A stretch of 64,000 nt of DNA, from NCBI GenBank assembly GCA_030765065.1, contig CM060984.1, forward strand, positions 103,149,488 to 103,213,487. The letters are read 5' to 3'. Position numbers and translations under genes: made by a program. The stretch is from Deroplatys truncata. Its lineage: Eukaryota; Arthropoda; Insecta; Mantodea; Mantidae. The notes under the pieces are model-generated. The model saw only the letters and a program-made list of their open reading frames with translations. It was not told where the DNA came from and made no database searches. Shown here piece by piece: positions 1 to 64,000 of the stretch. The stretch's first letter is position 1. Every line of letters starts with the position of its first letter.

Positions 1-754
1 TGCGGAATACTAAGCTCAGAGGCTAGACAAGTGCAGGTCATGTCACACTTTCGAATGAACACCCAGTAGTTGCGAGAGCGATAGTTGCAAATAAGACAAG
101 CATTTGTATATAAATGAATGAACATAATATTAACGGTTAATATGCAAGTACATATGCTATTTCTACGCTTTTTCTTGCCATGCTGTGTGCCTGCATAAGC
201 TCACTCTGGTTTAAATTTAATTTCAGTTTCCAATAGTAGTTTTCTCTTCTCTGATTGAAAGTAAACATAGAAAACGATTTAATACGAATATTTAAATAGC
301 GCTTATTGATACTATAAAATATACCGAATTGTATGCTTAAAACACACGTGTATTGGGCGCATGAAATAAAGTGCTGTCATATATGACTAATAAGTTTTGT
401 GTTTCAGGGTTTTATTTATACTGTAACCGATATTTCAAATTAAACTTCCTTCCTCTTCGAATTAATGTTGAAATACGATTATATAAATATCACACTTTAT
501 ACTAATATTATATTTTAAGCAGTAATATGCAAAATGGTTAAGTTATTTTCTCTAATAAAGTGGAAAAATTGATAGCTGCTTAGGAGTATTGGGTTTTCGC
601 AGCTCTTAGGTGTACGTTCATAATCAGTTCTAAAAGTATTAAATATGTAGGTATTCCCTGAATATTTTGATATTCTTATGTTTGTAATTAATACAACAAA
701 TCCCCCTTTAAGAGTTATAGAAGGTGTTGGAAAATTTTCATTACAAACTCCGAG
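1..754. other. AT-rich sequence, nothing recognised
   Basis: I see no open frame, tRNA-like box, terminal repeat or tandem array here. The composition is AT-rich and resembles the other unique stretches of the window. Confidence 0.5.
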
Positions 755-1352
755 TACTTATGGAGGGGACTAGGAGTTACGAGTATTCAGACGGAGGAGC
801 TCTGGTAACTGAAGAGCTCTTCACATAAGCCATAGCAGTCTCTTTATGCTTCCAACATGACTCCTGGGAGGAAGGAGTGAAGGGTGCCCAGAACTAGACG
901 GTGATGTGCGCTTACGAGGACGGGGTCCCTAACGATTCCAATATGACACCATTCCTGACGCTGGCTAACCCTGCCTTAGCCTCTCGCAACCTGGGGATCC
1001 CGGGAATAAACGAAACACTCCCAGGAAGGAAGGTGGCCTCAGCAGTTCGGTCAAGCGTCAGGGAGAAATCTTTCCATAGAGCAAGTTCCACCATCCCGCC
1101 GCAACACACCAACCGCCATCCCCTGGCCCTACAATCCTGAAACAGATTAGATGAAACAGATGAAAGGAAATGATAGGATCAGGAAATTCGTGGTAGCAGA
1201 GGCACAACCCCAACATTCGCCTATTGATCGGGGAAACCACGAATAAATCCAAGGTTAGAGTGCCCGGCCCGTTGGCAATCCAACCTTTAACCCTACTAAT
1301 GCGGGTCCCACACGTTATCGCGGAGCCATCTCGCTCGGTTAGAGGGAACTAA
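755..1352 (-). repeat. SINE-like repeat, long form (family C), tRNA-like head at right
   Basis: The stretch is homologous by eye to 46785-47110 and, inverted, to 47115-47590. Shared landmarks are the run reading 'cagacggagg', the 'ccaac(a/g)tgac(t/c)cctgg' block, 'gacg(g/a)gg(t/a)c' and the 'ctgaaacagatgaaagg' tail. The right end (about 1313-1350), read on the minus strand, has an A-box-like TGGCTC stretch after GAGCGAGA, so the element runs right to left from a degenerate tRNA-type promoter. Short open frames inside are not conserved between copies and are not genes. Boundaries are approximate. Confidence 0.55.
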
Positions 1353-1507
1353 GTAATAAAGGCTGGAAGATGAATAAATTGTTGAAAACGTGCCGTTTCC
1401 ATGCTGCAAGTGCAACAATTTCAATTCAAGTGTGCCTCACTTTCGCTTCTATTGGATGGAAGAGAGATTGTAATACTCTCATTTTCCCTTCAAAGCTATC
1501 GACATGA

Positions 1508-1800
1508 TGGATTATCAACCGGCGATTCAGGCTAGATGGATAGCCCAAGGGTCCAATTGCTGGCCTCCTTGATCACCAGATTTAACCCCTCTTGGATTTT
1601 CCTACTTTTCCGCAAGCACAGTCTGGTTTATGAAGGCTTGTAAATGCAGAGGAAAATCTGTTTCAGTTCTGGTAACTTCCAATGAGATTTAACACACCAG
1701 CTGTCAATGAACCAGTGTACCACAACATGATTCGTACATACAGTGTGTGCAAATAAGTTGGTGATCGGCACATCGAAACACTGTTTCAGTGAACCAGATG
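1508..1800 (+). pseudogene. Transposase C-terminal remnant (mariner-type DDE)
   Basis: The conceptual plus-strand translation gives RWIAQGS..WPP, a stop, then SPDLTPLGF, followed by a frameshift and KHSLVYEG. This is the end of the catalytic core of mariner/SETMAR-like transposases, where a GRWIGR-like stretch is followed by WPPRSPDLTPLDFFLW and LVY. The last catalytic aspartate would be the D of SPD. Stops and at least one frameshift show it is dead. No terminal repeats were found, so it is only a fragment. I see no neighbouring piece of the same element. Confidence 0.55.
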
Positions 1801-2374
1801 ACTAACATCCGAAAGAATATGTTGGAAAATGTGTATATGTAAACAAGGTCGTAAATCTATTTAAATTTTTAAATTTCAGTCCCGTTCCCAATAATTTTTC
1901 TTTTCTAGTATTTATTTATTTATTTAACTTCCAGCTCTAATATTATTAAAAATCAGGGATCAAAGATAAGGCACAAATGTTTAAAGTTTCATTTACTGTA
2001 ATTATCTAAGATTACTTGATCATTCTGAAAAATACTTCACCGTCACCATTCCTGGGGAGGTTAAGGACATCACAAATCAACTTGCTGAATATGTTTTCCT
2101 GGAATACGGTTATTGTGCTGTTGGAGACGCAAATGGCTAGCTTATGCTTATTCACATGGGTGACCTATTAAATGCAAAATATTCTATAAAATTACAAATT
2201 AAAATATAACGAAATATTTAATGACTTGCATTTTAATATTTAGAATAATGTTGCAAAACAAAAATAAGCCTTAAGAGCTTCTTTAAACTACGGTTAATTT
2301 TGTGTTGATTTCAACCAAATTTGACATGCGCCAACAAATGGTTCGTTTAGGAAGCTCTCCATCTGAGCTTATCT

Positions 2375-2942
2375 TATCTTATCTTCCGTAACGGAGGGGA
2401 CTCGGCACCGATACAGAGAAGATATTGTACCAACGCCTCACGAAGGGAATCTCTGGAAGGGAGCGAGGAGTGAGAGGAGACGCCGGGCGGCCCCAACCAG
2501 GAGTGACGGCACAGCAATGACAGGGTCTCTTAAGTTTTCAGATTGAGGCACCCCGGCAGTCGGACAGGCAGACTGGGGACCCCGCCTCACTCAGAGGGGT
2601 CCAATGCCTCTCAAGGGGATTTAGTTACCCCGACAACCAGCTAAAGACGGAGGGACGGAGAAAGATCCAGAGAGCATCCTTTTTCCGGTCACGTTGTACT
2701 ACCGAAACACCATCGTCGATACGTCCAACCCTGAAATAGACATAACGGGATGAAGGATGAATAGAATGATGAATGGAGCGAAACGCAGGGACAGAAAATT
2801 CAGGGCCTGTGCGAAAGAAACTCCAGCATTCGTCGACGACCCGGAAAACCCCGAAAAATCCATGGGTCAGAGTGGGCGGTCGCTGGTGATTGAACCCGGG
2901 CCAAAGACGTTGCCGCCTGATCCTGCTCTCCACCTAAACTAG
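2375..2942 (-). repeat. tRNA-derived SINE, long form
   Basis: On the minus strand the right end reads GAGCAGGATCAGGCGG...CCCGGGTTCAATC, an A-box and B-box arrangement typical of a tRNA-derived Pol III promoter. The same head appears on the plus strand at 54908 (GAGCGGGACGGCTCAGGCGG) and on the minus strand at 57560. The body keeps 'gggtcag', 'acccggaaaaccccgaaa' and 'agggacagaaaatt' in common with 57360-57480. The 102- and 61-codon frames inside are therefore repeat sequence rather than genes. Confidence 0.65.
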
Positions 2943-3028
2943 GTACCCTTAATTTTTAACTGGTTTCAACCAAATTTGAAACTATTGTGACGCAGTTATG
3001 GGCCTCAGTTATCACCAACCGAAAAGAT

Positions 3029-3530
3029 AAGTATGGAGTAGCGCACTCACCCAACGTAAACACAGAAGCGCTATTGAGAGATAATAGGATTGCACTGGAA
3101 CCATTTTTCTCCCCGCCTCCCGAACATTATGAAACTCTCTCGAGGGCGGCTATATAAGCGAAGTAGTCGTGAATGGGTTAGTGAGCTACTGTTCTTGATG
3201 CGACATAAAGTGCTGATTATTATACATAGCGTTCTCCGATTGACGTTGGGACGATAGTTCTGACCTGCAGTGAGTGCTGCTACTGCGACAGATTAGAGAG
3301 GTCCTGTGTTCGACTCTCCGGCGAGTGAAGTGGAAGGAAGGAGAGGCTACTTCATATATATTTCAATACGCCGCTACGTCGCAAAGAAACATGAAATAAT
3401 GGGGAATATTGAATTAGATCACATTTGTGAGATCTAGTTTTTTAGAGAGATTAGTGAAGTGAGAACTTAGAGAAATGACAGTGAAAACTAGACAAAGCCA
3501 CAGTATGAGCAAATTTTCTTAAAACGTATT
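3029..3530 (+). promoter_or_regulatory. Heat-shock-promoter-like repeat, copy 1
   Basis: This segment is homologous to 59790-60260. Both share a GCGC(A/T)CTCA start, a 'ggattg..ctggaa' stretch, a 'ccgcct(c/t)ccgaa' block, a 'gtgagtgctgct(a)ctgcgaga' tract, 'ttcgac(t/g)c' and a 'gtgacagtgaaaac' end. Copy 1 has a good TATA box (CTATATAAG, 3150-3158) but damaged heat-shock-element pentamers at 3121-3143. Copy 2 keeps near-perfect pentamers but has lost the TATA. Together they look like a promoter plus 5' UTR of hsp type, or a dispersed repeat built on one. No coding region follows in either copy. Confidence 0.45.
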
Positions 3531-4345
3531 AATTCAAAACTTTGCTTGTACGGAAGGACAGCTATCGATGAAATATTTGCTCTGCAGTAGTGAATTTTTT
3601 TAAAGAATAATTTGTTTTATATTCCCCCTTGATATTGGACATGTTCTCAAATTATTCCATGTTAGTTGGCTAGAAATATAATTAAAATAATAAAACATCC
3701 ATCTGATGTGTTACACTTAGATGCCTTTCTCTGCTCTTGTACAAACTATTCTTACAAACGCTTACTCTCCATCTACTTAATGTTAATCGAGATATCGAGA
3801 TGTTAATCTTATTGCTAATTTGCTTGTAGGTACAAGGGGAATATAGTGGGCTTTAACTGATAGTGAAATCTTTTAAGAGCTGGTTGTTATGTCCAGCATT
3901 CTATTCTCTTTGCATCTCCAGGACATAAAAAAAACCAATAACGAATTCCCATTTGAGAAAAAGTATAAGTATTGGAAAGTTCAAAAAAATAACAGGGAAT
4001 ATCCGGGAATGGTTTCTCGACAAAAAAATATCTGACATAAATTGTGTGTTTTAACGAGATCTACAGTTTTTGTGTACAGGAAATTTTGTCTACCTCTTGC
4101 GGTTTACCAGTTATAGAAAAGCCATTCAGAAATAAGAGGACTTTTGGGGACATTCCCAGAAAATGCAAGATTAGCATTTTATTTGTCATGAAAATATCTT
4201 AAATATATAACATTTTAATAAAAATTGTTAGGGCCATTTTTGAGAAAATCAAAGTTTTCGAAAAAAGTTCCATGTAAAGGGTAGTCTGGGGTGGAGGAGT
4301 TTTTTGAAAATCTTCGCGTCGCAACTTTGAAAGATACTGAACCTA

Positions 4346-5565
4346 CACTATGTGATAAAAAGTATCCGGATATCCCCACAAACATACGCTTTTCATCTTA
4401 GGTGCATTGTGCTGCCACCTACTGCCTGGTACTCATCCGCGACCTCAGTAGTCATTAGACATCATGAAACAACAGAATGGGACGCTCCGTGGAACTCATG
4501 ACTTCGAACGTGGTCAGGTGATTGGGTGTCACTTGTACCAGAGGTCTGTACGCGAGATTTCCACCCTCCTAAACATCCATAGGTTCACTGTTTCTGATGT
4601 GATAGTGAAGTGGAAACGCGAAGGGACATGTACAGCACAAAAGCGTACAGGTCGACCTCGTCTGTTGACTGACAGAGACCGCCGACATTTGAAGAGGGTC
4701 GTAAAGAGTAATAGGCAGACATCTATCCAGACCATCACACATGAATTCCAAACTGCATCAGGATCCACTCCAAGTACTAGACAGTTAGGCATGAGGTGAG
4801 AAACCTTGAATTCCATGGTCGAGCGGCTGCTTATAAGCCACACATCACACAGGAAAATGCCAAACGACGCCTCGCTTGGTGAAAGGAGCGTCAACCTTAC
4901 ACGATTGAACAGTGGCTAAACATTGTGTGGAGTGACGAATCACGGTACACAATGTGGTGATCCGATGGCAGGGTGTGGGTATGGCGAATGCCTGGTGAAC
5001 GTCATCTGCCAGTGTGTGGGTGCCAACAGTGACATTCGGAGGTGGTGGGGTTATGGTGTGGTCGTGTTTTTCCTGGTGGGGGCTTGCACCCCTTAATTTT
5101 TTTGCGTGCACGATCACAGCGCAGACCTACATTGATATTTTAAGACCTTCTTGCTCCCCACTGTTGAAGAGCAATTCGGGGATTGCGATTGCATCTTTCA
5201 ACACGATCGAACACCTTTTCATACTGCATGGGCTGTGGCGGAGTGGTTACACGACAATAACATCCCTGTAATGGACTGGCCTGCACAGAGTCCTGACTTG
5301 AATCCTATAGAAGACCTTTGGGATGTTTTGGAACGCCGACTTCGTGCCCGGCCTCACCGACCTACATCGATACCTCTCCTCAGTTCCGCACTCCGTGAAG
5401 AAACCTTCCAGTATCTGATTGACAGTATGCCTGCGAGAGTGAACGCTGTCATCAAGGCTAAGGGTAGGCCAACACCATATTGACTTCCAGCATTACCGAT
5501 GAAGGGCGCCACGAACTTGTACGTAATTTTCAGCCAGGTACCCGGATACTTTTGATCACGTAGTG
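4346..5565 (+). mobile_element. Tc1-like DNA transposon (1220 bp)
   Basis: The terminal inverted repeats start CACTATGTGATAAAAAG on the left and CACTACGTGATCAAAAG on the right (reverse complement), both followed by TATCCGG. TA dinucleotides at 4344-4345 and 5566-5567 are the target duplication. The length fits a small Tc1 element. The transposase inside is broken, so the copy cannot move itself, although its ends look usable in trans. Confidence 0.9.
4464..5483 (+). pseudogene. Tc1-like DD34E transposase, disrupted
   Basis: The first frame (4464-4796) opens with a real ATG and holds the paired-type helix-turn-helix region with a GRPR hook (TGRPRLLT). A frameshift and stops follow. The catalytic core resumes with VWSDES near 4930 (first D), then FQHDRTPFH with the second D near 5205, and DWPAQSPDLNPIEDLW with the third residue. 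There are 34 residues between the second D and the E, which defines DD34E Tc1. An intact protein would be about 340 residues. It would cut and paste the element at TA sites in the nucleus. Confidence 0.85.
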
Positions 5566-5772
5566 TAAATACTAAGTTTGATATTTATCCGAATTTTCGT
5601 TTTTGGGTTACGCTGTTCATAGACATAGACACAAATATACGGAGACCTTTTTCTAAAAGTGCTTTTTTTTATTCAGGCAGCCTCGAAACATGTATTTCCG
5701 ATGAAATCTCGGTATCGAATTTTTGGGTGGAATGCAATACTTCCCCTACATACTAGAAAGTATAGAAAGTTA

Positions 5773-6656
5773 TAACTATACTACTATGTTTATGGCATTC
5801 AGCAGAAGTACGACATTAAATTCTGAGCTGAAATCGTTGTGCCCTTACATGGAACTGTACGTTTCTGAACGTAATTTATTAGTATTTTCTCAGTCCTATT
5901 TTAAGCTCTAGCAGCCTGATTTGCTACATCTAAACATCCTCTATATTCACGAGTCGCTGCTAACGTACTTGTTATAATCAACATTGTTTGTTCAATGATT
6001 TTGTTTCGTCAAGAGCTCTCTTTACAACATTTAATAAAACAATTCCTTGAAGTTAAAGCTTTTAGCTGTGTTAGTTCCGCTTTCCTTTTAGGTAAAATAC
6101 TGCAGTTTAAGTTTGCATACCAGCGTTGTGAAAATGGAGATCTGAACACATGAGATGTAAATTGGGCATTCTAATGTGAAGACAGAAAGACCGTAAAACC
6201 GATTTCCATATTTTAAAACATATTTTTTGTTCTCTCTCTTTTCTGGCGCACAGTTACAAATTGTTTGGTGTTTCAGGTATTTATTATTTCAGAGCAATTT
6301 ACAGTCTACAAATAGAGTGCTCTTTAACATGTAAAATGCATTACATTAGCCAAATGCTATGCGAACTTTTTTTCCCTTTTTTATGTGCCTATGTTCTCTT
6401 GAAATATTTCCCACCTGTTGAAAAATACCGCCAGTACCGAGGAGAACGTCATTACAGTTTAACCAACTATGCAGTTTAAACTAATAAACTCAATTTCTAT
6501 ATTAACTACTCTTCTATGTGTCTGTACGTAGTAATGTCAAAACAAATCGTAAAAAACTGTTTCGAGGAGAGATTTGGGAAGAGTGCAATGGCATTGACTG
6601 CATTTCTAGCGACGTTTGATTGCATGTGATGGTTTTACACCTCATACAGTCCCCTT
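5773..6656. other. AT-rich sequence, nothing recognised
   Basis: No coherent open frame, tRNA-like box or repeat match was seen. The 72-codon frame at 6261-6476 has no similarity that I recognise and lies in AT-rich sequence. Confidence 0.4.
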
Positions 6657-6904
6657 TTTACTTTCTCTACTACCTCTGTAGCAAGTAGAGGAAGTATTGT
6701 ATTCCACCAAAGATTTGATACCGAGATTTCACCGAAAATACAGGTTTTAATGTCTCTGAATCGTACGTTTTAGAAAAAATGACCGCATTTGTTTATACGT
6801 ATCTGTAGACAGCATTACTCAAAAGTGAAATTTCGGATGGTTAACAAATTTAGTATTTCAAGAACAGAATCCTCCAAGTATGTAACTCCCAAGGAGCATC
6901 TGAT
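6657..6904 (+). repeat. Family A, truncated copy
   Basis: It begins with the family end TACTTTCTCTACTAC, keeps 'attgtattccacc' and 'gataccgagatttcaccg', and breaks off after about 250 bp, directly before the next copy. Confidence 0.75.
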
Positions 6905-6907
6905 TTT

Positions 6908-7787
6908 TACTTTCTCTACCACGTACATAGAGAAGGTATTGCATTCTACCCAAAAATTCTGTACCGAGATTTCACGAAAAATACGTGTTTTGAGGCACCC
7001 TGAATTCAAATAAAGCATTTTTGGAAACATGTCCGTGTGTGTGTCCATGTGTCAGGCTGTGTGTCTGTGAATCCATAATTCAAAAACGAAAAGTCGGATA
7101 AATACCAAACTTAGTATTTAGGTTCAGTATCTTCCAAAGATGAGACACAAACATTTTCAAGAAAATCCCCCAAGCCCAGACTACCCTTTACATGGAAGAT
7201 TTTTTGAAATTTTTTATTTTTTTAAAAATGGCTCTAACGATTTTGATTAAAATAGCGTATATTAAAGATATTTATTTTACAAATGAAATGTATACCTTGA
7301 ATTTTCTGGGAATAGCCTGTGAAGTCCACTTCATTTGGAAGAACTTTTATATAATCTTGATAACTGGTAAGCGTTAAGCGATAGACGAAAACTTACTAGA
7401 CATAAAATGTAGGTCTCTTTGAATCACACCATTTATTTCAAAAAGTTCTCGTAGCATAAACCACTTCTGAGATAACCGTTATTAAAGGTTCGAATTGTTC
7501 ATTTCTTGGCCTTTCCTTTAAATTCCTGTTAAAATTCAGTTGTTTCTCGCGGTGCATGGAAACAGTATGGAATTATAAGGCCAGCCTATAGTGTCCAGTT
7601 CTTAAAAATCTGACTATCGCTACTCCCTTTATATCTATAACGAAATGTGTAATGTATTTATTTCTGCAAAGGATTGAGATTAAAATGTAGAAGACAGAAA
7701 GATAAGTTTTAGTAAGAATAGTTTGTATACCCACTAATAATCGATAGGGATAAAGAAAGTCATATGAATGTATCACAAATTTTTTTA
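6908..7787 (+). repeat. Family A, full-length diverged copy
   Basis: This copy runs from TACTTTCTCTACCACG to 'agaaagtcatatgaatg' plus 'catcacaaattttttt'-type end sequence. It contains the short (TGTG) tract, 'ccctttacatgg' and 'cgattttgattaaaat' that mark the family. The 77- and 74-codon frames inside are part of the repeat. Confidence 0.8.
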
Positions 7788-8340
7788 ATAACTATAACAT
7801 TGAGTTGTTTTATAAAAATTAATATATGCTTTCTGTAATATTTAATATCCTTGTACATTGCTCGAGTTTATTATACGTTATATTTTGTAAGCTTTTAAAA
7901 GTGTTATGATATTGCTCTGGCATTTTAACTTGTTCGTTTTGGTAAAACCATTTGTCTTCGACTATCTATATGCCTGAATCATTAGCATAATGCACATGTT
8001 ACAACAGCACCTAGTAGGATTAAAATGTATAGATATCTACAATACGTACCATTTGAAACCTACCGGCGTTCTAGTGGGCGGTGCGGCGTGCGTTTACTGG
8101 GGAAATGGGAGCGCGCTCACGCACGATACGAACACAAGTGCAGTGAATGGCGAAGATTAGGCCTACCGTCTTATACAAATAATGCCCGGTAGAAGGTAAT
8201 AAGACAACTTAACGTTGATATTAGCGTTTAGCAAAGCATAGGTTGAAAATGTTTAGCATATGACCTTAGGAGCGTTTTGTAAGTTAACGCTAGGTGTGTC
8301 TCAGAAGACAGATAATGTAGGGCCATTACTAGAAGTGGGA
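7788..8340. other. Unassigned sequence, GC-richer island at 8060-8165
   Basis: AT-rich sequence precedes a short GC-rich stretch (ctaccggcg...gcgcgctcacgcacg). I see no gene. The island could be the outer part of the degraded element whose transposase lies at 8925-9810. Confidence 0.3.
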
Positions 8341-8349
8341 AAAGTTAAC

Positions 8350-8920
8350 GTAAGAGGAATGGGATGGGAAGAATGCTGAAGTATTGGTATAGGATAAGCC
8401 AGTTGTCAGAAGACAATATTTTGAAAAGCTGTTTATATTATCAAGAAAAGCATTTTAACAATGAATGTTGGTTCAGTAAAATGAAAGAGCTCTTAGCGAG
8501 AGTAGGGCTAGGTGATATATGGGACATGAAATGACATGAAATGATACCGGCATTCTGGAAAATTGCCAGAGAAAGATATGAGGACATTTATAAGCAAAAG
8601 CTGAGAGCACGGAGTAGTGTAATGAAATCATTGCTATTTTACAAAATGATAAAGACGAAATTTGGAAAATACAAATACGTAGACATTTGTAACAAGAAGA
8701 AAAGGGAAGCAATAGAATGGTTTAGGCTAGGGGTATGAAAACTTAGGGCACTGAGAAGTAATGTTATATTCGCAACATGTTCTGATATGCGGAGAAATTG
8801 AAGATGGAATACGCATTCTAATGGTATATAAAGGAACAAATAATGGGGGAAAAGATTTATTAGAGATAATTGGCTAAAGATAATAAATAGCATTTTAAAA
8901 ATGAATAAAAGGTATATAGG
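8350..8920 (+). pseudogene. Probable non-LTR reverse-transcriptase C-terminal remnant
   Basis: The conceptual translation gives a fairly coherent stretch: LRYWYRISQLSEDN, then ECWFSKMKELL, VGLGDIWD, ARERYEDIYKQKLRARSS and YVDICNKKKREAIEWFRLGVW. These phrases resemble the helical C-terminal tail of insect non-LTR reverse transcriptases, with the usual Cys-His tail degraded (ATCSDM, then stops). Codons 8541-8735 form its longest open part. No catalytic RT motif lies in the window. The fragment runs straight into a transposase remnant, so it is probably a chimeric or nested relic. The assignment is from memory of family style and not certain. Confidence 0.45.
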
Positions 8921-8924
8921 TAGG

Positions 8925-9810
8925 TCTCAGGTAAGAGGTTTACGAGAATTTGATGAGATAGGACAAAGGTTAGAACATAACCCAAAGAAATCTGAGTAGG
9001 TTATCACAGAAAATGGGAGTTTCACAATTCTCAGCTTGGAAAGCCACTAAACTTTTAAAATTAAAACCTTATAAGATAACCGTAGTTTAGGAACTGCAAC
9101 TGCGTGATGCTGCGAGTAGAGTAAATTTCTGCAATTGGATGTCGGGTAAAGTTAATGATGGCTCTATGGACCCAGAGTTAATTTTTTTTCACAGACGAAG
9201 CATGGTTTTCTTTAAATAGCCATGTATGGACACGAAACAACAGATACTGAGTGCAGAAAAATCCGATATTGTAAATGAAATGCCATTGTTTGACCAAAAA
9301 AATGGTGTTTGGTGTGCTGTGAATGCGTACCGAATTATAGGGCATATATTCTTTGAGGATAAGTTAATGGGCAGAGGTACAGGGATAATCAAACCATTCC
9401 TGGAATATTTGTGTGACATTGAATGCACACAGGATATTTTCAACAAGACTCTGCTACAGCACATACAGCTGATCTCTCGTTGAAATTGATTGAGGAAAAT
9501 TTTGAGGATAGGGTTATCAGTAAAGGACTATAGTCACCGTGCTCCCCAGATCTTACGGTATGCGGCTTTTTATGGGGGAACTTAAAAAATAAAGTGTATC
9601 GGAACAATCCCGCATACGTTGGAAAAACTGAAAGACAATATCAGAAGAGAAATTACTGCAATTTCAGAAGAAGAATTAATGCGTGTTAATGGAAATTTTC
9701 TTAAAAGATGTGAGAGATGCGTGGCAGCACGAGGACACATTTCTAACACCTTCTGTGATAAAGGTATGTGGTTATTGTATGCATGTATGCTTGTAAATGT
9801 ATGCGCTTGA
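8925..9810 (+). pseudogene. DDE transposase pseudogene (HTH plus DDE type, cockroach/termite style)
   Basis: In changing frames I read EHNPKKS, then LSQKMGVSQFSAWKATKLLKL (helix-turn-helix), FFTDEAWFSLNSHVW near 9185-9230 (first D), QDSATAHTADLSL near 9450 (second D), and CSPDLTVCGF with WGNLKNKVYRNNP near 9540-9610 (third D). The end has the usual ITAISEEELMRVNGNFLKRCERC stretch (9655-9720). Several stops and frameshifts make it dead. The N-terminal half is clearly related to the interrupted transposase at 50818-52540. A GC-rich run at 9835-9930 may belong to its 3' end. Confidence 0.7.
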
Positions 9811-9949
9811 ATTGCCGGCACGCTATGCGCTTGAGTTCAGGGTCTGTGAATATTCAACTCGACCAGCAGCAGCGTACGATCCTGCGGCAGCAGCGGGCCG
9901 CGAAGCAGCCGGCCAGGAGTCAGAAATATGCCACTGTATAAGTAAGCAG

Positions 9950-10057
9950 TAGAGAAAGTAAAAATTAGCTTTCGTAAGAATAGTCTTTGGAAGCCATTTA
10001 TAAATACACGTTATGGGTAGAGAAGGCTATGTGAATGTAAAACATCAGGTTTTTTTA
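9950..10057 (+). repeat. Family A end fragment
   Basis: It shows 'gtagagaaagtaaaaa' fused to the opposite family end 'agctttcgtaagaatagtc...gggtagagaaggctatgtgaatg', with the middle deleted. Confidence 0.6.
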
Positions 10058-10147
10058 ATTTCTGTCATCATAGATATTTCGTTTTTGTTATGTTTGGATA
10101 ATTGCAGAGTAGACCTAATACTTAATCAGGAATATGTTTCCGTTTTT

Positions 10148-11030
10148 TACTTTCTCTACTACGCATATAAATAGGAAAATATTGCATTCCACCCAAGAAT
10201 TCGATGTCGGTATTTCACCGAAAAAATATATTTTGAGGCCGCCAAATTAAAAAAAAAAGTCTTTTAAAAACAAGGTTCGTGTGTGTGTGCGCGCGCGCGC
10301 CTGTGTATGTGTGTGTGTCTGTGAACAGCATAACTCAAAAAAAGAAAAGTCGGGTAAATACCAAAATTGATATTTAAATGCGAAGAGAAGATTTTAAAGA
10401 AAATTCCCCCACTCCAAACTACCCTATACATGGAACACTTTTTGAAATTTTCTATTTTCTCTAAAATGATTATAATGATTTTGGTTAAAATACCACATAT
10501 TAAAGATATTTACATGACAATAAAATGCATGTCTTGGAAAATGTCATTTTCTGGAAATATCCTATGAAGTCATCTTCATTCGGAAGAAAATTTGTTTAAC
10601 CTTGTATAACTGGTAAACGTTAAGCAACAGACAAAAACGCACTACACAAAAAGTGTAGATCTCTTTAAAACACACAATTTATTTCACGTAACCTTTTTTG
10701 TGGCATAAGCTATTTCCGAGATATCCGTTATTAATAATTAAAATTGTTCAATACTTTATCTTTCTTTTAAAGTCTTTTCGACATTCAGTTGTTTCTCCGA
10801 CTGCATGGAAAGAGTATGTAAAGCCAGCGTAATGCGTCTAGTTCTTAAACTCTTGATTATCGCTATTTGCTTTTCATTTATAACGAAATTTGTGATTAGC
10901 CATTTCTGTACGATTTATATCGATTAAAATGAAGTAGACAGAAAAATAAGCTTTCTTTAAGTAAGCTATATCCATTAAAAATTATACAAGGTAGAGAAAC
11001 TCATGTGAATGCAAGACATCAAAAATTTTA
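10148..11030 (+). repeat. Family A, full-length copy
   Basis: It is bounded by TTTTTTA/CTTTCTCTAC on the left and 'gtagagaaactcatgtgaatg...catcaaaaatttta' on the right. It contains a GT/GC microsatellite at about 10270-10320 and the family core 'ccctatacatgg', 'tttctctaaaatgattataatga'. No coding capacity. Confidence 0.8.
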
Positions 11031-11395
11031 TTGTATTATTATCAACTACGGATGCTTGAAAATAAAAAGCAACAGGTGTTCTGCTTTCTCTGTACTGAAC
11101 ACAGTGTTGGAAATTAACAACAGTCCATACATTTGTAATTATAAAATATATAACTTAGAAATTGCATATTTCATAGTATAGGTACATTCTTGTTTGTTTT
11201 CACAGATAGCGTCCTACTTCGGTTGACCGACGACCCGTGCAATTAAATGTGTTCTACAGTTTCTCTATAGGCAGTAAGTTCTTGTATATTCCTTATACAA
11301 AATTATATACGACTCAGTTGACTAGAGAAGACTTCATAAGTTATTTCTTATGTCCGTATGTAAAACATCTTCATCTTTAATTGATTATCCTCCTT
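11031..11395. other. AT-rich sequence, nothing recognised
   Basis: No gene or repeat match was noticed. Confidence 0.4.
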
Positions 11396-11697
11396 TATGT
11401 AGGATTTAGGCTCCCAAGGACTTACAAGCCTTGGGTCAGTAGCCTGTCGAGGAGCAGGATCCAGGATGGGTGATCAGCCCAATTCCTGGTAGGACGGGAA
11501 GAAGAAGGAAATGAAATGTGGTGATGAAAGGGGTGATAGGAAATTTCACGGATCAAATTATCCAACCCAGCATTCGGATAGCGACCGAGGAAAACCTCGA
11601 AAAAACCTTCCGTCAGATTCGTCGGCACAGCGGGTTCGAACCAGGGTCTTCCGAATGCGGGCTACAAACTTTACCGACTAAGCCATCCCGCTCGTTT
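11396..11697 (-). repeat. tRNA-derived SINE
   Basis: Read on the minus strand from 11697, the head is CGAGCGGGATGGCTTAGTCGG with an A box (TGGCTTAGTCGG) and, about 45 nt further, a B box (GGTTCGAACCC). The body extends to about 11396. Spacing and sequence fit a Pol III tRNA-type promoter. The tRNA cloverleaf is not intact. Confidence 0.75.
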
Positions 11698-11699
11698 CG

Positions 11700-11977
11700 T
11701 ATGTAAAATATGGGATGTTTTAATCAAAATTGTTACAGCCGTTTTTAGCAAAATATAAAATAACGAAATTTTTCCTAAAGAAGAAGTTTCGCTGGGGGGA
11801 ATTTCTTGAGAATCTTCACGTCTTATCCTTAAAAGATGCTGGACATACATATGCACATTTTAATAAAACTGCTTTTTTGTGTTCAGGAACCTCAAAAATA
11901 TATTTAAGTTGAAATCTGGATACCGAAATTTTCTGTAGAATCTACTTCTATCTACTACTTGTACAGGTGTAGAAAGT
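11700..11977 (-). repeat. Family A, truncated copy
   Basis: It carries 'gggatgttttaatcaaaattgttacagccgttttt'-type core sequence and ends with 'ctacttgtacaggtgtagaaagtaa'. The far half is missing. Confidence 0.65.
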
Positions 11978-12029
11978 AATAATCATTCAGGAATTCTTCA
12001 AAAACGTAGACACAAAAAACCTCAAATCA

Positions 12030-12212
12030 CTTGATTTGAATCCAAAGATTTTTTATATTAATTGTTGTTACACACATGGCGTGTGTAGATTAAGTTAGCA
12101 AAGTGAAACCAAACTGAAAAATTCAATGCCATAGCCGGTATTTGAACCACGGCTCTTCGGCTTATCGTGTTATTACTCTAGCCCACTGAGCTAAATTCCC
12201 CAGCTGACATAT
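12030..12212 (-). repeat. tRNA-like SINE head
   Basis: The minus strand reads GGGGAATTTAGCTCAGTGGG (A-box region) and, downstream, GGTTCAAATACCGG (B box). The stem sequence is imperfect, so I call a tRNA-derived repeat rather than a tRNA gene. Confidence 0.6.
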
Positions 12213-13780
12213 TTTTTCCGGTAAACCACAAGGCATTCTCAAATTAGTTTTGAGATATTGTCGTGACCTCTAAACACTAACACAATGGGAGGTAGAGCTA
12301 CTCGCAACTGAGGTACCAGAAAGTTAATAATTTATATTAGGCGAGGTCACGACAAGCGACGCAGCTAAATGAAAATTGAAAAATATTAGGGAATATCTAG
12401 TAAAAGGATTACTACATGGTGCAGATGAGAGAAAGGATCTATCTACTATGATAAATTAAACTAGAAAGAAGTGGATGGCAAGAGAATGTATTAATAAAAG
12501 TGGATACAGTACCTCCTTGTCTCCATGTCCGTCGGTGAGGACGCCATACATGTTTTATGGGGAGCGCGTACACACACAACCTGCCTTTTCCAGCAACTAG
12601 CCGCGACTCTACTGACTGACTCAACTCACGCTAACTCGGCGTGGGACGCTATCTACAAACTCGTTTATCCCCACCACTCTCTTACGCAATACCCGATCTG
12701 GGCAGCCAAGGTCATGTACGCAACAATACTTGCATACGTCACATCATCATACTGAAACTGTTACTTACAATCTCGTAAGTAGAATATGTCCCAAGCTTCC
12801 TAGTTAACCTCTACTAGGACAATAAATGTTAATCAATTGTTCTTTCACACATGCCATATGTGGGCTAAATTTGGCAAGGTGTCAAGGATTTCAGGCCTAT
12901 TCAACCTTTCCAAGTATTCTTAATTCAAAATAAGGAATAACTAATGTGACAAAATCTCAGTTGTGACTTGCGCAATAAATTTTGGAAATACTGTTGTGGA
13001 ATGGAAAATGCATGTTTACGCACATTCATTACATACGCAGTGCCTCAGGCTAATTCTATAGTCCAATCCTTTGTGATATTAAAATACGTTTAATGGTATA
13101 CAAAATAATTTAACGATAGCAATGTCTTTATTATATATGTATGGTTCCTTATTTTTATTGCACCTCTTGCAGGACCTGTTGCTGGTCTTATTAAAGGGTT
13201 AATTTGAGAGGTGTTGAAATGTGTTATGATAGCTAAACGATTAAATTTCTGATAGATCTAAAATTATGAATAAATTTGTTGATTTTTGATGTACACACCC
13301 TTTCCCGCTTGGCATGTCAATGGATTATAAAATCACGGACAGCATATGCCGATACATTCGGAATCCGCTCACAAAGATTGGTGGATCCCAGTGGGATTAC
13401 AGCGGGCTGTAATCAATCCGTATCAAAGTTTCTGGTGCAGTGAGCACGTGCATATTCCAGCCGTCGGCTTTAATTGCACCCGGCCAGCGAATCAATACCG
13501 CATCTCGTGTATTTTTTAGCAGCCATGTTACTGCTGTCCTAATGGTTTTGCGGGCCATCTTCATGCAAGTTTAAAGTTGGCGGCGGGTTTGTTTATATCG
13601 TTAAAGCTTGATGCGGTTCTACGGACGGCTGAATTCAAAGAATCCGAAACCATCCAGCGGCCCGGTAAAGCGAACTGGAACAAGGGTTGCCAACTCCAGC
13701 AACAGTTGCATCCGTGAAAGATGAAGCACACTGTACAAGCAAACACAGGGTACAAAACTTTAAACTTTCAATATTCTTCC
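12213..13780. other. Unassigned sequence, partly GC-richer (13280-13740)
   Basis: The 76-codon frame at 12525-12752 is not recognised. The stretch 13280-13740 is less AT-rich than its surroundings but shows no coherent frame. A short similarity links 12055-12110 with 12838-12885 (both 'ttacacatg..' then 'ttagcaaagtg'-like). Confidence 0.35.
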
Positions 13781-13788
13781 ATTTATTA

Positions 13789-14694
13789 CTTTCTCTACTA
13801 CGTATAGTAAGTAGGGGAAGTATTGTATTCCACCCAAAAATTCGATACCGAGATTTCACCGGACATACATGTTTTGAGATCCCTTGAATGCAAAAAAAGC
13901 ATTTTTGGAAACATGTCCGTGTATGTGTCTGTCTGTGTGTCTGTCTGTGAACAGCATAACTCAGAAACGAACAGTCGGATAAACACCAAACTTGGTATTT
14001 AGGTTCTGTATCTTCCAGAGATGCGACACGAAGACTTTCAAGAAAATCCCCCCACCCTAGATTACCCTTTACATGGAACATTTTTCGAAAATTTTAATTT
14101 TCTCAAAAATGGCTCTAACGATTTTGATTAAAATATCATATGTTTAAGATATTTTTATGACAAATAAAATGTATATCTTGAATTTTCTGGGAATGTATCC
14201 AAAAGTATTCTTCATTGTGAACGACTTTTGGTAAACTGGTAAACCATAAGAGATAGACAAAATTTTACTACACAAAAGATGCAGATCGCGTTAAAATACA
14301 CAATTTATGTCATATACATTTTTGTTGTTGAGTGAACCATTTTCGAGATATTGCTTGTTATTCCCTTAAATTTTTCAATACTTATTTTCTCAAGTGGGAA
14401 ATCGTTATTCATTTTTTTGTCTTGGATATGCAAAGAGTATTAATCTGTGGCAAAGAGAATGGTGCTGCACCTAGCAACCAGCTATTAAGAGATATGTATG
14501 TGCTTAAAGGCTACTGTTTTTCTATATTGCCCTTGTAAATTTATTTTCCCCTTACATCTACAAGAAAATTAGTAATAAGATAAAGTCTGCAAATCTTTAT
14601 CTCGATTAACATGAAGTAGATGGAGAATAAGCGTTTGTAAGAATGGTTTGTACAAGGGTAGAGAAAGTCATGCGAGTGTAACACATCAGATTTT
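13789..14694 (+). repeat. Family A, full-length copy (tandem, first)
   Basis: It starts after TA (13787-13788) with CTTTCTCTACTACGTATAG and ends at 'cacatcagattttt' before TA (14695-14696). It contains a TGTC microsatellite near 13915-13950. This copy is head-to-tail with the next one and they share a single TA, which is the pattern expected from insertion at the TA of an existing copy. Confidence 0.85.
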
Positions 14695-14696
14695 TA

Positions 14697-15573
14697 CTTT
14701 CTCTACTACGTATAGTAAGTAGGGGAAGTATTGCATTCCACCCAAAAATTCGATACCGAGATTTCACCGGAAATACATGTTTTGAGACCTCTTGAATCCA
14801 AAAAAAGCATTTTTGGAAACATGTCCGTGTGTGTGTCTGTGTGTCTGTGTGTGTGTGTCTGTGTGTGTGTCTGTGAACAGCATAACTCAAAAACGAACAG
14901 TCGGATAAACACCAAACTTGGTATTTAGGTTCAGTATCTTCCAGAGATGCGACACGAAGGTTTTCAAGAAAATCCCCCCACCCCAGACTACCCTTTACAT
15001 GGAACATTTTTCGAAAATTTTAATTTTCTCAAAAATGGCTCTAACGATTTTGATTAAAATATCATATGTTTAAGATAATGTCATGAGAAATGAAATGTAT
15101 ATCTCGAATTTTCTGGGAATGTCTCCAAAAGTATTCTTCATTGTGAACGACTTTTGCATAACTGGTAAACCATAAGAGATAGACAAAATTTTACTGCACA
15201 AAAAATGTAGATCTCGTTAAAATACACAACTTATGTCATATACATTTCTTTTGTTGAGTGTACCGTTTTCGAGATATTGCTTGTTATTCCCTTAAATTTT
15301 CCAATACTTATACTTTTTCTCAAATTCGTTATTCATTTTTTTATGTCCTGGACTTGCAAAAAGAATGGAATGCGCCGCATAGCAACCAGCGTTAAAATAT
15401 TTGACCATCGCTTAAAAGCTACCATATTCCCCTTGCATCTACAAGAAAATTAGCAATAAGATTGACATCTCGATATCTCGATTAACATAAAGCATATGGA
15501 GAATAGGCGTTTGTAAAAATAGATTGTACAACAGTAGAGAAAGTCATGTGAGTGTAACACATCAGATTTTTTT
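14697..15573 (+). repeat. Family A, full-length copy (tandem, second)
   Basis: This copy has the same ends as the previous one, with TA at 14695-14696 and 15574-15575. Its internal TG/TGTC microsatellite spans about 14825-14875. The frames that look long on the minus strand (14606-15007) are simply this repeat read through the microsatellite. Confidence 0.85.
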
Positions 15574-15945
15574 TATTTATTTAAGGTCGCTTGAACAATC
15601 TTATCACGATCATACAACATTAGCAGCATAACATATTGATATTGTGTTATTACAGTAAGATGTTACACGGATAGAAACATTGTGTTTACAGAATTCAACT
15701 TTTGTGCACAGATTTCTGAGATTCATTTGTCTATTTCTTTTTAATCGAGTTAAACACATTACACATTCGTAGTTGTAAGAAGGTTACAGTAAGCTAAATT
15801 ATAGTCAAATTTTTATTAATAATGATGGTTCCTTGCTCCTTGCATGAACACGATAAAAAACTTGAAACTAAATACCACACACTAAATACTTGAAAAAGGT
15901 CTTCAGTATTCGACAATTCAGGCCAATAACAAATTATGTCTCGAG
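15574..15945. other. AT-rich sequence, nothing recognised
   Basis: This stretch lies between family A and the outer inverted repeat of the gypsy region. No frame or repeat was identified. Confidence 0.35.
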
Positions 15946-16068
15946 ATGTTAACGCCTACTAAATATATTGTGGCATGTGATGTTAGACGGACTTGTTTAT
16001 TATACATTACTTTGGATTTTAACATTAATATGGCTCATTCTTCTAAATTCTAATAGAATCGTATTTTA
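15946..16068 (+). repeat. Outer inverted repeat, left copy
   Basis: It pairs with 36961-37074 in inverted orientation. About 100 bp match well (for example TTTGGATTTTAACATTAATA here against its reverse complement at 37000-37020), with a small gap and a further 12-bp match at the outer edge. The two copies abut the two ends of the gypsy-derived sequence. Confidence 0.8.
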
Positions 16069-16099
16069 CATTTTCTGCCTTAAGCAACTTTCTTAAGAT

Positions 16100-16610
16100 G
16101 TGTACGTGACAGGATGTATGTGGGCTACCTCATTTGCGTCATTTCCCATGGAAATTCTTAGAATAATGTTGCCTTTTGCAACATAGAACCGATCACGTGT
16201 TTCCGCTCAATCCTACACAGATCCGCTCAATCATACTTATGTATGGCGTCGGCTTACCACAAACAGGATATAGACGTCATTAAGATTGAGTCGGTTCTTG
16301 CCTATTTAAGCTAGCGTCTGAGCGCTGCTCGGGGAAGACCGACACATTCTAGACAGGGTCGAATCGCTGCCCGTCAGCATCTTAATCTGCTATCTACAAT
16401 GATGGGTTCACAGGTCCGTCCACATCCCACACGACAAGTACTTTCAGGTAAGCTCTTACATGTACTATAGCTTTGTTCCCCCTTCAATGTAAACTCAACA
16501 TTGCAAGTATCTGAACTTAATAAACCAAGCAAGTAAAATTAAGCCAAGCTTGAGATGTTCCACCCTGATACCGCTATTCCCTCTATGTCCATCCAGTCAT
16601 GGATGTGACA
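16100..16610 (+). repeat. Probable 5' LTR of the Ty3/gypsy element
   Basis: The segment upstream of gag begins TGTGTACGTGACAGG and ends GGATGTGACA, giving a TGT...ACA frame. It contains a TATTTAAG box near 16302 and AATAAA near 16520. No second LTR is in the window to confirm the edges, so the boundaries are inferred. The sequence after it (AAATGGTGGAGGCGCC) is a possible primer-binding site, not matched to a particular tRNA. Confidence 0.4.
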
Positions 16611-16954
16611 AAATGGTGGAGGCGCCTGCTTCTGTAAATTATTTTTGAGAAGTATGGTTCGACCCCGTACCTCTGTTTCTTATTCCTTATAACATGTTTA
16701 TGGTACAGGCACCGCCTCTCTAATTAGTGAGTTGACAATATGGCGAAGGTGCCAGCTTTTCGAAATTATTTTAATTGAAAAGTGAGGTCCGATCTTCGGC
16801 CTCTCAATTTTAAAAGTTTACAGCTTTTTTTTCGCAGCTCCTATAGCCGAAAACCTAATTTTAAATTTTTCTAGTTATTAAGTTCTTCTTTTTAAATATT
16901 CAACTTACTATCTAAGCATTATTTGAGTGTTATAAGTGTTCTTTTCTCCTTTGC

Positions 16955-18232
16955 ATGGAATTATTACCAAAGTATCTTAGCGATAGCCCTATTAGTGCCG
17001 AAATCAGAAAGTTAATCCGTGAATATCAGACTATTTTGGATACTAACACTCAAACTCAGAATCAAGCGCATATGTCCCATATTCATGTTAGATCTAGTAG
17101 ACGACTCCGAGGTTTGACTCCCATTCAGTATTTTGCACCAAAGGCACGTAGTTTAAGCGTGGGTGACCTGAACAACACAGTTTTGTCACACGATTATTTT
17201 GAAACGTTACCGTCTTCAGGTTCAAGCTCGACGGAAGACATTATGGCAATGAATACGGCCTCTACGTCGGCCGCACCCTCGGTTCCCGAAGGGACCCAGT
17301 GCAAAACAGTCATTACCGCGAATGTGCCTTTTGCACGACCTTTCATTGACCCTGGAAAATTCGAAGGCAAACCCGGTCAGGACGTTGGAAACTACCTCTA
17401 TAACTTTGAAACCATAGCTATAGCGAATGGTTGGGAAGATAAGCACAAACTACAATATTTACCATGCTATTTACGAGACGCAGCAGCAAATTGGTTCAAA
17501 ATATATTCCCTCCGTCACCCGCATCTTGAATGGACCGACCTAAAACATGTTCTTCAGACAGCATTCGTACCAGCGGCGCATGATGATATTTTAGAATGCC
17601 GCTTACGTCACAGAGTGCAGGACCTGTCTGAATCAACAGAGACTTACATATATGATGTACTAGCTCTCTGTGACCAGGTAAATCCAGGCATGGCCGAACC
17701 TGAAATAATTCGCCATATTGTGCGCGGATTGAAACCCTCGTTAATAGAAAGTGTCCTCCCCTCGAACCCACAATCTATTACAGAGCTTATACAGGTTGTT
17801 CGACGCGTAGAAACGGCCAGATATCTGGCTGGTAAAAGGGTTCATGCCCAACTACCTCCCGCATCCAAACCAATATCACTGGTCAGCCAACCAAGTCCAC
17901 GATCAGACGTAAAGCAACTGCAGCGCCAAATTCGTGGCTTGCAGAAACAAATGCAAAATTTGCAATTTAAATATCAGAGGCCCATTATTGACACGCCTCG
18001 CAATGCTCCGCAGCAATATGATGCAACTAGACAAAGCCGTGGGCGTAGTAGCTATAGTCAACGCGGCGGTATTAACGTTGCCTCGAGAGGAACATGGCGT
18101 GGCACTAATGCCTCCCGTCGCATGCCAAAAGATAGTTTCACATGTTTTAAATGCAGACGGACAGGACATACTGCCCCGAACTGCAGACAACAATACCATC
18201 ACCCAAACGGGCAAGGAACGTCACGGGAATAA
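16955..18232 (+). CDS. gag: Ty3/gypsy-type gag polyprotein, 425 codons, intact
   Basis: Gag would assemble the retrotransposon's cytoplasmic particle and package its RNA. After about 120 poorly conserved residues comes a capsid-like region (roughly residues 125-300: DPGKFEGKPGQDV, AAANWFKIY, LKHVLQTAFVP, ETYIYDVLALC, IRHIVRGLKP) of the Retrotrans_gag type. A heptad-like stretch (residues 310-335, QLQRQIRGLQKQMQNLQF) follows, then a basic Arg/Ser/Gly-rich tail. A CCHC zinc knuckle CFKCRRTGHTAPNC lies at residues 397-410. The ATG at 16955 is the first in a clean frame after the leader. Pol begins in another frame within the overlap, as expected for programmed frameshifting. The frame is intact although pol is disrupted, which suggests a fairly young copy. 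Confidence 0.9.
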   Translation: MELLPKYLSDSPISAEIRKLIREYQTILDTNTQTQNQAHMSHIHVRSSRRLRGLTPIQYFAPKARSLSVGDLNNTVLSHDYFETLPSSGSSSTEDIMAMNTASTSAAPSVPEGTQCKTVITANVPFARPFIDPGKFEGKPGQDVGNYLYNFETIAIANGWEDKHKLQYLPCYLRDAAANWFKIYSLRHPHLEWTDLKHVLQTAFVPAAHDDILECRLRHRVQDLSESTETYIYDVLALCDQVNPGMAEPEIIRHIVRGLKPSLIESVLPSNPQSITELIQVVRRVETARYLAGKRVHAQLPPASKPISLVSQPSPRSDVKQLQRQIRGLQKQMQNLQFKYQRPIIDTPRNAPQQYDATRQSRGRSSYSQRGGINVASRGTWRGTNASRRMPKDSFTCFKCRRTGHTAPNCRQQYHHPNGQGTSRE

Positions 18233-18360
18233 GTTCCGTGACGTCCATCACCGAGAGTACACCAAAACAAACCACGGCACTTATTCACGCGGTAAATGTC
18301 ATTACTATACAAGGTACGGTTGACAATCAACCAGTGAGTATACTGTTTGATACAGGCAGC
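18151..18360 (+). pseudogene. pol: Ty3/gypsy pol, start of protease (split by insertion)
   Basis: A frame shifted relative to gag overlaps its last 82 bases and reaches the aspartic-protease active-site motif ILFDTGS (about 18338-18358). It stops being retroelement sequence at 18360, where the palindromic insertion begins. The rest of the protease resumes at 35996 after the duplicated 6-bp target. The split separates the catalytic Asp-Thr-Gly from the C-terminal half of the protease. Confidence 0.85.
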
Positions 18361-18370
18361 AGTAGTATTA

Positions 18371-18519
18371 GTCCCGGATGAGCCAATTATTTTAACGATA
18401 ATCCTGCCGCTAGGGGCGCTGGTGTCGCTAGTGTCGGTGCGTGCGACGGCGGCGGCGGTAAGTTTGAAAAGCGCCCTGAGCGGTAGGATTATCGTTATTG
18501 CAATTGGTTCATCCGGGAC
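18371..18519. repeat. 149-bp terminal hairpin, left
   Basis: GTCCCGGATGAGCC... at the outer side pairs with ...GGTTCATCCGGGAC at the inner side. Arms of about 48 bp include the matching GATAATCCT(G/A)CCGCT stretch, with a GC-rich loop. The right arm has its mirror at 35831-35979. It resembles a MITE sitting just inside each terminus, or a subterminal foldback of the element itself. Confidence 0.8.
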
Positions 18520-21165
18520 GAGTTGAAAGAATTGAGGATTAGGGTAAGGTGAAGGAAGAAGAGGAAGTGACGTGGAGTGTTTTGATTGGTTTGTTAATTT
18601 GGGTGGAAGATGAAGGAAGGAAGATGGAAGAGTATGGAGGTCGCGTGATGGAGAGGAGCTGGGTGGCGAGGTGTTGTCTGTGCGGAGGTCGGGACTGAAA
18701 GAGGGAAAATATGGGGGAGCGAGGGATAAAAAGTGTAACAGAAAGTGACGTGTGAAGTTGTGATTGGTGGGAATAAGAAGTGATGTTATTGGTGGAAAGG
18801 AGCAAATGAAGGTTGTTGATTGGTAAGAATAAGAGGGATTATGATTGGTGGAAAGAAAAAGGTGTGGGAGTGGGGTATGTTGGAGGTGATGGGAAAGGTG
18901 AGTTTTGCTAGCAGCAAGATTTGCAAAAGCCTGTCTTGAACTGATCAGCAATTTTTGAACGTCGGATGGTAGTTTTCTTGAGTGGATAGAGAGATGGGGG
19001 CGATATGAGATGCGGTGGCGAAAATGGGGACTAGACAAGGTTGTTGAGACAAGAGGTTTAAGGACGAGGAAATTTGGAGGTTAGTGGTGAACACGGCGGT
19101 CGCAAGAGGTGGGGGTAAGGAGACGCAGTGGTGAGAATGGGAACTAAAAGAAGATGGGGGTAGCAAGAGTTTTAGAAGAGTAGATTTTGAGGTTAAAATA
19201 GTGGGAACTAAAAATGGCGGAGGGTCTGCGACAAGGAGATGCGGTGAGAACTAAACAAGATGGCGGTCGCAAGAGGAGGGTAAGGAGATTTGAGGTTACA
19301 GTACGAAAACACGAAAGGATATATTCCTACGCCAAGCAGGTCCGAAAAATAATTATGCGTGTGGTACTTACCTGTTACCGGTGTGGATGCGTCACCAAAA
19401 GCGCGGCACGCGAGGCGGAAAAATAAAAGCAAACTGTTTTTGAAAATGCTTAACCAGCTTTAAGATCAACCAACATCACTACGCACTGATATACCTAGGT
19501 TTTTAAAGCGGTACAGACACCCTTTGCAGAGGCGTAATTTAACTATACCAAAAACCTGGTACTGGACCATCGTGATGGTCGCTAGCGTACGTAGGAGCAG
19601 GGTTCTCATAGCCGGTCGAAAGCGGTCAAAAACGTGTACGACGTAGGTGTTGACAGTAGCTGCTGTCGAGTCAACGGTCGAGGTGTGAATAAACAAGATC
19701 TGTTCTCGCCGGCAATTTGGTTCGGAGATGTGAGCAGCGGCGAGGTGTTGTCTGTGCGGAGGTCGGGACTGAAAGAGGGAAAAGATGGGGAGCGAGGGAT
19801 AAAAAGTGTAACAGAAAGTGACGTGTGAAGTTGTGATTGGTGGGAATAAGAAGTGATTTTATTGGTGGAAAGGAGCAAATGAAAGTTGTTGATTGGTAAG
19901 AATAAGAGAGGTTATGATTGGTGGAAAGAAAAAGGAGTGGGGTATGTTGGAGGTGATGGGAAAGGTAAGTTTTGCTAGCAACAAGATTTGCAAAAGCCTG
20001 TCGTGAACTGATCAGCAATTTTTTGAACGTTGGATGGTAGTTTTGTTGAGTGGATAGAGAGATGGGGCGATATGAGATGCGGTGGCGAAAATGGGAACTA
20101 AACAAGGTGGTTGAGACAAGAGGTTTAAGGACGAGGAAATTTGGAGGTTAGTGGTGAACATGGCGGTCGCAAGAGGTGGGGGTAAGGAGACGCGGTGGTG
20201 AGAATGGGAACTAAAAGAAGATGGCGGTAGCAAGAGGTTAGAAGAGTAGATTTTGAGGTTAAAATAGCGGGAACTAAAAATGGCGGAGGGTCTGCGACAA
20301 GGAGATGCGGTGAGAACTAAACAAGATGGCGGACGCAAGAGGTGGGTAAGGAGGTTTGAGGTTACAGTACCAAAACACGAAAGGATATATTCCTACGCCA
20401 AGCAGGTCCGAAAAATAATTATGCGTGTGTTACTTACCTGTTACCGGTGTGGATGCGTCACCAAAAGCGCGGCACGCGAGACGGAAAAATAAAAGCAAAC
20501 TGTTTTTGAAAATGCTTAACCAGCTTTAAGATCAACCAACATCACTACGCACTGATATACCTAGGTTTTTAAAGCGGTACAGACACCCTTTGCAGAGGCG
20601 TAATTTAACTATACCAAAAACCTGGTACTGGACCATCGTGATGGTCGCTAGCGTACGTAGGAGCAGGGTTCTCATAGCCGGTCGAAAGCGGTCAAAAACG
20701 TGTACGACGTAGGTGTTGGCAGTAGCTGCTGCCGAGGCAACCGTCGAGGTGCGAATGAACGAGATCTGTTCTTGCAGGCAATCTGGTTGAGAGATGAGAG
20801 GCGCGGTGGTAAAAATGTGAACTAAATAAGATGGCGGAGGCACGAAGTTGAGGTTAAGGAGCGGCGAGGTGTTGACTGTGCGGCGGTTGGGGTCTGAAAG
20901 AGGGGGAAAGATGGCGAACGAGGGATAAAAAGTATAACAGAAAGTGACGTGTGAAGTTGTCATTGGTGGGAATAAGAAGTGATGTTATTGGTGGAAAGGA
21001 ACAAATGAAAGTTGCTGATTGGCGAGAATAAGAGAGATTATGATTGGTGGAAAGAAAAAAAGGTGTGGGAGTGGGGTATGTTGGAGGTGATGGAAAAGGC
21101 AAGTTTTGCTACCAACAACATTTGCAAAAGCCTATCCAGAACTCATCAGCAATTTTAAATAACTA
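18520..21165 (-). promoter_or_regulatory. Left-arm promoter-like block with 1.07-kb direct duplication
   Basis: On the minus strand (reading outward) there are blocks of about four CCAAT boxes followed by a CRE-like CACGTCAC: about 18745-18850, 19810-19920 and 20940-21050, plus a shorter CCAAT/CRE pair near 18565-18592. AAGATGGCGG-type motifs (YY1-like) recur, for example near 19256, 20217, 20323 and 20829. Two direct copies about 1066 bp apart each end in a consensus donor CAG/GTAAGT on the minus strand (19371 and 20437). The long Ser/Pro/His-rich frames here are repeats of these motifs. The right arm (33185-35830) is the mirror. Confidence 0.55.
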
Positions 21166-21904
21166 GTGTTTCGGGGGTTTTCTCTGGTTGGTAGACGAAT
21201 GCAAGCTGTTTCTACCATACTTATATTATTCGTCTTTTTCCTTTTTTTTTTTAAAATGACTAGTTTTTTTTTTTTTTTTTTTTGGGAGTTTTCTGCGGAT
21301 GGTAAACAAATGCAAGCTCTTTCTGCTTTTTCATAGGTTTTCCCTGGTTGGTAGGCGTTTTCTGTACTGGTTGACGAAGGCGTTTCTAATTTTGGAGGTT
21401 TTCTCAGGTTTTTAGCGGTTGTCCCTGCCCGGTAGGCAAATGATGAAGTTTTACCTTGTCGGCGCACGGATACTAGGCACGTACTGGCGCGCACACACAC
21501 ACACACACAGAGAGACAGACAGACACACAGACAGGCACACACACACGGACATGTTTCCAAAAATGCTTTTTTTTTTTTTTTTGATTCAGGAGGTCTCAAA
21601 ACGTGTATTTCCGGTGAAATCTCGGTATCGAATTTTTGGGCGGAATGCAATACTTCCCCTACTTACTATACGTAGTAGAGAAAGTAAAAAAGTATTGAAA
21701 AATTTAAGGAAATAACAAGCAATACCTCAAAAGTGTACTATCTTGTTTTCACGGGTTTTCCAGATCGGTAAGCGTTAGAATACTCTTAGAGCTTTTTTCA
21801 GGTTTTTTAGCGGTTGTCCCTGGCCGGTAGGCAAATGATAAAGTTTTTCTATAACGTCGTCGTTTTGGCTTGTGGCGCACGGATACTAGGCACGTACTCG
21901 CGCG

Positions 21905-21937
<33 letters not shown>

Positions 21938-21960
21938 TAAAATAGTAGCGTATAAAAAAA
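21166..21960. repeat. Left arm: SINE-tail-like pieces, family A end and CA/CG microsatellites
   Basis: Repeated snippets like 'ggttttccctggttggtagg' also occur in the SINE tail at 39185-39215. They surround a family A end (about 21545-21690) and two purine/pyrimidine microsatellites (about 21488-21548 and 21899-21938). Poly(T) runs at 21246-21285 complete a patchwork of degraded insertions. The mirror is 32390-33185. Confidence 0.6.
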
Positions 21961-22738
21961 AACTGATGTGTTACACTCACATGACTTTCTCTACTCTTGT
22001 ACAATCTAATTGGTAGCTTTTAAGCGATAGTCAAATATTTTAACGCTGGTTGCTATGTGGCGAATTCCATTCTGTTTGCATGTTCAGGACATAAAAAAAA
22101 TGAATAAACGAATTTGAGAAAAAGTATAAGTATTGGAAAATTTAAGGAAATAACAAGCAATATCTCGAAAACGGTTCACTCAACAAAAGAAACGTATATG
22201 ACATAAGTTGTGTATTTTAACGCGATCTACATTTTTTGTGTAGTAAAATTTTGTCTATCTCTTATGGTTTACCAGTTATGCAAAAAAGTCGTTCACAATG
22301 AAGAATATTTTTGGAGACATTCCCAGAAAATTCGAGATATACATTTTATTTGACATGACAATATCTTAAACATATGATGTTTTAATCAAAATCGTTAGAG
22401 CCGTTTTTGAGAAAATTAAAATTTTCGAAAAATGTTCCATGTAAAGGGTAGTCTGGGGTGGGGGGATTTTCTTGAAAACCTTCGTGTCGCATCTCTGGAA
22501 GATACTGAACCTAAATACCAAGTTTGGTGTTTATCCGACTGTTCGTTTTTGAGTTATGCTGTTCACAGACACACAGACACACAGACAGACACACACACGG
22601 ACATGTTTCCAAAAATGCTTTTTTTTTTTGGATTCAGAGATTCTCAAAACATGTATTTCCAGTGAAATCTCGGTAACGAATTTTTGGGTGGAATGCAATA
22701 CTTCCCCTACTTACTATACGTAGTAGAGAAAGTAAAAA
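21961..22738 (-). repeat. Left arm: family A copy
   Basis: It starts with 'aactgatgtgttacactcacatg' and ends 'gtagtagagaaagtaaaaa', with the family core and a CAGACA microsatellite (22568-22600). Its 3' two-thirds is duplicated immediately downstream. Confidence 0.8.
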
Positions 22739-23375
22739 TGAATAACGCATTTGAGAAAAAGTATAAGTATTGGAAAATTTAAGGAAATAACAAGCAATAT
22801 CTCGAAAACGGTTCACTCAACAAAAGAAACGTATATGACATAAGTTGTGTATTTTAACGCGATCTACATTTTTTGTGTAGTAAAATTTTGTCTATCTCTT
22901 ATGGTTTACCAGTTATGCAAAAAAGTCGTTCACAATGAAGAATATTTTTGGAGACATTCCCAGAAAATTCGAGATATACATTTTATTTGACATGACAATA
23001 TCTTAAACATATGATGTTTTAATCAAAATCGTTAGAGCCGTTTTTGAGAAAATTAAAATTTTCGAAAAATGTTCCATGTAAAGGGTAGTCTGGGGTGGGG
23101 GGATTTTCTTGAAAACCTTCGTGTCGCATCTCTGGAAGATACTGAACCTAAATACCAAGTTTGGTGTTTATCCGACTGTTCGTTTTTGAGTTATGCTGTT
23201 CACAGACACACAGACACACAGACAGACACACACACGGACATGTTTCCAAAAATGCTTTTTTTTTTTGGATTCAGAGATTCTCAAAACATGTATTTCCAGT
23301 GAAATCTCGGTAACGAATTTTTGGGTGGAATGCAATACTTCCCCTACTTACTATACGTAGTAGAGAAAGTAAAAA
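22739..23375 (-). repeat. Left arm: 637-bp tandem duplicate of family A
   Basis: Every landmark recurs 637 bp after its position in the preceding copy (for example 'atgttccatgtaaagggta' at 22432 and 23069). The two look identical or nearly so. This is a recent tandem duplication inside the arm, and it is mirrored at about 30980-31617. Confidence 0.85.
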
Positions 23376-25440
23376 TGAATAACGCATTTGAGATAAAGTA
23401 TAAGTATTGGAAAATTTAAGGAAATAACAAGCAATATCTCGAAAATGGTTCACTCAACTAAAAAAAAATGTATATGACATAAATTGTGTATTTTAACGCG
23501 ATCTACATTTTTTGTGTAGTAAAATTTTGGCTATCTCTTATGGTTTACCAGTTATGCATACTGAACCTAAATACCAAGTTTGGTGTTTATCCGACTGTTC
23601 GTTTTTGAGTTATGCTGTTCACAGACACACAGACGCACAGACAGACAGACACACAGACACACAGACACACAGACAGACACACACACGGACATGTTTCCAA
23701 AAATGCTTTTTTTTTTCTGGATTCAGTGATTCTCAAAACATGTATTTCCAGTGAAATCTCGGTATCGAATTTTTGGGTGGAATGCAATACTTCCCCTACT
23801 TACTATACGTAGTAGAGAAAGTAAAAATGAATAACGCATTTGAGAAAAAGTATAAGTATTGGAAAATTTAAAGGAAATAACAAGCAATATCTCGAAAAAC
23901 GGTTCACTCAACAAAATAAATGTATATGGCATAAGTTGTGTATTTTAACGCGATCTACATTTTTTGTGTAGCAAACTTTTGTCTATCTCTTACGGTTTAT
24001 CAGTTATGAAAAAGTCGTTCACAATGAAGAATTCTTTTGGAGACATTCCCAGAAAATTCGAGATATACATTTCATTTCTCTCGACATTATCTTAAATATA
24101 TGATATTTTCATCAAAATCGTTAGAGCCATTTTTTAATACAAAGAGAACGGGATTTCACAAGTGAAACAGTACTGTGATAACGATACCACTGAAACAAAA
24201 AAAAAAAATCTGATGTGTAACACTCACATGACTTTCTCAACTCTTGTACAAAGTATTTTTACAAACGCTTATTCGCCATCTAGTTCATGTTAATCGAGAT
24301 AAACATTTGCAAAATCTATTTTATTGCTAATTTTCTTGTATAAAAAAAAAAATCTGATGTGTAACACTCACATGACGTTCTCTACTCTTGTACAAAGTAT
24401 TTTTACAAACGCTTATGCTCCATCTAGTTCATGTTAATTGAGATAAACATTTGCAAACTCTATTTTATTGCTAATTTTCTTGTAGATGTAGGGGAAAATA
24501 TATTTACAAGGGGAATATAGAAAAACAGTAGCCTTTAAGCACATACATATCTCTTAATAGCTGGTTGCTATGTGCAGCACCATTCTTTTTGCCACAGATT
24601 AATACTGTTTGCATATCAAAGACAAAAAAAAATGAATAACGAAGTCCCATTTGAGAAAATAAATATTGGAAAATTAACAAACAATATCTCGAAAACGGTT
24701 CACTCAACAACAAAAATGTATATTACATAAGATGTGTATTTTAACGCGATCTACATTTTTTGTGTAGTAAAATTTTGTCTATCTCTTACGGTTTTTCAGT
24801 TATGAAAAAGACGTTCACAATGAAGAATACTTTTGGAGACATTCCCAGAAAATTCGAGATATACATTTCATTTCTCACGACATTATATTAAACATACGAT
24901 ATTTTTCATCAAAATCGTTAGAGCCATTTTTTTTAATACAAAGAGAACGGGATTTCACAAGTGAAACAGTACTGTGATAACGATACCAACAAAACTAATT
25001 ATTATTCACCCACTGAAACACATAAAAAAAATCTGATGTGTAACACTCACATGACTTTTCTCATCTCTTTTACAAAGTATTTTTACAAACGCTTATTCCC
25101 CATCTAGTTCATGTTAATCGAGATAAACATTTGCAAACTCTATTTTATTGCTAATTTTCTTGTAGATGTAGGGAAAATATATTTACAAGGGGAATATAGA
25201 AAAACAGTAGCCTTTAAGCACATACATATCTCTTAATAGCTGGTTGCTATGTGCAGTACCATTCTTTTTGCCACAGATTAATACTCTTTGCATATCAAAG
25301 ACAAAAAAAAAATGAATAACGAATTCCCATTTGAGAAAATAACTATTGGAAAATTTAAGTAAATAACAAGCAATATCTCGAAAACGGTTCACTCAACAAT
25401 AAAGATGTATATGACATAAGTTGTGTATTTTAACGCGATC
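23376..25440 (-). repeat. Left arm: further deleted and rearranged family A copies
   Basis: A third tandem copy (23376-23826) lacks about 0.5 kb between 'ggtttaccagttatgcat' and 'actgaacctaaatacc'. Further partial copies follow to 25440, several joined to a recurring stretch reading 'agagaacgggatttcac..tactgtgataacgata' (24142-24192 and 24942-24992). That stretch is not part of the standard family and may mark a second element. The right arm mirrors all of this at 28918-30980. Confidence 0.7.
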
Positions 25441-25905
25441 TACATACTTTCGTACTCACCTATAAGATATAGAGGGTAGAGGTCGTACGAACGTAGCACT
25501 TTGAGAATTTATATTCAACAGTTGGTGTTACTCCTTAGAAAGGAAGTATCTGCTGATTTTTATTTAATTCTTTACATTTTACATAACACGTATGCACTGG
25601 CACAACACAAAAGCACTACACACGATACTCAGTTTTAATATTTGCACTAATAACATCAGGAATAACTGAAGTCTGCAAACAGTCATTTCCCATGTGCAGC
25701 CTTACGTACAGAGAACGTGTGTGGCTGATCTATGTGTAAAACGAGCCTGAGAGCGGATGTACGTCAGCGGTAAAATCTTTTAAATGCATTTTTATTGGCG
25801 ATGGTAGAAATCGTGCAGTGGTGGATCGTGAAAATTCATATAAATGGATGTATCACCTCATAATAAGCCTCTATATACCAAGAATATTGAGTTTTTAAAA
25901 AGTCA
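25441..25905 (-). promoter_or_regulatory. Left arm: TATA-like segment with splice-donor consensus
   Basis: Its mirror on the plus strand is 28453-28918. Reading outward on the minus strand, a TATATAGAGG box (near 25877) lies directly beside the 76-bp array. About 430 bp later comes CTTATAG/GTGAGTACG, a strong 5' splice-site consensus (near 25450). No convincing open frame lies between. This could be a promoter plus non-coding first exon, but the evidence is motif-level only. Confidence 0.35.
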
Positions 25906-26960
25906 GCAACTGTACCTGTGTTTCTATACGTGAACGTCAGATGGCAGCTTCGATACGTGTCCACGGAGACCTTAGTGCTAGGCAACTGTACCTCTGTTTC
26001 TATACGTGAACGGCAGATTGCAGCTTCGATACGTGTCCACGGAGACCTTAGTGCTAGGCAACTGTACCTCTGTTTCTATACGTGAACGGCAGATTGCAGC
26101 TTCGATACGTGTCCACGGAGACCTTAGTGCTAGGCAACTGCACCTCTGTTTCTATACGTGAACGGCAGATTGCAGCTTCGATACGTGTCCACGGAGACCT
26201 TAGCGCTAGGCAACTGCACCTCTGTTTCTATACGTGAACGGCAGATTGCAGCTTCGATACGTGTCCACGGAGACCTTAGTGCTAGGCAACTGTACCTCTG
26301 TTTCTATACGTGAACGGCAGATTGCAGCTTCGATACGTGTCCACGGAGACCTTAGTGCTAGGCAACTGTACCTGTGTTTCTATACGTGAACGGCAGATTG
26401 CAGCTTCGATACGTGTCCACGGAGACCTTAGTGCTAGGCAACTGCACCTCTGTTTCTATACGTGAACGGCAGATTGCAGCTTCGATACGTGTCCACGGAG
26501 ACCTTAGCGCTAGGCAACTGCACCTCTGTTTCTATACGTGAACGGCAGATTGCAGCTTCGATACGTGTCCACGGAGACCTTAGTGCTAGGCAACTGTACC
26601 TCTGTTTCTATACGTGAACGGCAGATTGCAGCTTCGATACGTGTCCACGGAGACCTTAGTGCTAGGCAACTGCACCTCTGTTTCTATACGTGAACGGCAG
26701 ATTGCAGCTTCGATACGTGTCCACGGAGACCTTAGCGCTAGGCAACTGCACCTCTGTTTCTATACGTGAACGGCAGATTGCAGCTTCGATACGTGTCCAC
26801 GGAGACCTTAGTGCTAGGCAACTGTACCTGTGTTTCTATACGTGAACGTCAGATGGCAGCTTCGATACGTGTCCACGGAGACCTTAGTGTTAGGCAACTG
26901 TACCTCTGTTTCTATACGTGAACGGCAGATTGCAGCTTCGATACGTGTCCACGGAGACCT
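25906..26960. repeat. 76-bp tandem array, left (about 14 copies)
   Basis: The unit starts GCAACTGTACCTCTG and repeats at 25906, 25982, 26058, 26134 and so on, with an exact 76-bp period. Units differ at a few positions (TAC/CAC, AGTG/AGCG, GTC/GGC), and the first and a late unit share 'gaacgtcagatggcag'. Each unit has two TACGTG cores (TATACGTGAACG and GATACGTGTCC). The right array is shorter, so copy number is the main difference between the arms. Confidence 0.95.
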
Positions 26961-27480
26961 TTCGCTTCAGGTGACAAAATAACACTAGGCACTTGTGTGC
27001 CGTGGTGTAAGCCGCAATCACGGTATTGGTAGCGTGGATCTCCTTGGGGCTCTCCTCGGAGTTACCTCAACACCACGTACATGACCTGGTTCGTCACGGG
27101 TACGCAGGTCTGCACTACCACTTCCTCGGCGTTGAGCAGGCCCAGGAGGCGATCGTACCGGTACACCAGCTAGCACGTGGACATGTTATCGCGCTGTGGT
27201 GTTGCGTGTGCGAGGTATGGAAACTCAAGGACGCAAAACATGCACGACCGAGGGTTAAAAAGCAGAACAAGTAGTGACGTGGAGCGTTGTGATTGGTGTA
27301 AATAAGACGATCTCTGATAGGTGGACAAATTGAAATAACGTGATGTGATAGGCGAAAATAAAATCAAAGGTGATTGGATGAAAAATGACGAGAAGGAATT
27401 AGCGGTGAATTTGTGAACTAAGATGGCGAAGATTTTTTTTTTTAAAAAATAGGATAATATAAGTACGGCAACTGTAACGG
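26961..27480. other. Unique loop of the palindromic element
   Basis: This is the only long part of the element without a mirror copy. It holds the exon-like stretch at 27066-27169 and then a degraded version of the arms' CRE/CCAAT block (27273-27380: GTGACGTGG, GATTGGTG, GATTGGATG). A final AAGATGGCG precedes a T/A run. Confidence 0.7.
27066..27169 (-). pseudogene. Exon-like fragment of unknown gene in the loop
   Basis: The minus strand has 34 codons open between an AG (GTGCTAG) and a donor-like GAG/GTAACT. The peptide begins LVYRYDRLLGLLNAEE and continues VVVQTCVPVTNQVMYVVL. About 32 of 35 third positions are G or C, utterly unlike the AT-rich neighbourhood, which is a strong coding signature. 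The pyrimidine tract before the acceptor is weak. I do not recognise the protein. It may be a captured host exon or a piece of a lost element gene. The plus-strand frame across it is its antisense shadow. Confidence 0.4.
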
Positions 27481-27492
27481 TTTACGGCAAAC

Positions 27493-27579
27493 GCGCGCCG
27501 CGCAATGCGTCACGCCGGGCATCTTGCTCAATATGATTTTTGTTTTATTGCCCGGGCGTGACGCATTGCGCGGCGCGCA
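27493..27579. repeat. GC-rich hairpin at the loop/array junction
   Basis: GCGCGCCGCGCAATGCGTCA at 27493-27512 pairs with TGACGCATTGCGCGGCGCGC at 27559-27578. The stem continues about 8 bp further inward with one bulge, giving about 28 bp and a 29-nt AT-rich loop. It lies exactly where the right tandem array begins. A recombination or replication-fold-back point is plausible. Confidence 0.9.
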
Positions 27580-28452
27580 ATCTGCCGTTCACGTATAGAA
27601 ACAGAGGTGCAGTTGCCTAGCACTAAGGTCTCCGTGGACACGTATCGAAGCTGCAATCTGACGTTCACGTATAGAAACAGAGGTGCAGTTGCCTAGCACT
27701 AAGGTCTCCGTGGACACGTATCGAACCTGCAATCTCCCGTTCACGTATAGAAACAGAGGTACAGTTGCCTAGCACTAAGGTCTCCGTGGACACGTATTGA
27801 AGCTGCAATCTGCCGTTCACGTATAGAAACAGAGGTGCAGTTGCCTAGCACTAAGGTCTCCGTGGATACGTATCGAAGCTGCAATCTGCCGTTCACGTAT
27901 AGAAACAGAGGTGCAGTTGCCTAGCACTAAGGTCTCCGTGGACACGTATCGAAGCTGCAATCTGCCGTTCACGTATAGAAACACAGGTACAGTTGCCTAG
28001 CACTAAGGTCTCCGTGGACACGTATCGAAGCTGCAATCTGCCGTTCACGTATAGAAACAGAGGTACAGTTGCCTAGCACTAAGGTCTCCGTGGACACGTA
28101 TCGAAGCTGCAATTTGCCGTTCACGTATAGAAACAGAGGTGCAGTTGCCTAGCGCTAAGGTCTCCGTGGACACGTATCGAAGCTGCAATCTGCCGTTCAC
28201 GTATAGAAACAGAGGTGCAGTTGCCTAGCACTAAGGTCTCCGTGGACACGTATCGAAGCTGCAATCTGCCGTTCACGTATAGAAACAGAGGTACAGTTGC
28301 CTAGCACTAAGGTCTCCGTGGACACGTATCGAAGCTGCAATCTGCCGTTCACGTATAGAAACAGAGGTACAGTTGCCTAGCACTAAGGTCTCCGTGGACA
28401 CGTATCGAAGCTGCCATCTGACGATCACGTATAGAAACACAGGTACAGTTGC
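27579..28452. repeat. 76-bp tandem array, right (about 11.5 copies)
   Basis: The array has the same 76-bp unit in reverse orientation, starting CTGCCGTTCACGTATAG after the GC hairpin and ending CAGTTGC. It is about 180 bp shorter than the left array. Individual units carry private changes (for example 'gaacctgcaatctcccg' near 27725), so it is not a simple mirror copy unit by unit. Confidence 0.95.
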
Positions 28453-28918
28453 TGACTTTTTAAAAACTCAATATTCTTGGTATATAGAGGCTTATTATGA
28501 GGTGATACATCCATTTATATGAATTTTCACGATCCACCACTGCACGATTTCTACCATCGCCAATAAAAATGCATTTAAAAGATTTTACCGCTGACGTACA
28601 TCCGCTCTCAGGCTCTTTTTACACATAGATCAGCCACACACGTTCTCTGTACGTAAGGCTGCACATGGGAAATGACTGTTTGCAGACTTCAGTTATTCCT
28701 GATGTTATTAGTGCAAATATTAAAACTGAGTATCGTGTGTAGTGCTTTTGTGTTGTGCCAGTGCATACGTGTTATGTAAAATGTAAAGAATTAAATAAAA
28801 ATCAGCAGATACTTCCTTTCTAAGGAGTAACACCAACTGTTGAATATAAATTCTCAAAGTGCTACGTTCGTACGACCTCTACCCTCTATATCTTATAGGT
28901 GAGTACGAAAGTATGTAG
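28453..28918 (+). promoter_or_regulatory. Right arm: TATA-like segment with splice-donor consensus
   Basis: This is the mirror of 25441-25905. TATATAGAGG at about 28480 follows the tandem array at once, and CTTATAG/GTGAGTACG lies near 28905. Any transcript would run outward through the arm's family A pieces. Confidence 0.35.
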
Positions 28919-31900
28919 ATCGCGTTAAAATACACAACTTATGTCATATACATCTTTATTGTTGAGTGAACCGTTTTCGAGATATTGCTTGTTATTTACT
29001 TAAATTTTCCAATAGTTATTTTCTCAAATGGGAATTCGTTATTCATTTTTTTTTTGTCTTTGATATGCAAAGAGTATTAATCTGTGGCAAAAAGAATGGT
29101 ACTGCACATAGCAACCAGCTATTAAGAGATATGTATGTGCTTAAAGGCTACTGTTTTTCTATATTCCCCTTGTAAATATATTTTCCCTACATCTACAAGA
29201 AAATTAGCAATAAAATAGAGTTTGCAAATGTTTATCTCGATTAACATGAACTAGATGGGGAATAAGCGTTTGTAAAAATACTTTGTACAAGAGATGAGAA
29301 AAGTCATGTGAGTGTTACACATCAGATTTTTTTTATGTGTTTCAGTGGGTGAATAATAATTAGTTTTGTTGGTATCGTTATCACAGTACTGTTTCACTTG
29401 TGAAATCCCGTTCTCTTTGTATTAAAAAAAATGGCTCTAACGATTTTGATGAAAAATATCGTATGTTTAATATAATGTCGTGAGAAATGAAATGTATATC
29501 TCGAATTTTCTGGGAATGTCTCCAAAAGTATTCTTCATTGTGAACGTCTTTTTCATAACTGAAAAACCGTAAGAGATAGACAAAATTTTACTACACAAAA
29601 AATGTAGATCGCGTTAAAATACACATCTTATGTAATATACATTTTTGTTGTTGAGTGAACCGTTTTCGAGATATTGTTTGTTAATTTTCCAATATTTATT
29701 TTCTCAAATGGGACTTCGTTATTCATTTTTTTTGTCTTTGATATGCAAACAGTATTAATCTGTGGCAAAAAGAATGGTGCTGCACATAGCAACCAGCTAT
29801 TAAGAGATATGTATGTGCTTAAAGGCTACTGTTTTTCTATATTCCCCTTGTAAATATATTTTCCCCTACATCTACAAGAAAATTAGCAATAAAATAGAGT
29901 TTGCAAATGTTTATCTCAATTAACATGAACTAGATGGAGCATAAGCGTTTGTAAAAATACTTTGTACAAGAGTAGAGAACGTCATGTGAGTGTTACACAT
30001 CAGATTTTTTTTTTTATACAAGAAAATTAGCAATAAAATAGATTTTGCAAATGTTTATCTCGATTAACATGAACTAGATGGCGAATAAGCGTTTGTAAAA
30101 ATACTTTGTACAAGAGTTGAGAAAGTCATGTGAGTGTTACACATCAGATTTTTTTTTTGTTTCAGTGGTATCGTTATCACAGTACTGTTTCACTTGTGAA
30201 ATCCCGTTCTCTTTGTATTAAAAAATGGCTCTAACGATTTTGATGAAAATATCATATATTTAAGATAATGTCGAGAGAAATGAAATGTATATCTCGAATT
30301 TTCTGGGAATGTCTCCAAAAGAATTCTTCATTGTGAACGACTTTTTCATAACTGATAAACCGTAAGAGATAGACAAAAGTTTGCTACACAAAAAATGTAG
30401 ATCGCGTTAAAATACACAACTTATGCCATATACATTTATTTTGTTGAGTGAACCGTTTTTCGAGATATTGCTTGTTATTTCCTTTAAATTTTCCAATACT
30501 TATACTTTTTCTCAAATGCGTTATTCATTTTTACTTTCTCTACTACGTATAGTAAGTAGGGGAAGTATTGCATTCCACCCAAAAATTCGATACCGAGATT
30601 TCACTGGAAATACATGTTTTGAGAATCACTGAATCCAGAAAAAAAAAAGCATTTTTGGAAACATGTCCGTGTGTGTGTCTGTCTGTGTGTCTGTGTGTCT
30701 GTGTGTCTGTCTGTCTGTGCGTCTGTGTGTCTGTGAACAGCATAACTCAAAAACGAACAGTCGGATAAACACCAAACTTGGTATTTAGGTTCAGTATGCA
30801 TAACTGGTAAACCATAAGAGATAGCCAAAATTTTACTACACAAAAAATGTAGATCGCGTTAAAATACACAATTTATGTCATATACATTTTTTTTAGTTGA
30901 GTGAACCATTTTCGAGATATTGCTTGTTATTTCCTTAAATTTTCCAATACTTATACTTTTTCTCAAATGCGTTATTCATTTTTACTTTCTCTACTACGTA
31001 TAGTAAGTAGGAGAAGTATTGCATTCCACCCAAAAATTCGTTACCGAGATTTCACTGGAAATACATGTTTTGAGAATCTCTGAATCCAAAAAAAAAAGCA
31101 TTTTTGGAAACATGTCCGTGTGTGTGTCTGTCTGTGTGTCTGTGTGTCTGTGAACAGCATAACTCAAAAACGAACAGTCGGATAAACACCAAACTTGGTA
31201 TTTAGGTTCAGTATCTTCCAGAGATGCGACACGAAGGTTTTCAAGAAAATCCCCCCACCCCAGACTACCCTTTACATGGAACATTTTTCGAAAATTTTAA
31301 TTTTCTCAAAAACGGCTCTAACGATTTTGATTAAAACATCATATGTTTAAGATATTGTCATGTCAAATAAAATGTATATCTCGAATTTTCTGGGAATGTC
31401 TCCAAAAATATTCTTCATTGTGAACGACTTTTTTGCATAACTGGTAAACCATAAGAGATAGACAAAATTTTACTACACAAAAAATGTAGATCGCGTTAAA
31501 ATACACAACTTATGTCATATACGTTTCTTTTGTTGAGTGAACCGTTTTCGAGATATTGCTTGTTATTTCCTTAAATTTTCCAATACTTATACTTTTTCTC
31601 AAATGCGTTATTCATTTTTACTTTCTCTACTACGTATAGTAGGTAGGGGAAGTATTGCATTCCACCCAAAAATTCGTTACCGAGATTTCACTGGAAATAC
31701 ATGTTTTGAGAATCTCTGAATCCAAAAAAAAAAAAGCATTTTTGGAAACATGTCCGTGTGTGTGTCTGTCTGTGTGTCTGTGTGTCTGTGAACAGCATAA
31801 CTCAAAAACGAACAGTCGGATAAACACCAAACTTGGTATTTAGGTTCAGTATCTTCCAGAGATGCGACACGAAGGTTTTCAAGAAAATCCCCCCACCCCA

Positions 31901-32390
31901 GACTACCCTTTACATGGAACATTTTTCGAAAATTTTAATTTTCTCAAAAACGGCTCTAACGATTTTGATTAAAACATCATATGTTTAAGATATTGTCATG
32001 TCAAATAAAATGTATATCTCGAATTTTCTGGGAATGTCTCCAAAAATATTCTTCATTGTGAACGACTTTTTTGCATAACTAGTAAACCATAAGAGATAGA
32101 CAAAATTTTACTACACAAAAAATGTAGATCGCGTTAAAATACACAACTTATGTCATATACGTTTCTTTTGTTGAGTGAACCGTTTTCGAGATATTGCTTG
32201 TTATTTCCTTAAATTTTCCAATACTTATACTTTTTCTCAAATTCGTTTATTCATTTTTTTTATGTCCTGAACATGCAAACAGAATGGAATTCGCCACATA
32301 GCAACCAGCGTTAAAATATTTGACTATCGCTTAAAAGCTACCAATTAGATTGTACAAGAGTAGAGAAAGTCATGTGAGTGTAACACATCA
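28919..32390 (+). repeat. Right arm: family A cluster (mirror of left)
   Basis: This is the reverse-complement counterpart of 21961-25440, including the internally deleted copy (about 30530-30980) and the 637-bp tandem pair (about 30980-32250). Differences from the left arm are a few substitutions and homopolymer-length changes, for example in the A runs near 31090 and 31730. Confidence 0.85.
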
Positions 32391-32412
32391 GTTTTTTTTT
32401 ATACGCTACTAT

Positions 32413-32451
<39 letters not shown>

Positions 32452-33184
32452 CGCGAGTACGTGCCTAGTATCCGTGCGCCACAAGCCAAAACGACGACGT
32501 TATAGAAAAACTTTATCATTTGCCTACCGGCCAGGGACAACCGCTAAAAAACCTGAAAAAAGCTCTAAGAGTATTCTAACGCTTACCGATCTGGAAAACC
32601 CGTGAAAACAAGATAGTACACTTTTGAGGTATTGCTTGTTATTTCCTTAAATTTTTCAATACTTTTTTACTTTCTCTACTACGTATAGTAAGTAGGGGAA
32701 GTATTGCATTCCGCCCAAAAATTCGATACCGAGATTTCACCGGAAATACACGTTTTGAGACCTCCTGAATCAAAAAAAAAAAAAAAAAAGCATTTTTGGA
32801 AACATGTCCGTGTGTGTGTGCCTGTCTGTGTGTCTGTCTGTCTCTCTGTGTGTGTGTGTGTGCGCGCCAGTACGTGCCTAGTATCCGTGCGCCGACAAGG
32901 TAAAACTTCATCATTTGCCTACCGGGCAGGGACAACCGCTAAAAACCTGAGAAAACCTCCAAAATTAGAAACGCCTTCGTCAACCAGTACAGAAAACGCC
33001 TACCAACCAGGGAAAACCTATGAAAAAGCAGAAAGAGCTTGCATTTGTTTACCATCCGCAGAAAACTCCCAAAAAAAAAAAAAAACTAGTCATTTTAAAA
33101 AAAAAAAAGGAAAAAGACGAATAATATAAGTATGGTAGAAACAGCTTGCATTCGTCTACCAACCAGAGAAAACCCCCGAAACAC
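32391..33184. repeat. Right arm: SINE-tail pieces and microsatellites (mirror of left)
   Basis: This is the counterpart of 21166-21960, with (TG)n(CG)n at 32417-32456 and TG/TC tracts at 32810-32862. A runs near 32770 and 33070-33110 differ slightly in length from the left arm. Confidence 0.75.
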
Positions 33185-35830
33185 TAGTTATTTAAAATTG
33201 CTGATGAGTTCTGGATAGGCTTTTGCAAATGTTGTTGGTAGCAAAACTTGCCTTTTCCATCACCTCCAACATACCCCACTCCCACACCTTTTTTTCTTTC
33301 CACCAATCATAATCTCTCTTATTCTCGCCAATCAGCAACTTTCATTTGTTCCTTTCCACCAATAACATCACTTCTTATTCCCACCAATGACAACTTCACA
33401 CGTCACTTTCTGTTATACTTTTTATCCCTCGTTCGCCATCTTTCCCCCTCTTTCAGACCCCAACCGCCGCACAGTCAACACCTCGCCGCTCCTTAACCTC
33501 AACTTCGTGCCTCCGCCATCTTATTTAGTTCACATTTTTACCACCGCGCCTCTCATCTCTCAACCAGATTGCCTGCAAGAACAGATCTCGTTCATTCGCA
33601 CCTCGACGGTTGCCTCGGCAGCAGCTACTGCCAACACCTACGTCGTACACGTTTTTGACCGCTTTCGACCGGCTATGAGAACCCTGCTCCTACGTACGCT
33701 AGCGACCATCACGATGGTCCAGTACCAGGTTTTTGGTATAGTTAAATTACGCCTCTGCAAAGGGTGTCTGTACCGCTTTAAAAACCTAGGTATATCAGTG
33801 CGTAGTGATGTTGGTTGATCTTAAAGCTGGTTAAGCATTTTCAAAAACAGTTTGCTTTTATTTTTCCGTCTCGCGTGCCGCGCTTTTGGTGACGCATCCA
33901 CACCGGTAACAGGTAAGTAACACACGCATAATTATTTTTCGGACCTGCTTGGCGTAGGAATATATCCTTTCGTGTTTTGGTACTGTAACCTCAAACCTCC
34001 TTACCCACCTCTTGCGTCCGCCATCTTGTTTAGTTCTCACCGCATCTCCTTGTCGCAGACCCTCCGCCATTTTTAGTTCCCGCTATTTTAACCTCAAAAT
34101 CTACTCTTCTAACCTCTTGCTACCGCCATCTTCTTTTAGTTCCCATTCTCACCACCGCGTCTCCTTACCCCCACCTCTTGCGACCGCCATGTTCACCACT
34201 AACCTCCAAATTTCCTCGTCCTTAAACCTCTTGTCTCAACCACCTTGTTTAGTTCCCATTTTCGCCACCGCATCTCATATCGCCCCATCTCTCTATCCAC
34301 TCAACAAAACTACCATCCAACGTTCAAAAAATTGCTGATCAGTTCACGACAGGCTTTTGCAAATCTTGTTGCTAGCAAAACTTACCTTTCCCATCACCTC
34401 CAACATACCCCACTCCTTTTTCTTTCCACCAATCATAACCTCTCTTATTCTTACCAATCAACAACTTTCATTTGCTCCTTTCCACCAATAAAATCACTTC
34501 TTATTCCCACCAATCACAACTTCACACGTCACTTTCTGTTACACTTTTTATCCCTCGCTCCCCATCTTTTCCCTCTTTCAGTCCCGACCTCCGCACAGAC
34601 AACACCTCGCCGCTGCTCACATCTCCGAACCAAATTGCCGGCGAGAACAGATCTTGTTTATTCACACCTCGACCGTTGACTCGACAGCAGCTACTGTCAA
34701 CACCTACGTCGTACACGTTTTTGACCGCTTTCGACCGGCTATGAGAACCCTGCTCCTACGTACGCTAGCGACCATCACGATGGTCCAGTACCAGGTTTTT
34801 GGTATAGTTAAATTACGCCTCTGCAAAGGGTGTCTGTACCGCTTTAAAAACCTAGGTATATCAGTGCGTAGTGATGTTGGTTGATCTTAAAGCTGGTTAA
34901 GCATTTTCAAAAACAGTTTGCTTTTATTTTTCCGCCTCGCGTGCCGCGCTTTTGGTGACGCATCCACACCGGTAACAGGTAAGTACCACACGCATAATTA
35001 TTTTTCGGACCTGCTTGGCGTAGGAATATATCCTTTCGTGTTTTCGTACTGTAACCTCAAATCTCCTTACCCTCCTCTTGCGACCGCCATCTTGTTTAGT
35101 TCTCACCGCATCTCCTTGTCGCAGACCCTCCACCATTTTTAGTTCCCACTATTTTAACCTCAAAATCTACTCTTCTAAAACTCTTGCTACCCCCATCTTC
35201 TTTTAGTTCCCATTCTCACCACTGCGTCTCCTTACCCCCACCTCTTGCGACCGCCGTGTTCACCACTAACCTCCAAATTTCCTCGTCCTTAAACCTCTTG
35301 TCTCAACAACCTTGTCTAGTCCCCATTTTCGCCACCGCATCTCATATCGCCCCCATCTCTCTATCCACTCAAGAAAACTACCATCCGACGTTCAAAAATT
35401 GCTGATCAGTTCAAGACAGGCTTTTGCAAATCTTGCTGCTAGCAAAACTCACCTTTCCCATCACCTCCAACATACCCCACTCCCACACCTTTTTCTTTCC
35501 ACCAATCATAATCCCTCTTATTCTTACCAATCAACAACCTTCATTTGCTCCTTTCCACCAATAACATCACTTCTTATTCCCACCAATCACAACTTCACAC
35601 GTCACTTTCTGTTACACTTTTTATCCCTCGCTCCCCCATATTTTCCCTCTTTCAGTCCCGACCTCCGCACAGACAACACCTCGCCACCCAGCTCCTCTCC
35701 ATCACGCGACCTCCATACTCTTCCATCTTCCTTCCTTCATCTTCCACCCAAATTAACAAACCAATCAAAACACTCCACGTCACTTCCTCTTCTTCCTTCA
35801 CCTTACCCTAATCCTCAATTCTTTCAACTC
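33185..35830 (+). promoter_or_regulatory. Right-arm promoter-like block with 1.07-kb direct duplication
   Basis: This is the mirror of 18520-21165. On the plus strand, CCAAT clusters followed by CACGTCAC lie at about 33300-33410, 34430-34540 and 35500-35605, and a short pair lies at 35760-35788. GCCATCTT (YY1-like) motifs recur. Donors CAG/GTAAGT lie at 33913 and 34979. A 76-codon frame (34654-34881) and the last part of a 143-codon frame (33387-33815) share the same C-terminal peptide ending LRLCKGCLYRFKNLGI, because the underlying DNA is duplicated. I do not recognise it. Confidence 0.55.
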
Positions 35831-35979
35831 GTCCCGGATGAACCAATTGCAATAACGATAATCCTACCGCTCAGGGCGCTTTTCAAACTTACCGCCGCCG
35901 CCGTCGCACGCACCGACACTAGCGACACCAGCGCCCCTAGCGGCAGGATTATCGTTAAAACAATTGGCTCATCCGGGAC
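35831..35979. repeat. 149-bp terminal hairpin, right
   Basis: This is the mirror of 18371-18519. GTCCCGGATGAACC pairs with GGCTCATCCGGGAC about 120 bp further on. It lies 10 bp inside the element's right end. Confidence 0.8.
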
Positions 35980-35995
35980 TAATACTACTGGCAGC

Positions 35996-36963
35996 GCAGT
36001 CAGTATAGTACAACAAAATTTTGTGACCACACCCACCCGATTCCGATAGATTTGATACTACGGACGGCAGATAATACATTACTAGATGTATGTTATTCCA
36101 CCACTCTTTGCTTCAACATTAATGGCATATCCTTTGAGGAGGATGTTCTTGTTGTTAAAGAGTTCGGACATGATCTCCTATTAGGCATGGATTTCATGAA
36201 CCGACATAAGGCCCTAATTGACTTGGAAACATACACAATTACTCTTAAACTTCCGGACTCATCCCAATTAGAATTACATTGTGGCGAAAAATTAGGATGC
36301 CCATTGGCACAAATTACCGTGGAATCGAACGAGGAAACCGCGGTGCCACACAAAGCGTGTTGTATACAAGATATTCGCATTCCCCCTTTCACATCAGTAA
36401 ATGTTAAAGTGAAATTGCCTCCTAATGTAATGGGTAGAATTCTCTTAGAACCAAAAGGAGCTATCATGCAGAAGAAAAATTTGCAAATATCCCCTATCTT
36501 TTGCGAAGCTCGTAAAGAATGTGTCATCCCAGTACACAATAATACAATGGAGCCTAAATCAATTTTCGCGGGAACCACTCTTGCTTATGCGCATGAAGTA
36601 GCGCTAATACAAGCTGCAAATTGGTCTCCCGAAGATACACACTCAGTCGACATTAAAAATGCAAAATTTAACTTTAACTCACAACTTACACAGGACCAAC
36701 AAATACAATTGAGTGCTTTATTGCAGAAATACCTACACGTATTTGCTACACAATTAAAGGAGCTAGGAAAAACTAACATAGGTGAATTTAAAATTCAAGT
36801 CACTGATGACAAACCTATAAAACAAAGACCCTATGGTGTATCTCAGGCACAAAGAGAAATAATACAATCCCAGGTGCGTGAGATGCTCGACGCAGGTATT
36901 ATCAAGGAAGAGCACAGCCCTTGGGCTGCGCCTGTAGTCTTAGTCAAGAAAAAGAAAATTTAA
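35996..36963 (+). pseudogene. pol: Ty3/gypsy pol: protease C-half, linker and start of RT, truncated
   Basis: The frame resumes the protease directly after the duplicated GGCAGC. A one-base shift near 36035 moves it into the 36052-36963 frame, which holds the second protease signature DLLLGMDFM near 36170-36200. A linker of about 200 residues follows, then the RT N-terminus (QRPYGVSQAQREIIQ...VREMLDAGIIKEEHSPWAAPVVLVKKK). It ends before the RT catalytic YxDD, so RNase H, integrase and the 3' LTR are absent. A stop comes at the junction with the inverted repeat. Dead copy. Confidence 0.9.
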
Positions 36964-37074
36964 AATACGATTCTATTAGAATTTAGAAGAATGAGCCATA
37001 TTAATGTTAAAATCCAAAGTAATGTAAAATAAACAACTCCGTCTATCATCACATGCGACAATAGGTGTTGACAT
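36961..37074 (-). repeat. Outer inverted repeat, right copy
   Basis: This is the reverse-complement partner of 15946-16068. It abuts the truncated RT directly. Whether it is the end of a DNA element that swallowed the retroelement, or LTR-flank sequence inverted by rearrangement, is open. Confidence 0.8.
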
Positions 37075-37530
37075 AAATCGTGTGCTTTAAGACATTACTT
37101 GTTTTGTGTATCTCTTACGGTTTACAAATTAAACAAAAGTCATTAAGAATGAAGAGAACTTCATAGGCTCTTCCCTGAAAATTCAAGATATACTTTTGAC
37201 TTGTGATACAAATACCTTAAACAATGGCATTTTAATGGAAATCGTAAGAACCATTTTTGAGAAAATAAAGAATAACGAATATATTTCCATGTAAAGGGTG
37301 GTTTGTGGTGGGAAATTTTCTTAAAATTTTTGTTTTTTATCCTTGGAAGATGTCGAACTTAAATGTTAAATTTGGTATTTAACCGACTTTTCATTTTTGA
37401 GCTATCGTTACTGTTCGAGACGCTCGGGCGCATATACACATACTATTTTTGGATTTAGGAAGCCTCAGAAGGGATATTTTCGGTGAAACCTCGTTATCTA
37501 ATTTATGGGTGGAATACTTACTAGAGGCCT
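37075..37530 (-). repeat. Family A, truncated diverged copy
   Basis: It contains 'ttacggtttacaaatt', 'catgtaaagggtggtttg' and 'ggtggaatacttact', ending where the mariner is inserted a few bases on. The far end of family A is lost. Confidence 0.65.
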
Positions 37531-37535
37531 TACTA

Positions 37536-38779
37536 CGAGGGTGGTCCGAAAAGTTTCCGACCTCAACATGAAGATGGCAGCACTTGTAAATAAAAGCTAG
37601 TGAATTTCGTTATTCATCTGTTGACAGTTACTCACCAACGTTTCAGCCATTTTGGATGCTCAGTTATTATATAACAGTCGCTTGAGTGAGGTGATGTGAG
37701 TGTTCTTATGAAAATGGATAAAATCTAGTATCGAGCTGTCATTAAATATTTGTTTTTGAAAGGCAATACGCCTACTCAAATCAAAGATGAGTTGGATTCT
37801 GTGTATGGGGACTCTGCACCATCATTTACCACAGTGAAAGTTTGGGCAGCTGATTTTAAACGTGGCCGTAAGAGCTTGGGAGACGATGAACGTTCGGGAC
37901 GTCCAAAAATTTCAACTACCGACGAAAACATCGCCAAAGTTCACCAAATGGTGCTAGACGACCACCGAATTAAAGTGAGAGAGATAGCAGAGGCTATGAA
38001 GATGTCAAAGGAACGTGTTTGTCACATATTATATCAACATTTAGACATGAGAAAGCTGCGCGTTGGTTACCGCGTTTGCTCAAAAAGTGTTTGAATGAAC
38101 ATTTGCAAAGCTCTGTTGGCGCAGTTTAGGCGCAATAAATCCAAGTTTTGGCGCCGATTAATTACTGTAGATGAAACTTGGATACACAGTCAAACAGTGG
38201 ACTGCAAAGAGGAACCGGCTCCATAAAAGCAAAAACTGTTTTTTCGGCTGGGAAAGTAATGACGACTGTTTTTTGTGATAGTCATGGAGTTATTTGAATC
38301 GATTATCTTCAAAAAGGAAAAACCATTATAGGAGCATACTACGCATCATTACTTGACAAGCTGAAGGGAGAACTTGCGGAAAAACGGCCACATTTGCAGA
38401 AAAAGAAAATCCTGTTTCACCAAGACAACTGTCTCACACCTCAGCGGTTGCAATGACGAAAATCCACGAATTACGGTTTGAACTGCTTGACCATCCGCCT
38501 TACTCACCAGATCTAGGCCCAAGCGACTTCTTTTTGTTCCCTCATCTGAAAATTGCGCTCGGAGGACAGAGATTTTCGTCAAATGAAGAGGCAGTCACCT
38601 TCGTGAACAATTATTTTGCAGAGAAAAACGCCGAGTACTATTTGGACGGGTTACAGAGATGGGAGCATCGCTGGAAGAAGTGTGTAGAGTTACAAGGAGA
38701 CTATGTTGAAAAATAAAAAAAAAATCTGAAAAAATGTCTTGTATCTTTATTAGGTCGGAAACTTTTTAGACCACCCACG
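37536..38779 (+). mobile_element. mariner transposon (1244 bp), ends intact
   Basis: The left end reads CGAGGGTGGTCCGAAAAG and the right end, reversed, CGTGGGTGGTCTAAAAAG, both followed by TTTCCGACCT. TA at 37534-37535 and 38780-38781 is the target duplication. Size and ends fit a mariner. The open frame inside is broken. Confidence 0.9.
37705..38713 (+). pseudogene. mariner DD34D transposase, disrupted
   Basis: The N-terminal HTH region is open from 37750 (FLKGNTPTQIKDELD, then FKRGRKSLGDDERSGRP and EIAEAMKMSKERVCHIL). The start region has an in-frame TAG right after MDKI. After a break near 38050 the core gives LITVDETWIHS near 38155-38190 (first D) and FHQDN near 38415 (second D). PPYSPDLGPSDFFLFPHLK (38490-38550) follows with the third D, so the family is mariner DD34D. 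Stops and frameshifts separate these pieces. The C-terminal end is open to the stop at 38714. Confidence 0.85.
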
Positions 38780-38929
38780 TATTTTTAGGGAAAGTTTTAA
38801 GAGAGTCGCCCATTTGAAATGTTCTCTGCTAAAATTAAGCATGCAACGAAAATACGTCATTAGACCTAATTTTGAAGTTTTTTTTTAAGTTCAACGTCCT
38901 TTAACCGGAAGGTCATATCGTACATTGTA

Positions 38930-39120
38930 TAAAATGGGTGAAATGATCCTGAGTTGAACCCGGGGTTCATAGAGCTAAGAGATATCCGACGTCCATCTTT
39001 ACACGATAAGAGAAAACCCCAGAAAAACACCTAATCCGTAACTCAACCTAACCGAGATTGGAACCCGCGAGTTCTTGAATGTAAGGCAAACCCACTACCC
39101 CGATACCACGGGAGTGGGCT
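38930..39120 (-). repeat. tRNA-derived SINE
   Basis: On the minus strand the head reads CCCGTGGTATCGGGGTAGTG (A-box region) and then CGGGTTCCAATCTC (B box) about 40 nt later. The body extends left to about 38930. Confidence 0.65.
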
Positions 39121-39184
39121 AGCTGTAGTTACATTTTAGCGATTTCTACATCTTCTGTAGTAAGGCTTACTTTTATAGCCTTTA

Positions 39185-39605
39185 CTTTCGTGGTTTTCCC
39201 TGGTCGGTAAGCGAATGCACGAGTGATTTCTCATCTACCACGATTTGTTTCCTATCATTTCCCTTTCATTTCGTCTCATTCTCATTCTTCAGGCGTGCTT
39301 CTGGGTTTCGTGGCGTATGGCGGTGCCGGACGGATGACGCGGATACTTCCTCAAAGGAAAAAGTACTCCCCATGGACAGTAGAGCGTCGGCGGGTAGTTC
39401 ATCGCCCTCTCTATGCAGCTCCAGCAGTGGATCGGTTCTTTGAGGCTGGAATTATTAGGGACTTCCGCGCGTCTCTATGGCCTGTTTGCCTGAGATCTGC
39501 AGTCTCCCGTGGTTTCATCCCTTCCTCCTGGGGGGTGGTAGCCGCAATGGATCTATGTAGGTCTAATTGTGCGAGGTCTCCGTTATCTAACCTAACTTAA
39601 CACTG
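39185..39605 (+). repeat. SINE body/tail without head
   Basis: 'tggttttccctggtcggtaa', then 'ttcctatcatttccctttcatttcgtct' and 'ggcgtatggcggtgccgg' match the body of the SINE at 54908-55430. The tRNA-like head is absent. The 125-codon frame here is this repeat. Confidence 0.6.
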
Positions 39606-39727
39606 TATACCAAAAAGGTAAAGCAACTTTTAAATACTTTGTGATTTTTTACGAGACTGTGGCAATGCACGGTGTGCTTCTAATATTTCACACGTTTTGT
39701 AGAAGCGTTTGAAGCTATTTTCTAATT

Positions 39728-40105
39728 GTGCCAACATTTCGCGTTATTTATAGAATATTGATACTCTGTGAATTTGTGTACCAGAGGTCTCATCTGTTAT
39801 CACTGCCGACAAGCAAAGCATTTCAAAGTACATATAATAGTTCTTTTGTAACACGTGAACGTTTACGAAGCAAGAGTTCAAAGCGACCAATGCATATACT
39901 TAGTCCACGCTGGTGGGTGTATGAATACATTGGTACTGTTAGTTCTGACGTCACGCAATTCAAACCAGAAGGGGGCTGTTCCAAGCTTCGATGCATTGAG
40001 TTTGAATCACAAATTGAAATAAATCGCCGAAGCGGGTTCGGTAATGGCGTATTAGTGAGTTCCAAGTACCCATACAGAGAGAATTATTGGCTTTCTGACA
40101 CATGA
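39728..40105 (+). other. Unrecognised 125-codon open stretch
   Basis: The frame has no ATG at its start and no family that I recognise. It ends close to a B-box-like 'ggggttcgagtctgg' on the minus strand (40120-40136). A repeat body is as likely as a gene. Confidence 0.2.
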
Positions 40106-40296
40106 ATATTCATTTTAATACCAGACTCGAACCCCTGCCTGCGGGGAGCTCTACGAAGTCAGATATTCTGCTTTATGTTTGAAAAGCCGAATATAGTATC
40201 AACGTACTCCAGTACCTGCCAGTGGCTTTGTGTATAGACTGTTAAGATCAGTTATGTGCAAACAGCCTTAGTCTAATTTAATGGCTGAAATAAGTA

Positions 40297-41785
40297 CAGC
40301 AGAACCCCGCTTAACTGAACTAAAGCGGACAGAGCCACTTAGGAGGGCGCATTTTTTTTCCGGATAATCAATTGTAACGATTTTAATCAGCGAAAGGAAG
40401 CAAATAATTGTATTTTAAATGTATGAATAATGTTCAATAAAAATCTACTGCTTTATACAGTATACAAAAATCTGATGTGTTACACTCAGATGACTTCTCT
40501 ACTCTTGTACAAACTATTTATACAAACGCTTATTCTCCATCTACTTCATGTTAATCGAGATAAACATTTGCAGAGTCTATCTTATTGCTAATTTTCTTGT
40601 AGATGTAAGGGGAATATATATTTACAAGGGCAATTTGGAAATACAGTAGCCTTTAAGCACATACATATCTCTTAATAGCTGGTTGCTAGGTGCAGCACCA
40701 TTCCCTTTGCCACAGATTAATACTCTTTGCATATCCAAGACAAAAAAATTAATAGCGAATTCCCATTTGAGAAAATAAGTATTGAAAAATTTAAGGGAAT
40801 AACAAGCAATATCTCGAAAAGGGTTCACTCAAAAAAAATGTATATGACATAAATTGTGTATTTTAACGCGATCTACATTTTTTTGTGCAGTAAAATTTTG
40901 TCTATCTCTTATGGTTTACCAGTTATGCAAAAGTCGTTCACAATGAAGAATGCTTTTGGAGACATTCCCAGAAAATTCGAGATATACATTTCATTTGTCA
41001 TGAAAATATCTTAAACATATGATATTTTAATCAAAATCATTAAGTCATTTTTGAGAAAATTAAAATTTTCGAAAAATGTTCCATGTAAAGGGTACTCTGG
41101 GTTGGGGGGATTTTCTTGAAAACCTTCGTGTCGCATCTCTGGAAGATACTGAACCTAAATACCAAGTTTGGTGTTTATCCGGCTGTTCGTTTCTGAGTTA
41201 TGCTGTTCACAGACACACACATAAAACATGTTTCCAAAAATGCTTTTTTTGGATTCAGGGGATCTCAAAACATATATTTCCGGTGAAATCTCGGTATCGA
41301 ATTTTTGGGTGGAATACAATACTTCCCTACTTACTATACGTAGTAGAGAAAGTAATATGCATTCAGCAATTACAAAGACTATTTCATAAGTCAGTAATTT
41401 TTTTCTGAAATTTCTTTTCGCAACGCTTGCGAGTAGTTATACCACGTCACAGTTTGATAAGCATTATATTTGTTGGTGTGAATTCACTGCTTTGTTTTAT
41501 AAAACTCAAGGCAGCTTAAAAAAAGGTTTTGTGTTATCAATAGTGTCGTCAATATGTCCCGTTACAATTTGAATAAGAACTTGTCGTCTTTCTTACCTCT
41601 AGCGATTTGAATCCCTCGTCTGCTGTCACACTGTCGCTTACGACTTCAAGTTTGTGCTCAATGCTTACTATAGCACGCTTTCTTTTCGTTGATATCTTAA
41701 ACACAAATAAACCACACTGACCAAAACCAGAAGTAATATAACAGTGTTCCTTTGCACTGAATGCGTATGCAAGCAATTAATGTTT
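40297..41785 (-). mobile_element. pogo/Tigger-like fragment, interrupted by family A
   Basis: CAGCAGAACCCCGCTTAAC after TA (40295-40296) is a pogo/Tigger-style terminus. The minus-strand frame near 41560-41700 carries a basic N-terminal PSQ/CENP-B-like helix-turn-helix start, KRKRAIVSIEHKLEVVSD, without any downstream DDE domain. 63054-63545 is a second copy of the same 0.5 kb. In this copy family A (40465-41352) lies between 'tatacagta' and 'tgcattcagcaa'. The opposite terminus was not found. Confidence 0.65.
40465..41352 (-). repeat. Family A, full-length copy inside a Tigger-like element
   Basis: It is bounded by TA at 40463-40464 and 41353-41354, with ends CAAAAATCTGATGTG and GTAGTAGAGAAAG. 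The uninterrupted Tigger-like copy at 63200 lacks any such insert, which gives an empty-site comparison supporting TA target duplication. Confidence 0.85.
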
Positions 41786-42315
41786 GTTAAAACGGTACAT
41801 TTCTTCGAATGTGGGATATGGTGTAAGGGTTAACTGCACATAATACCGAGCACCTGTATTGGAATTTAGAGCAGGGGCTAACGAACATTACCAATTTTTA
41901 CGTGCAACTTTGCCAGCGTGAATCTCAGCATCTTTAATGTTTAGTTCATTCTGTCTTTCCTTTTGTTTTCTCCGACGTTTGTTTAGGCGCAGTTCGATTA
42001 AATGTGGTTTTGCTGCGTATACAGCGCCAATAATAATTATTTATGCAACGATCCTATAATGGGAGTTATAAGATGCGAGTGATGAGCAACTTTCGATGTG
42101 AACGAGCGTTCGAAAACTTCTTAATATCCATTATATGAGAGTTGCATGCAATAAATAGTTTTTCTACGAAATTTAGATATACAATAAATATTTAATATTC
42201 GGATGCATGCAAAAGAAAATAAAAATGTAATAAATCAATTTCTCGATATGTGTTTTATATGCGCTTCGATTACAAGTGAATATCGATTCATGGTTGCAGG
42301 TATTGATTTTACAGG
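41786..42315. other. AT-rich sequence, nothing recognised
   Basis: This may include the lost right end of the Tigger-like element and the 5' region of the recombinase-like frame that follows. No clear boundary was seen. Confidence 0.3.
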
Positions 42316-42609
42316 ATGGAGACCGAAATGTTTATTAGTGAATTTGAAGAGGTGGAATTTAGTTCCACACCTCCTGATAACCTGGAGGAGGCGAGGAATG
42401 TAAGCAAGGATTTACTTGCTCAAAAATCAAACAAAATGTATGAAAAGTTGTACAAGTTCATCGTTTGCAAGCCAGAAAAACTAACTTCATTGTCAGACAA
42501 TGTGCTCATAGTTTACTTTGAAGAAATGTCACAAAACAATGAAACCCCCCACCTTATGAATAACTTATTCGTTATTGAAGACTACTCTAAATGTAAAACA
42601 TGGAACTAA
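42316..42609 (+). pseudogene. Crypton-like tyrosine recombinase, N-terminal fragment (97 codons)
   Basis: The frame opens with ATG: METEMFISEFEEVEF. Then it has NVSKDLLAQKSNKMYEKLYKF, TSLSDNVLIVYFEEMS and a degraded tail. This is the SAM-like DNA-binding N-terminus of the Crypton-type recombinase proteins common in insect genomes (LLP.KSK..Y...Y..F..W, then S.NVLL.YF.ELS). The WC and LWS/YSML positions are changed, and the catalytic R..H-R..Y domain is absent. It is intronless and flanked by AT-rich sequence. It could not act as a recombinase. Confidence 0.5.
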
Positions 42610-43390
42610 TATATCCAAGTATAAAAAGTTGTATTACTAAAGTTAAATTAAAACAAGTTAACAAGTTAAGTTGTATTAACGTTTGTAAAATGTGAACATA
42701 GATTTACTAGAATTTCATTGTAAAGAATGAAAACAGAAACAAAGTTAATATAAACTTATAGTATTGAATAAACTGTTTTTCAGTGGCTCTGAGTAGGGCA
42801 GCGCGGAAATTTATATCGAAATGGACTTTATTTCGATCAGATTTCTAACGGCAAATGAACACATTTAAATATATTGCGTTAAAATGCGGGGTCCTTCTTT
42901 GGGTCTATTCCCCTCTCATTTTCTCGCTTATTTCCACCCCCGCTCTCTCTGTGTCATAAATATTGTAATTAAACTGATTTTTCTGGGATTTTAATAACAC
43001 TTAAAACACAGGTAAAAGGTTAACAGTAAATGCCTTTTCGCCTCTTCTTCGTGCTTGAAATGTGATTGAAATGATGCTGATTATCCCAGTACATGCTGTT
43101 TCTCATTTTTACCTTTATTATATATAATAATAACAATGAAAATTGATTTAAGTTTAAATATTCACATCACCGAAATGTAAAACAACCCATTTTTAGAAAC
43201 ATTATGTTTATAAACGTCTGTTTTTTTTAACATTAAACTAAACTGCACAAAGCAAGCTAGATACTTCGATTTTTAGCGCTTCATTAGAGCACCACTTGGG
43301 TAAAATAAATCATGTTTGGTTTTGAAGTAGTCCATAATGAATATTAATACAAATTATTCCCGCTTCTGGTTTACTTGAGAAATTGGCAAT
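42610..43390. other. AT-rich sequence, nothing recognised
   Basis: No frame or repeat match was seen. Confidence 0.4.
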
Positions 43391-43392
43391 TG

Positions 43393-43860
43393 TACTTTCT
43401 TCTCTACCACTTAGTTATTGTAGCACAAGTAGAGGAAGGACTATATTGCACTCAGAAATATCGATATCAGATTTCACTAGAAAAACATCTTATGTGGTAC
43501 CCTGAATACGCACAAAAATTTTAAAAAATTGTTCGCAGGCGCGCGCATGCACGTGCGAGTGTGTGAACAGCTCTCCAACAGCTTTCGTAAATATCAAACT
43601 GGATATTTAAGCTCAGCATCTTAAAAGGATACGACACGAAGATTTAAAAAAAATCCCGCACTCCAAGCTACCTTTACATGGAATACTTTTTTTGTTATTC
43701 TTTATTCTATCCAAAATTGCAATAATCGATATTTATTAAATTATCGCTTGTTGACAATATTTGCATTCCTAATAAAATGTATATCTTGAATTTTATGCGA
43801 ATAGTTGTGATGTCCTCTTTACTCAACGAATATGGTGTAACTGGTACACTATAAGATATG
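43393..43860 (+). repeat. Family A, diverged truncated copy
   Basis: It opens TACTTTCTTCTCTACCAC, keeps 'tcgatatcagatttcac' and 'cctttacatggaat', and breaks off at 'ggtacactataagata'. Confidence 0.65.
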
Positions 43861-44367
43861 GTGACGTAAAGTCACTTTGTCAAACCGGCGCCTACAAAGG
43901 TGTAACGCCGCCTCAACCGGATGTGACGGGGCCCTGGTGGCTCCATTCAATGGGACGTCTGCATCCTATAAATGGGAAAGAATGGGCAAGCGGGGTAGCT
44001 CAGAGATTTCATTAAGAGGTTGCGGAGAGCTGGAAGGGTGGTGGAGGGTGACACTATTACACGTGGAACTTTGATTCCAAGATAGGTTTTAATCTTTTAA
44101 ATAATTAATCTAAACTACATTCCAAGAGGGAGACAGCTAGACAGCTTTAGAGTTCACCTGATACAGGAAGAAGTCCAGTGTTCCATTTTCACTGTCTCAA
44201 AGACCGGCGAAAAAATTTCAAATTTAAAGAATTTGTTTAAAGGAACGACGGACACAGAGTCCAGCTAAGCACGTGACGAGAGCCACCCGAGACCGTCGAA
44301 AAACGTCACTTTAAATGCTGTAGCTCAAGCTGATCAAGTGGTAGCTTCAACGCTTACGTATAATTCA
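43861..44367. other. Unassigned GC-richer sequence between two opposing family A pieces
   Basis: The stretch contains a 65-codon frame (43877-44071) with no recognised similarity. GC content is higher than the flanks. It may be an unidentified insertion. Confidence 0.3.
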
Positions 44368-44904
44368 AACCATTGTTAACGGATATCTCCGAGACAGCTT
44401 ATGCCACAGAAAAGTTACTTGAAATAAATTGTGTGTTTTAAAGAAATCTACATTTTTGGTGTATACTTTTCGTCTATCGCTTATCTTTTACCAGTTATAC
44501 AGGTTCTACAAAATTACTACAAAAGGACTTCACAGACTATTCCCAGAAAATTCAAGATATACGTTGTATTTGCCATGCAGATATCTTTAATATATGACAT
44601 TTTAATAAAAATCGTTAGAGCCATTTTTCATAAAATAAAAAATTTGAAAAATCTTTTATGTAAAGTGTAGTTTGAATTGGGTTTTCTTAAAAATCTTCGT
44701 GTCGCATCTTTGGAAGAGACTGAACTTAAATACCAAGTTTGGAATTAATGCGACCCGTCTTTTAGTTTTGCTGTTAAAACACAGACACACATACACATGG
44801 ACCTTTTTCTAAAAATGATACAGGGGGCCTCAAAACGCGTATTTCCGGTGAAATCTCGATATCGATTTTTTGGGTGGTATATACCTACTATATGGTAGAG
44901 AAAG
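44368..44904 (-). repeat. Family A, diverged truncated copy
   Basis: It carries 'gagccatttttcataaaataaaaa', 'tttatgtaaagtgtagtttg' and 'ggtgaaatctcgatatcg', and ends 'ggtagagaaag' exactly where the ATGT microsatellite begins. Confidence 0.7.
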
Positions 44905-45003
44905 AATGTATGTATGTATGTATGTATGTATGTATGTATGTATGTATGTATGTATGTATGTATGTATGTATGTATGTATGTATGTATGTATGTATGTATG
45001 TAT
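44905..45003. repeat. (ATGT)n microsatellite, about 24.5 units
   Basis: The run is a pure, uninterrupted tetranucleotide repeat starting at the TA-flanked end of a family A copy. The 99-codon minus-strand frame across it is an artefact (alternating Ile-His-Thr-Tyr). Confidence 0.98.
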
Positions 45004-45687
45004 TTGCATTTAAATAACAATACACATACATAGATCCCTATCAATCATATTCGTCGGCAGACCTTACACTAAACACTGGTAAGCATATATTATTTCGCTT
45101 TGTTGCAGTGTCAAAGTGAGTTATACTGGTAAATCCATAATTGTACACATTAAGTTGTTTTATTTCCTTCCAACTTTACAAGAGCAAAGGAATTGCACAG
45201 TGTCTAGCACTTCACATGTTTTATACAACTATTTGCTTGGAACACATATAAAGAACATGAAATGCTATGTGATGAAGAACAATTTAAAGCTCTTGAGCAC
45301 CTTACACCACTCTTAGCATTTATTTCCACACCGTTGAGAAGAGATAGCATTTTAGTTGCTTTTTAGCAATGATGCATCCGCGTTTTTGTTGTATACCTAG
45401 TCTCAAAACAAAGGGTTGAAAGAAACACACTTTCACATTGCTAACAGCCAGTTCAGTAGCTTAATGCATTTCATTCTCAAAATATTTTCATATTTAAACT
45501 ATCGACTATTATCTTTATTTTGGGAAGTTCTAAATTAATAACTAATACTTCTTTGGTTAACCGTTCCTTTTGTTTTCTAGCCTTCCATCATTGTGTTTTA
45601 TTTAAAACAAGCTTAACTCGCAGCTCTGCTCGCGTTCTTCCCTTAAATGCGGATATTTTTCTCTTTTCTCTTTCATATTCTCAATAT
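45004..45687. other. AT-rich sequence, nothing recognised
   Basis: No coherent frame, repeat match or structural signal was noticed. Confidence 0.35.
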
Positions 45688-45801
45688 CTCACACACGGAC
45701 CTTTTTTAAAAATACTTTTTTGTCGCACCAGGGGGCCTCAAAACATGTATTTTGGGTTGAACACAATACTTACCCTGCTTACTATAAGTATTAGATAAAG
45801 T
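45688..45801 (-). repeat. Family A end fragment
   Basis: It shows 'cacacacggacctttttt', 'gggggcctcaaaacatgtatttt' and 'cttactataagtattagataaag'. Confidence 0.65.
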
Positions 45802-45802
45802 C

Positions 45803-45945
45803 GTCATCCGTGGTGTAGAGGTTAATATGCTAGCCTCCAGTTCCCGAGATCGCGGGTTCAAACCCGGCGGAGGGCGATTGATTTTTTTGGGACGCTAAAG
45901 ACCACAGCAGTTAAAGAACGGCCATAAATAAGTAAAAAAAAGAAA
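45803..45945 (+). repeat. tRNA-derived SINE, short
   Basis: The head CCGTGGTGTAGAGGTTAATA carries an A box (TGGTGTAGAGG), and CGGGTTCAAACCC is a B box at tRNA spacing with a perfect T-arm-like stem. The acceptor ends do not pair and an A-rich tail follows about 100 bp later, so it is a SINE and not a tRNA gene. Confidence 0.7.
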
Positions 45946-46784
45946 AAGGATTAGACAAAGCTTTAAATTGCAAGAAAAGATACATAGGTATGTGTAATCT
46001 TATGGATAAGTAACCAATAAGCGCAGTTATTTCGTCGTTTAGGTTTTAGTACGTCATATTCCAGAAGGCTTTCTTTCCCTATCACGTAAATAGACAATGT
46101 CAGCTATGAAATGATTAGTAACAAAGTCAAAGTATCGGTACCTCATTTATGATTAAGAGACAAATGAAGGCGAAACGTTTCTTTCTTGAAAAAAAAAACA
46201 AGCTATGCGTATGTCGCAGAAGATGAGTGACACTCGGAATTTTAGGAAATGCTTTGTTGGCTCTATCCCTTCGACTGTAGATTAGAACACTGTAAAGTGA
46301 AGTTATATGAGTATTATAATTTGAGATTTCTAGCTTTTACCTTGTTTGTGCTGGGTTTCAATTCACCGACTAAATTTGTCATTTTCTGGTTCACAATAAA
46401 ACCCCTCCCAGGATGCATACTAGAAAACTAGGTACCTCACATTATGTATGTATATATAGATATAGATATACTTTTCTTTAACTTGTCCTCTTTTACATGG
46501 GAGCGGTAGTATAATATAATATGTAAATTATAAAACTACTCTCCTCAGAATATTCTCTACTGAAAGTATCCAATGGTTCGTATAACTTCGGAAGACGCCA
46601 CAAAAATTTCTCTGAATCCATATATAGTACGAGTGATGACTATTTTGATTAGTTCACTACTTTTGACATCAAGACACGTTCCTAAATTATCCGAGATAGA
46701 AGGCAGTAAACGGATAATGATAAGTACCAAACATACAATTTTTGATAATCTATATTAACATGAAATTTACGTTGATAAAATATC
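45946..46784. other. AT-rich sequence, nothing recognised
   Basis: The short frames at 46249-46428 and 46573-46755 have no similarity that I recognise. Confidence 0.35.
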
Positions 46785-47590
46785 TACCATATGTGTATCA
46801 GGAGTGGTACACAGATGAAGAGCTTCCAGAAACTGGAATCCTGCACCGCAAGAAGACCTGTGGCCCTTTTTGCTTCTAGCATGACCCCTGGACGGAAGAG
46901 TTGAGGGGGATACTCGAAGGTCGACCAGATCCGGACGACGATGTGCCCTAACAATAACGAGGTCCCTCCTAACGATTCCAGATGGAGCACATCCTGGCGC
47001 CGGCTAGCCACGCCTTAGCCCTGCCCCCTGTAGTCCCGAGACACACGCCCGGGAATGGGGGAGGCAGGAGACCAACCAAATGCCAGGGAGAAAGCTTTCC
47101 AAAGCGCACATCCCACAGTGATTTTCCCAGTTAGTAATCGAATGCTGGGATGGTTTCTCTTACACCACTAATTTCCTGTTTATTATTTCCTGTGCCCATC
47201 ATTACCTTTCATCTGTTTCAGGGTTGAAGGAAATGCAACGGCGTTCGGTGTGTTTCAGCGGTACGGTGGAATTTAAAATTTCTTGCTGCCGTTTGGTGGG
47301 ACTTCTTCCTGGTAGCTGTCTCAATTGCCACGGGATCTCTGGGTGGCTCGGGACTTAGGTGGAGCTAGGCGGCGCCGCACTGACATCATGCTGCATCACA
47401 AGAACTCCGTCCTTGCTAGCGCACATCGTGTCCGTATCTGGTCGACCTTAGGATCTTCCCTCCATTCCTTCCTACCAGGGGTCACGTTGGAAGCAAAAAG
47501 GGCCCACTGTAGCCTACTTTGCAGTGCTGTACTCCAGTTACTTAAGGCCCTCCGTCTGCATACTCTTAACTCCTGATGTTCACCCGGCAA
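46785..47590. repeat. Inverted pair of family C SINE-like copies
   Basis: 46785-47110 reads like 780-1110 on the plus strand ('ggcc..tttttgcttctagcatgacccctgg', 'cgacgatgtgc', 'cctggcgccggctagcc'). 47115-47590 is the same family in reverse ('ccaggggtcacgttggaagc', 'gcacatcgtgtccg'). The two meet near 47112. Divergence is substantial, so the inversion is old or reflects two separate insertions. Confidence 0.65.
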
Positions 47591-47679
47591 GATGAGTCAC
47601 GCGTTGAATGAATACTACTGTAACGAATATAAGGGACTTTGTGTTGGTGGAGAAAGTCGAGTGAGAGTTCACATGAGAT

Positions 47680-47783
47680 TTTTGACTTTCTGTGGCACGT
47701 ATCTAGTAGATAGAGAAGGTATTGCATTCCATCCAAAAATTCGAAACCGAGACTTCACAGGAAATACATGTTTTGAGGCCTTT
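47680..47783 (+). repeat. Family A end fragment
   Basis: 'gactttctgtggcacgta...gaaggtattgcattccatcc' is followed by the oppositely oriented full copy. Confidence 0.65.
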
Positions 47784-47788
47784 TTAAA

Positions 47789-48499
47789 AAAATCTGATGT
47801 GTTACACTCACATGACTTTCTCTACTCTTGTACAATCTATTTTTACAAACGCCTATTCTCCATATGCTTCATATTAATCGAGATATCGAGATGTCAATCT
47901 TATTTGTAATTTTCTTGTAGATGCAAGGGAAATATGGTAGCTTTTAAGCGATAGTCAAATATTTTATCGCTGGTTGCTATGTGGCGCATTCCATTCTCTT
48001 TGCATGTCCAGGACATAAAAAAATGAATAACGAATTTGAGAAAAAGTATAAGTATTGGAAAATTTAAGGAAATAACAAGCAATATCTCGAAAACGGTTCA
48101 CTCAACAAAAAAAATGTATATGATATAAGTTGTGTATTTTAACGCGATCTACATTTTTTGTGTAGTAAAATTTTGTCTATCTCTTATGGTTTACCAGTTA
48201 TGCAAAAGTCGTTCATAATGAAGAATACTTTTGGAGACATTCCCAGAAATTTCGAGATATACATTTCATTTCTCATGACATTATCTTAAACATATGATAG
48301 TTTCATCAAAATCGTTAGAGCCATTTTTGAGAAAATTAAAATTTTCGAAAAATGTTCCATGTAAAGGGTAGTTTGGGGTGGGGGGATTTTCTTGAAAATC
48401 TTCGTGTCGCATCTCTGGAAGATACTAAACGTAAATACCATGTTTGGTGTTTATCCGACTGTTAGTTTTTGAGTTATGCTGTTCACAGACACACACACA

Positions 48500-48537
<38 letters not shown>

Positions 48538-48664
48538 CATGTTTCCAAAAATGCTTTTTTTGGATTCAGGAGGTCTCAAAACATGTATTTCCGGTGAAAT
48601 CTCGGTATCGAATTTTTGGGTGGAATGCAATACTTCCCCTACTTACTATACGTAGTAGAGAAAG
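47789..48664 (-). repeat. Family A, full-length copy
   Basis: The ends are AATCTGATGTGTTACACTC and GTAGTAGAGAAAG, with TA on both sides. A clean (AC)n tract lies at about 48487-48534. This is one of the better preserved copies outside the palindrome. Confidence 0.85.
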
Positions 48665-48667
48665 TAA

Positions 48668-49372
48668 AAAATGTCCGCACGTGTGTGCGTGTGTGTGTCT
48701 GTGAACAGCATAACTCAAAACCAAATTTGTTGTTTATTTCATTACCTTCCAAAGATGCGACACAACATTTTCAAGATAAGTTACATTACACCAAACTACC
48801 CTTTATGTGAAACATTTTCATACATTTTTGATTTTATAAAAAATGACTAACGATTTCGGTTAAAATACCACATTACATGGAAAATAAAATGTATATCTTG
48901 AATTTTCTGGCAATATCCTATGAAATCCTCTTTATTCGAAGGAATTTTGTGTAATCTTGTATAATGTAGACGAAAACGTACTACACAAAAATGTAGATCT
49001 CTTTAAAACACACAATTTATATCAATAACTTTTTCCGTAGCATCAAACCTTTCCGAGATTTTCGTTATTAATGGTTCGAATTGTTCAATAGTTAGCGATT
49101 CTCTTAAACTCTTGTCGACATTCAGTTGTTTCTCGCGATTCCATTGAAACAGTATGGAATTTTAAGACCAGAATATAGTCCCCGTTCTTAAACATTTGAT
49201 TTTCGCTGTTCTTTGTAAGTGTAACGAAATGTGTAAAGTAGCTATTTCTGCAAAAGGTTTGTTTGGATTAAAATGAAGTAGGTATAAAAATAAACTTTAG
49301 TAAGACTAGTTTATAAACCCACTAATAAATGATAGAGTAGAGAAACTCATGTGAACATATCACATCTGATTT
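48668..49372 (+). repeat. Family A, copy lacking its first 100 bp
   Basis: It begins inside the microsatellite region (GTCCGCACGTGTGTGCG) and ends 'gtagagaaactcatgtgaac..atcacatctgattt'. It abuts the previous copy tail to tail. Confidence 0.75.
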
Positions 49373-50640
49373 CCACGTAACACTTAAAGGAGTAGTATGA
49401 AAATAGACACTGTTGTTGTAGATTGTCCGTCATAGCTACAAGTTAATAAACGGATCTAAGAATAACATAGATAATAAATCATTTAGAGCACTGGAACAGA
49501 ACGTGCTGAATGTTTTGCATACGCATTACAAAGAATAGCACTTTAGTATTATGCTTCAATGCGTTTAGTAGCGGGCTCTGTGATACAAACGACTCGGCAC
49601 ATATTTATGAATCCATAAACGCCCAGTCTGATTTATAACGTTATCAGGGGTGGGTTGTTCAGCTGAACGCATTTTAATTACTTCTTCAATAATTCAACCT
49701 CTGTAGATCCGGTTCGCCTTTTAGCTGGTCCAAAGCTTTTGTTTGTTAGCTATTTATTTTTCATCCCCTCTCCGCGCCTGTCCATTCAGTATGTGGCATT
49801 GTTCTCTTGCAACCGCCTTATGGTATTGTTTTGCTTAATTATGTGAAAACTACAGGGTGCTGCACATCATATGACAATAGTGTACAAAGGGCAACCTGAG
49901 CGGTTGTGTATTGATCCGAGACTGTTCTTATTCAATGCAATCAACTAATGAATTATTGTGTATACATTGAGAGCATGAAATCTTTAAGGCAATGTATCTA
50001 TGAAAATAAAAAGTCCACAGTTTTCTTCTGTTTGCTTTGATATTTTTCGCATATACTCAGAACGTAAATCATGTAGTGCACAGAAACTTTTAACGAGCTA
50101 TGTAAAAAGGTGAACATATTGTTTTTTTATTCTTAATTAATCACTTTTTGATACGGTGTTATGAAATGCTTCTTAGATTCTATATTTTATCGTATAGCTG
50201 AATTACTTAATTTGAGCTTGGTATAAAAACATAAAAAGTTAATGTGCAGCCCTTTCTTAGTTTTTATTAGCTTAAGAGAAAATTTGTGTTGAATTTTTCC
50301 ACTTTTTCAAGGCGAATTATGGAAAACAATTTATGTGAGGTATTTAATAATTTTAACTTGTGCACAATAACTTTTAAATCCCCAATACCTGAAAATGTCA
50401 GGCTAATAAGATATAAAGTGTGTCTAAGGAGCGTTTTGAACATTGAAAAATGCTGAAAAAAGCAAAAGAAAAATAGAGATTAAATACAACGCAGTGCTTT
50501 ACCAAAAATACCCATTCGTTACTTTATACTTGGTATTAAAACACTAGTTGTGTAGCATGAAAGTACAGTATTTCATTTATAGCCGGGCCATAAATATATA
50601 TACGTAGTTCGCTTTCACTGCAGTGACCTCGGTATTATTA
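49373..50640. other. AT-rich sequence, nothing recognised
   Basis: No coherent frame or repeat match was seen. It could include the outer 5' part of the transposase relic that follows. Confidence 0.35.
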
Positions 50641-51087
50641 CTCTAGCGCACTGGTGGTGAACCCGCTCACGGCTACGTTCATTAGCTGTGTCAGTTTCTG
50701 CATTCAGTTCTAGCTGCAAAGACTAGAGTTTGTTTATTGTACTCAAAAGTGAAAGTTTATTCACGGCAGCTGCTTTCGGTGTGAATTACATTATATTATT
50801 GTTATTAGTTCAGTGAAATGCCTCCGAAAAATTCAAACTTGAGCAAAGAATTTTATGCATCTATAGTATGCACGTAAAAACCGAATCATGTAGGCAGGTA
50901 TGTAGACAGTTTCAGGAGAAATTTCCTGCTATTCCGGTTCCAGATAGAGAAACTATTAGATATCTGGTTAATACGTTTAGGACAATGGGATCGTTAAACC
51001 CTAAATCTAAGAACGAAAAGTAAATGTTCTAAGAATGTAAAAAATTGACGAAATTGCTGCATCATTCGAGCACTCTCCAAAGAAGCA

Positions 51088-52406
51088 CAGGGTTATTCAT
51101 AAGTCAGTGTCACATTTCGGAAGCTTGTTGCTAAATAAGTACTTGACATATAAGTGTAAATCATATACCAAATAAAAGGCAATCTCTCAAAGTGTGTTTG
51201 GTATACCTTACAAGTGTTCAATATGTGCGCCTCTGGTTACACGGGAGACATCCAGGAGATAGTCCAATTCCCCTCGCACTCGCACCAGCATGTCACGGTC
51301 GACCATTGCTATTGCTGTTGTAATGCGATTTCGGAGATCCTTCAAGTCAGCTGGAAGTGGTGGGATGAACCCCCTATCCTTCACATATCTCCAGAGAAAG
51401 AAATCACATGGTGTTAAGTCCAGGAGATCGGGGCGACTACCGAAACAATGCGACGTCATTGTCAGCATTTCGTCCAATCTAACATCACGGTAAGTTCTGC
51501 TTCAGGTACGCACGCACAAGTTGATGGAAGTGGGGTGCGGCCCCGTCCTGTTGGAAAACGAAGTCACCTCTGTCTGTCAGTTGCGGCATAAGCCAGTTTG
51601 CTAACAAGTTCAGATAAGTGATGCCAGTCACTGTGGATTCGGCGAAGAAAAAGGGCCCGTAAACCTTGTCCTTTGACAGGGCGCAGAACACGTTGATCTT
51701 TGGGAAGCTGCACACATGCTCGACTATCACATGTTGGTATTGGGTTCCCCAAATACGCACTTGCGACGGTTTACCTTCCCCGCCAAGTGAAAGGTTGCTT
51801 CATCGCTGAAAACGAGTCTGTCACCAAAATCATCATCATCTGCCATTGTAGCCTGCATATCATGGCATATTGTGTGCGACCCTCCTTGTCACCATCTGTG
51901 AGCGCCTGCAGGGGTTCCAGTTTGTACGGTTTCACCTTCAGTTACTTGCGAAGGGTCCGCCACACAGTCGACTGAGACATTCCCAGCTACAGACTTTCAC
52001 GATTTGTCGGTCATGAACACCTGCAACAGTGACGTGGGACGGTCCCGGCCTTCCGGGTCGTTTGAGTGACACAGAAAACCAGTGGGCTCGAACGTTTCAT
52101 ACCACCTCTTGATGGTCCTGCGATCTGGCGCATCCGTGTAAAAACGAGTGCAAAATCGCCGCTGAACAGTCACAGTAACCTCTGTTTTTGCAAACTGTAT
52201 CACGCAAAACGCTCTCACGTTACCTGTGAACGCCATTTTGTACCCTCCTTTCACTAGCGGCCAACCCCCTTACCACAACATGCGCGCTTCACGTGACGCA
52301 AACATGGAGAGTTTCTGTTTCCATACGTACATGGTTCGGACTCGCACGTCTCATACATCACGCACAAGATGTTTTCCAAATGTGACACTGACTTATGAAT
52401 AACCCT
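51088..52406 (-). mobile_element. Tc1/mariner-superfamily element (1319 bp), nested
   Basis: The terminal inverted repeats CAGGGTTATTCATAAGTCAG (51088) and the reverse complement at 52387-52406 match over about 32 bp. The flanks are CA on the left and TA on the right, compatible with a mutated TA duplication. It carries a minus-strand transposase. Confidence 0.88.
51208..52254 (-). pseudogene. Tc1/mariner-superfamily transposase, disrupted
   Basis: On the minus strand, MAFTGNVRAFCVIQFAKTEV and RRFCTRFYTDAPDRRTIKRWYETF form the N-terminal HTH (52240-52070). FSDEATFHLAGK near 51800 supplies the first D, and FFFAESTVTGITYL with FQQDGAAPHFH (51640-51535) the second. DLTPCDFFLWRYVKDRGF (about 51420-51360) has the third region, although the usual SPD is changed to LLD. 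The end CRVTKGAHIEHL-type sequence (VSRVTRGAHIEHL) is intact. Stops around 51990 and 51480 disable it. No function remains likely beyond being a substrate in trans. Confidence 0.85.
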
Positions 52407-52540
52407 GTATTTAAGACTTTTGCACAAAAGTGGGTGTTTCAAAAACCTCTGTTTATAGAGCTGCTAAACTTTTAAAATTGAGACGCTACAGAGTGACCGA
52501 TGTTCATAAATTACCACCTCGTGACGACGAGGAAAGCCAG

Positions 52541-52840
52541 GAACGTCTCACCACAACTTATAACAAGATTACTACTTATTATAGTGTATATTACTATCGC
52601 TCATGAGTAAGTAACGCGGACGTCTTAAAACGAAAAACCCCTCAGTGTAGTAGACAGTGCGGGGAGCACACATACGTGCGAATCGCGGCCCGAAAATAGA
52701 AGGAACCCACTGTGTAATTAAAGTGATTTTTTTTCTTCGAAATTTCAGAGATACCATTGTCTTAAGATAAGCAGTGCTGCAGGTTGTTAAGGAGAAAAAT
52801 TGCTATAAATGAAATAAAAGGAAATATGTTGTTATCCTTT
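52541..52840. other. Unassigned sequence
   Basis: Nothing recognised between the truncated transposase relic and a degraded family A copy. Confidence 0.3.
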
Positions 52841-52844
52841 CTTA

Positions 52845-53430
52845 TTTTTACTTTACCATTTTCCTAAGGTAGAGATAGTATGGTATGCTAACAAGTAAGT
52901 CCATGCTGAGATTAACTGAAAGCGTACGTTTTATTTTTAAAAATAATAGAAACCTGTGCGTGAGAGAGAGGAGAGAGAGAGAGAGAGAGAGAGCAAGAAT
53001 GAGACAGAGGCTACCTGTCGGTGAACTGCATAACTCATACATATACTAACAAGATGCATGATTTTGACGTTGTGAAGAGAGAGGCAGTAAAGCAATATCT
53101 TCCCATTGAAAAACCGAGACTGCGAAAAGACCGCGCTTTCTCCGAGCAGCACACCTTGGACATTTGGCATTTCTTTATAAAACTGGTGATTAATGTTTAT
53201 GACATTTTTGTAGTGCTTAAAGACTCATTTGAAGGAGTAAGACAAAGATTTCCAGCATATTTCTCCCACAGCCAGTAACTCTTTACATGGAAAAATGTTT
53301 TTAATTTTATTTCTTAAAATATGGTTGAGACGTTTTGAGTGGAATGCTGAAATGCGGAATAAAATATATACCTTATACTTTCTGTGAATAGCCTGCGAAG
53401 TACTCTTTATTCTTACTAAATCTATGCTAA
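52845..53430 (+). repeat. Family A, degraded copy with about 220 bp of foreign sequence
   Basis: 'tttttactttaccattttcc', a (GA)n tract (52965-52992) and 'gtgaactgcataactca' are family A. The expected continuation is missing until 'ctttacatggaaaaatg' at 53280. In between (about 53040-53275) lies unrelated sequence holding a 74-codon open frame starting at the ATG at 53055. It is not recognised. Confidence 0.5.
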
Positions 53431-54905
53431 TATGTGTTCCCTCGGAAAGCACCAAACCGATTTTGATCATACTTAAAACATTGAAACCCTTGTTCATTAC
53501 AATTGACATAGACTATATAACACACCTTATAATTTTAACTTTATATGATTAATAGAAATTAAAGAATTTACAAAGTATATATAATAGAATGTAAAGGCTT
53601 GGAGCAAGAAAAACTGTTTGCGAAGGATTTATCTTTGCATTGAGGAGGTTATAGAGTAGAAAAACAACTGTTTTTATCATGGAGTAGAAGATGACATGGG
53701 GTTGAAACCAGTTAGTGCTACTTCACAGAAAATCCGTGTAACGATAATGCAATTATTCCAAAGAATACTTAGATGGTAACGATTTTACACTGAGAAAACG
53801 ACACAGCGTCACAACAGACGATCGAATCTGTTTAGCAACGGTACGATATGTATGCGATACTTATGCCAAAATCTTTTAATAACCTCTGTTGTATTAAAAC
53901 AATTTTAGAAACGTTTTTCAAATACTTCCTCTGCATTTTAAAAACGCCTTCATTACCATCGTGTGATAAATAATTTAAATAAAGAGAGAAAACTGTATCC
54001 AGTGTAACATCAAAAGCTAGTCAACCTATATTTCACAATCAACAACTGAAAATATTATTTTTCGATAATTGCAGGTCGTGTGCAATTTCAAAGTGTTTAA
54101 CTTGGTAGCTTGAGGGTGAAGAATCTTTATATCCACCAGTTTTACCCCTTTACGTTGTCTATTGATTTTAGGGATTTCTGCATTGTATGAAAATAGGGTG
54201 GACTTTGTGTTATTAAATAACGATGCAACTAAAGAGAAAGTATAAAAGTTTAAAGTTTCATATACTTTGATTTAAAAAAATACTTATTAAAATTCCAATA
54301 TAAGATTCTGATAACTGTTTTGCCGTTATAAGACACTTAATGTACTTTCAGAACTTGGGGGTCTGTCCGAATGAATTTAGGAAATCATAAATACAATCTC
54401 TGTCGATGTTTCATTTCCATTTCAGCAAACATCATGGGATTTTCATGCATTATTGTAAATATCAGGGGCTTTAGGAGATTAGAATAATAAGGGTTAAAGG
54501 TGATGTTTCGATATAAAAATCTAGATTGCTATAGAATAATTTCATGAATAATACGGTGGGAGATTGTTATTCGAGATTTAAAAAACCATCCGCTAGTAAA
54601 TCAGCTAGTTTTATTTAACCTGGAAAACATAACAGATAAACAAAAGCTTAACACAAAGTAAATTTAAAAATTATTATAATATGTAATTTAAGATAGATAA
54701 CTTTATTTGTAGCATTATGTGTTACCGGAATATTCGTTATTACATACTGAATTCTCAGCTGACTATCTCCATATCCTGTACATAAACAAAATTCATTTTG
54801 AAATGTTTCAAAACGGAAATTAGTATTTATCGTGATTACCTAATTTATAAAATCCACAATTTCAGTTTGATTCTTTTGAAATTATAATACAGCAATCAGG
54901 ATTTA
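53431..54905. other. AT-rich sequence, nothing recognised
   Basis: This is long, low-complexity-leaning AT-rich sequence with no frame over 60 codons that looks coding. Confidence 0.45.
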
Positions 54906-54907
54906 AT

Positions 54908-55430
54908 ATGAGCGGGACGGCTCAGGCGGCAACGTCTGTGACCCGCATTCTGGAGGTCCCGGATTCAATTCCCCGTGACCGCCGACTCTGACCATGGCGG
55001 TTTTCGTGATTTTTCCCCTGGTCGCCTAGGCCGGGGTGATGTATTCTACTACGATTTCTCCTTTCCCTAATTTTCTGTCATATCATCTCTCCCTTTCGCG
55101 TTTCAGTTGTGACTTCGAGACCTGCGGTGCTGGCGGTGTCGGGCAGATGGCGTAGTTGCTTGCGTATTGGAAAGATTTCTCCCCGTGAACGCCAGGGTGC
55201 TCTGCCCCGCCCGTTAGGGTCGCTTTGTCACCCTCTCTCTTCTTGGTCTCTACTGGTGCGCGGGTGTTCAAACTGGAAATATTAGGGACTTCTGCGCGAG
55301 TAGGTGTGCGCCTGCGGACCTGAGACCTCTAACGGCTCCTTAACCTCATCCCTGCCTCCCGGGGGATATAGTCACAGTAGATGAAGCTGGTCTCAGTGGT
55401 GAAGTGTCCCCTCAGATAAACACATCCTAC
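54908..55430 (+). repeat. tRNA-derived SINE, long form, best head in window
   Basis: GAGCGGGACGGCTCAGGCGG carries the A box, and GGTCCCGGATTCAATTCC the B box about 35 nt later. The body has 'ccatggcggttttcgtgattt', 'cccctggtcgcctaggcc', 'atttctcctttccctaatttt' and 'gcggtgctggcggtgtcggg'. It is the plus-strand counterpart of 2375-2942 and 57005-57560, and 39185-39605 shares its body. Confidence 0.75.
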
Positions 55431-55627
55431 ATCAGGGTTTAATGTATAATATATACATCAAATAGCACGCATATGTTAACATTAATTCACGGGTTGTTAT
55501 TATTTTTGTTATTTCGTTTGCTGTTTTGAAAAACTGTTCCAAATATGCAATTAGTTTTTAAAATAGTTAATACCTTATAATTAAACTAGTTAATAGTAAA
55601 TTAATAAATTCTCCTGATACATTTTTG

Positions 55628-56533
55628 CTTTCTCTACTATGTATAGTAAGTAGGGGAAGTATTGTATTCCACCCAAAAATTCGATACCGAGATTTCACCG
55701 GAAATACATGTTTTGAGATCCCCTGAATCCAAAAAAAGCATTTTTGGAAACATGTCCGTGTCTGTGTCTGTCTGTGTGTCTGTCTGTGAACAGTATAACT
55801 CAGAAACGAACAGTCGGATAAACACCAAACCTGGTATTTAGGTTCAGTATCTTCCAGAGATACGACACGAAGGTTTTCAAGAAAATCCCCCCACCCCAGA
55901 GTACCCTTTACATGGAACATTTTTCGAAAATTTTAATTTTCTCAAAAATGGCTCTAACGATTTTGATTAAAGTATCATATGTTTAAGAATTTTCATGAAA
56001 AATAAAATGTATATCTTGAATTTTCTGGGAATGTCTCCAAAAGTATTCTTCATTGTGAACGACTTTTGTTAAACTGGTAAACCATAAGAGATAGACAAAG
56101 TTTTACTACACAAAAGATGTAGATCGCGTTAAAATACACAATTTATGTCATATACATTTTTGTTGTTGAGTGAACCATTTTCGAGATATTGCTTGTTATT
56201 CCCTTAAATGTTTCAATACTTATTTTCTCAAATGGGAATTCGTTATTCATTTTTTTGTTTTGGATATGCAAAAAGTATTAATCTTTGCAAAAGGGAATGG
56301 TGCTGCACCTAGCAACCAGCTATTAAGAGATATGTATGTGCTTAAAGGCTACTGTATTTCGATACTGCCCTTGTAAATATATTTTCCCCTTACATCTACA
56401 AGAAGATTAGCAATAAGATAGAGTCTGCAAATGTTTATCTCGATTAACATAAAGTAGATGGAGAATAAGCGTTTGTAAAAATAGTTTCTACAAGAGTAGA
56501 GAAAGTCATATGACTGTAACACATCAGATTTTT
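55628..56533 (+). repeat. Family A, full-length copy
   Basis: It runs from CTTTCTCTACTATGTATAG to 'gtagagaaagtcatatgactgtaacacatcagatttt', with a TGTC tract near 55755-55788. It is a well-preserved copy. The 117-codon minus-strand frame is the repeat. Confidence 0.85.
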
Positions 56534-57004
56534 AATTTACCTATCCACTATTTTTGGGAGAAAATAAATATGGGACTTTAATTTTTTGCTTAGAATTATG
56601 CATATTTATATATACATTAAATACATATATAGTTTAATAACATAACTAAGCATATTAACAAAAATTCATTTCATTGTTTATAACTGTAATACGGAATACC
56701 ATTGATTTATACCGAAAAGTACATCGTGTGGAACAATTTGAAAATGACAATGTGCTGACAAATGAAAACCGAGAAAAGGGAATCTAAAATTATTATAACG
56801 ATAAAATAACACTGTTTCTATGAGATTTAAATGGCATTTAGTGCATATTCAGCCCTACTTCATATTCTTCTGCTCTTCTGCAGTTAATTTAGTACTTCAG
56901 GATTCCGAGACCTTTGTTGAATGATTTGTTCACTTTAATGTAGGCAAAACTTATCGTTTTAATACAATATTTTGAGAATCTGGGCTTAGGATAGGACAGG
57001 ACTA
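56534..57004. other. AT-rich sequence, nothing recognised
   Basis: No frame or repeat match was seen. Confidence 0.4.
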
Positions 57005-57560
57005 GAAGCGGAGGTGGACTTAGCACCCCGAACTACGCAGATCTTTTGTGCCTAGGCCCCTGACGGGTAGTCCCCGGGGGAGAGGGATGAGACGAGAGGA
57101 TACAGGGGGCCGGACCAGGAGGCACGACAGACATGAGGTCAGGGCCCGTACCACTTACAGATTTGAACTTCCCGGGTTCTGTCTGGTGCAGCCGTCGTCC
57201 CTCCCCCCTTACACACCCCCTGGCGGACCCGGGAGCCGGAGACCGCTCGCCGTCCGGGGGACGAAGGTTTACTCACAGTATCCTTTTCCCCTATCATGCA
57301 ACGCCTAGACCTCCCGCCGACACTTGCAACTCTGAAAGAAACCAGATAGATGAACGGTGAAATGAAATGAGAATGGGGATGAAATTGAGGGACAGAAAAT
57401 TCCGTCGATGTAATGATCCTTCGCAGCATTTACCTGGTGACCCGGAAACCTCCGAAAGAAACCCATGGGTCAGGAAGGTTGACCATAGGAATCGAACCCA
57501 TGACCTCTCGAATGCGGGACACTTAAGACTTACCGCCTGAGCCATTTCGTTCGGTGGGTA
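57005..57560 (-). repeat. tRNA-derived SINE, long form
   Basis: The minus-strand head from 57556 reads CGAACGAAATGGCTCAGGCGG and GGTTCGATTCC (A and B boxes). The body shares 'cccatgggtcag', 'gacccggaaacctccgaaag' and 'agggacagaaaatt' with 2375-2942. The 5' half (57030-57300) is unusually GC-rich and specific to this copy. Confidence 0.7.
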
Positions 57561-58563
57561 CTTGGACTTACAAACATATAAATCGCTATATTGCATGCTC
57601 TGAAAGGTCTTAGAACTATAAAAGCTACTAGAACTAAAGTAGAGGGTTTATAGTGGTTAATAACATTGAACTATGAATTTTTAGCGTTTTTATAACAGAT
57701 GGGTACTCTTAACGTTGCATTATGTTCGTCCCGCCCTGTATTCATACAAAACCAATACAAGTCAAACCTTCAGCATAGATAGTAGTCTTTTTTTAATTTA
57801 TTTTGAACGCTTGTAGTCGCTTAACATATTAGTCATATCGCGACATTACAACCTTTTATAAAATAAATATTTAACAAAACAATGAGGAGATAGCAGTCTT
57901 ATCTGCAAACTAAAAGGAGACAAGTAATTTAAGCGCGTGGTCTCAAATCATGAACAAAATATACAGGGACAGTGCGGTCATGCCATCTCGCACGTCAGTA
58001 GTTGCGGGAAGTAGTAGTGAAAAGATTAAGTGACCACAGCAACAAGTGCTAGGAAAACAAATGCACAGAGGGATGTCCTCATACATTGTGATGGTCCATG
58101 GCTAGGGACATCATCGCTTGGTTGGGTGTGCGGCCAACCCTGGAGACCGCAAGTCACGTGCCCAGAGGGTGTGAAGGAAACACGATTAACTACCCGATCA
58201 CAGAGAGACGTGTTTGAGGACTAAATCCATCTGACCCTCCCCCCCTCGCGTGCTCCTGTCAGCACTGACTCAATGTGTCATTCTCCTCTTCATATCACTG
58301 TCATTGGCAGCATAGTATATGCATCAATCCCCTCAGATTCCACTGACGTTCCTATCAAAAAATTTTGGTCATGGCGATTAGGTTAGGTGCCAATAGAGAT
58401 TAGATTCATACACGTCACGTCAGCGCCTTTCACCGCATAAAAACGGAGATTTGGGGTGTTTATTTTCAATGTCACTTCAAAGATGTCTCCTTTCTGCAAA
58501 AAATAGCTGCAACAAATAACTTTGACTCCACCCCTTCAAATAATTTATTTACTTCCAGTCTTA
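57561..58563. other. Unassigned sequence
   Basis: No recognised gene. 57960-58230 is GC-richer with a 64-codon frame (58030-58221) that I cannot place. Confidence 0.3.
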
Positions 58564-58564
58564 T

Positions 58565-59000
58565 ACTTTTTACTTTTATCTACCATATGTCTGGGTTGGT
58601 AGACGGAGTACTGTGTTCAGTTCATAAATTCGGTATGAAGTTTTCATCGGGAATACATGTTTTGAGGTTCTCTGAACCCCCAAAGCGTTTCTTTACAAAA
58701 AGATCCATGCATTTGTACGAGCTCAAGGTCATACTTGAGTCAGACAGTATTTATGCATGCCAAGCGAAGATGTTCCAGAAAATTCGCTCATCCTAAACTG
58801 CGCTTTACTTTGCATCTTCTTTCGTTATTTTTTATTTCCTCAAAAGTTATGTAAATAATTTTAATAAATATAATTTGACGTAAAATATTAATGCAACGAA
58901 TCCAGTGCATATCTAGATATGAATTTCAGCTCATAATGATTGAAATCTTTACAATTTTGTACAACTGGAAAGCCACAGGAGAAAAAGAAAAAGTGTAGAA
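58565..59000 (+). repeat. Family A, strongly degraded copy
   Basis: 'tttttacttttatctaccata', 'cataaattcggtatgaagttttcatcgggaatac' and 'cgctttactttgcat' echo the family in order. The end is not clear. Confidence 0.5.
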
Positions 59001-59789
59001 TCCATTAAAACACAGAATTTGTGTCAAAATGTTTGTAAGTAAAAATATTGCCATTTTTAGTTCTGTGTTGTGTATTTGCGTTTTCCCAAGTACAACATCT
59101 GACATACTTGAAAGTTTGCGATTCTTCTTTTTTTCTTTCCATCACAAGAGCTCGTTACTTTGTTTAAATATTTAATGGCGTTTCCGAAAGTTGTGTGCAA
59201 ACTGAGTACTTGCTGCTGAATTTGAAATAATCATGGTTAACCATGTATTGCAAAACATTATTTTGTAAAACTGAAACGTACAACAGAGAATATTTTGGAA
59301 ATGCTTAATATCACGACACATTCTTTTCGACACAGATTGTGAATCTAATTAAAATAAATTTTCTTCGTAACCTTTTATCTTGTTTTAAGTTTTCGAATTA
59401 CAAAAGTTGTTCGCCCTACCGAATCCTAACTGTAGTCATTTTTGCTTTCTGTAATTTCAGTAGCTAAATTAGTGAAAGTGTCGCATTTGACCTAAAACTT
59501 GACATCCAGATTTATGGGAAATATGTACTTTTGGGGTACCCTGCTCAGTAATAAATAAAGGATTGTTTTATAAATCTTTCCATGTCTGTCTGTGAACAGT
59601 ATAGCTTCAGAGTAAAAAGTCAATTTAACTTATGTCATGCATCTTCGTAGCATGCAAGGAAAAGATTTTTCATGCAGTTTCCGTCACCTCAATCAGTCAT
59701 GTACACAGTTAAACATTCTTTACATTTATTATCTCAAAAATGATCTCCAGATTTTGATTAAAATCATGATATTAGAATGCAAGATTTGA
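59001..59789. other. AT-rich sequence, possibly more degraded family A
   Basis: Echoes of family A core sequence near 59600-59770 ('ctgtctgtgaacagtatagct', 'ttctttacatttattatctcaaaaatg') suggest a second degraded copy. Nothing else was recognised. Confidence 0.3.
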
Positions 59790-60260
59790 CGAAGTAGCGC
59801 TCTCAACCAGCTAAACACTAGAAGCGGTATTACGGGATAACTGGATTGTTCTGGAATCTTCGTTGTCTCCGCCTTCCGAATATTCTAGAACACTCTAGAA
59901 AACTCCAGCGGCTGCATTAGAAATCGAGCTCGTGAGTGAGCCAGTTACTTAGTGTGTGTGCATCTGACGCGACAAAATGCGTTCTACAAGTGAGGTGTTG
60001 ACTACAGTAGTGACGTAAATGAGTGCTGCTATTGCGAGAGATTAGAGCGGGATTGTGTTCGACGCCCCAGCGATTGAAGCAGAAAGAAGAAGAGGTTGCT
60101 TCGCGCATGTTCATTGCGCCACTATGGAGGAAAAGTGAAATGGAAGAGAAAACCAAACTAAATCCCATTAATGAAGTGACAGTGGAAACAGCTAAATCAC
60201 TTAAGTGCAGTGGTAGTGAAAACTAATCAAACCGCGTTAACTGCTTTATGCACACTTGGA
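59790..60260 (+). promoter_or_regulatory. Heat-shock-promoter-like repeat, copy 2
   Basis: The sequence cGAAtaTTCtaGAAc at 59877-59891 is three perfect alternating heat-shock-element pentamers. In-phase GAA at 59898-59900 extends it, with one degenerate unit between. Thirty bases on, where copy 1 has CTATATAAG, this copy has CTGCATTAG. The following 'gtgagtgctgctattgcgagagattagag' and 'gtgacagtggaaac' tracts match copy 1 at 3267-3490. A frame from GTG or ATG near 60023-60223 is open but not shared with copy 1. Confidence 0.5.
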
Positions 60261-60555
60261 ACACTTTCATTATTTAACCTTCTTCATCATCAGTATCAGT
60301 AGATGTAATCTGGGGAAGAATGAGCTTCCCGACCGTACTGTTAACATGTGCGTAGCAATAATGCGTTCCAAAAATTAAGTTTCGCACAACATGCCTACTG
60401 TTTTGTGCTGCGACATCAAGAATACAGTATACAGAAGAAATGCATAATATAACTTAACACAGCATAAGCCTAAAAGATAAATCAGTAAGTAAATTAATAT
60501 ATTTCGTACATGAGGACCAGAAAAATGTGACGTATTAATAAGAGAACGCGTAACC

Positions 60556-61414
60556 GAAAAATCTGATGTAATACATTTATGTGCTTTTTCTACCCTCCTT
60601 GTTTATTAATGATTATACAATCTATTCCTACTAATGCTTATTTTTCTATCTACTAAGTTTTATTCCAAATAAACCTTTGCAGAAATAGCTACATTACACA
60701 TTTCGTTATAGATACAAAGAGAACAGCGATAGTCAAATGTTTAAGAAGTGGACGCTATACACTAGCCTTAAAATTCCTTACTGTTTCCGTGCAATGCTAG
60801 AAACAGCTGAATGTTGAAAGCAATGTTGAATGATCAAGAAATGAATAATTAGAAACATTAATGAGGATATCTCAGAAATGACTTATGCTACAAAAAACTT
60901 ATTTGAAAAAAAACGTGTGTTTTAAAGACATCTACAATTGTTATGTAGTACGTTTTCGTCTATCGCTTAACGTTTACCAGTTATACAACTTTATATAAAA
61001 TTCTTTCCGAGTGAAGAGTTTCAAAGGTTATTCCCAGAAAATTCAAGATATACATTTTATTTTTCATGTAAATATCTTGAACATGTGGCATTTTAATCAA
61101 AATCATTAGAATCGTTTTTTATAAAATAAAAAATTTCGAAAAATGTTCCGTGTAAAGGGTAGGTCGGGTGGATGGATTTTCTTGAAAATTTTTGTTTCGC
61201 ATACTTAGAAGATACTGAACGTAAATACAAAGTTTGGTACTTATCCGACTTTTCGTTTTTAAGTTATGCACACAGACATACACGAACATGTTTCTAAAAA
61301 TGGTTTATTTGGATTCAAGGGGCCTCAAAACATGTATCTACGGTGAAATCTCGGTATCGAATTTTTGGGTGGAATGCAATACCTTCTCTACCTAATATGT
61401 ATGTGGTAGTGAAA
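60556..61414 (-). repeat. Family A, full-length diverged copy
   Basis: The ends are AAAATCTGATGTAATACATT and GGTAGTGAAAG followed by TA. The microsatellite has shrunk to 'cacacagacatacacg'. Confidence 0.8.
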
Positions 61415-63053
61415 GTAAAAAATATACAATTTTCAGTCGGCTAAACATTGGTGGACAAAGTTTGCTGCCTAAAAATTTAGCGCATATCTACGAAAAACAT
61501 GTAAAGGAGGTTTAACTGTATTGCTAAAATATTTGCTCTAAAACAGGTATTTAAATGCAATTTCGTGTTGTTAAGAATGGTTGGATCTCAGTTGCATTGC
61601 TTAATGAAGTATTCCCATCTTTTCTGTTGACTGCTATTCACTCCTCGCAAAAGAAGTGTGGTGTATTTATGTTAGATCGTAGAACGTCTGAAAAGTGGCT
61701 AAACCAAACATTGGTTGGCGAGACAGCCGCGGGCACAAAATGAGTGCAAGGAGATGAGGAAGGAATGAAACGTTCCCTCGGGATAGAACGGGATGACTGT
61801 GTTCGGATTACGGGAGAGTTCCCACGGGAGAGTAGCTGCCACACACACAATACTGATGAAGTATAAACATTCCACAAGTGTTTGTGTTTGCACTGCGCTC
61901 TTTTATTCGTCCATTTAAACAAGATTACAAAGAGAGCGTGGTAGATGGACTATTTTAGGGCGGCACAATTTGCCCAAAATCTTGTCTCACAAACAGAGCT
62001 ATAATGAGCGGATTTAACCGCTTAGATTCCAACCTGGGTGAAGGTATAGTGCCTCTATCTCTACAGAAACTAATCTTTTGGAAACCCATTCGAATTATAA
62101 CTTCCTGCCCAACATCTTTTAGTATGTTCCTTAATTACAGTGCCTCAAAATACTTGTAATTTTATGTTTGCTTCTTCATTTATACCTAATGTAAAGGAAT
62201 CCTCCTAGATCGTCCTAGATTGCTTTGTCAATACAACACTTATTCGTGTTAGTTTCATATATTTTGTTTTCATATATCAGCAGGCAGACGGGTTTTAGTA
62301 AGTAAACATCAAGTTAGGAACGCACCGAGGGTTGGTGGCGAGAGAAGTGGAAGCAATTGTGACCTTCTAGTGTTCGATATAAGCAAATATGATGTGCAGT
62401 TTGAAAGCATAGAAGGTAGACCAGAATTAAGAAGAATTAGAAGGAAAAAGTGCAACGTATGCTTTAGCTAAGGATAGTTTGCAGTAAGTTACCTCATGAT
62501 TTAATTAAGATATCTATAAGCAGGAATGAGTTAAATTGTCTTTACTTTTACATCGAAAGCTGTAAATTTTTTAAAGCAATATCCGCTCTTATTAGCATAT
62601 GACACAGATCCTCGAAAAATTCTGATCTATAGTTTGGAGCTGAAGAAGTTGAAGGTACGCTTTCCTCATTGTTTTTTTTACAATAATGTCACACGTCCCT
62701 TGTGTTTCATTGAATTACAGATTGTTTTATGTGTCCTTTGAGCCCTAATGTTACGTCTGATGGTTTTGTGATTTTTGCTGAAGTGTTCCATGCCAAATTC
62801 CGCCACAAACATTGCTTAATGGATGATGATTATATGTATGAACTCTTCGTTTCTGTAGATATATTGCCACAGTTTTCCACTGGTCTATATGCATCGAATA
62901 AATGTAACAGTGGCAACGAAGCCGTTTGTTGAGTTGGGGAGGGGAGTGTCCGTCACAATACCCGGCGTCACCTATACTCCGTACGGTAACACGATTACTC
63001 TGTTTGCTTACTAAAACCCTTCGGCCTGGTAATGAGCAAACTTTTTAAATTAG
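61415..63053. other. Unassigned sequence with several small unrecognised frames
   Basis: Frames at 61555-61740, 61638-61922 (minus) and 62729-62929 are open but short, and I recognise none. 61740-61900 and 62900-63000 are less AT-rich than the rest. Confidence 0.3.
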
Positions 63054-63545
63054 TACACCCCGTTTAACCGCACCAAAGGAGGCAGGTCCGTATCGGATAA
63101 CAATTTTTTTGGATAATCGTTACGATTTTAAGAAGCGAAAGGAAGAAAATAATTGTATTCTAAATGAATGTAATAATTTTAAATAAAAAGCTAATATTCT
63201 ATACAGTATTAAAATATCATTAGAGTAGTATTTACAAAGATTGTTTCATAAAATAAGCAATTCTTTTTCTGAAACTTCTCGCAACGCTTGCGAGCAGGTA
63301 TATTACGCCATCGTTTGATAAGTGTTATATTTGTTGGCGTGGGTTCACTGCTTTCCATAAAACGCAAGGCAACCTATAAACGAAAAAGTTTTGTGTTAGT
63401 GATAGTACCGTCTTTCTTACCACTAATGCTTTGAATCCCTTGTCCGCTGTCACTCTGTCACTAATGGTTTCGAGTTTATGACCAATGCTTATTACATGAT
63501 GCTTTCTTTTCGTTGGCATCTTAAACACAAGTAAACCACATTGTC
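63054..63545 (-). mobile_element. pogo/Tigger-like fragment, second copy
   Basis: This copy is collinear with 40297-40464 plus 41353-41700 without the family A insert: 'ggataatcgttacgatttt', 'cgcaacgcttgcgag', 'ttgataagtgttatatttgttgg', 'ctttgaatccc' and 'cgctgtca'. The minus-strand frame (63325-63528) begins MFKMPTKRKHHVISIGHKLE, a PSQ-type HTH start, then runs into repeat sequence. There is no DDE domain. Confidence 0.65.
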
Positions 63546-63734
63546 CATCACCAACAATAATCTAACATGGGCCCACGCATTCAACAATACAATACTGAGT
63601 ATTGTATGCAGTTATATTGGAATTTAAGGTTTGGGCAGCAACGTTGCCAGCGCGAGTTTAAGCATCTCGTATTACATTTTTAGATTAAACGACAAAATTC
63701 TAGAAAATAGAGACAACTTGATAGAACATTTACA

Positions 63735-63992
63735 ATGAATGGAACTCCCAAGAATACTAAGAAAATTTTTAAAGTACAATCCAAGACTGAAAAGGAGACT
63801 AGGACGCTCATATCTGAAATGGACACCAGGAGTTTCTTCATGGGGACGGAACAGTTCAGTGGTGGACTCAACCGTGTAGATGATGAAGAGTCTGCGAGAG
63901 TAACTCCAACACAAATAACACTGTACAACAAGTTTAAAGTTTTTTTTTCGTTCTCAGAAATGAAAATAGGAGATTTTAGTGAATTAGCATGA
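63735..63992 (+). other. Unrecognised 85-codon open frame at window edge
   Basis: The frame starts with ATG (MNGTPKNTKKIF) and stops at TGA just before the window end. It is lysine/threonine-rich with no recognised motif. Overlapping minus-strand frames of equal length make a real gene doubtful. Confidence 0.2.
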
Positions 63993-64000
63993 GCTAATTT

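Follow-up and report, generated by a model that had tools for sequence, protein, structure and literature searches.

A probable non-autonomous, palindromic Maverick (Polinton) derivative inserted in a gypsy protease of the mantis Deroplatys truncata

The element and its insertion site

The window analyzed here, a stretch of 64,000 nucleotides (contig CM060984.1 of assembly GCA_030765065.1), contains a gypsy retroelement interrupted within its protease by a long palindrome (Table 1). A perfect 6-bp duplication, GGCAGC, brackets the palindrome. Joining the 72-nt flanks gave ...ILFDTGSAVSIVQQNF..., with the frame open through the protease motif, and reading the left flank onward into the element in the same frame led to a stop. 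The unit insertion with a 6-bp duplication that an earlier note on this sequence had proposed was thus confirmed.

The dominant inverted match in a self-BLAST paired positions 18360-26781 with 35990-27577 (8426 columns, 99.6% identity, 18 mismatches, 9 gaps), in agreement with the near-perfect, end-to-end inverted repeat described earlier, and the arms measured 8.4-9.2 kb. Over the 7.5 kb at 18361-25905, which exclude the 76-bp tandem array, the two arms differed by 9 substitutions and 9 small indels. The outer arm has a strong G skew and is enriched in the motifs TGATTGG and ATGGCGG.

As the earlier note had stated, no transposase was visible inside the element: the 12 ORFs scanned, out of 18 arm and loop ORFs of at least 80 aa, gave no Pfam match, and no rve-type integrase was found among them. 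Since no coding of its own was recognized in the scanned ORFs, the element was filed as non-autonomous. Searches with one arm ORF and with the gypsy gag returned no protein relatives at E 0.001, and no Rfam match was obtained at gathering scores.

Table 1. Features of the palindromic element and of the gypsy element it interrupts (positions within the window)
Feature	Position	Strand	Basis or remark
gag ORF of the interrupted gypsy element, PF03732	16916..18232	+	upstream of insertion
Target-site duplication GGCAGC, left copy	18355..18360	.	flank comparison; 6-bp duplications perfect in 40/42 other copies
Left arm, complete	18361..27521	+	without recognized coding; 18361-25667 corresponds in pieces to non-coding PolB-side end of asymmetric Mavericks
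159-bp Maverick terminal inverted repeat, left; begins AGTAGT	18361..18519	+	long hairpin from base 11, fold z -11.2
1.07-kb G-rich unit, two tandem copies, left arm; partial third runs to 21156	18665..20800	+	
76-bp tandem array, 13.9 copies, left arm	25906..26961	+	
Supposed loop: inner end of left arm, partner deleted in the window copy	26962..27492	+	sister copies; private junction
Antisense relic of Maverick polB	26965..27196	-	76% DNA identity to L025:8641-8871; tblastn E 8e-18, contains stop
Central hairpin, stems 27493-27521 and 27549-27578 around the turn	27493..27578	.	fold z -8.8
Palindrome turn, 27 nt, conserved centre	27522..27548	.	sister copies; genome matches; near midpoint
Right arm, left-arm sequence inverted	27549..35989	-	without ~0.71 kb beside the turn
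76-bp tandem array, 11.5 copies, right arm	27577..28452	-	
1.07-kb G-rich units, right arm	33544..35685	-	self-comparison
159-bp Maverick terminal inverted repeat, right	35831..35989	-	self-comparison, end comparison
Open frame overlapping downstream part of interrupted gypsy protease and following pol, RVP_2	35983..36963	+	downstream of insertion
Target-site duplication GGCAGC, right copy	35990..35995	.	flank comparison

Ends, target duplications and gene-bearing relatives

Across the 4.29-Gb genome, ends like those of the element were found 2419 and 2410 times on the two strands, compared to 1 and 0 times for the control. The terminus had no matches in viral contigs, and in prokaryote contigs there were 4 matches of a 17-mer, which we took as chance. 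On one contig (C1), 84 of the 93 listed termini, all exact, formed 42 end pairs, which are not a random sample, the other termini having no listed partner. Twenty of the pairs were asymmetric, and 22 carried the same end type on both sides; this same-type status rests on 280-bp end stretches for nine pairs and was measured for the 13 others, which came from a set of 22 pairs that also included 9 asymmetric copies, and in four of the 13 the match breaks off at 0.6-2.6 kb. The 6-bp duplication was perfect in 40 of the 42 pairs and had one mismatch in the remaining two, and most of the 22 same-type pairs had duplications of their own, different from each other. With about 2,400 ends per strand, the same termini therefore do recur elsewhere beside short duplications, a check that had been proposed for this element. 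The base before AGTAGT varied among copies and, together with the perfect 6-bp duplications in 40/42 pairs, this excluded a 4-bp duplication (GCAG with a one-base-longer terminus), the alternative offered in the earlier note. By end tags, approximately 1,500 palindromes and 1,050 gene-type copies were estimated genome-wide.

The 159-bp repeat was present at both ends of the palindromes as well as of the asymmetric copies, and inverted identity at the ends of nine asymmetric copies extended over 153-159 bp. Copying from end to end was seen directly: in L111-L113, 723 bp from the opposite end stand in place of the PolB-side terminus, and L041/L042 has an extra terminus 693 bp further out. A candidate palindrome of the coding end (C2:178.64 Mb, both of whose ends are of the other type) was rejected, as its repeat spanned just 723 bp.

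Three of the four asymmetric copies examined were scanned for protein families. An ORF of L023 matched DNA_pol_B_2 (PF03175, E 2.6e-37) and an ORF of L025 a DNA polymerase family (E 1.8e-46), while an rve domain together with Chromo was found in L024, which is the same element as L023 (rve, E 2.3e-15), and in L017 (rve, E 3.4e-15). For a packaging ATPase there was a weak P-loop match, below the cut-off (E 0.011), and no protease or capsid genes were found in the ORFs scanned of these copies. Asymmetric, same-ended copies thus carry a family B DNA polymerase, putatively protein-primed, and the window element keeps only an antisense relic. Enzyme-bearing relatives with the same ends, encoding a Maverick-type PolB and rve integrase, hence exist, and the mobilizing enzyme, which the earlier note had given as unknown, need not stay so.

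The ends and the 6-bp duplications match those of published Mavericks, and we therefore identified the window element as being of the Maverick/Polinton type. The palindrome arms are two copies of the Maverick's non-coding PolB-side end; the window arm maps piecewise onto L025:101-5160, L023, and L018, in pieces that are 75-97% alike, some of them out of order or inverted. Given that ends and duplications are common to the palindromes and the gene-bearing copies, the gene-less palindromes appear to have spread with the enzymes of the latter.

The turn at the centre and the likeness of the arms

The centre of the window element had been read as a unique loop of about 0.6 kb and as part of its architecture. 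This reading did not hold. In five sister copies, the loop sequence flanks the turn to the left and right (for L065, one of the two flanks is partial because the fetched stretch stopped there), showing that the right arm of the window copy has lost ~0.71 kb; in this copy, the distance from array start to stem is 1587 bases on one side and 874 on the other. The deletion junction had a single match in the whole genome. The idea of a functional loop was also rejected, as the sequence is the inner end of the left arm, left unpaired by this private deletion.

The 27-nt turn itself, flanked by stems of 29-30 bases, had 884 genome matches within 3 mismatches (control, 0). Among 14 palindromes with central pieces, the window copy included, it was present within 2 mismatches in 10, and it was not seen in the central pieces of L029/61, L047/48, L049/50, and L051/52. 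Of these four, L047/48 has the turn outside the fetched central stretch and is the eleventh palindrome to carry it, L049/50 retains loop pieces to the left and right of a centre that lacks the turn, and L029/61 and L051/52 may derive from independent fold-back. All four asymmetric copies examined lacked the turn (12-13 mismatches of 32). When only exact matches were counted, 31 of the 39 same-type pairs carried the turn and none of the 18 mixed pairs did. These pairs were built from the tags listed for the first 224 Mb of C1, the point at which the PolB-side tag list ended; nine further exact C1 turns and later other-side tags lie outside this count. These exact turns lay within 10 bp of the pair midpoint in 15/31 cases and within 160 bp in 25/31. 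Most examined palindromes thus turn at one conserved hairpin, and most therefore go back to a single palindromic ancestor and spread in palindromic form. Three fixed differences between the turn sides, seemingly common to the elements, proved to be an alignment artefact near a one-base stem indel and were gone on realignment.

We then compared arms within and between elements. The two arms were sisters in the tree for 13 of 14 palindromes (the exception being L047/L048), and the left arm was nearer to its own partner than to any other arm end in all 14. In the outer 2.9 kb of five related palindromes, differences amounted to 9/14391 within elements compared to 527/57497 between them. At the centre, the corresponding figures were 6/2498 and 32/9976, where the within-element difference, when tested, was not lower; the copying signal is therefore limited to the outer arm. 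The between-element difference climbed from 0.3% to 2.0% outward along the arm, a gradient that swapping of ends between elements might also produce.

Ordinary, replication-free gene conversion acting between the two arms after insertion, as it does in palindromes of sex chromosomes, would fit the 99-100% end-to-end identity of the younger copies equally well. Continuing conversion would, however, keep all arms alike, and the older, more isolated copies have diverged (1.2-2.1% in L007/8, L009/10, L015/16, and L049/50; 6.3% in L029/61) compared to 0-0.6% in the young group, so that we regard this explanation as unlikely. Less probable still is that every palindrome arose as a fresh snap-back of a Maverick strand, with arms alike because they were newly copied. 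Arms that are nearly identical within an element while elements differ, the interleaving of palindrome and asymmetric arm ends in the tree, and the replaced ends and nested termini, evidence that one end can be copied onto another, all speak for such an origin, but the turn, hairpin, and flanking loop sequence are common to palindromes of different subfamilies, and the turn was found in none of the four asymmetric copies examined and none of the 18 mixed pairs.

Tandem repeats within long inverted repeats, and a coding content that is small or nil, characterize foldback elements such as Tetris and Galileo. A foldback of the Mutator type or a Galileo-like element (P superfamily), if its arms were exceptionally long, would account for these traits of the palindrome, in which no coding was recognized. 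Mutator and foldback families, however, make target duplications of 8-10 bp, compared to the 6 bp in 40/42 pairs here, and the Maverick end motif and the same-ended copies encoding PolB and an rve integrase, rather than a MULE- or P-type transposase, refute this explanation. The earlier note, too, had set the element apart from usual foldbacks. An assembly or sequencing artefact from a folded-back read, palindromes being a known read artefact, can be dismissed with similar confidence, since the arm differences are dispersed, a target duplication brackets the element, such same-type ends recur in 22 of the 42 other pairs, mostly with their own duplications, and the turn recurs 884 times.

Proposed origin and comparison with known systems

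Together, these results make it probable that the window element is a non-autonomous palindromic Maverick (Polinton) derivative, of a family that would stem mainly from one founding fold-back, be mobilized in trans, and have one arm copied from the other. In the model that we favor, a displaced Maverick single strand would once have folded back near a small hairpin and been copied back to its own end, giving a product with two PolB-side ends and no genes. The integrase from gene-bearing copies would insert this palindrome by 6-bp staggered joining, and the protein-primed PolB, also acting in trans, would copy it from both of its identical ends. Because a palindromic strand, once displaced, has to fold onto itself, one arm would be copied from the other around each transposition, and a damaged or recombined end would be rewritten from its partner. 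After insertion, the two arms would drift apart as the LTRs of retroviruses do.

A more speculative version, which we consider possible though doubtful, is that of a gene-less parasite replicating as a hairpin. Its mobile form would be linear and ~9 kb long, with one protein-capped Maverick end and one covalently closed hairpin end, the conserved turn, and protein-primed copying around the hairpin would produce the 17-18-kb palindrome that integrates. Such an element would be a Maverick satellite, perhaps carried in Maverick capsids, in which a protein-primed system had acquired hairpin-based replication.

Mavericks are a supposed link between transposons and DNA viruses, and their replication has been inferred from their polymerase. 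A shared turn and arms that seem to have been copied one from the other are what strand displacement and snap-back should leave behind, and the palindromic family, a derivative of Mavericks in the reading preferred here, may thus record the mode of replication in the genome. It also suggests that palindromes resembling defective genomes can become a stable and very abundant transposon family. Provided that the two arms are identical at the outset, every insertion would be datable from its own arms, in the manner of LTR elements.

Intact vertebrate Mavericks/Polintons have (AGT)2//(ACT)2 ends, 6-bp duplications, lengths of 12.7-24.6 kb, and terminal repeats of 46-1,447 bp, as described in PMC8097293. 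The window element resembles them in its (AGT)2...(ACT)2 ends, its 6-bp duplication, its length class, and its coding relatives with PolB and an rve integrase. It differs in that its terminal repeat is the whole arm, of 8.4-9.2 kb and without recognized genes, and in that its 159-bp end repeat is itself a hairpin. Ginger, IS3EU/GingerRoot, and IS481EU have related integrase-type enzymes, and IS3EU/GingerRoot also give 6-bp duplications (Ginger, 4-5 bp); as described in PMC2836005 and PMC10045372, Ginger and IS481EU begin with TG/TNT and IS3EU/GingerRoot mostly have TA..TA ends, unlike the AGTAGT of the window element. Foldback elements (Tetris, Galileo) differ in duplication length, ends, and enzyme, and the window arms meet at a 27-nt turn. 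No description of a palindromic Maverick was found in the literature searched, the scope of which lay outside subscription journals and Repbase.

A further parallel is found in the incomplete particles of adenovirus, whose defective genomes reportedly consist of one end of a linear, protein-primed genome duplicated in inverted orientation (Daniell 1976). Their presumed origin is snap-back of the displaced strand. Adenovirus left-end fragments of increasing length have also been read as packaging intermediates (PMC5033970), where they are discussed without reference to inverted duplications. The adenovirus genomes are by-products in infected cells, whereas the mantis palindrome is a heritable, amplified genomic family.

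An inverted repeat within a gypsy-type element

The palindrome in the window is one inverted repeat, whose arms align over 8426 columns with 99.6% identity and differ by 9 substitutions and 9 small indels, counted in the 7.5 kb outside a 76-bp array. The earlier note had proposed that it was inserted as a unit into a gypsy protease between 6-bp repeats, and this was borne out: GGCAGC lies on both sides, a gypsy-type protease is interrupted, and rejoining the 72-nt flanks gave a protease frame continuous through DTGS. The interrupted element carries gag upstream of the insertion and protease/pol downstream. A fragment with a Mos1-type helix-turn-helix near this element is apparently a mariner relic.

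The arms contain a tandem 1.07-kb unit, the 76-bp array and pieces of a dispersed 0.9-kb repeat also present elsewhere in the window; its copies are roughly 72 to 96% alike, several with inverted CTTTCTCTAC/GTAGAGAAAG close to their ends. No protein domain was found in the 12 scanned of 18 arm and loop ORFs of at least 80 aa, and no RNA families were found in the window. The outer arm is strongly strand-biased, its G skew reaching +0.73. Against Markov-simulated controls it also has an excess of TGATTGG (9 versus 0.5 expected) and ATGGCGG (7 versus 0.2), motifs that resemble NF-Y and YY1 sites.

Positions of features in the window
Feature	Position
Palindrome	18361-35989
Outer arm with strand bias	18521-21160
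Stretch described earlier as loop	26962-27492
Turn	27522-27548
Fragment with Mos1-type helix-turn-helix	37729-38094
Dispersed repeat, ~0.9 kb	6903-7777
Dispersed repeat, ~0.9 kb	13780-14700
Dispersed repeat, ~0.9 kb	14690-15573
Dispersed repeat, ~0.9 kb	40466-41355
Dispersed repeat, ~0.9 kb	47786-48671
Dispersed repeat, ~0.9 kb	55620-56538
Dispersed repeat, ~0.9 kb	60567-61421

Maverick ends and gene-bearing relatives

The earlier note had suggested looking for the same ends elsewhere and for an enzyme-bearing relative that shares them, and both were found. In the 4.29-Gb genome, the 21-base terminus (up to 2 mismatches) had 2419 forward and 2410 reverse matches, where the reversed control gave only 1 and 0. 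The terminal 159 bases form a long hairpin starting 10 bases from the end (z −11.2; 0 of 200 shuffles as good), and asymmetric copies, with one PolB-side and one other-side end, share this 159-bp end repeat. Genes were seen in all three asymmetric copies scanned, of four available: PolB (PF03175, E 2.6e-37, 979-residue ORF) plus an integrase with chromodomain in the first, an integrase in the second and a 1276-residue PolB ORF in the third, while no other Maverick genes were recognised with confidence in the scanned copies.

The first ~5 to 6 kb of the PolB-side end of asymmetric copies lack a long ORF. The window arm matches this end piecewise at 75 to 97% identity (longest piece 2.07 kb, 93%), with certain pieces duplicated, inverted or displaced from their original order, and an antisense polB scrap adjoins the turn inside the arm. 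The palindrome is thus built of Maverick sequence. The window element's ends, AGTAGT...ACTACT, and 6-bp duplication agree with the (AGT)2//(ACT)2 ends and 6-bp duplications given for Mavericks (PMC8097293), whereas other integrase-type transposons have duplications of another length or ends with other letters (PMC10045372, PMC2836005). The element itself shows no coding capacity in the ORFs scanned; by its ends, duplication and relatives, it is a non-autonomous member of the Mavericks (Polintons).

Palindromic and asymmetric copies

On contig C1, 84 of the 93 exact-match termini listed formed 42 plus/minus pairs spaced by under 40 kb, with element lengths between 10.0 and 23.2 kb. Perfect 6-bp duplications flanked 40 pairs, in 39 of them directly at the first terminus and in one at a nested terminus lying 693 bp outward, and the other two had one mismatch; the duplications lean weakly toward NACGTN. 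When typed by the bases that adjoin the end repeat on its inner side, 22 of the 42 had two PolB-side ends, 20 one of each type and none two other-side ends (13 same-type and 9 mixed in a first batch, then 9 and 11). In 9 of the first 13 same-type pairs the ends matched across the whole, or almost the whole, of the 1.5 to 2.9 kb compared; in the other four the match stopped at 0.6, 1.6, 1.9 and 2.6 kb. Median length was 17.0 kb for palindromes (n = 23, window included) versus 19.1 kb for asymmetric copies (n = 20). Genome-wide, end tags (up to 3 mismatches) numbered 4096 for the PolB side and 1046 for the other (controls 0), giving an estimated ~1,050 asymmetric and ~1,525 palindromic copies, supposing one tag of each type per asymmetric copy, a figure disturbed by nested tags in some elements and by one element with two other-side tags through end replacement.

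That element (L111-L113, C2:178.64 Mb) is a gene-type copy in which 723 bp of the opposite end have taken the place of the PolB-side terminus; the end repeat thereby grew from 159 to 723 bp, and the copy is flanked by a perfect GGCCGG duplication. One palindrome (L041/L042/L070, C1:57.03-57.05 Mb) carries a second terminus 693 bp beyond the first, and it is the outer one that agrees with the left target duplication. A 10.6-kb derivative of the palindrome (L030/L031, C1:157.997 Mb) has lost most of one arm but retains its two ends, flanked by a perfect duplication, suggesting that shortened forms are mobile as well.

The turn of the palindrome is 27 bases long and flanked by 29- to 30-base stems. 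The unique loop of the earlier note did not hold: its sequence is present on both sides of the turn in five related palindromes, and the junction deleting its partner had one genome match, the window's own. The turn had 884 matches within 3 mismatches (control 0). When the count is restricted to exact matches in the first 224 Mb of C1, all 31 lay inside same-type pairs, so that 31 of 39 same-type and 0 of 18 mixed pairs had it, within 10 bp of the midpoint in 15 of 31 and within 160 bp in 25; the largest offset, 3.7 kb, was in a copy missing most of one arm. It was absent from all four asymmetric copies examined, common to palindromes as far apart as L019/20 and L021/22, and not found in the stretches examined of two others (L029/61 and L051/52). 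Most palindromes therefore descend from a single palindromic ancestor and were amplified as palindromes.

Arm likeness and a probable mechanism

When 37 arm ends from 14 palindromes and 9 asymmetric copies were placed in a tree, the two arms of a palindrome were sisters in 13 of 14, and the left arm's nearest sequence was its own partner in all 14. Across the outer 2.9 kb of the five related palindromes, 9/14391 sites differed within elements versus 527/57497 between them, while the centre showed no difference (6/2498 versus 32/9976); the pairwise comparisons are non-independent, making test values only a guide. Between-element difference climbs outward from 0.3% to 2.0%, and arms of older, more isolated copies are 1.2 to 6.3% apart. 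Most simply, the two arms would become identical at about the time of copying and diverge once inserted; chromosomal gene conversion, which would also keep arms alike, is a less fitting but possible alternative.

Protein-primed replication, established for adenovirus and phi29, displaces a single strand. A displaced palindromic strand could fold on itself, so that either end might be rewritten from the other; such arm copying during replication would account for the alike arms, the end replacement in L111-L113 and the nested terminus. The family was most likely founded by one fold-back of a Maverick strand, then integrated by Maverick integrase, and would now depend on gene-bearing copies for mobilisation in trans.

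An adenovirus paper, in its available part, does not mention inverted duplications (PMC5033970). No description of palindromic Mavericks was found among the matches listed in open-licence literature. By analogy, the palindrome may work as the defective genomes do that arise by snap-back in protein-primed viruses, of which adenovirus provides an example.
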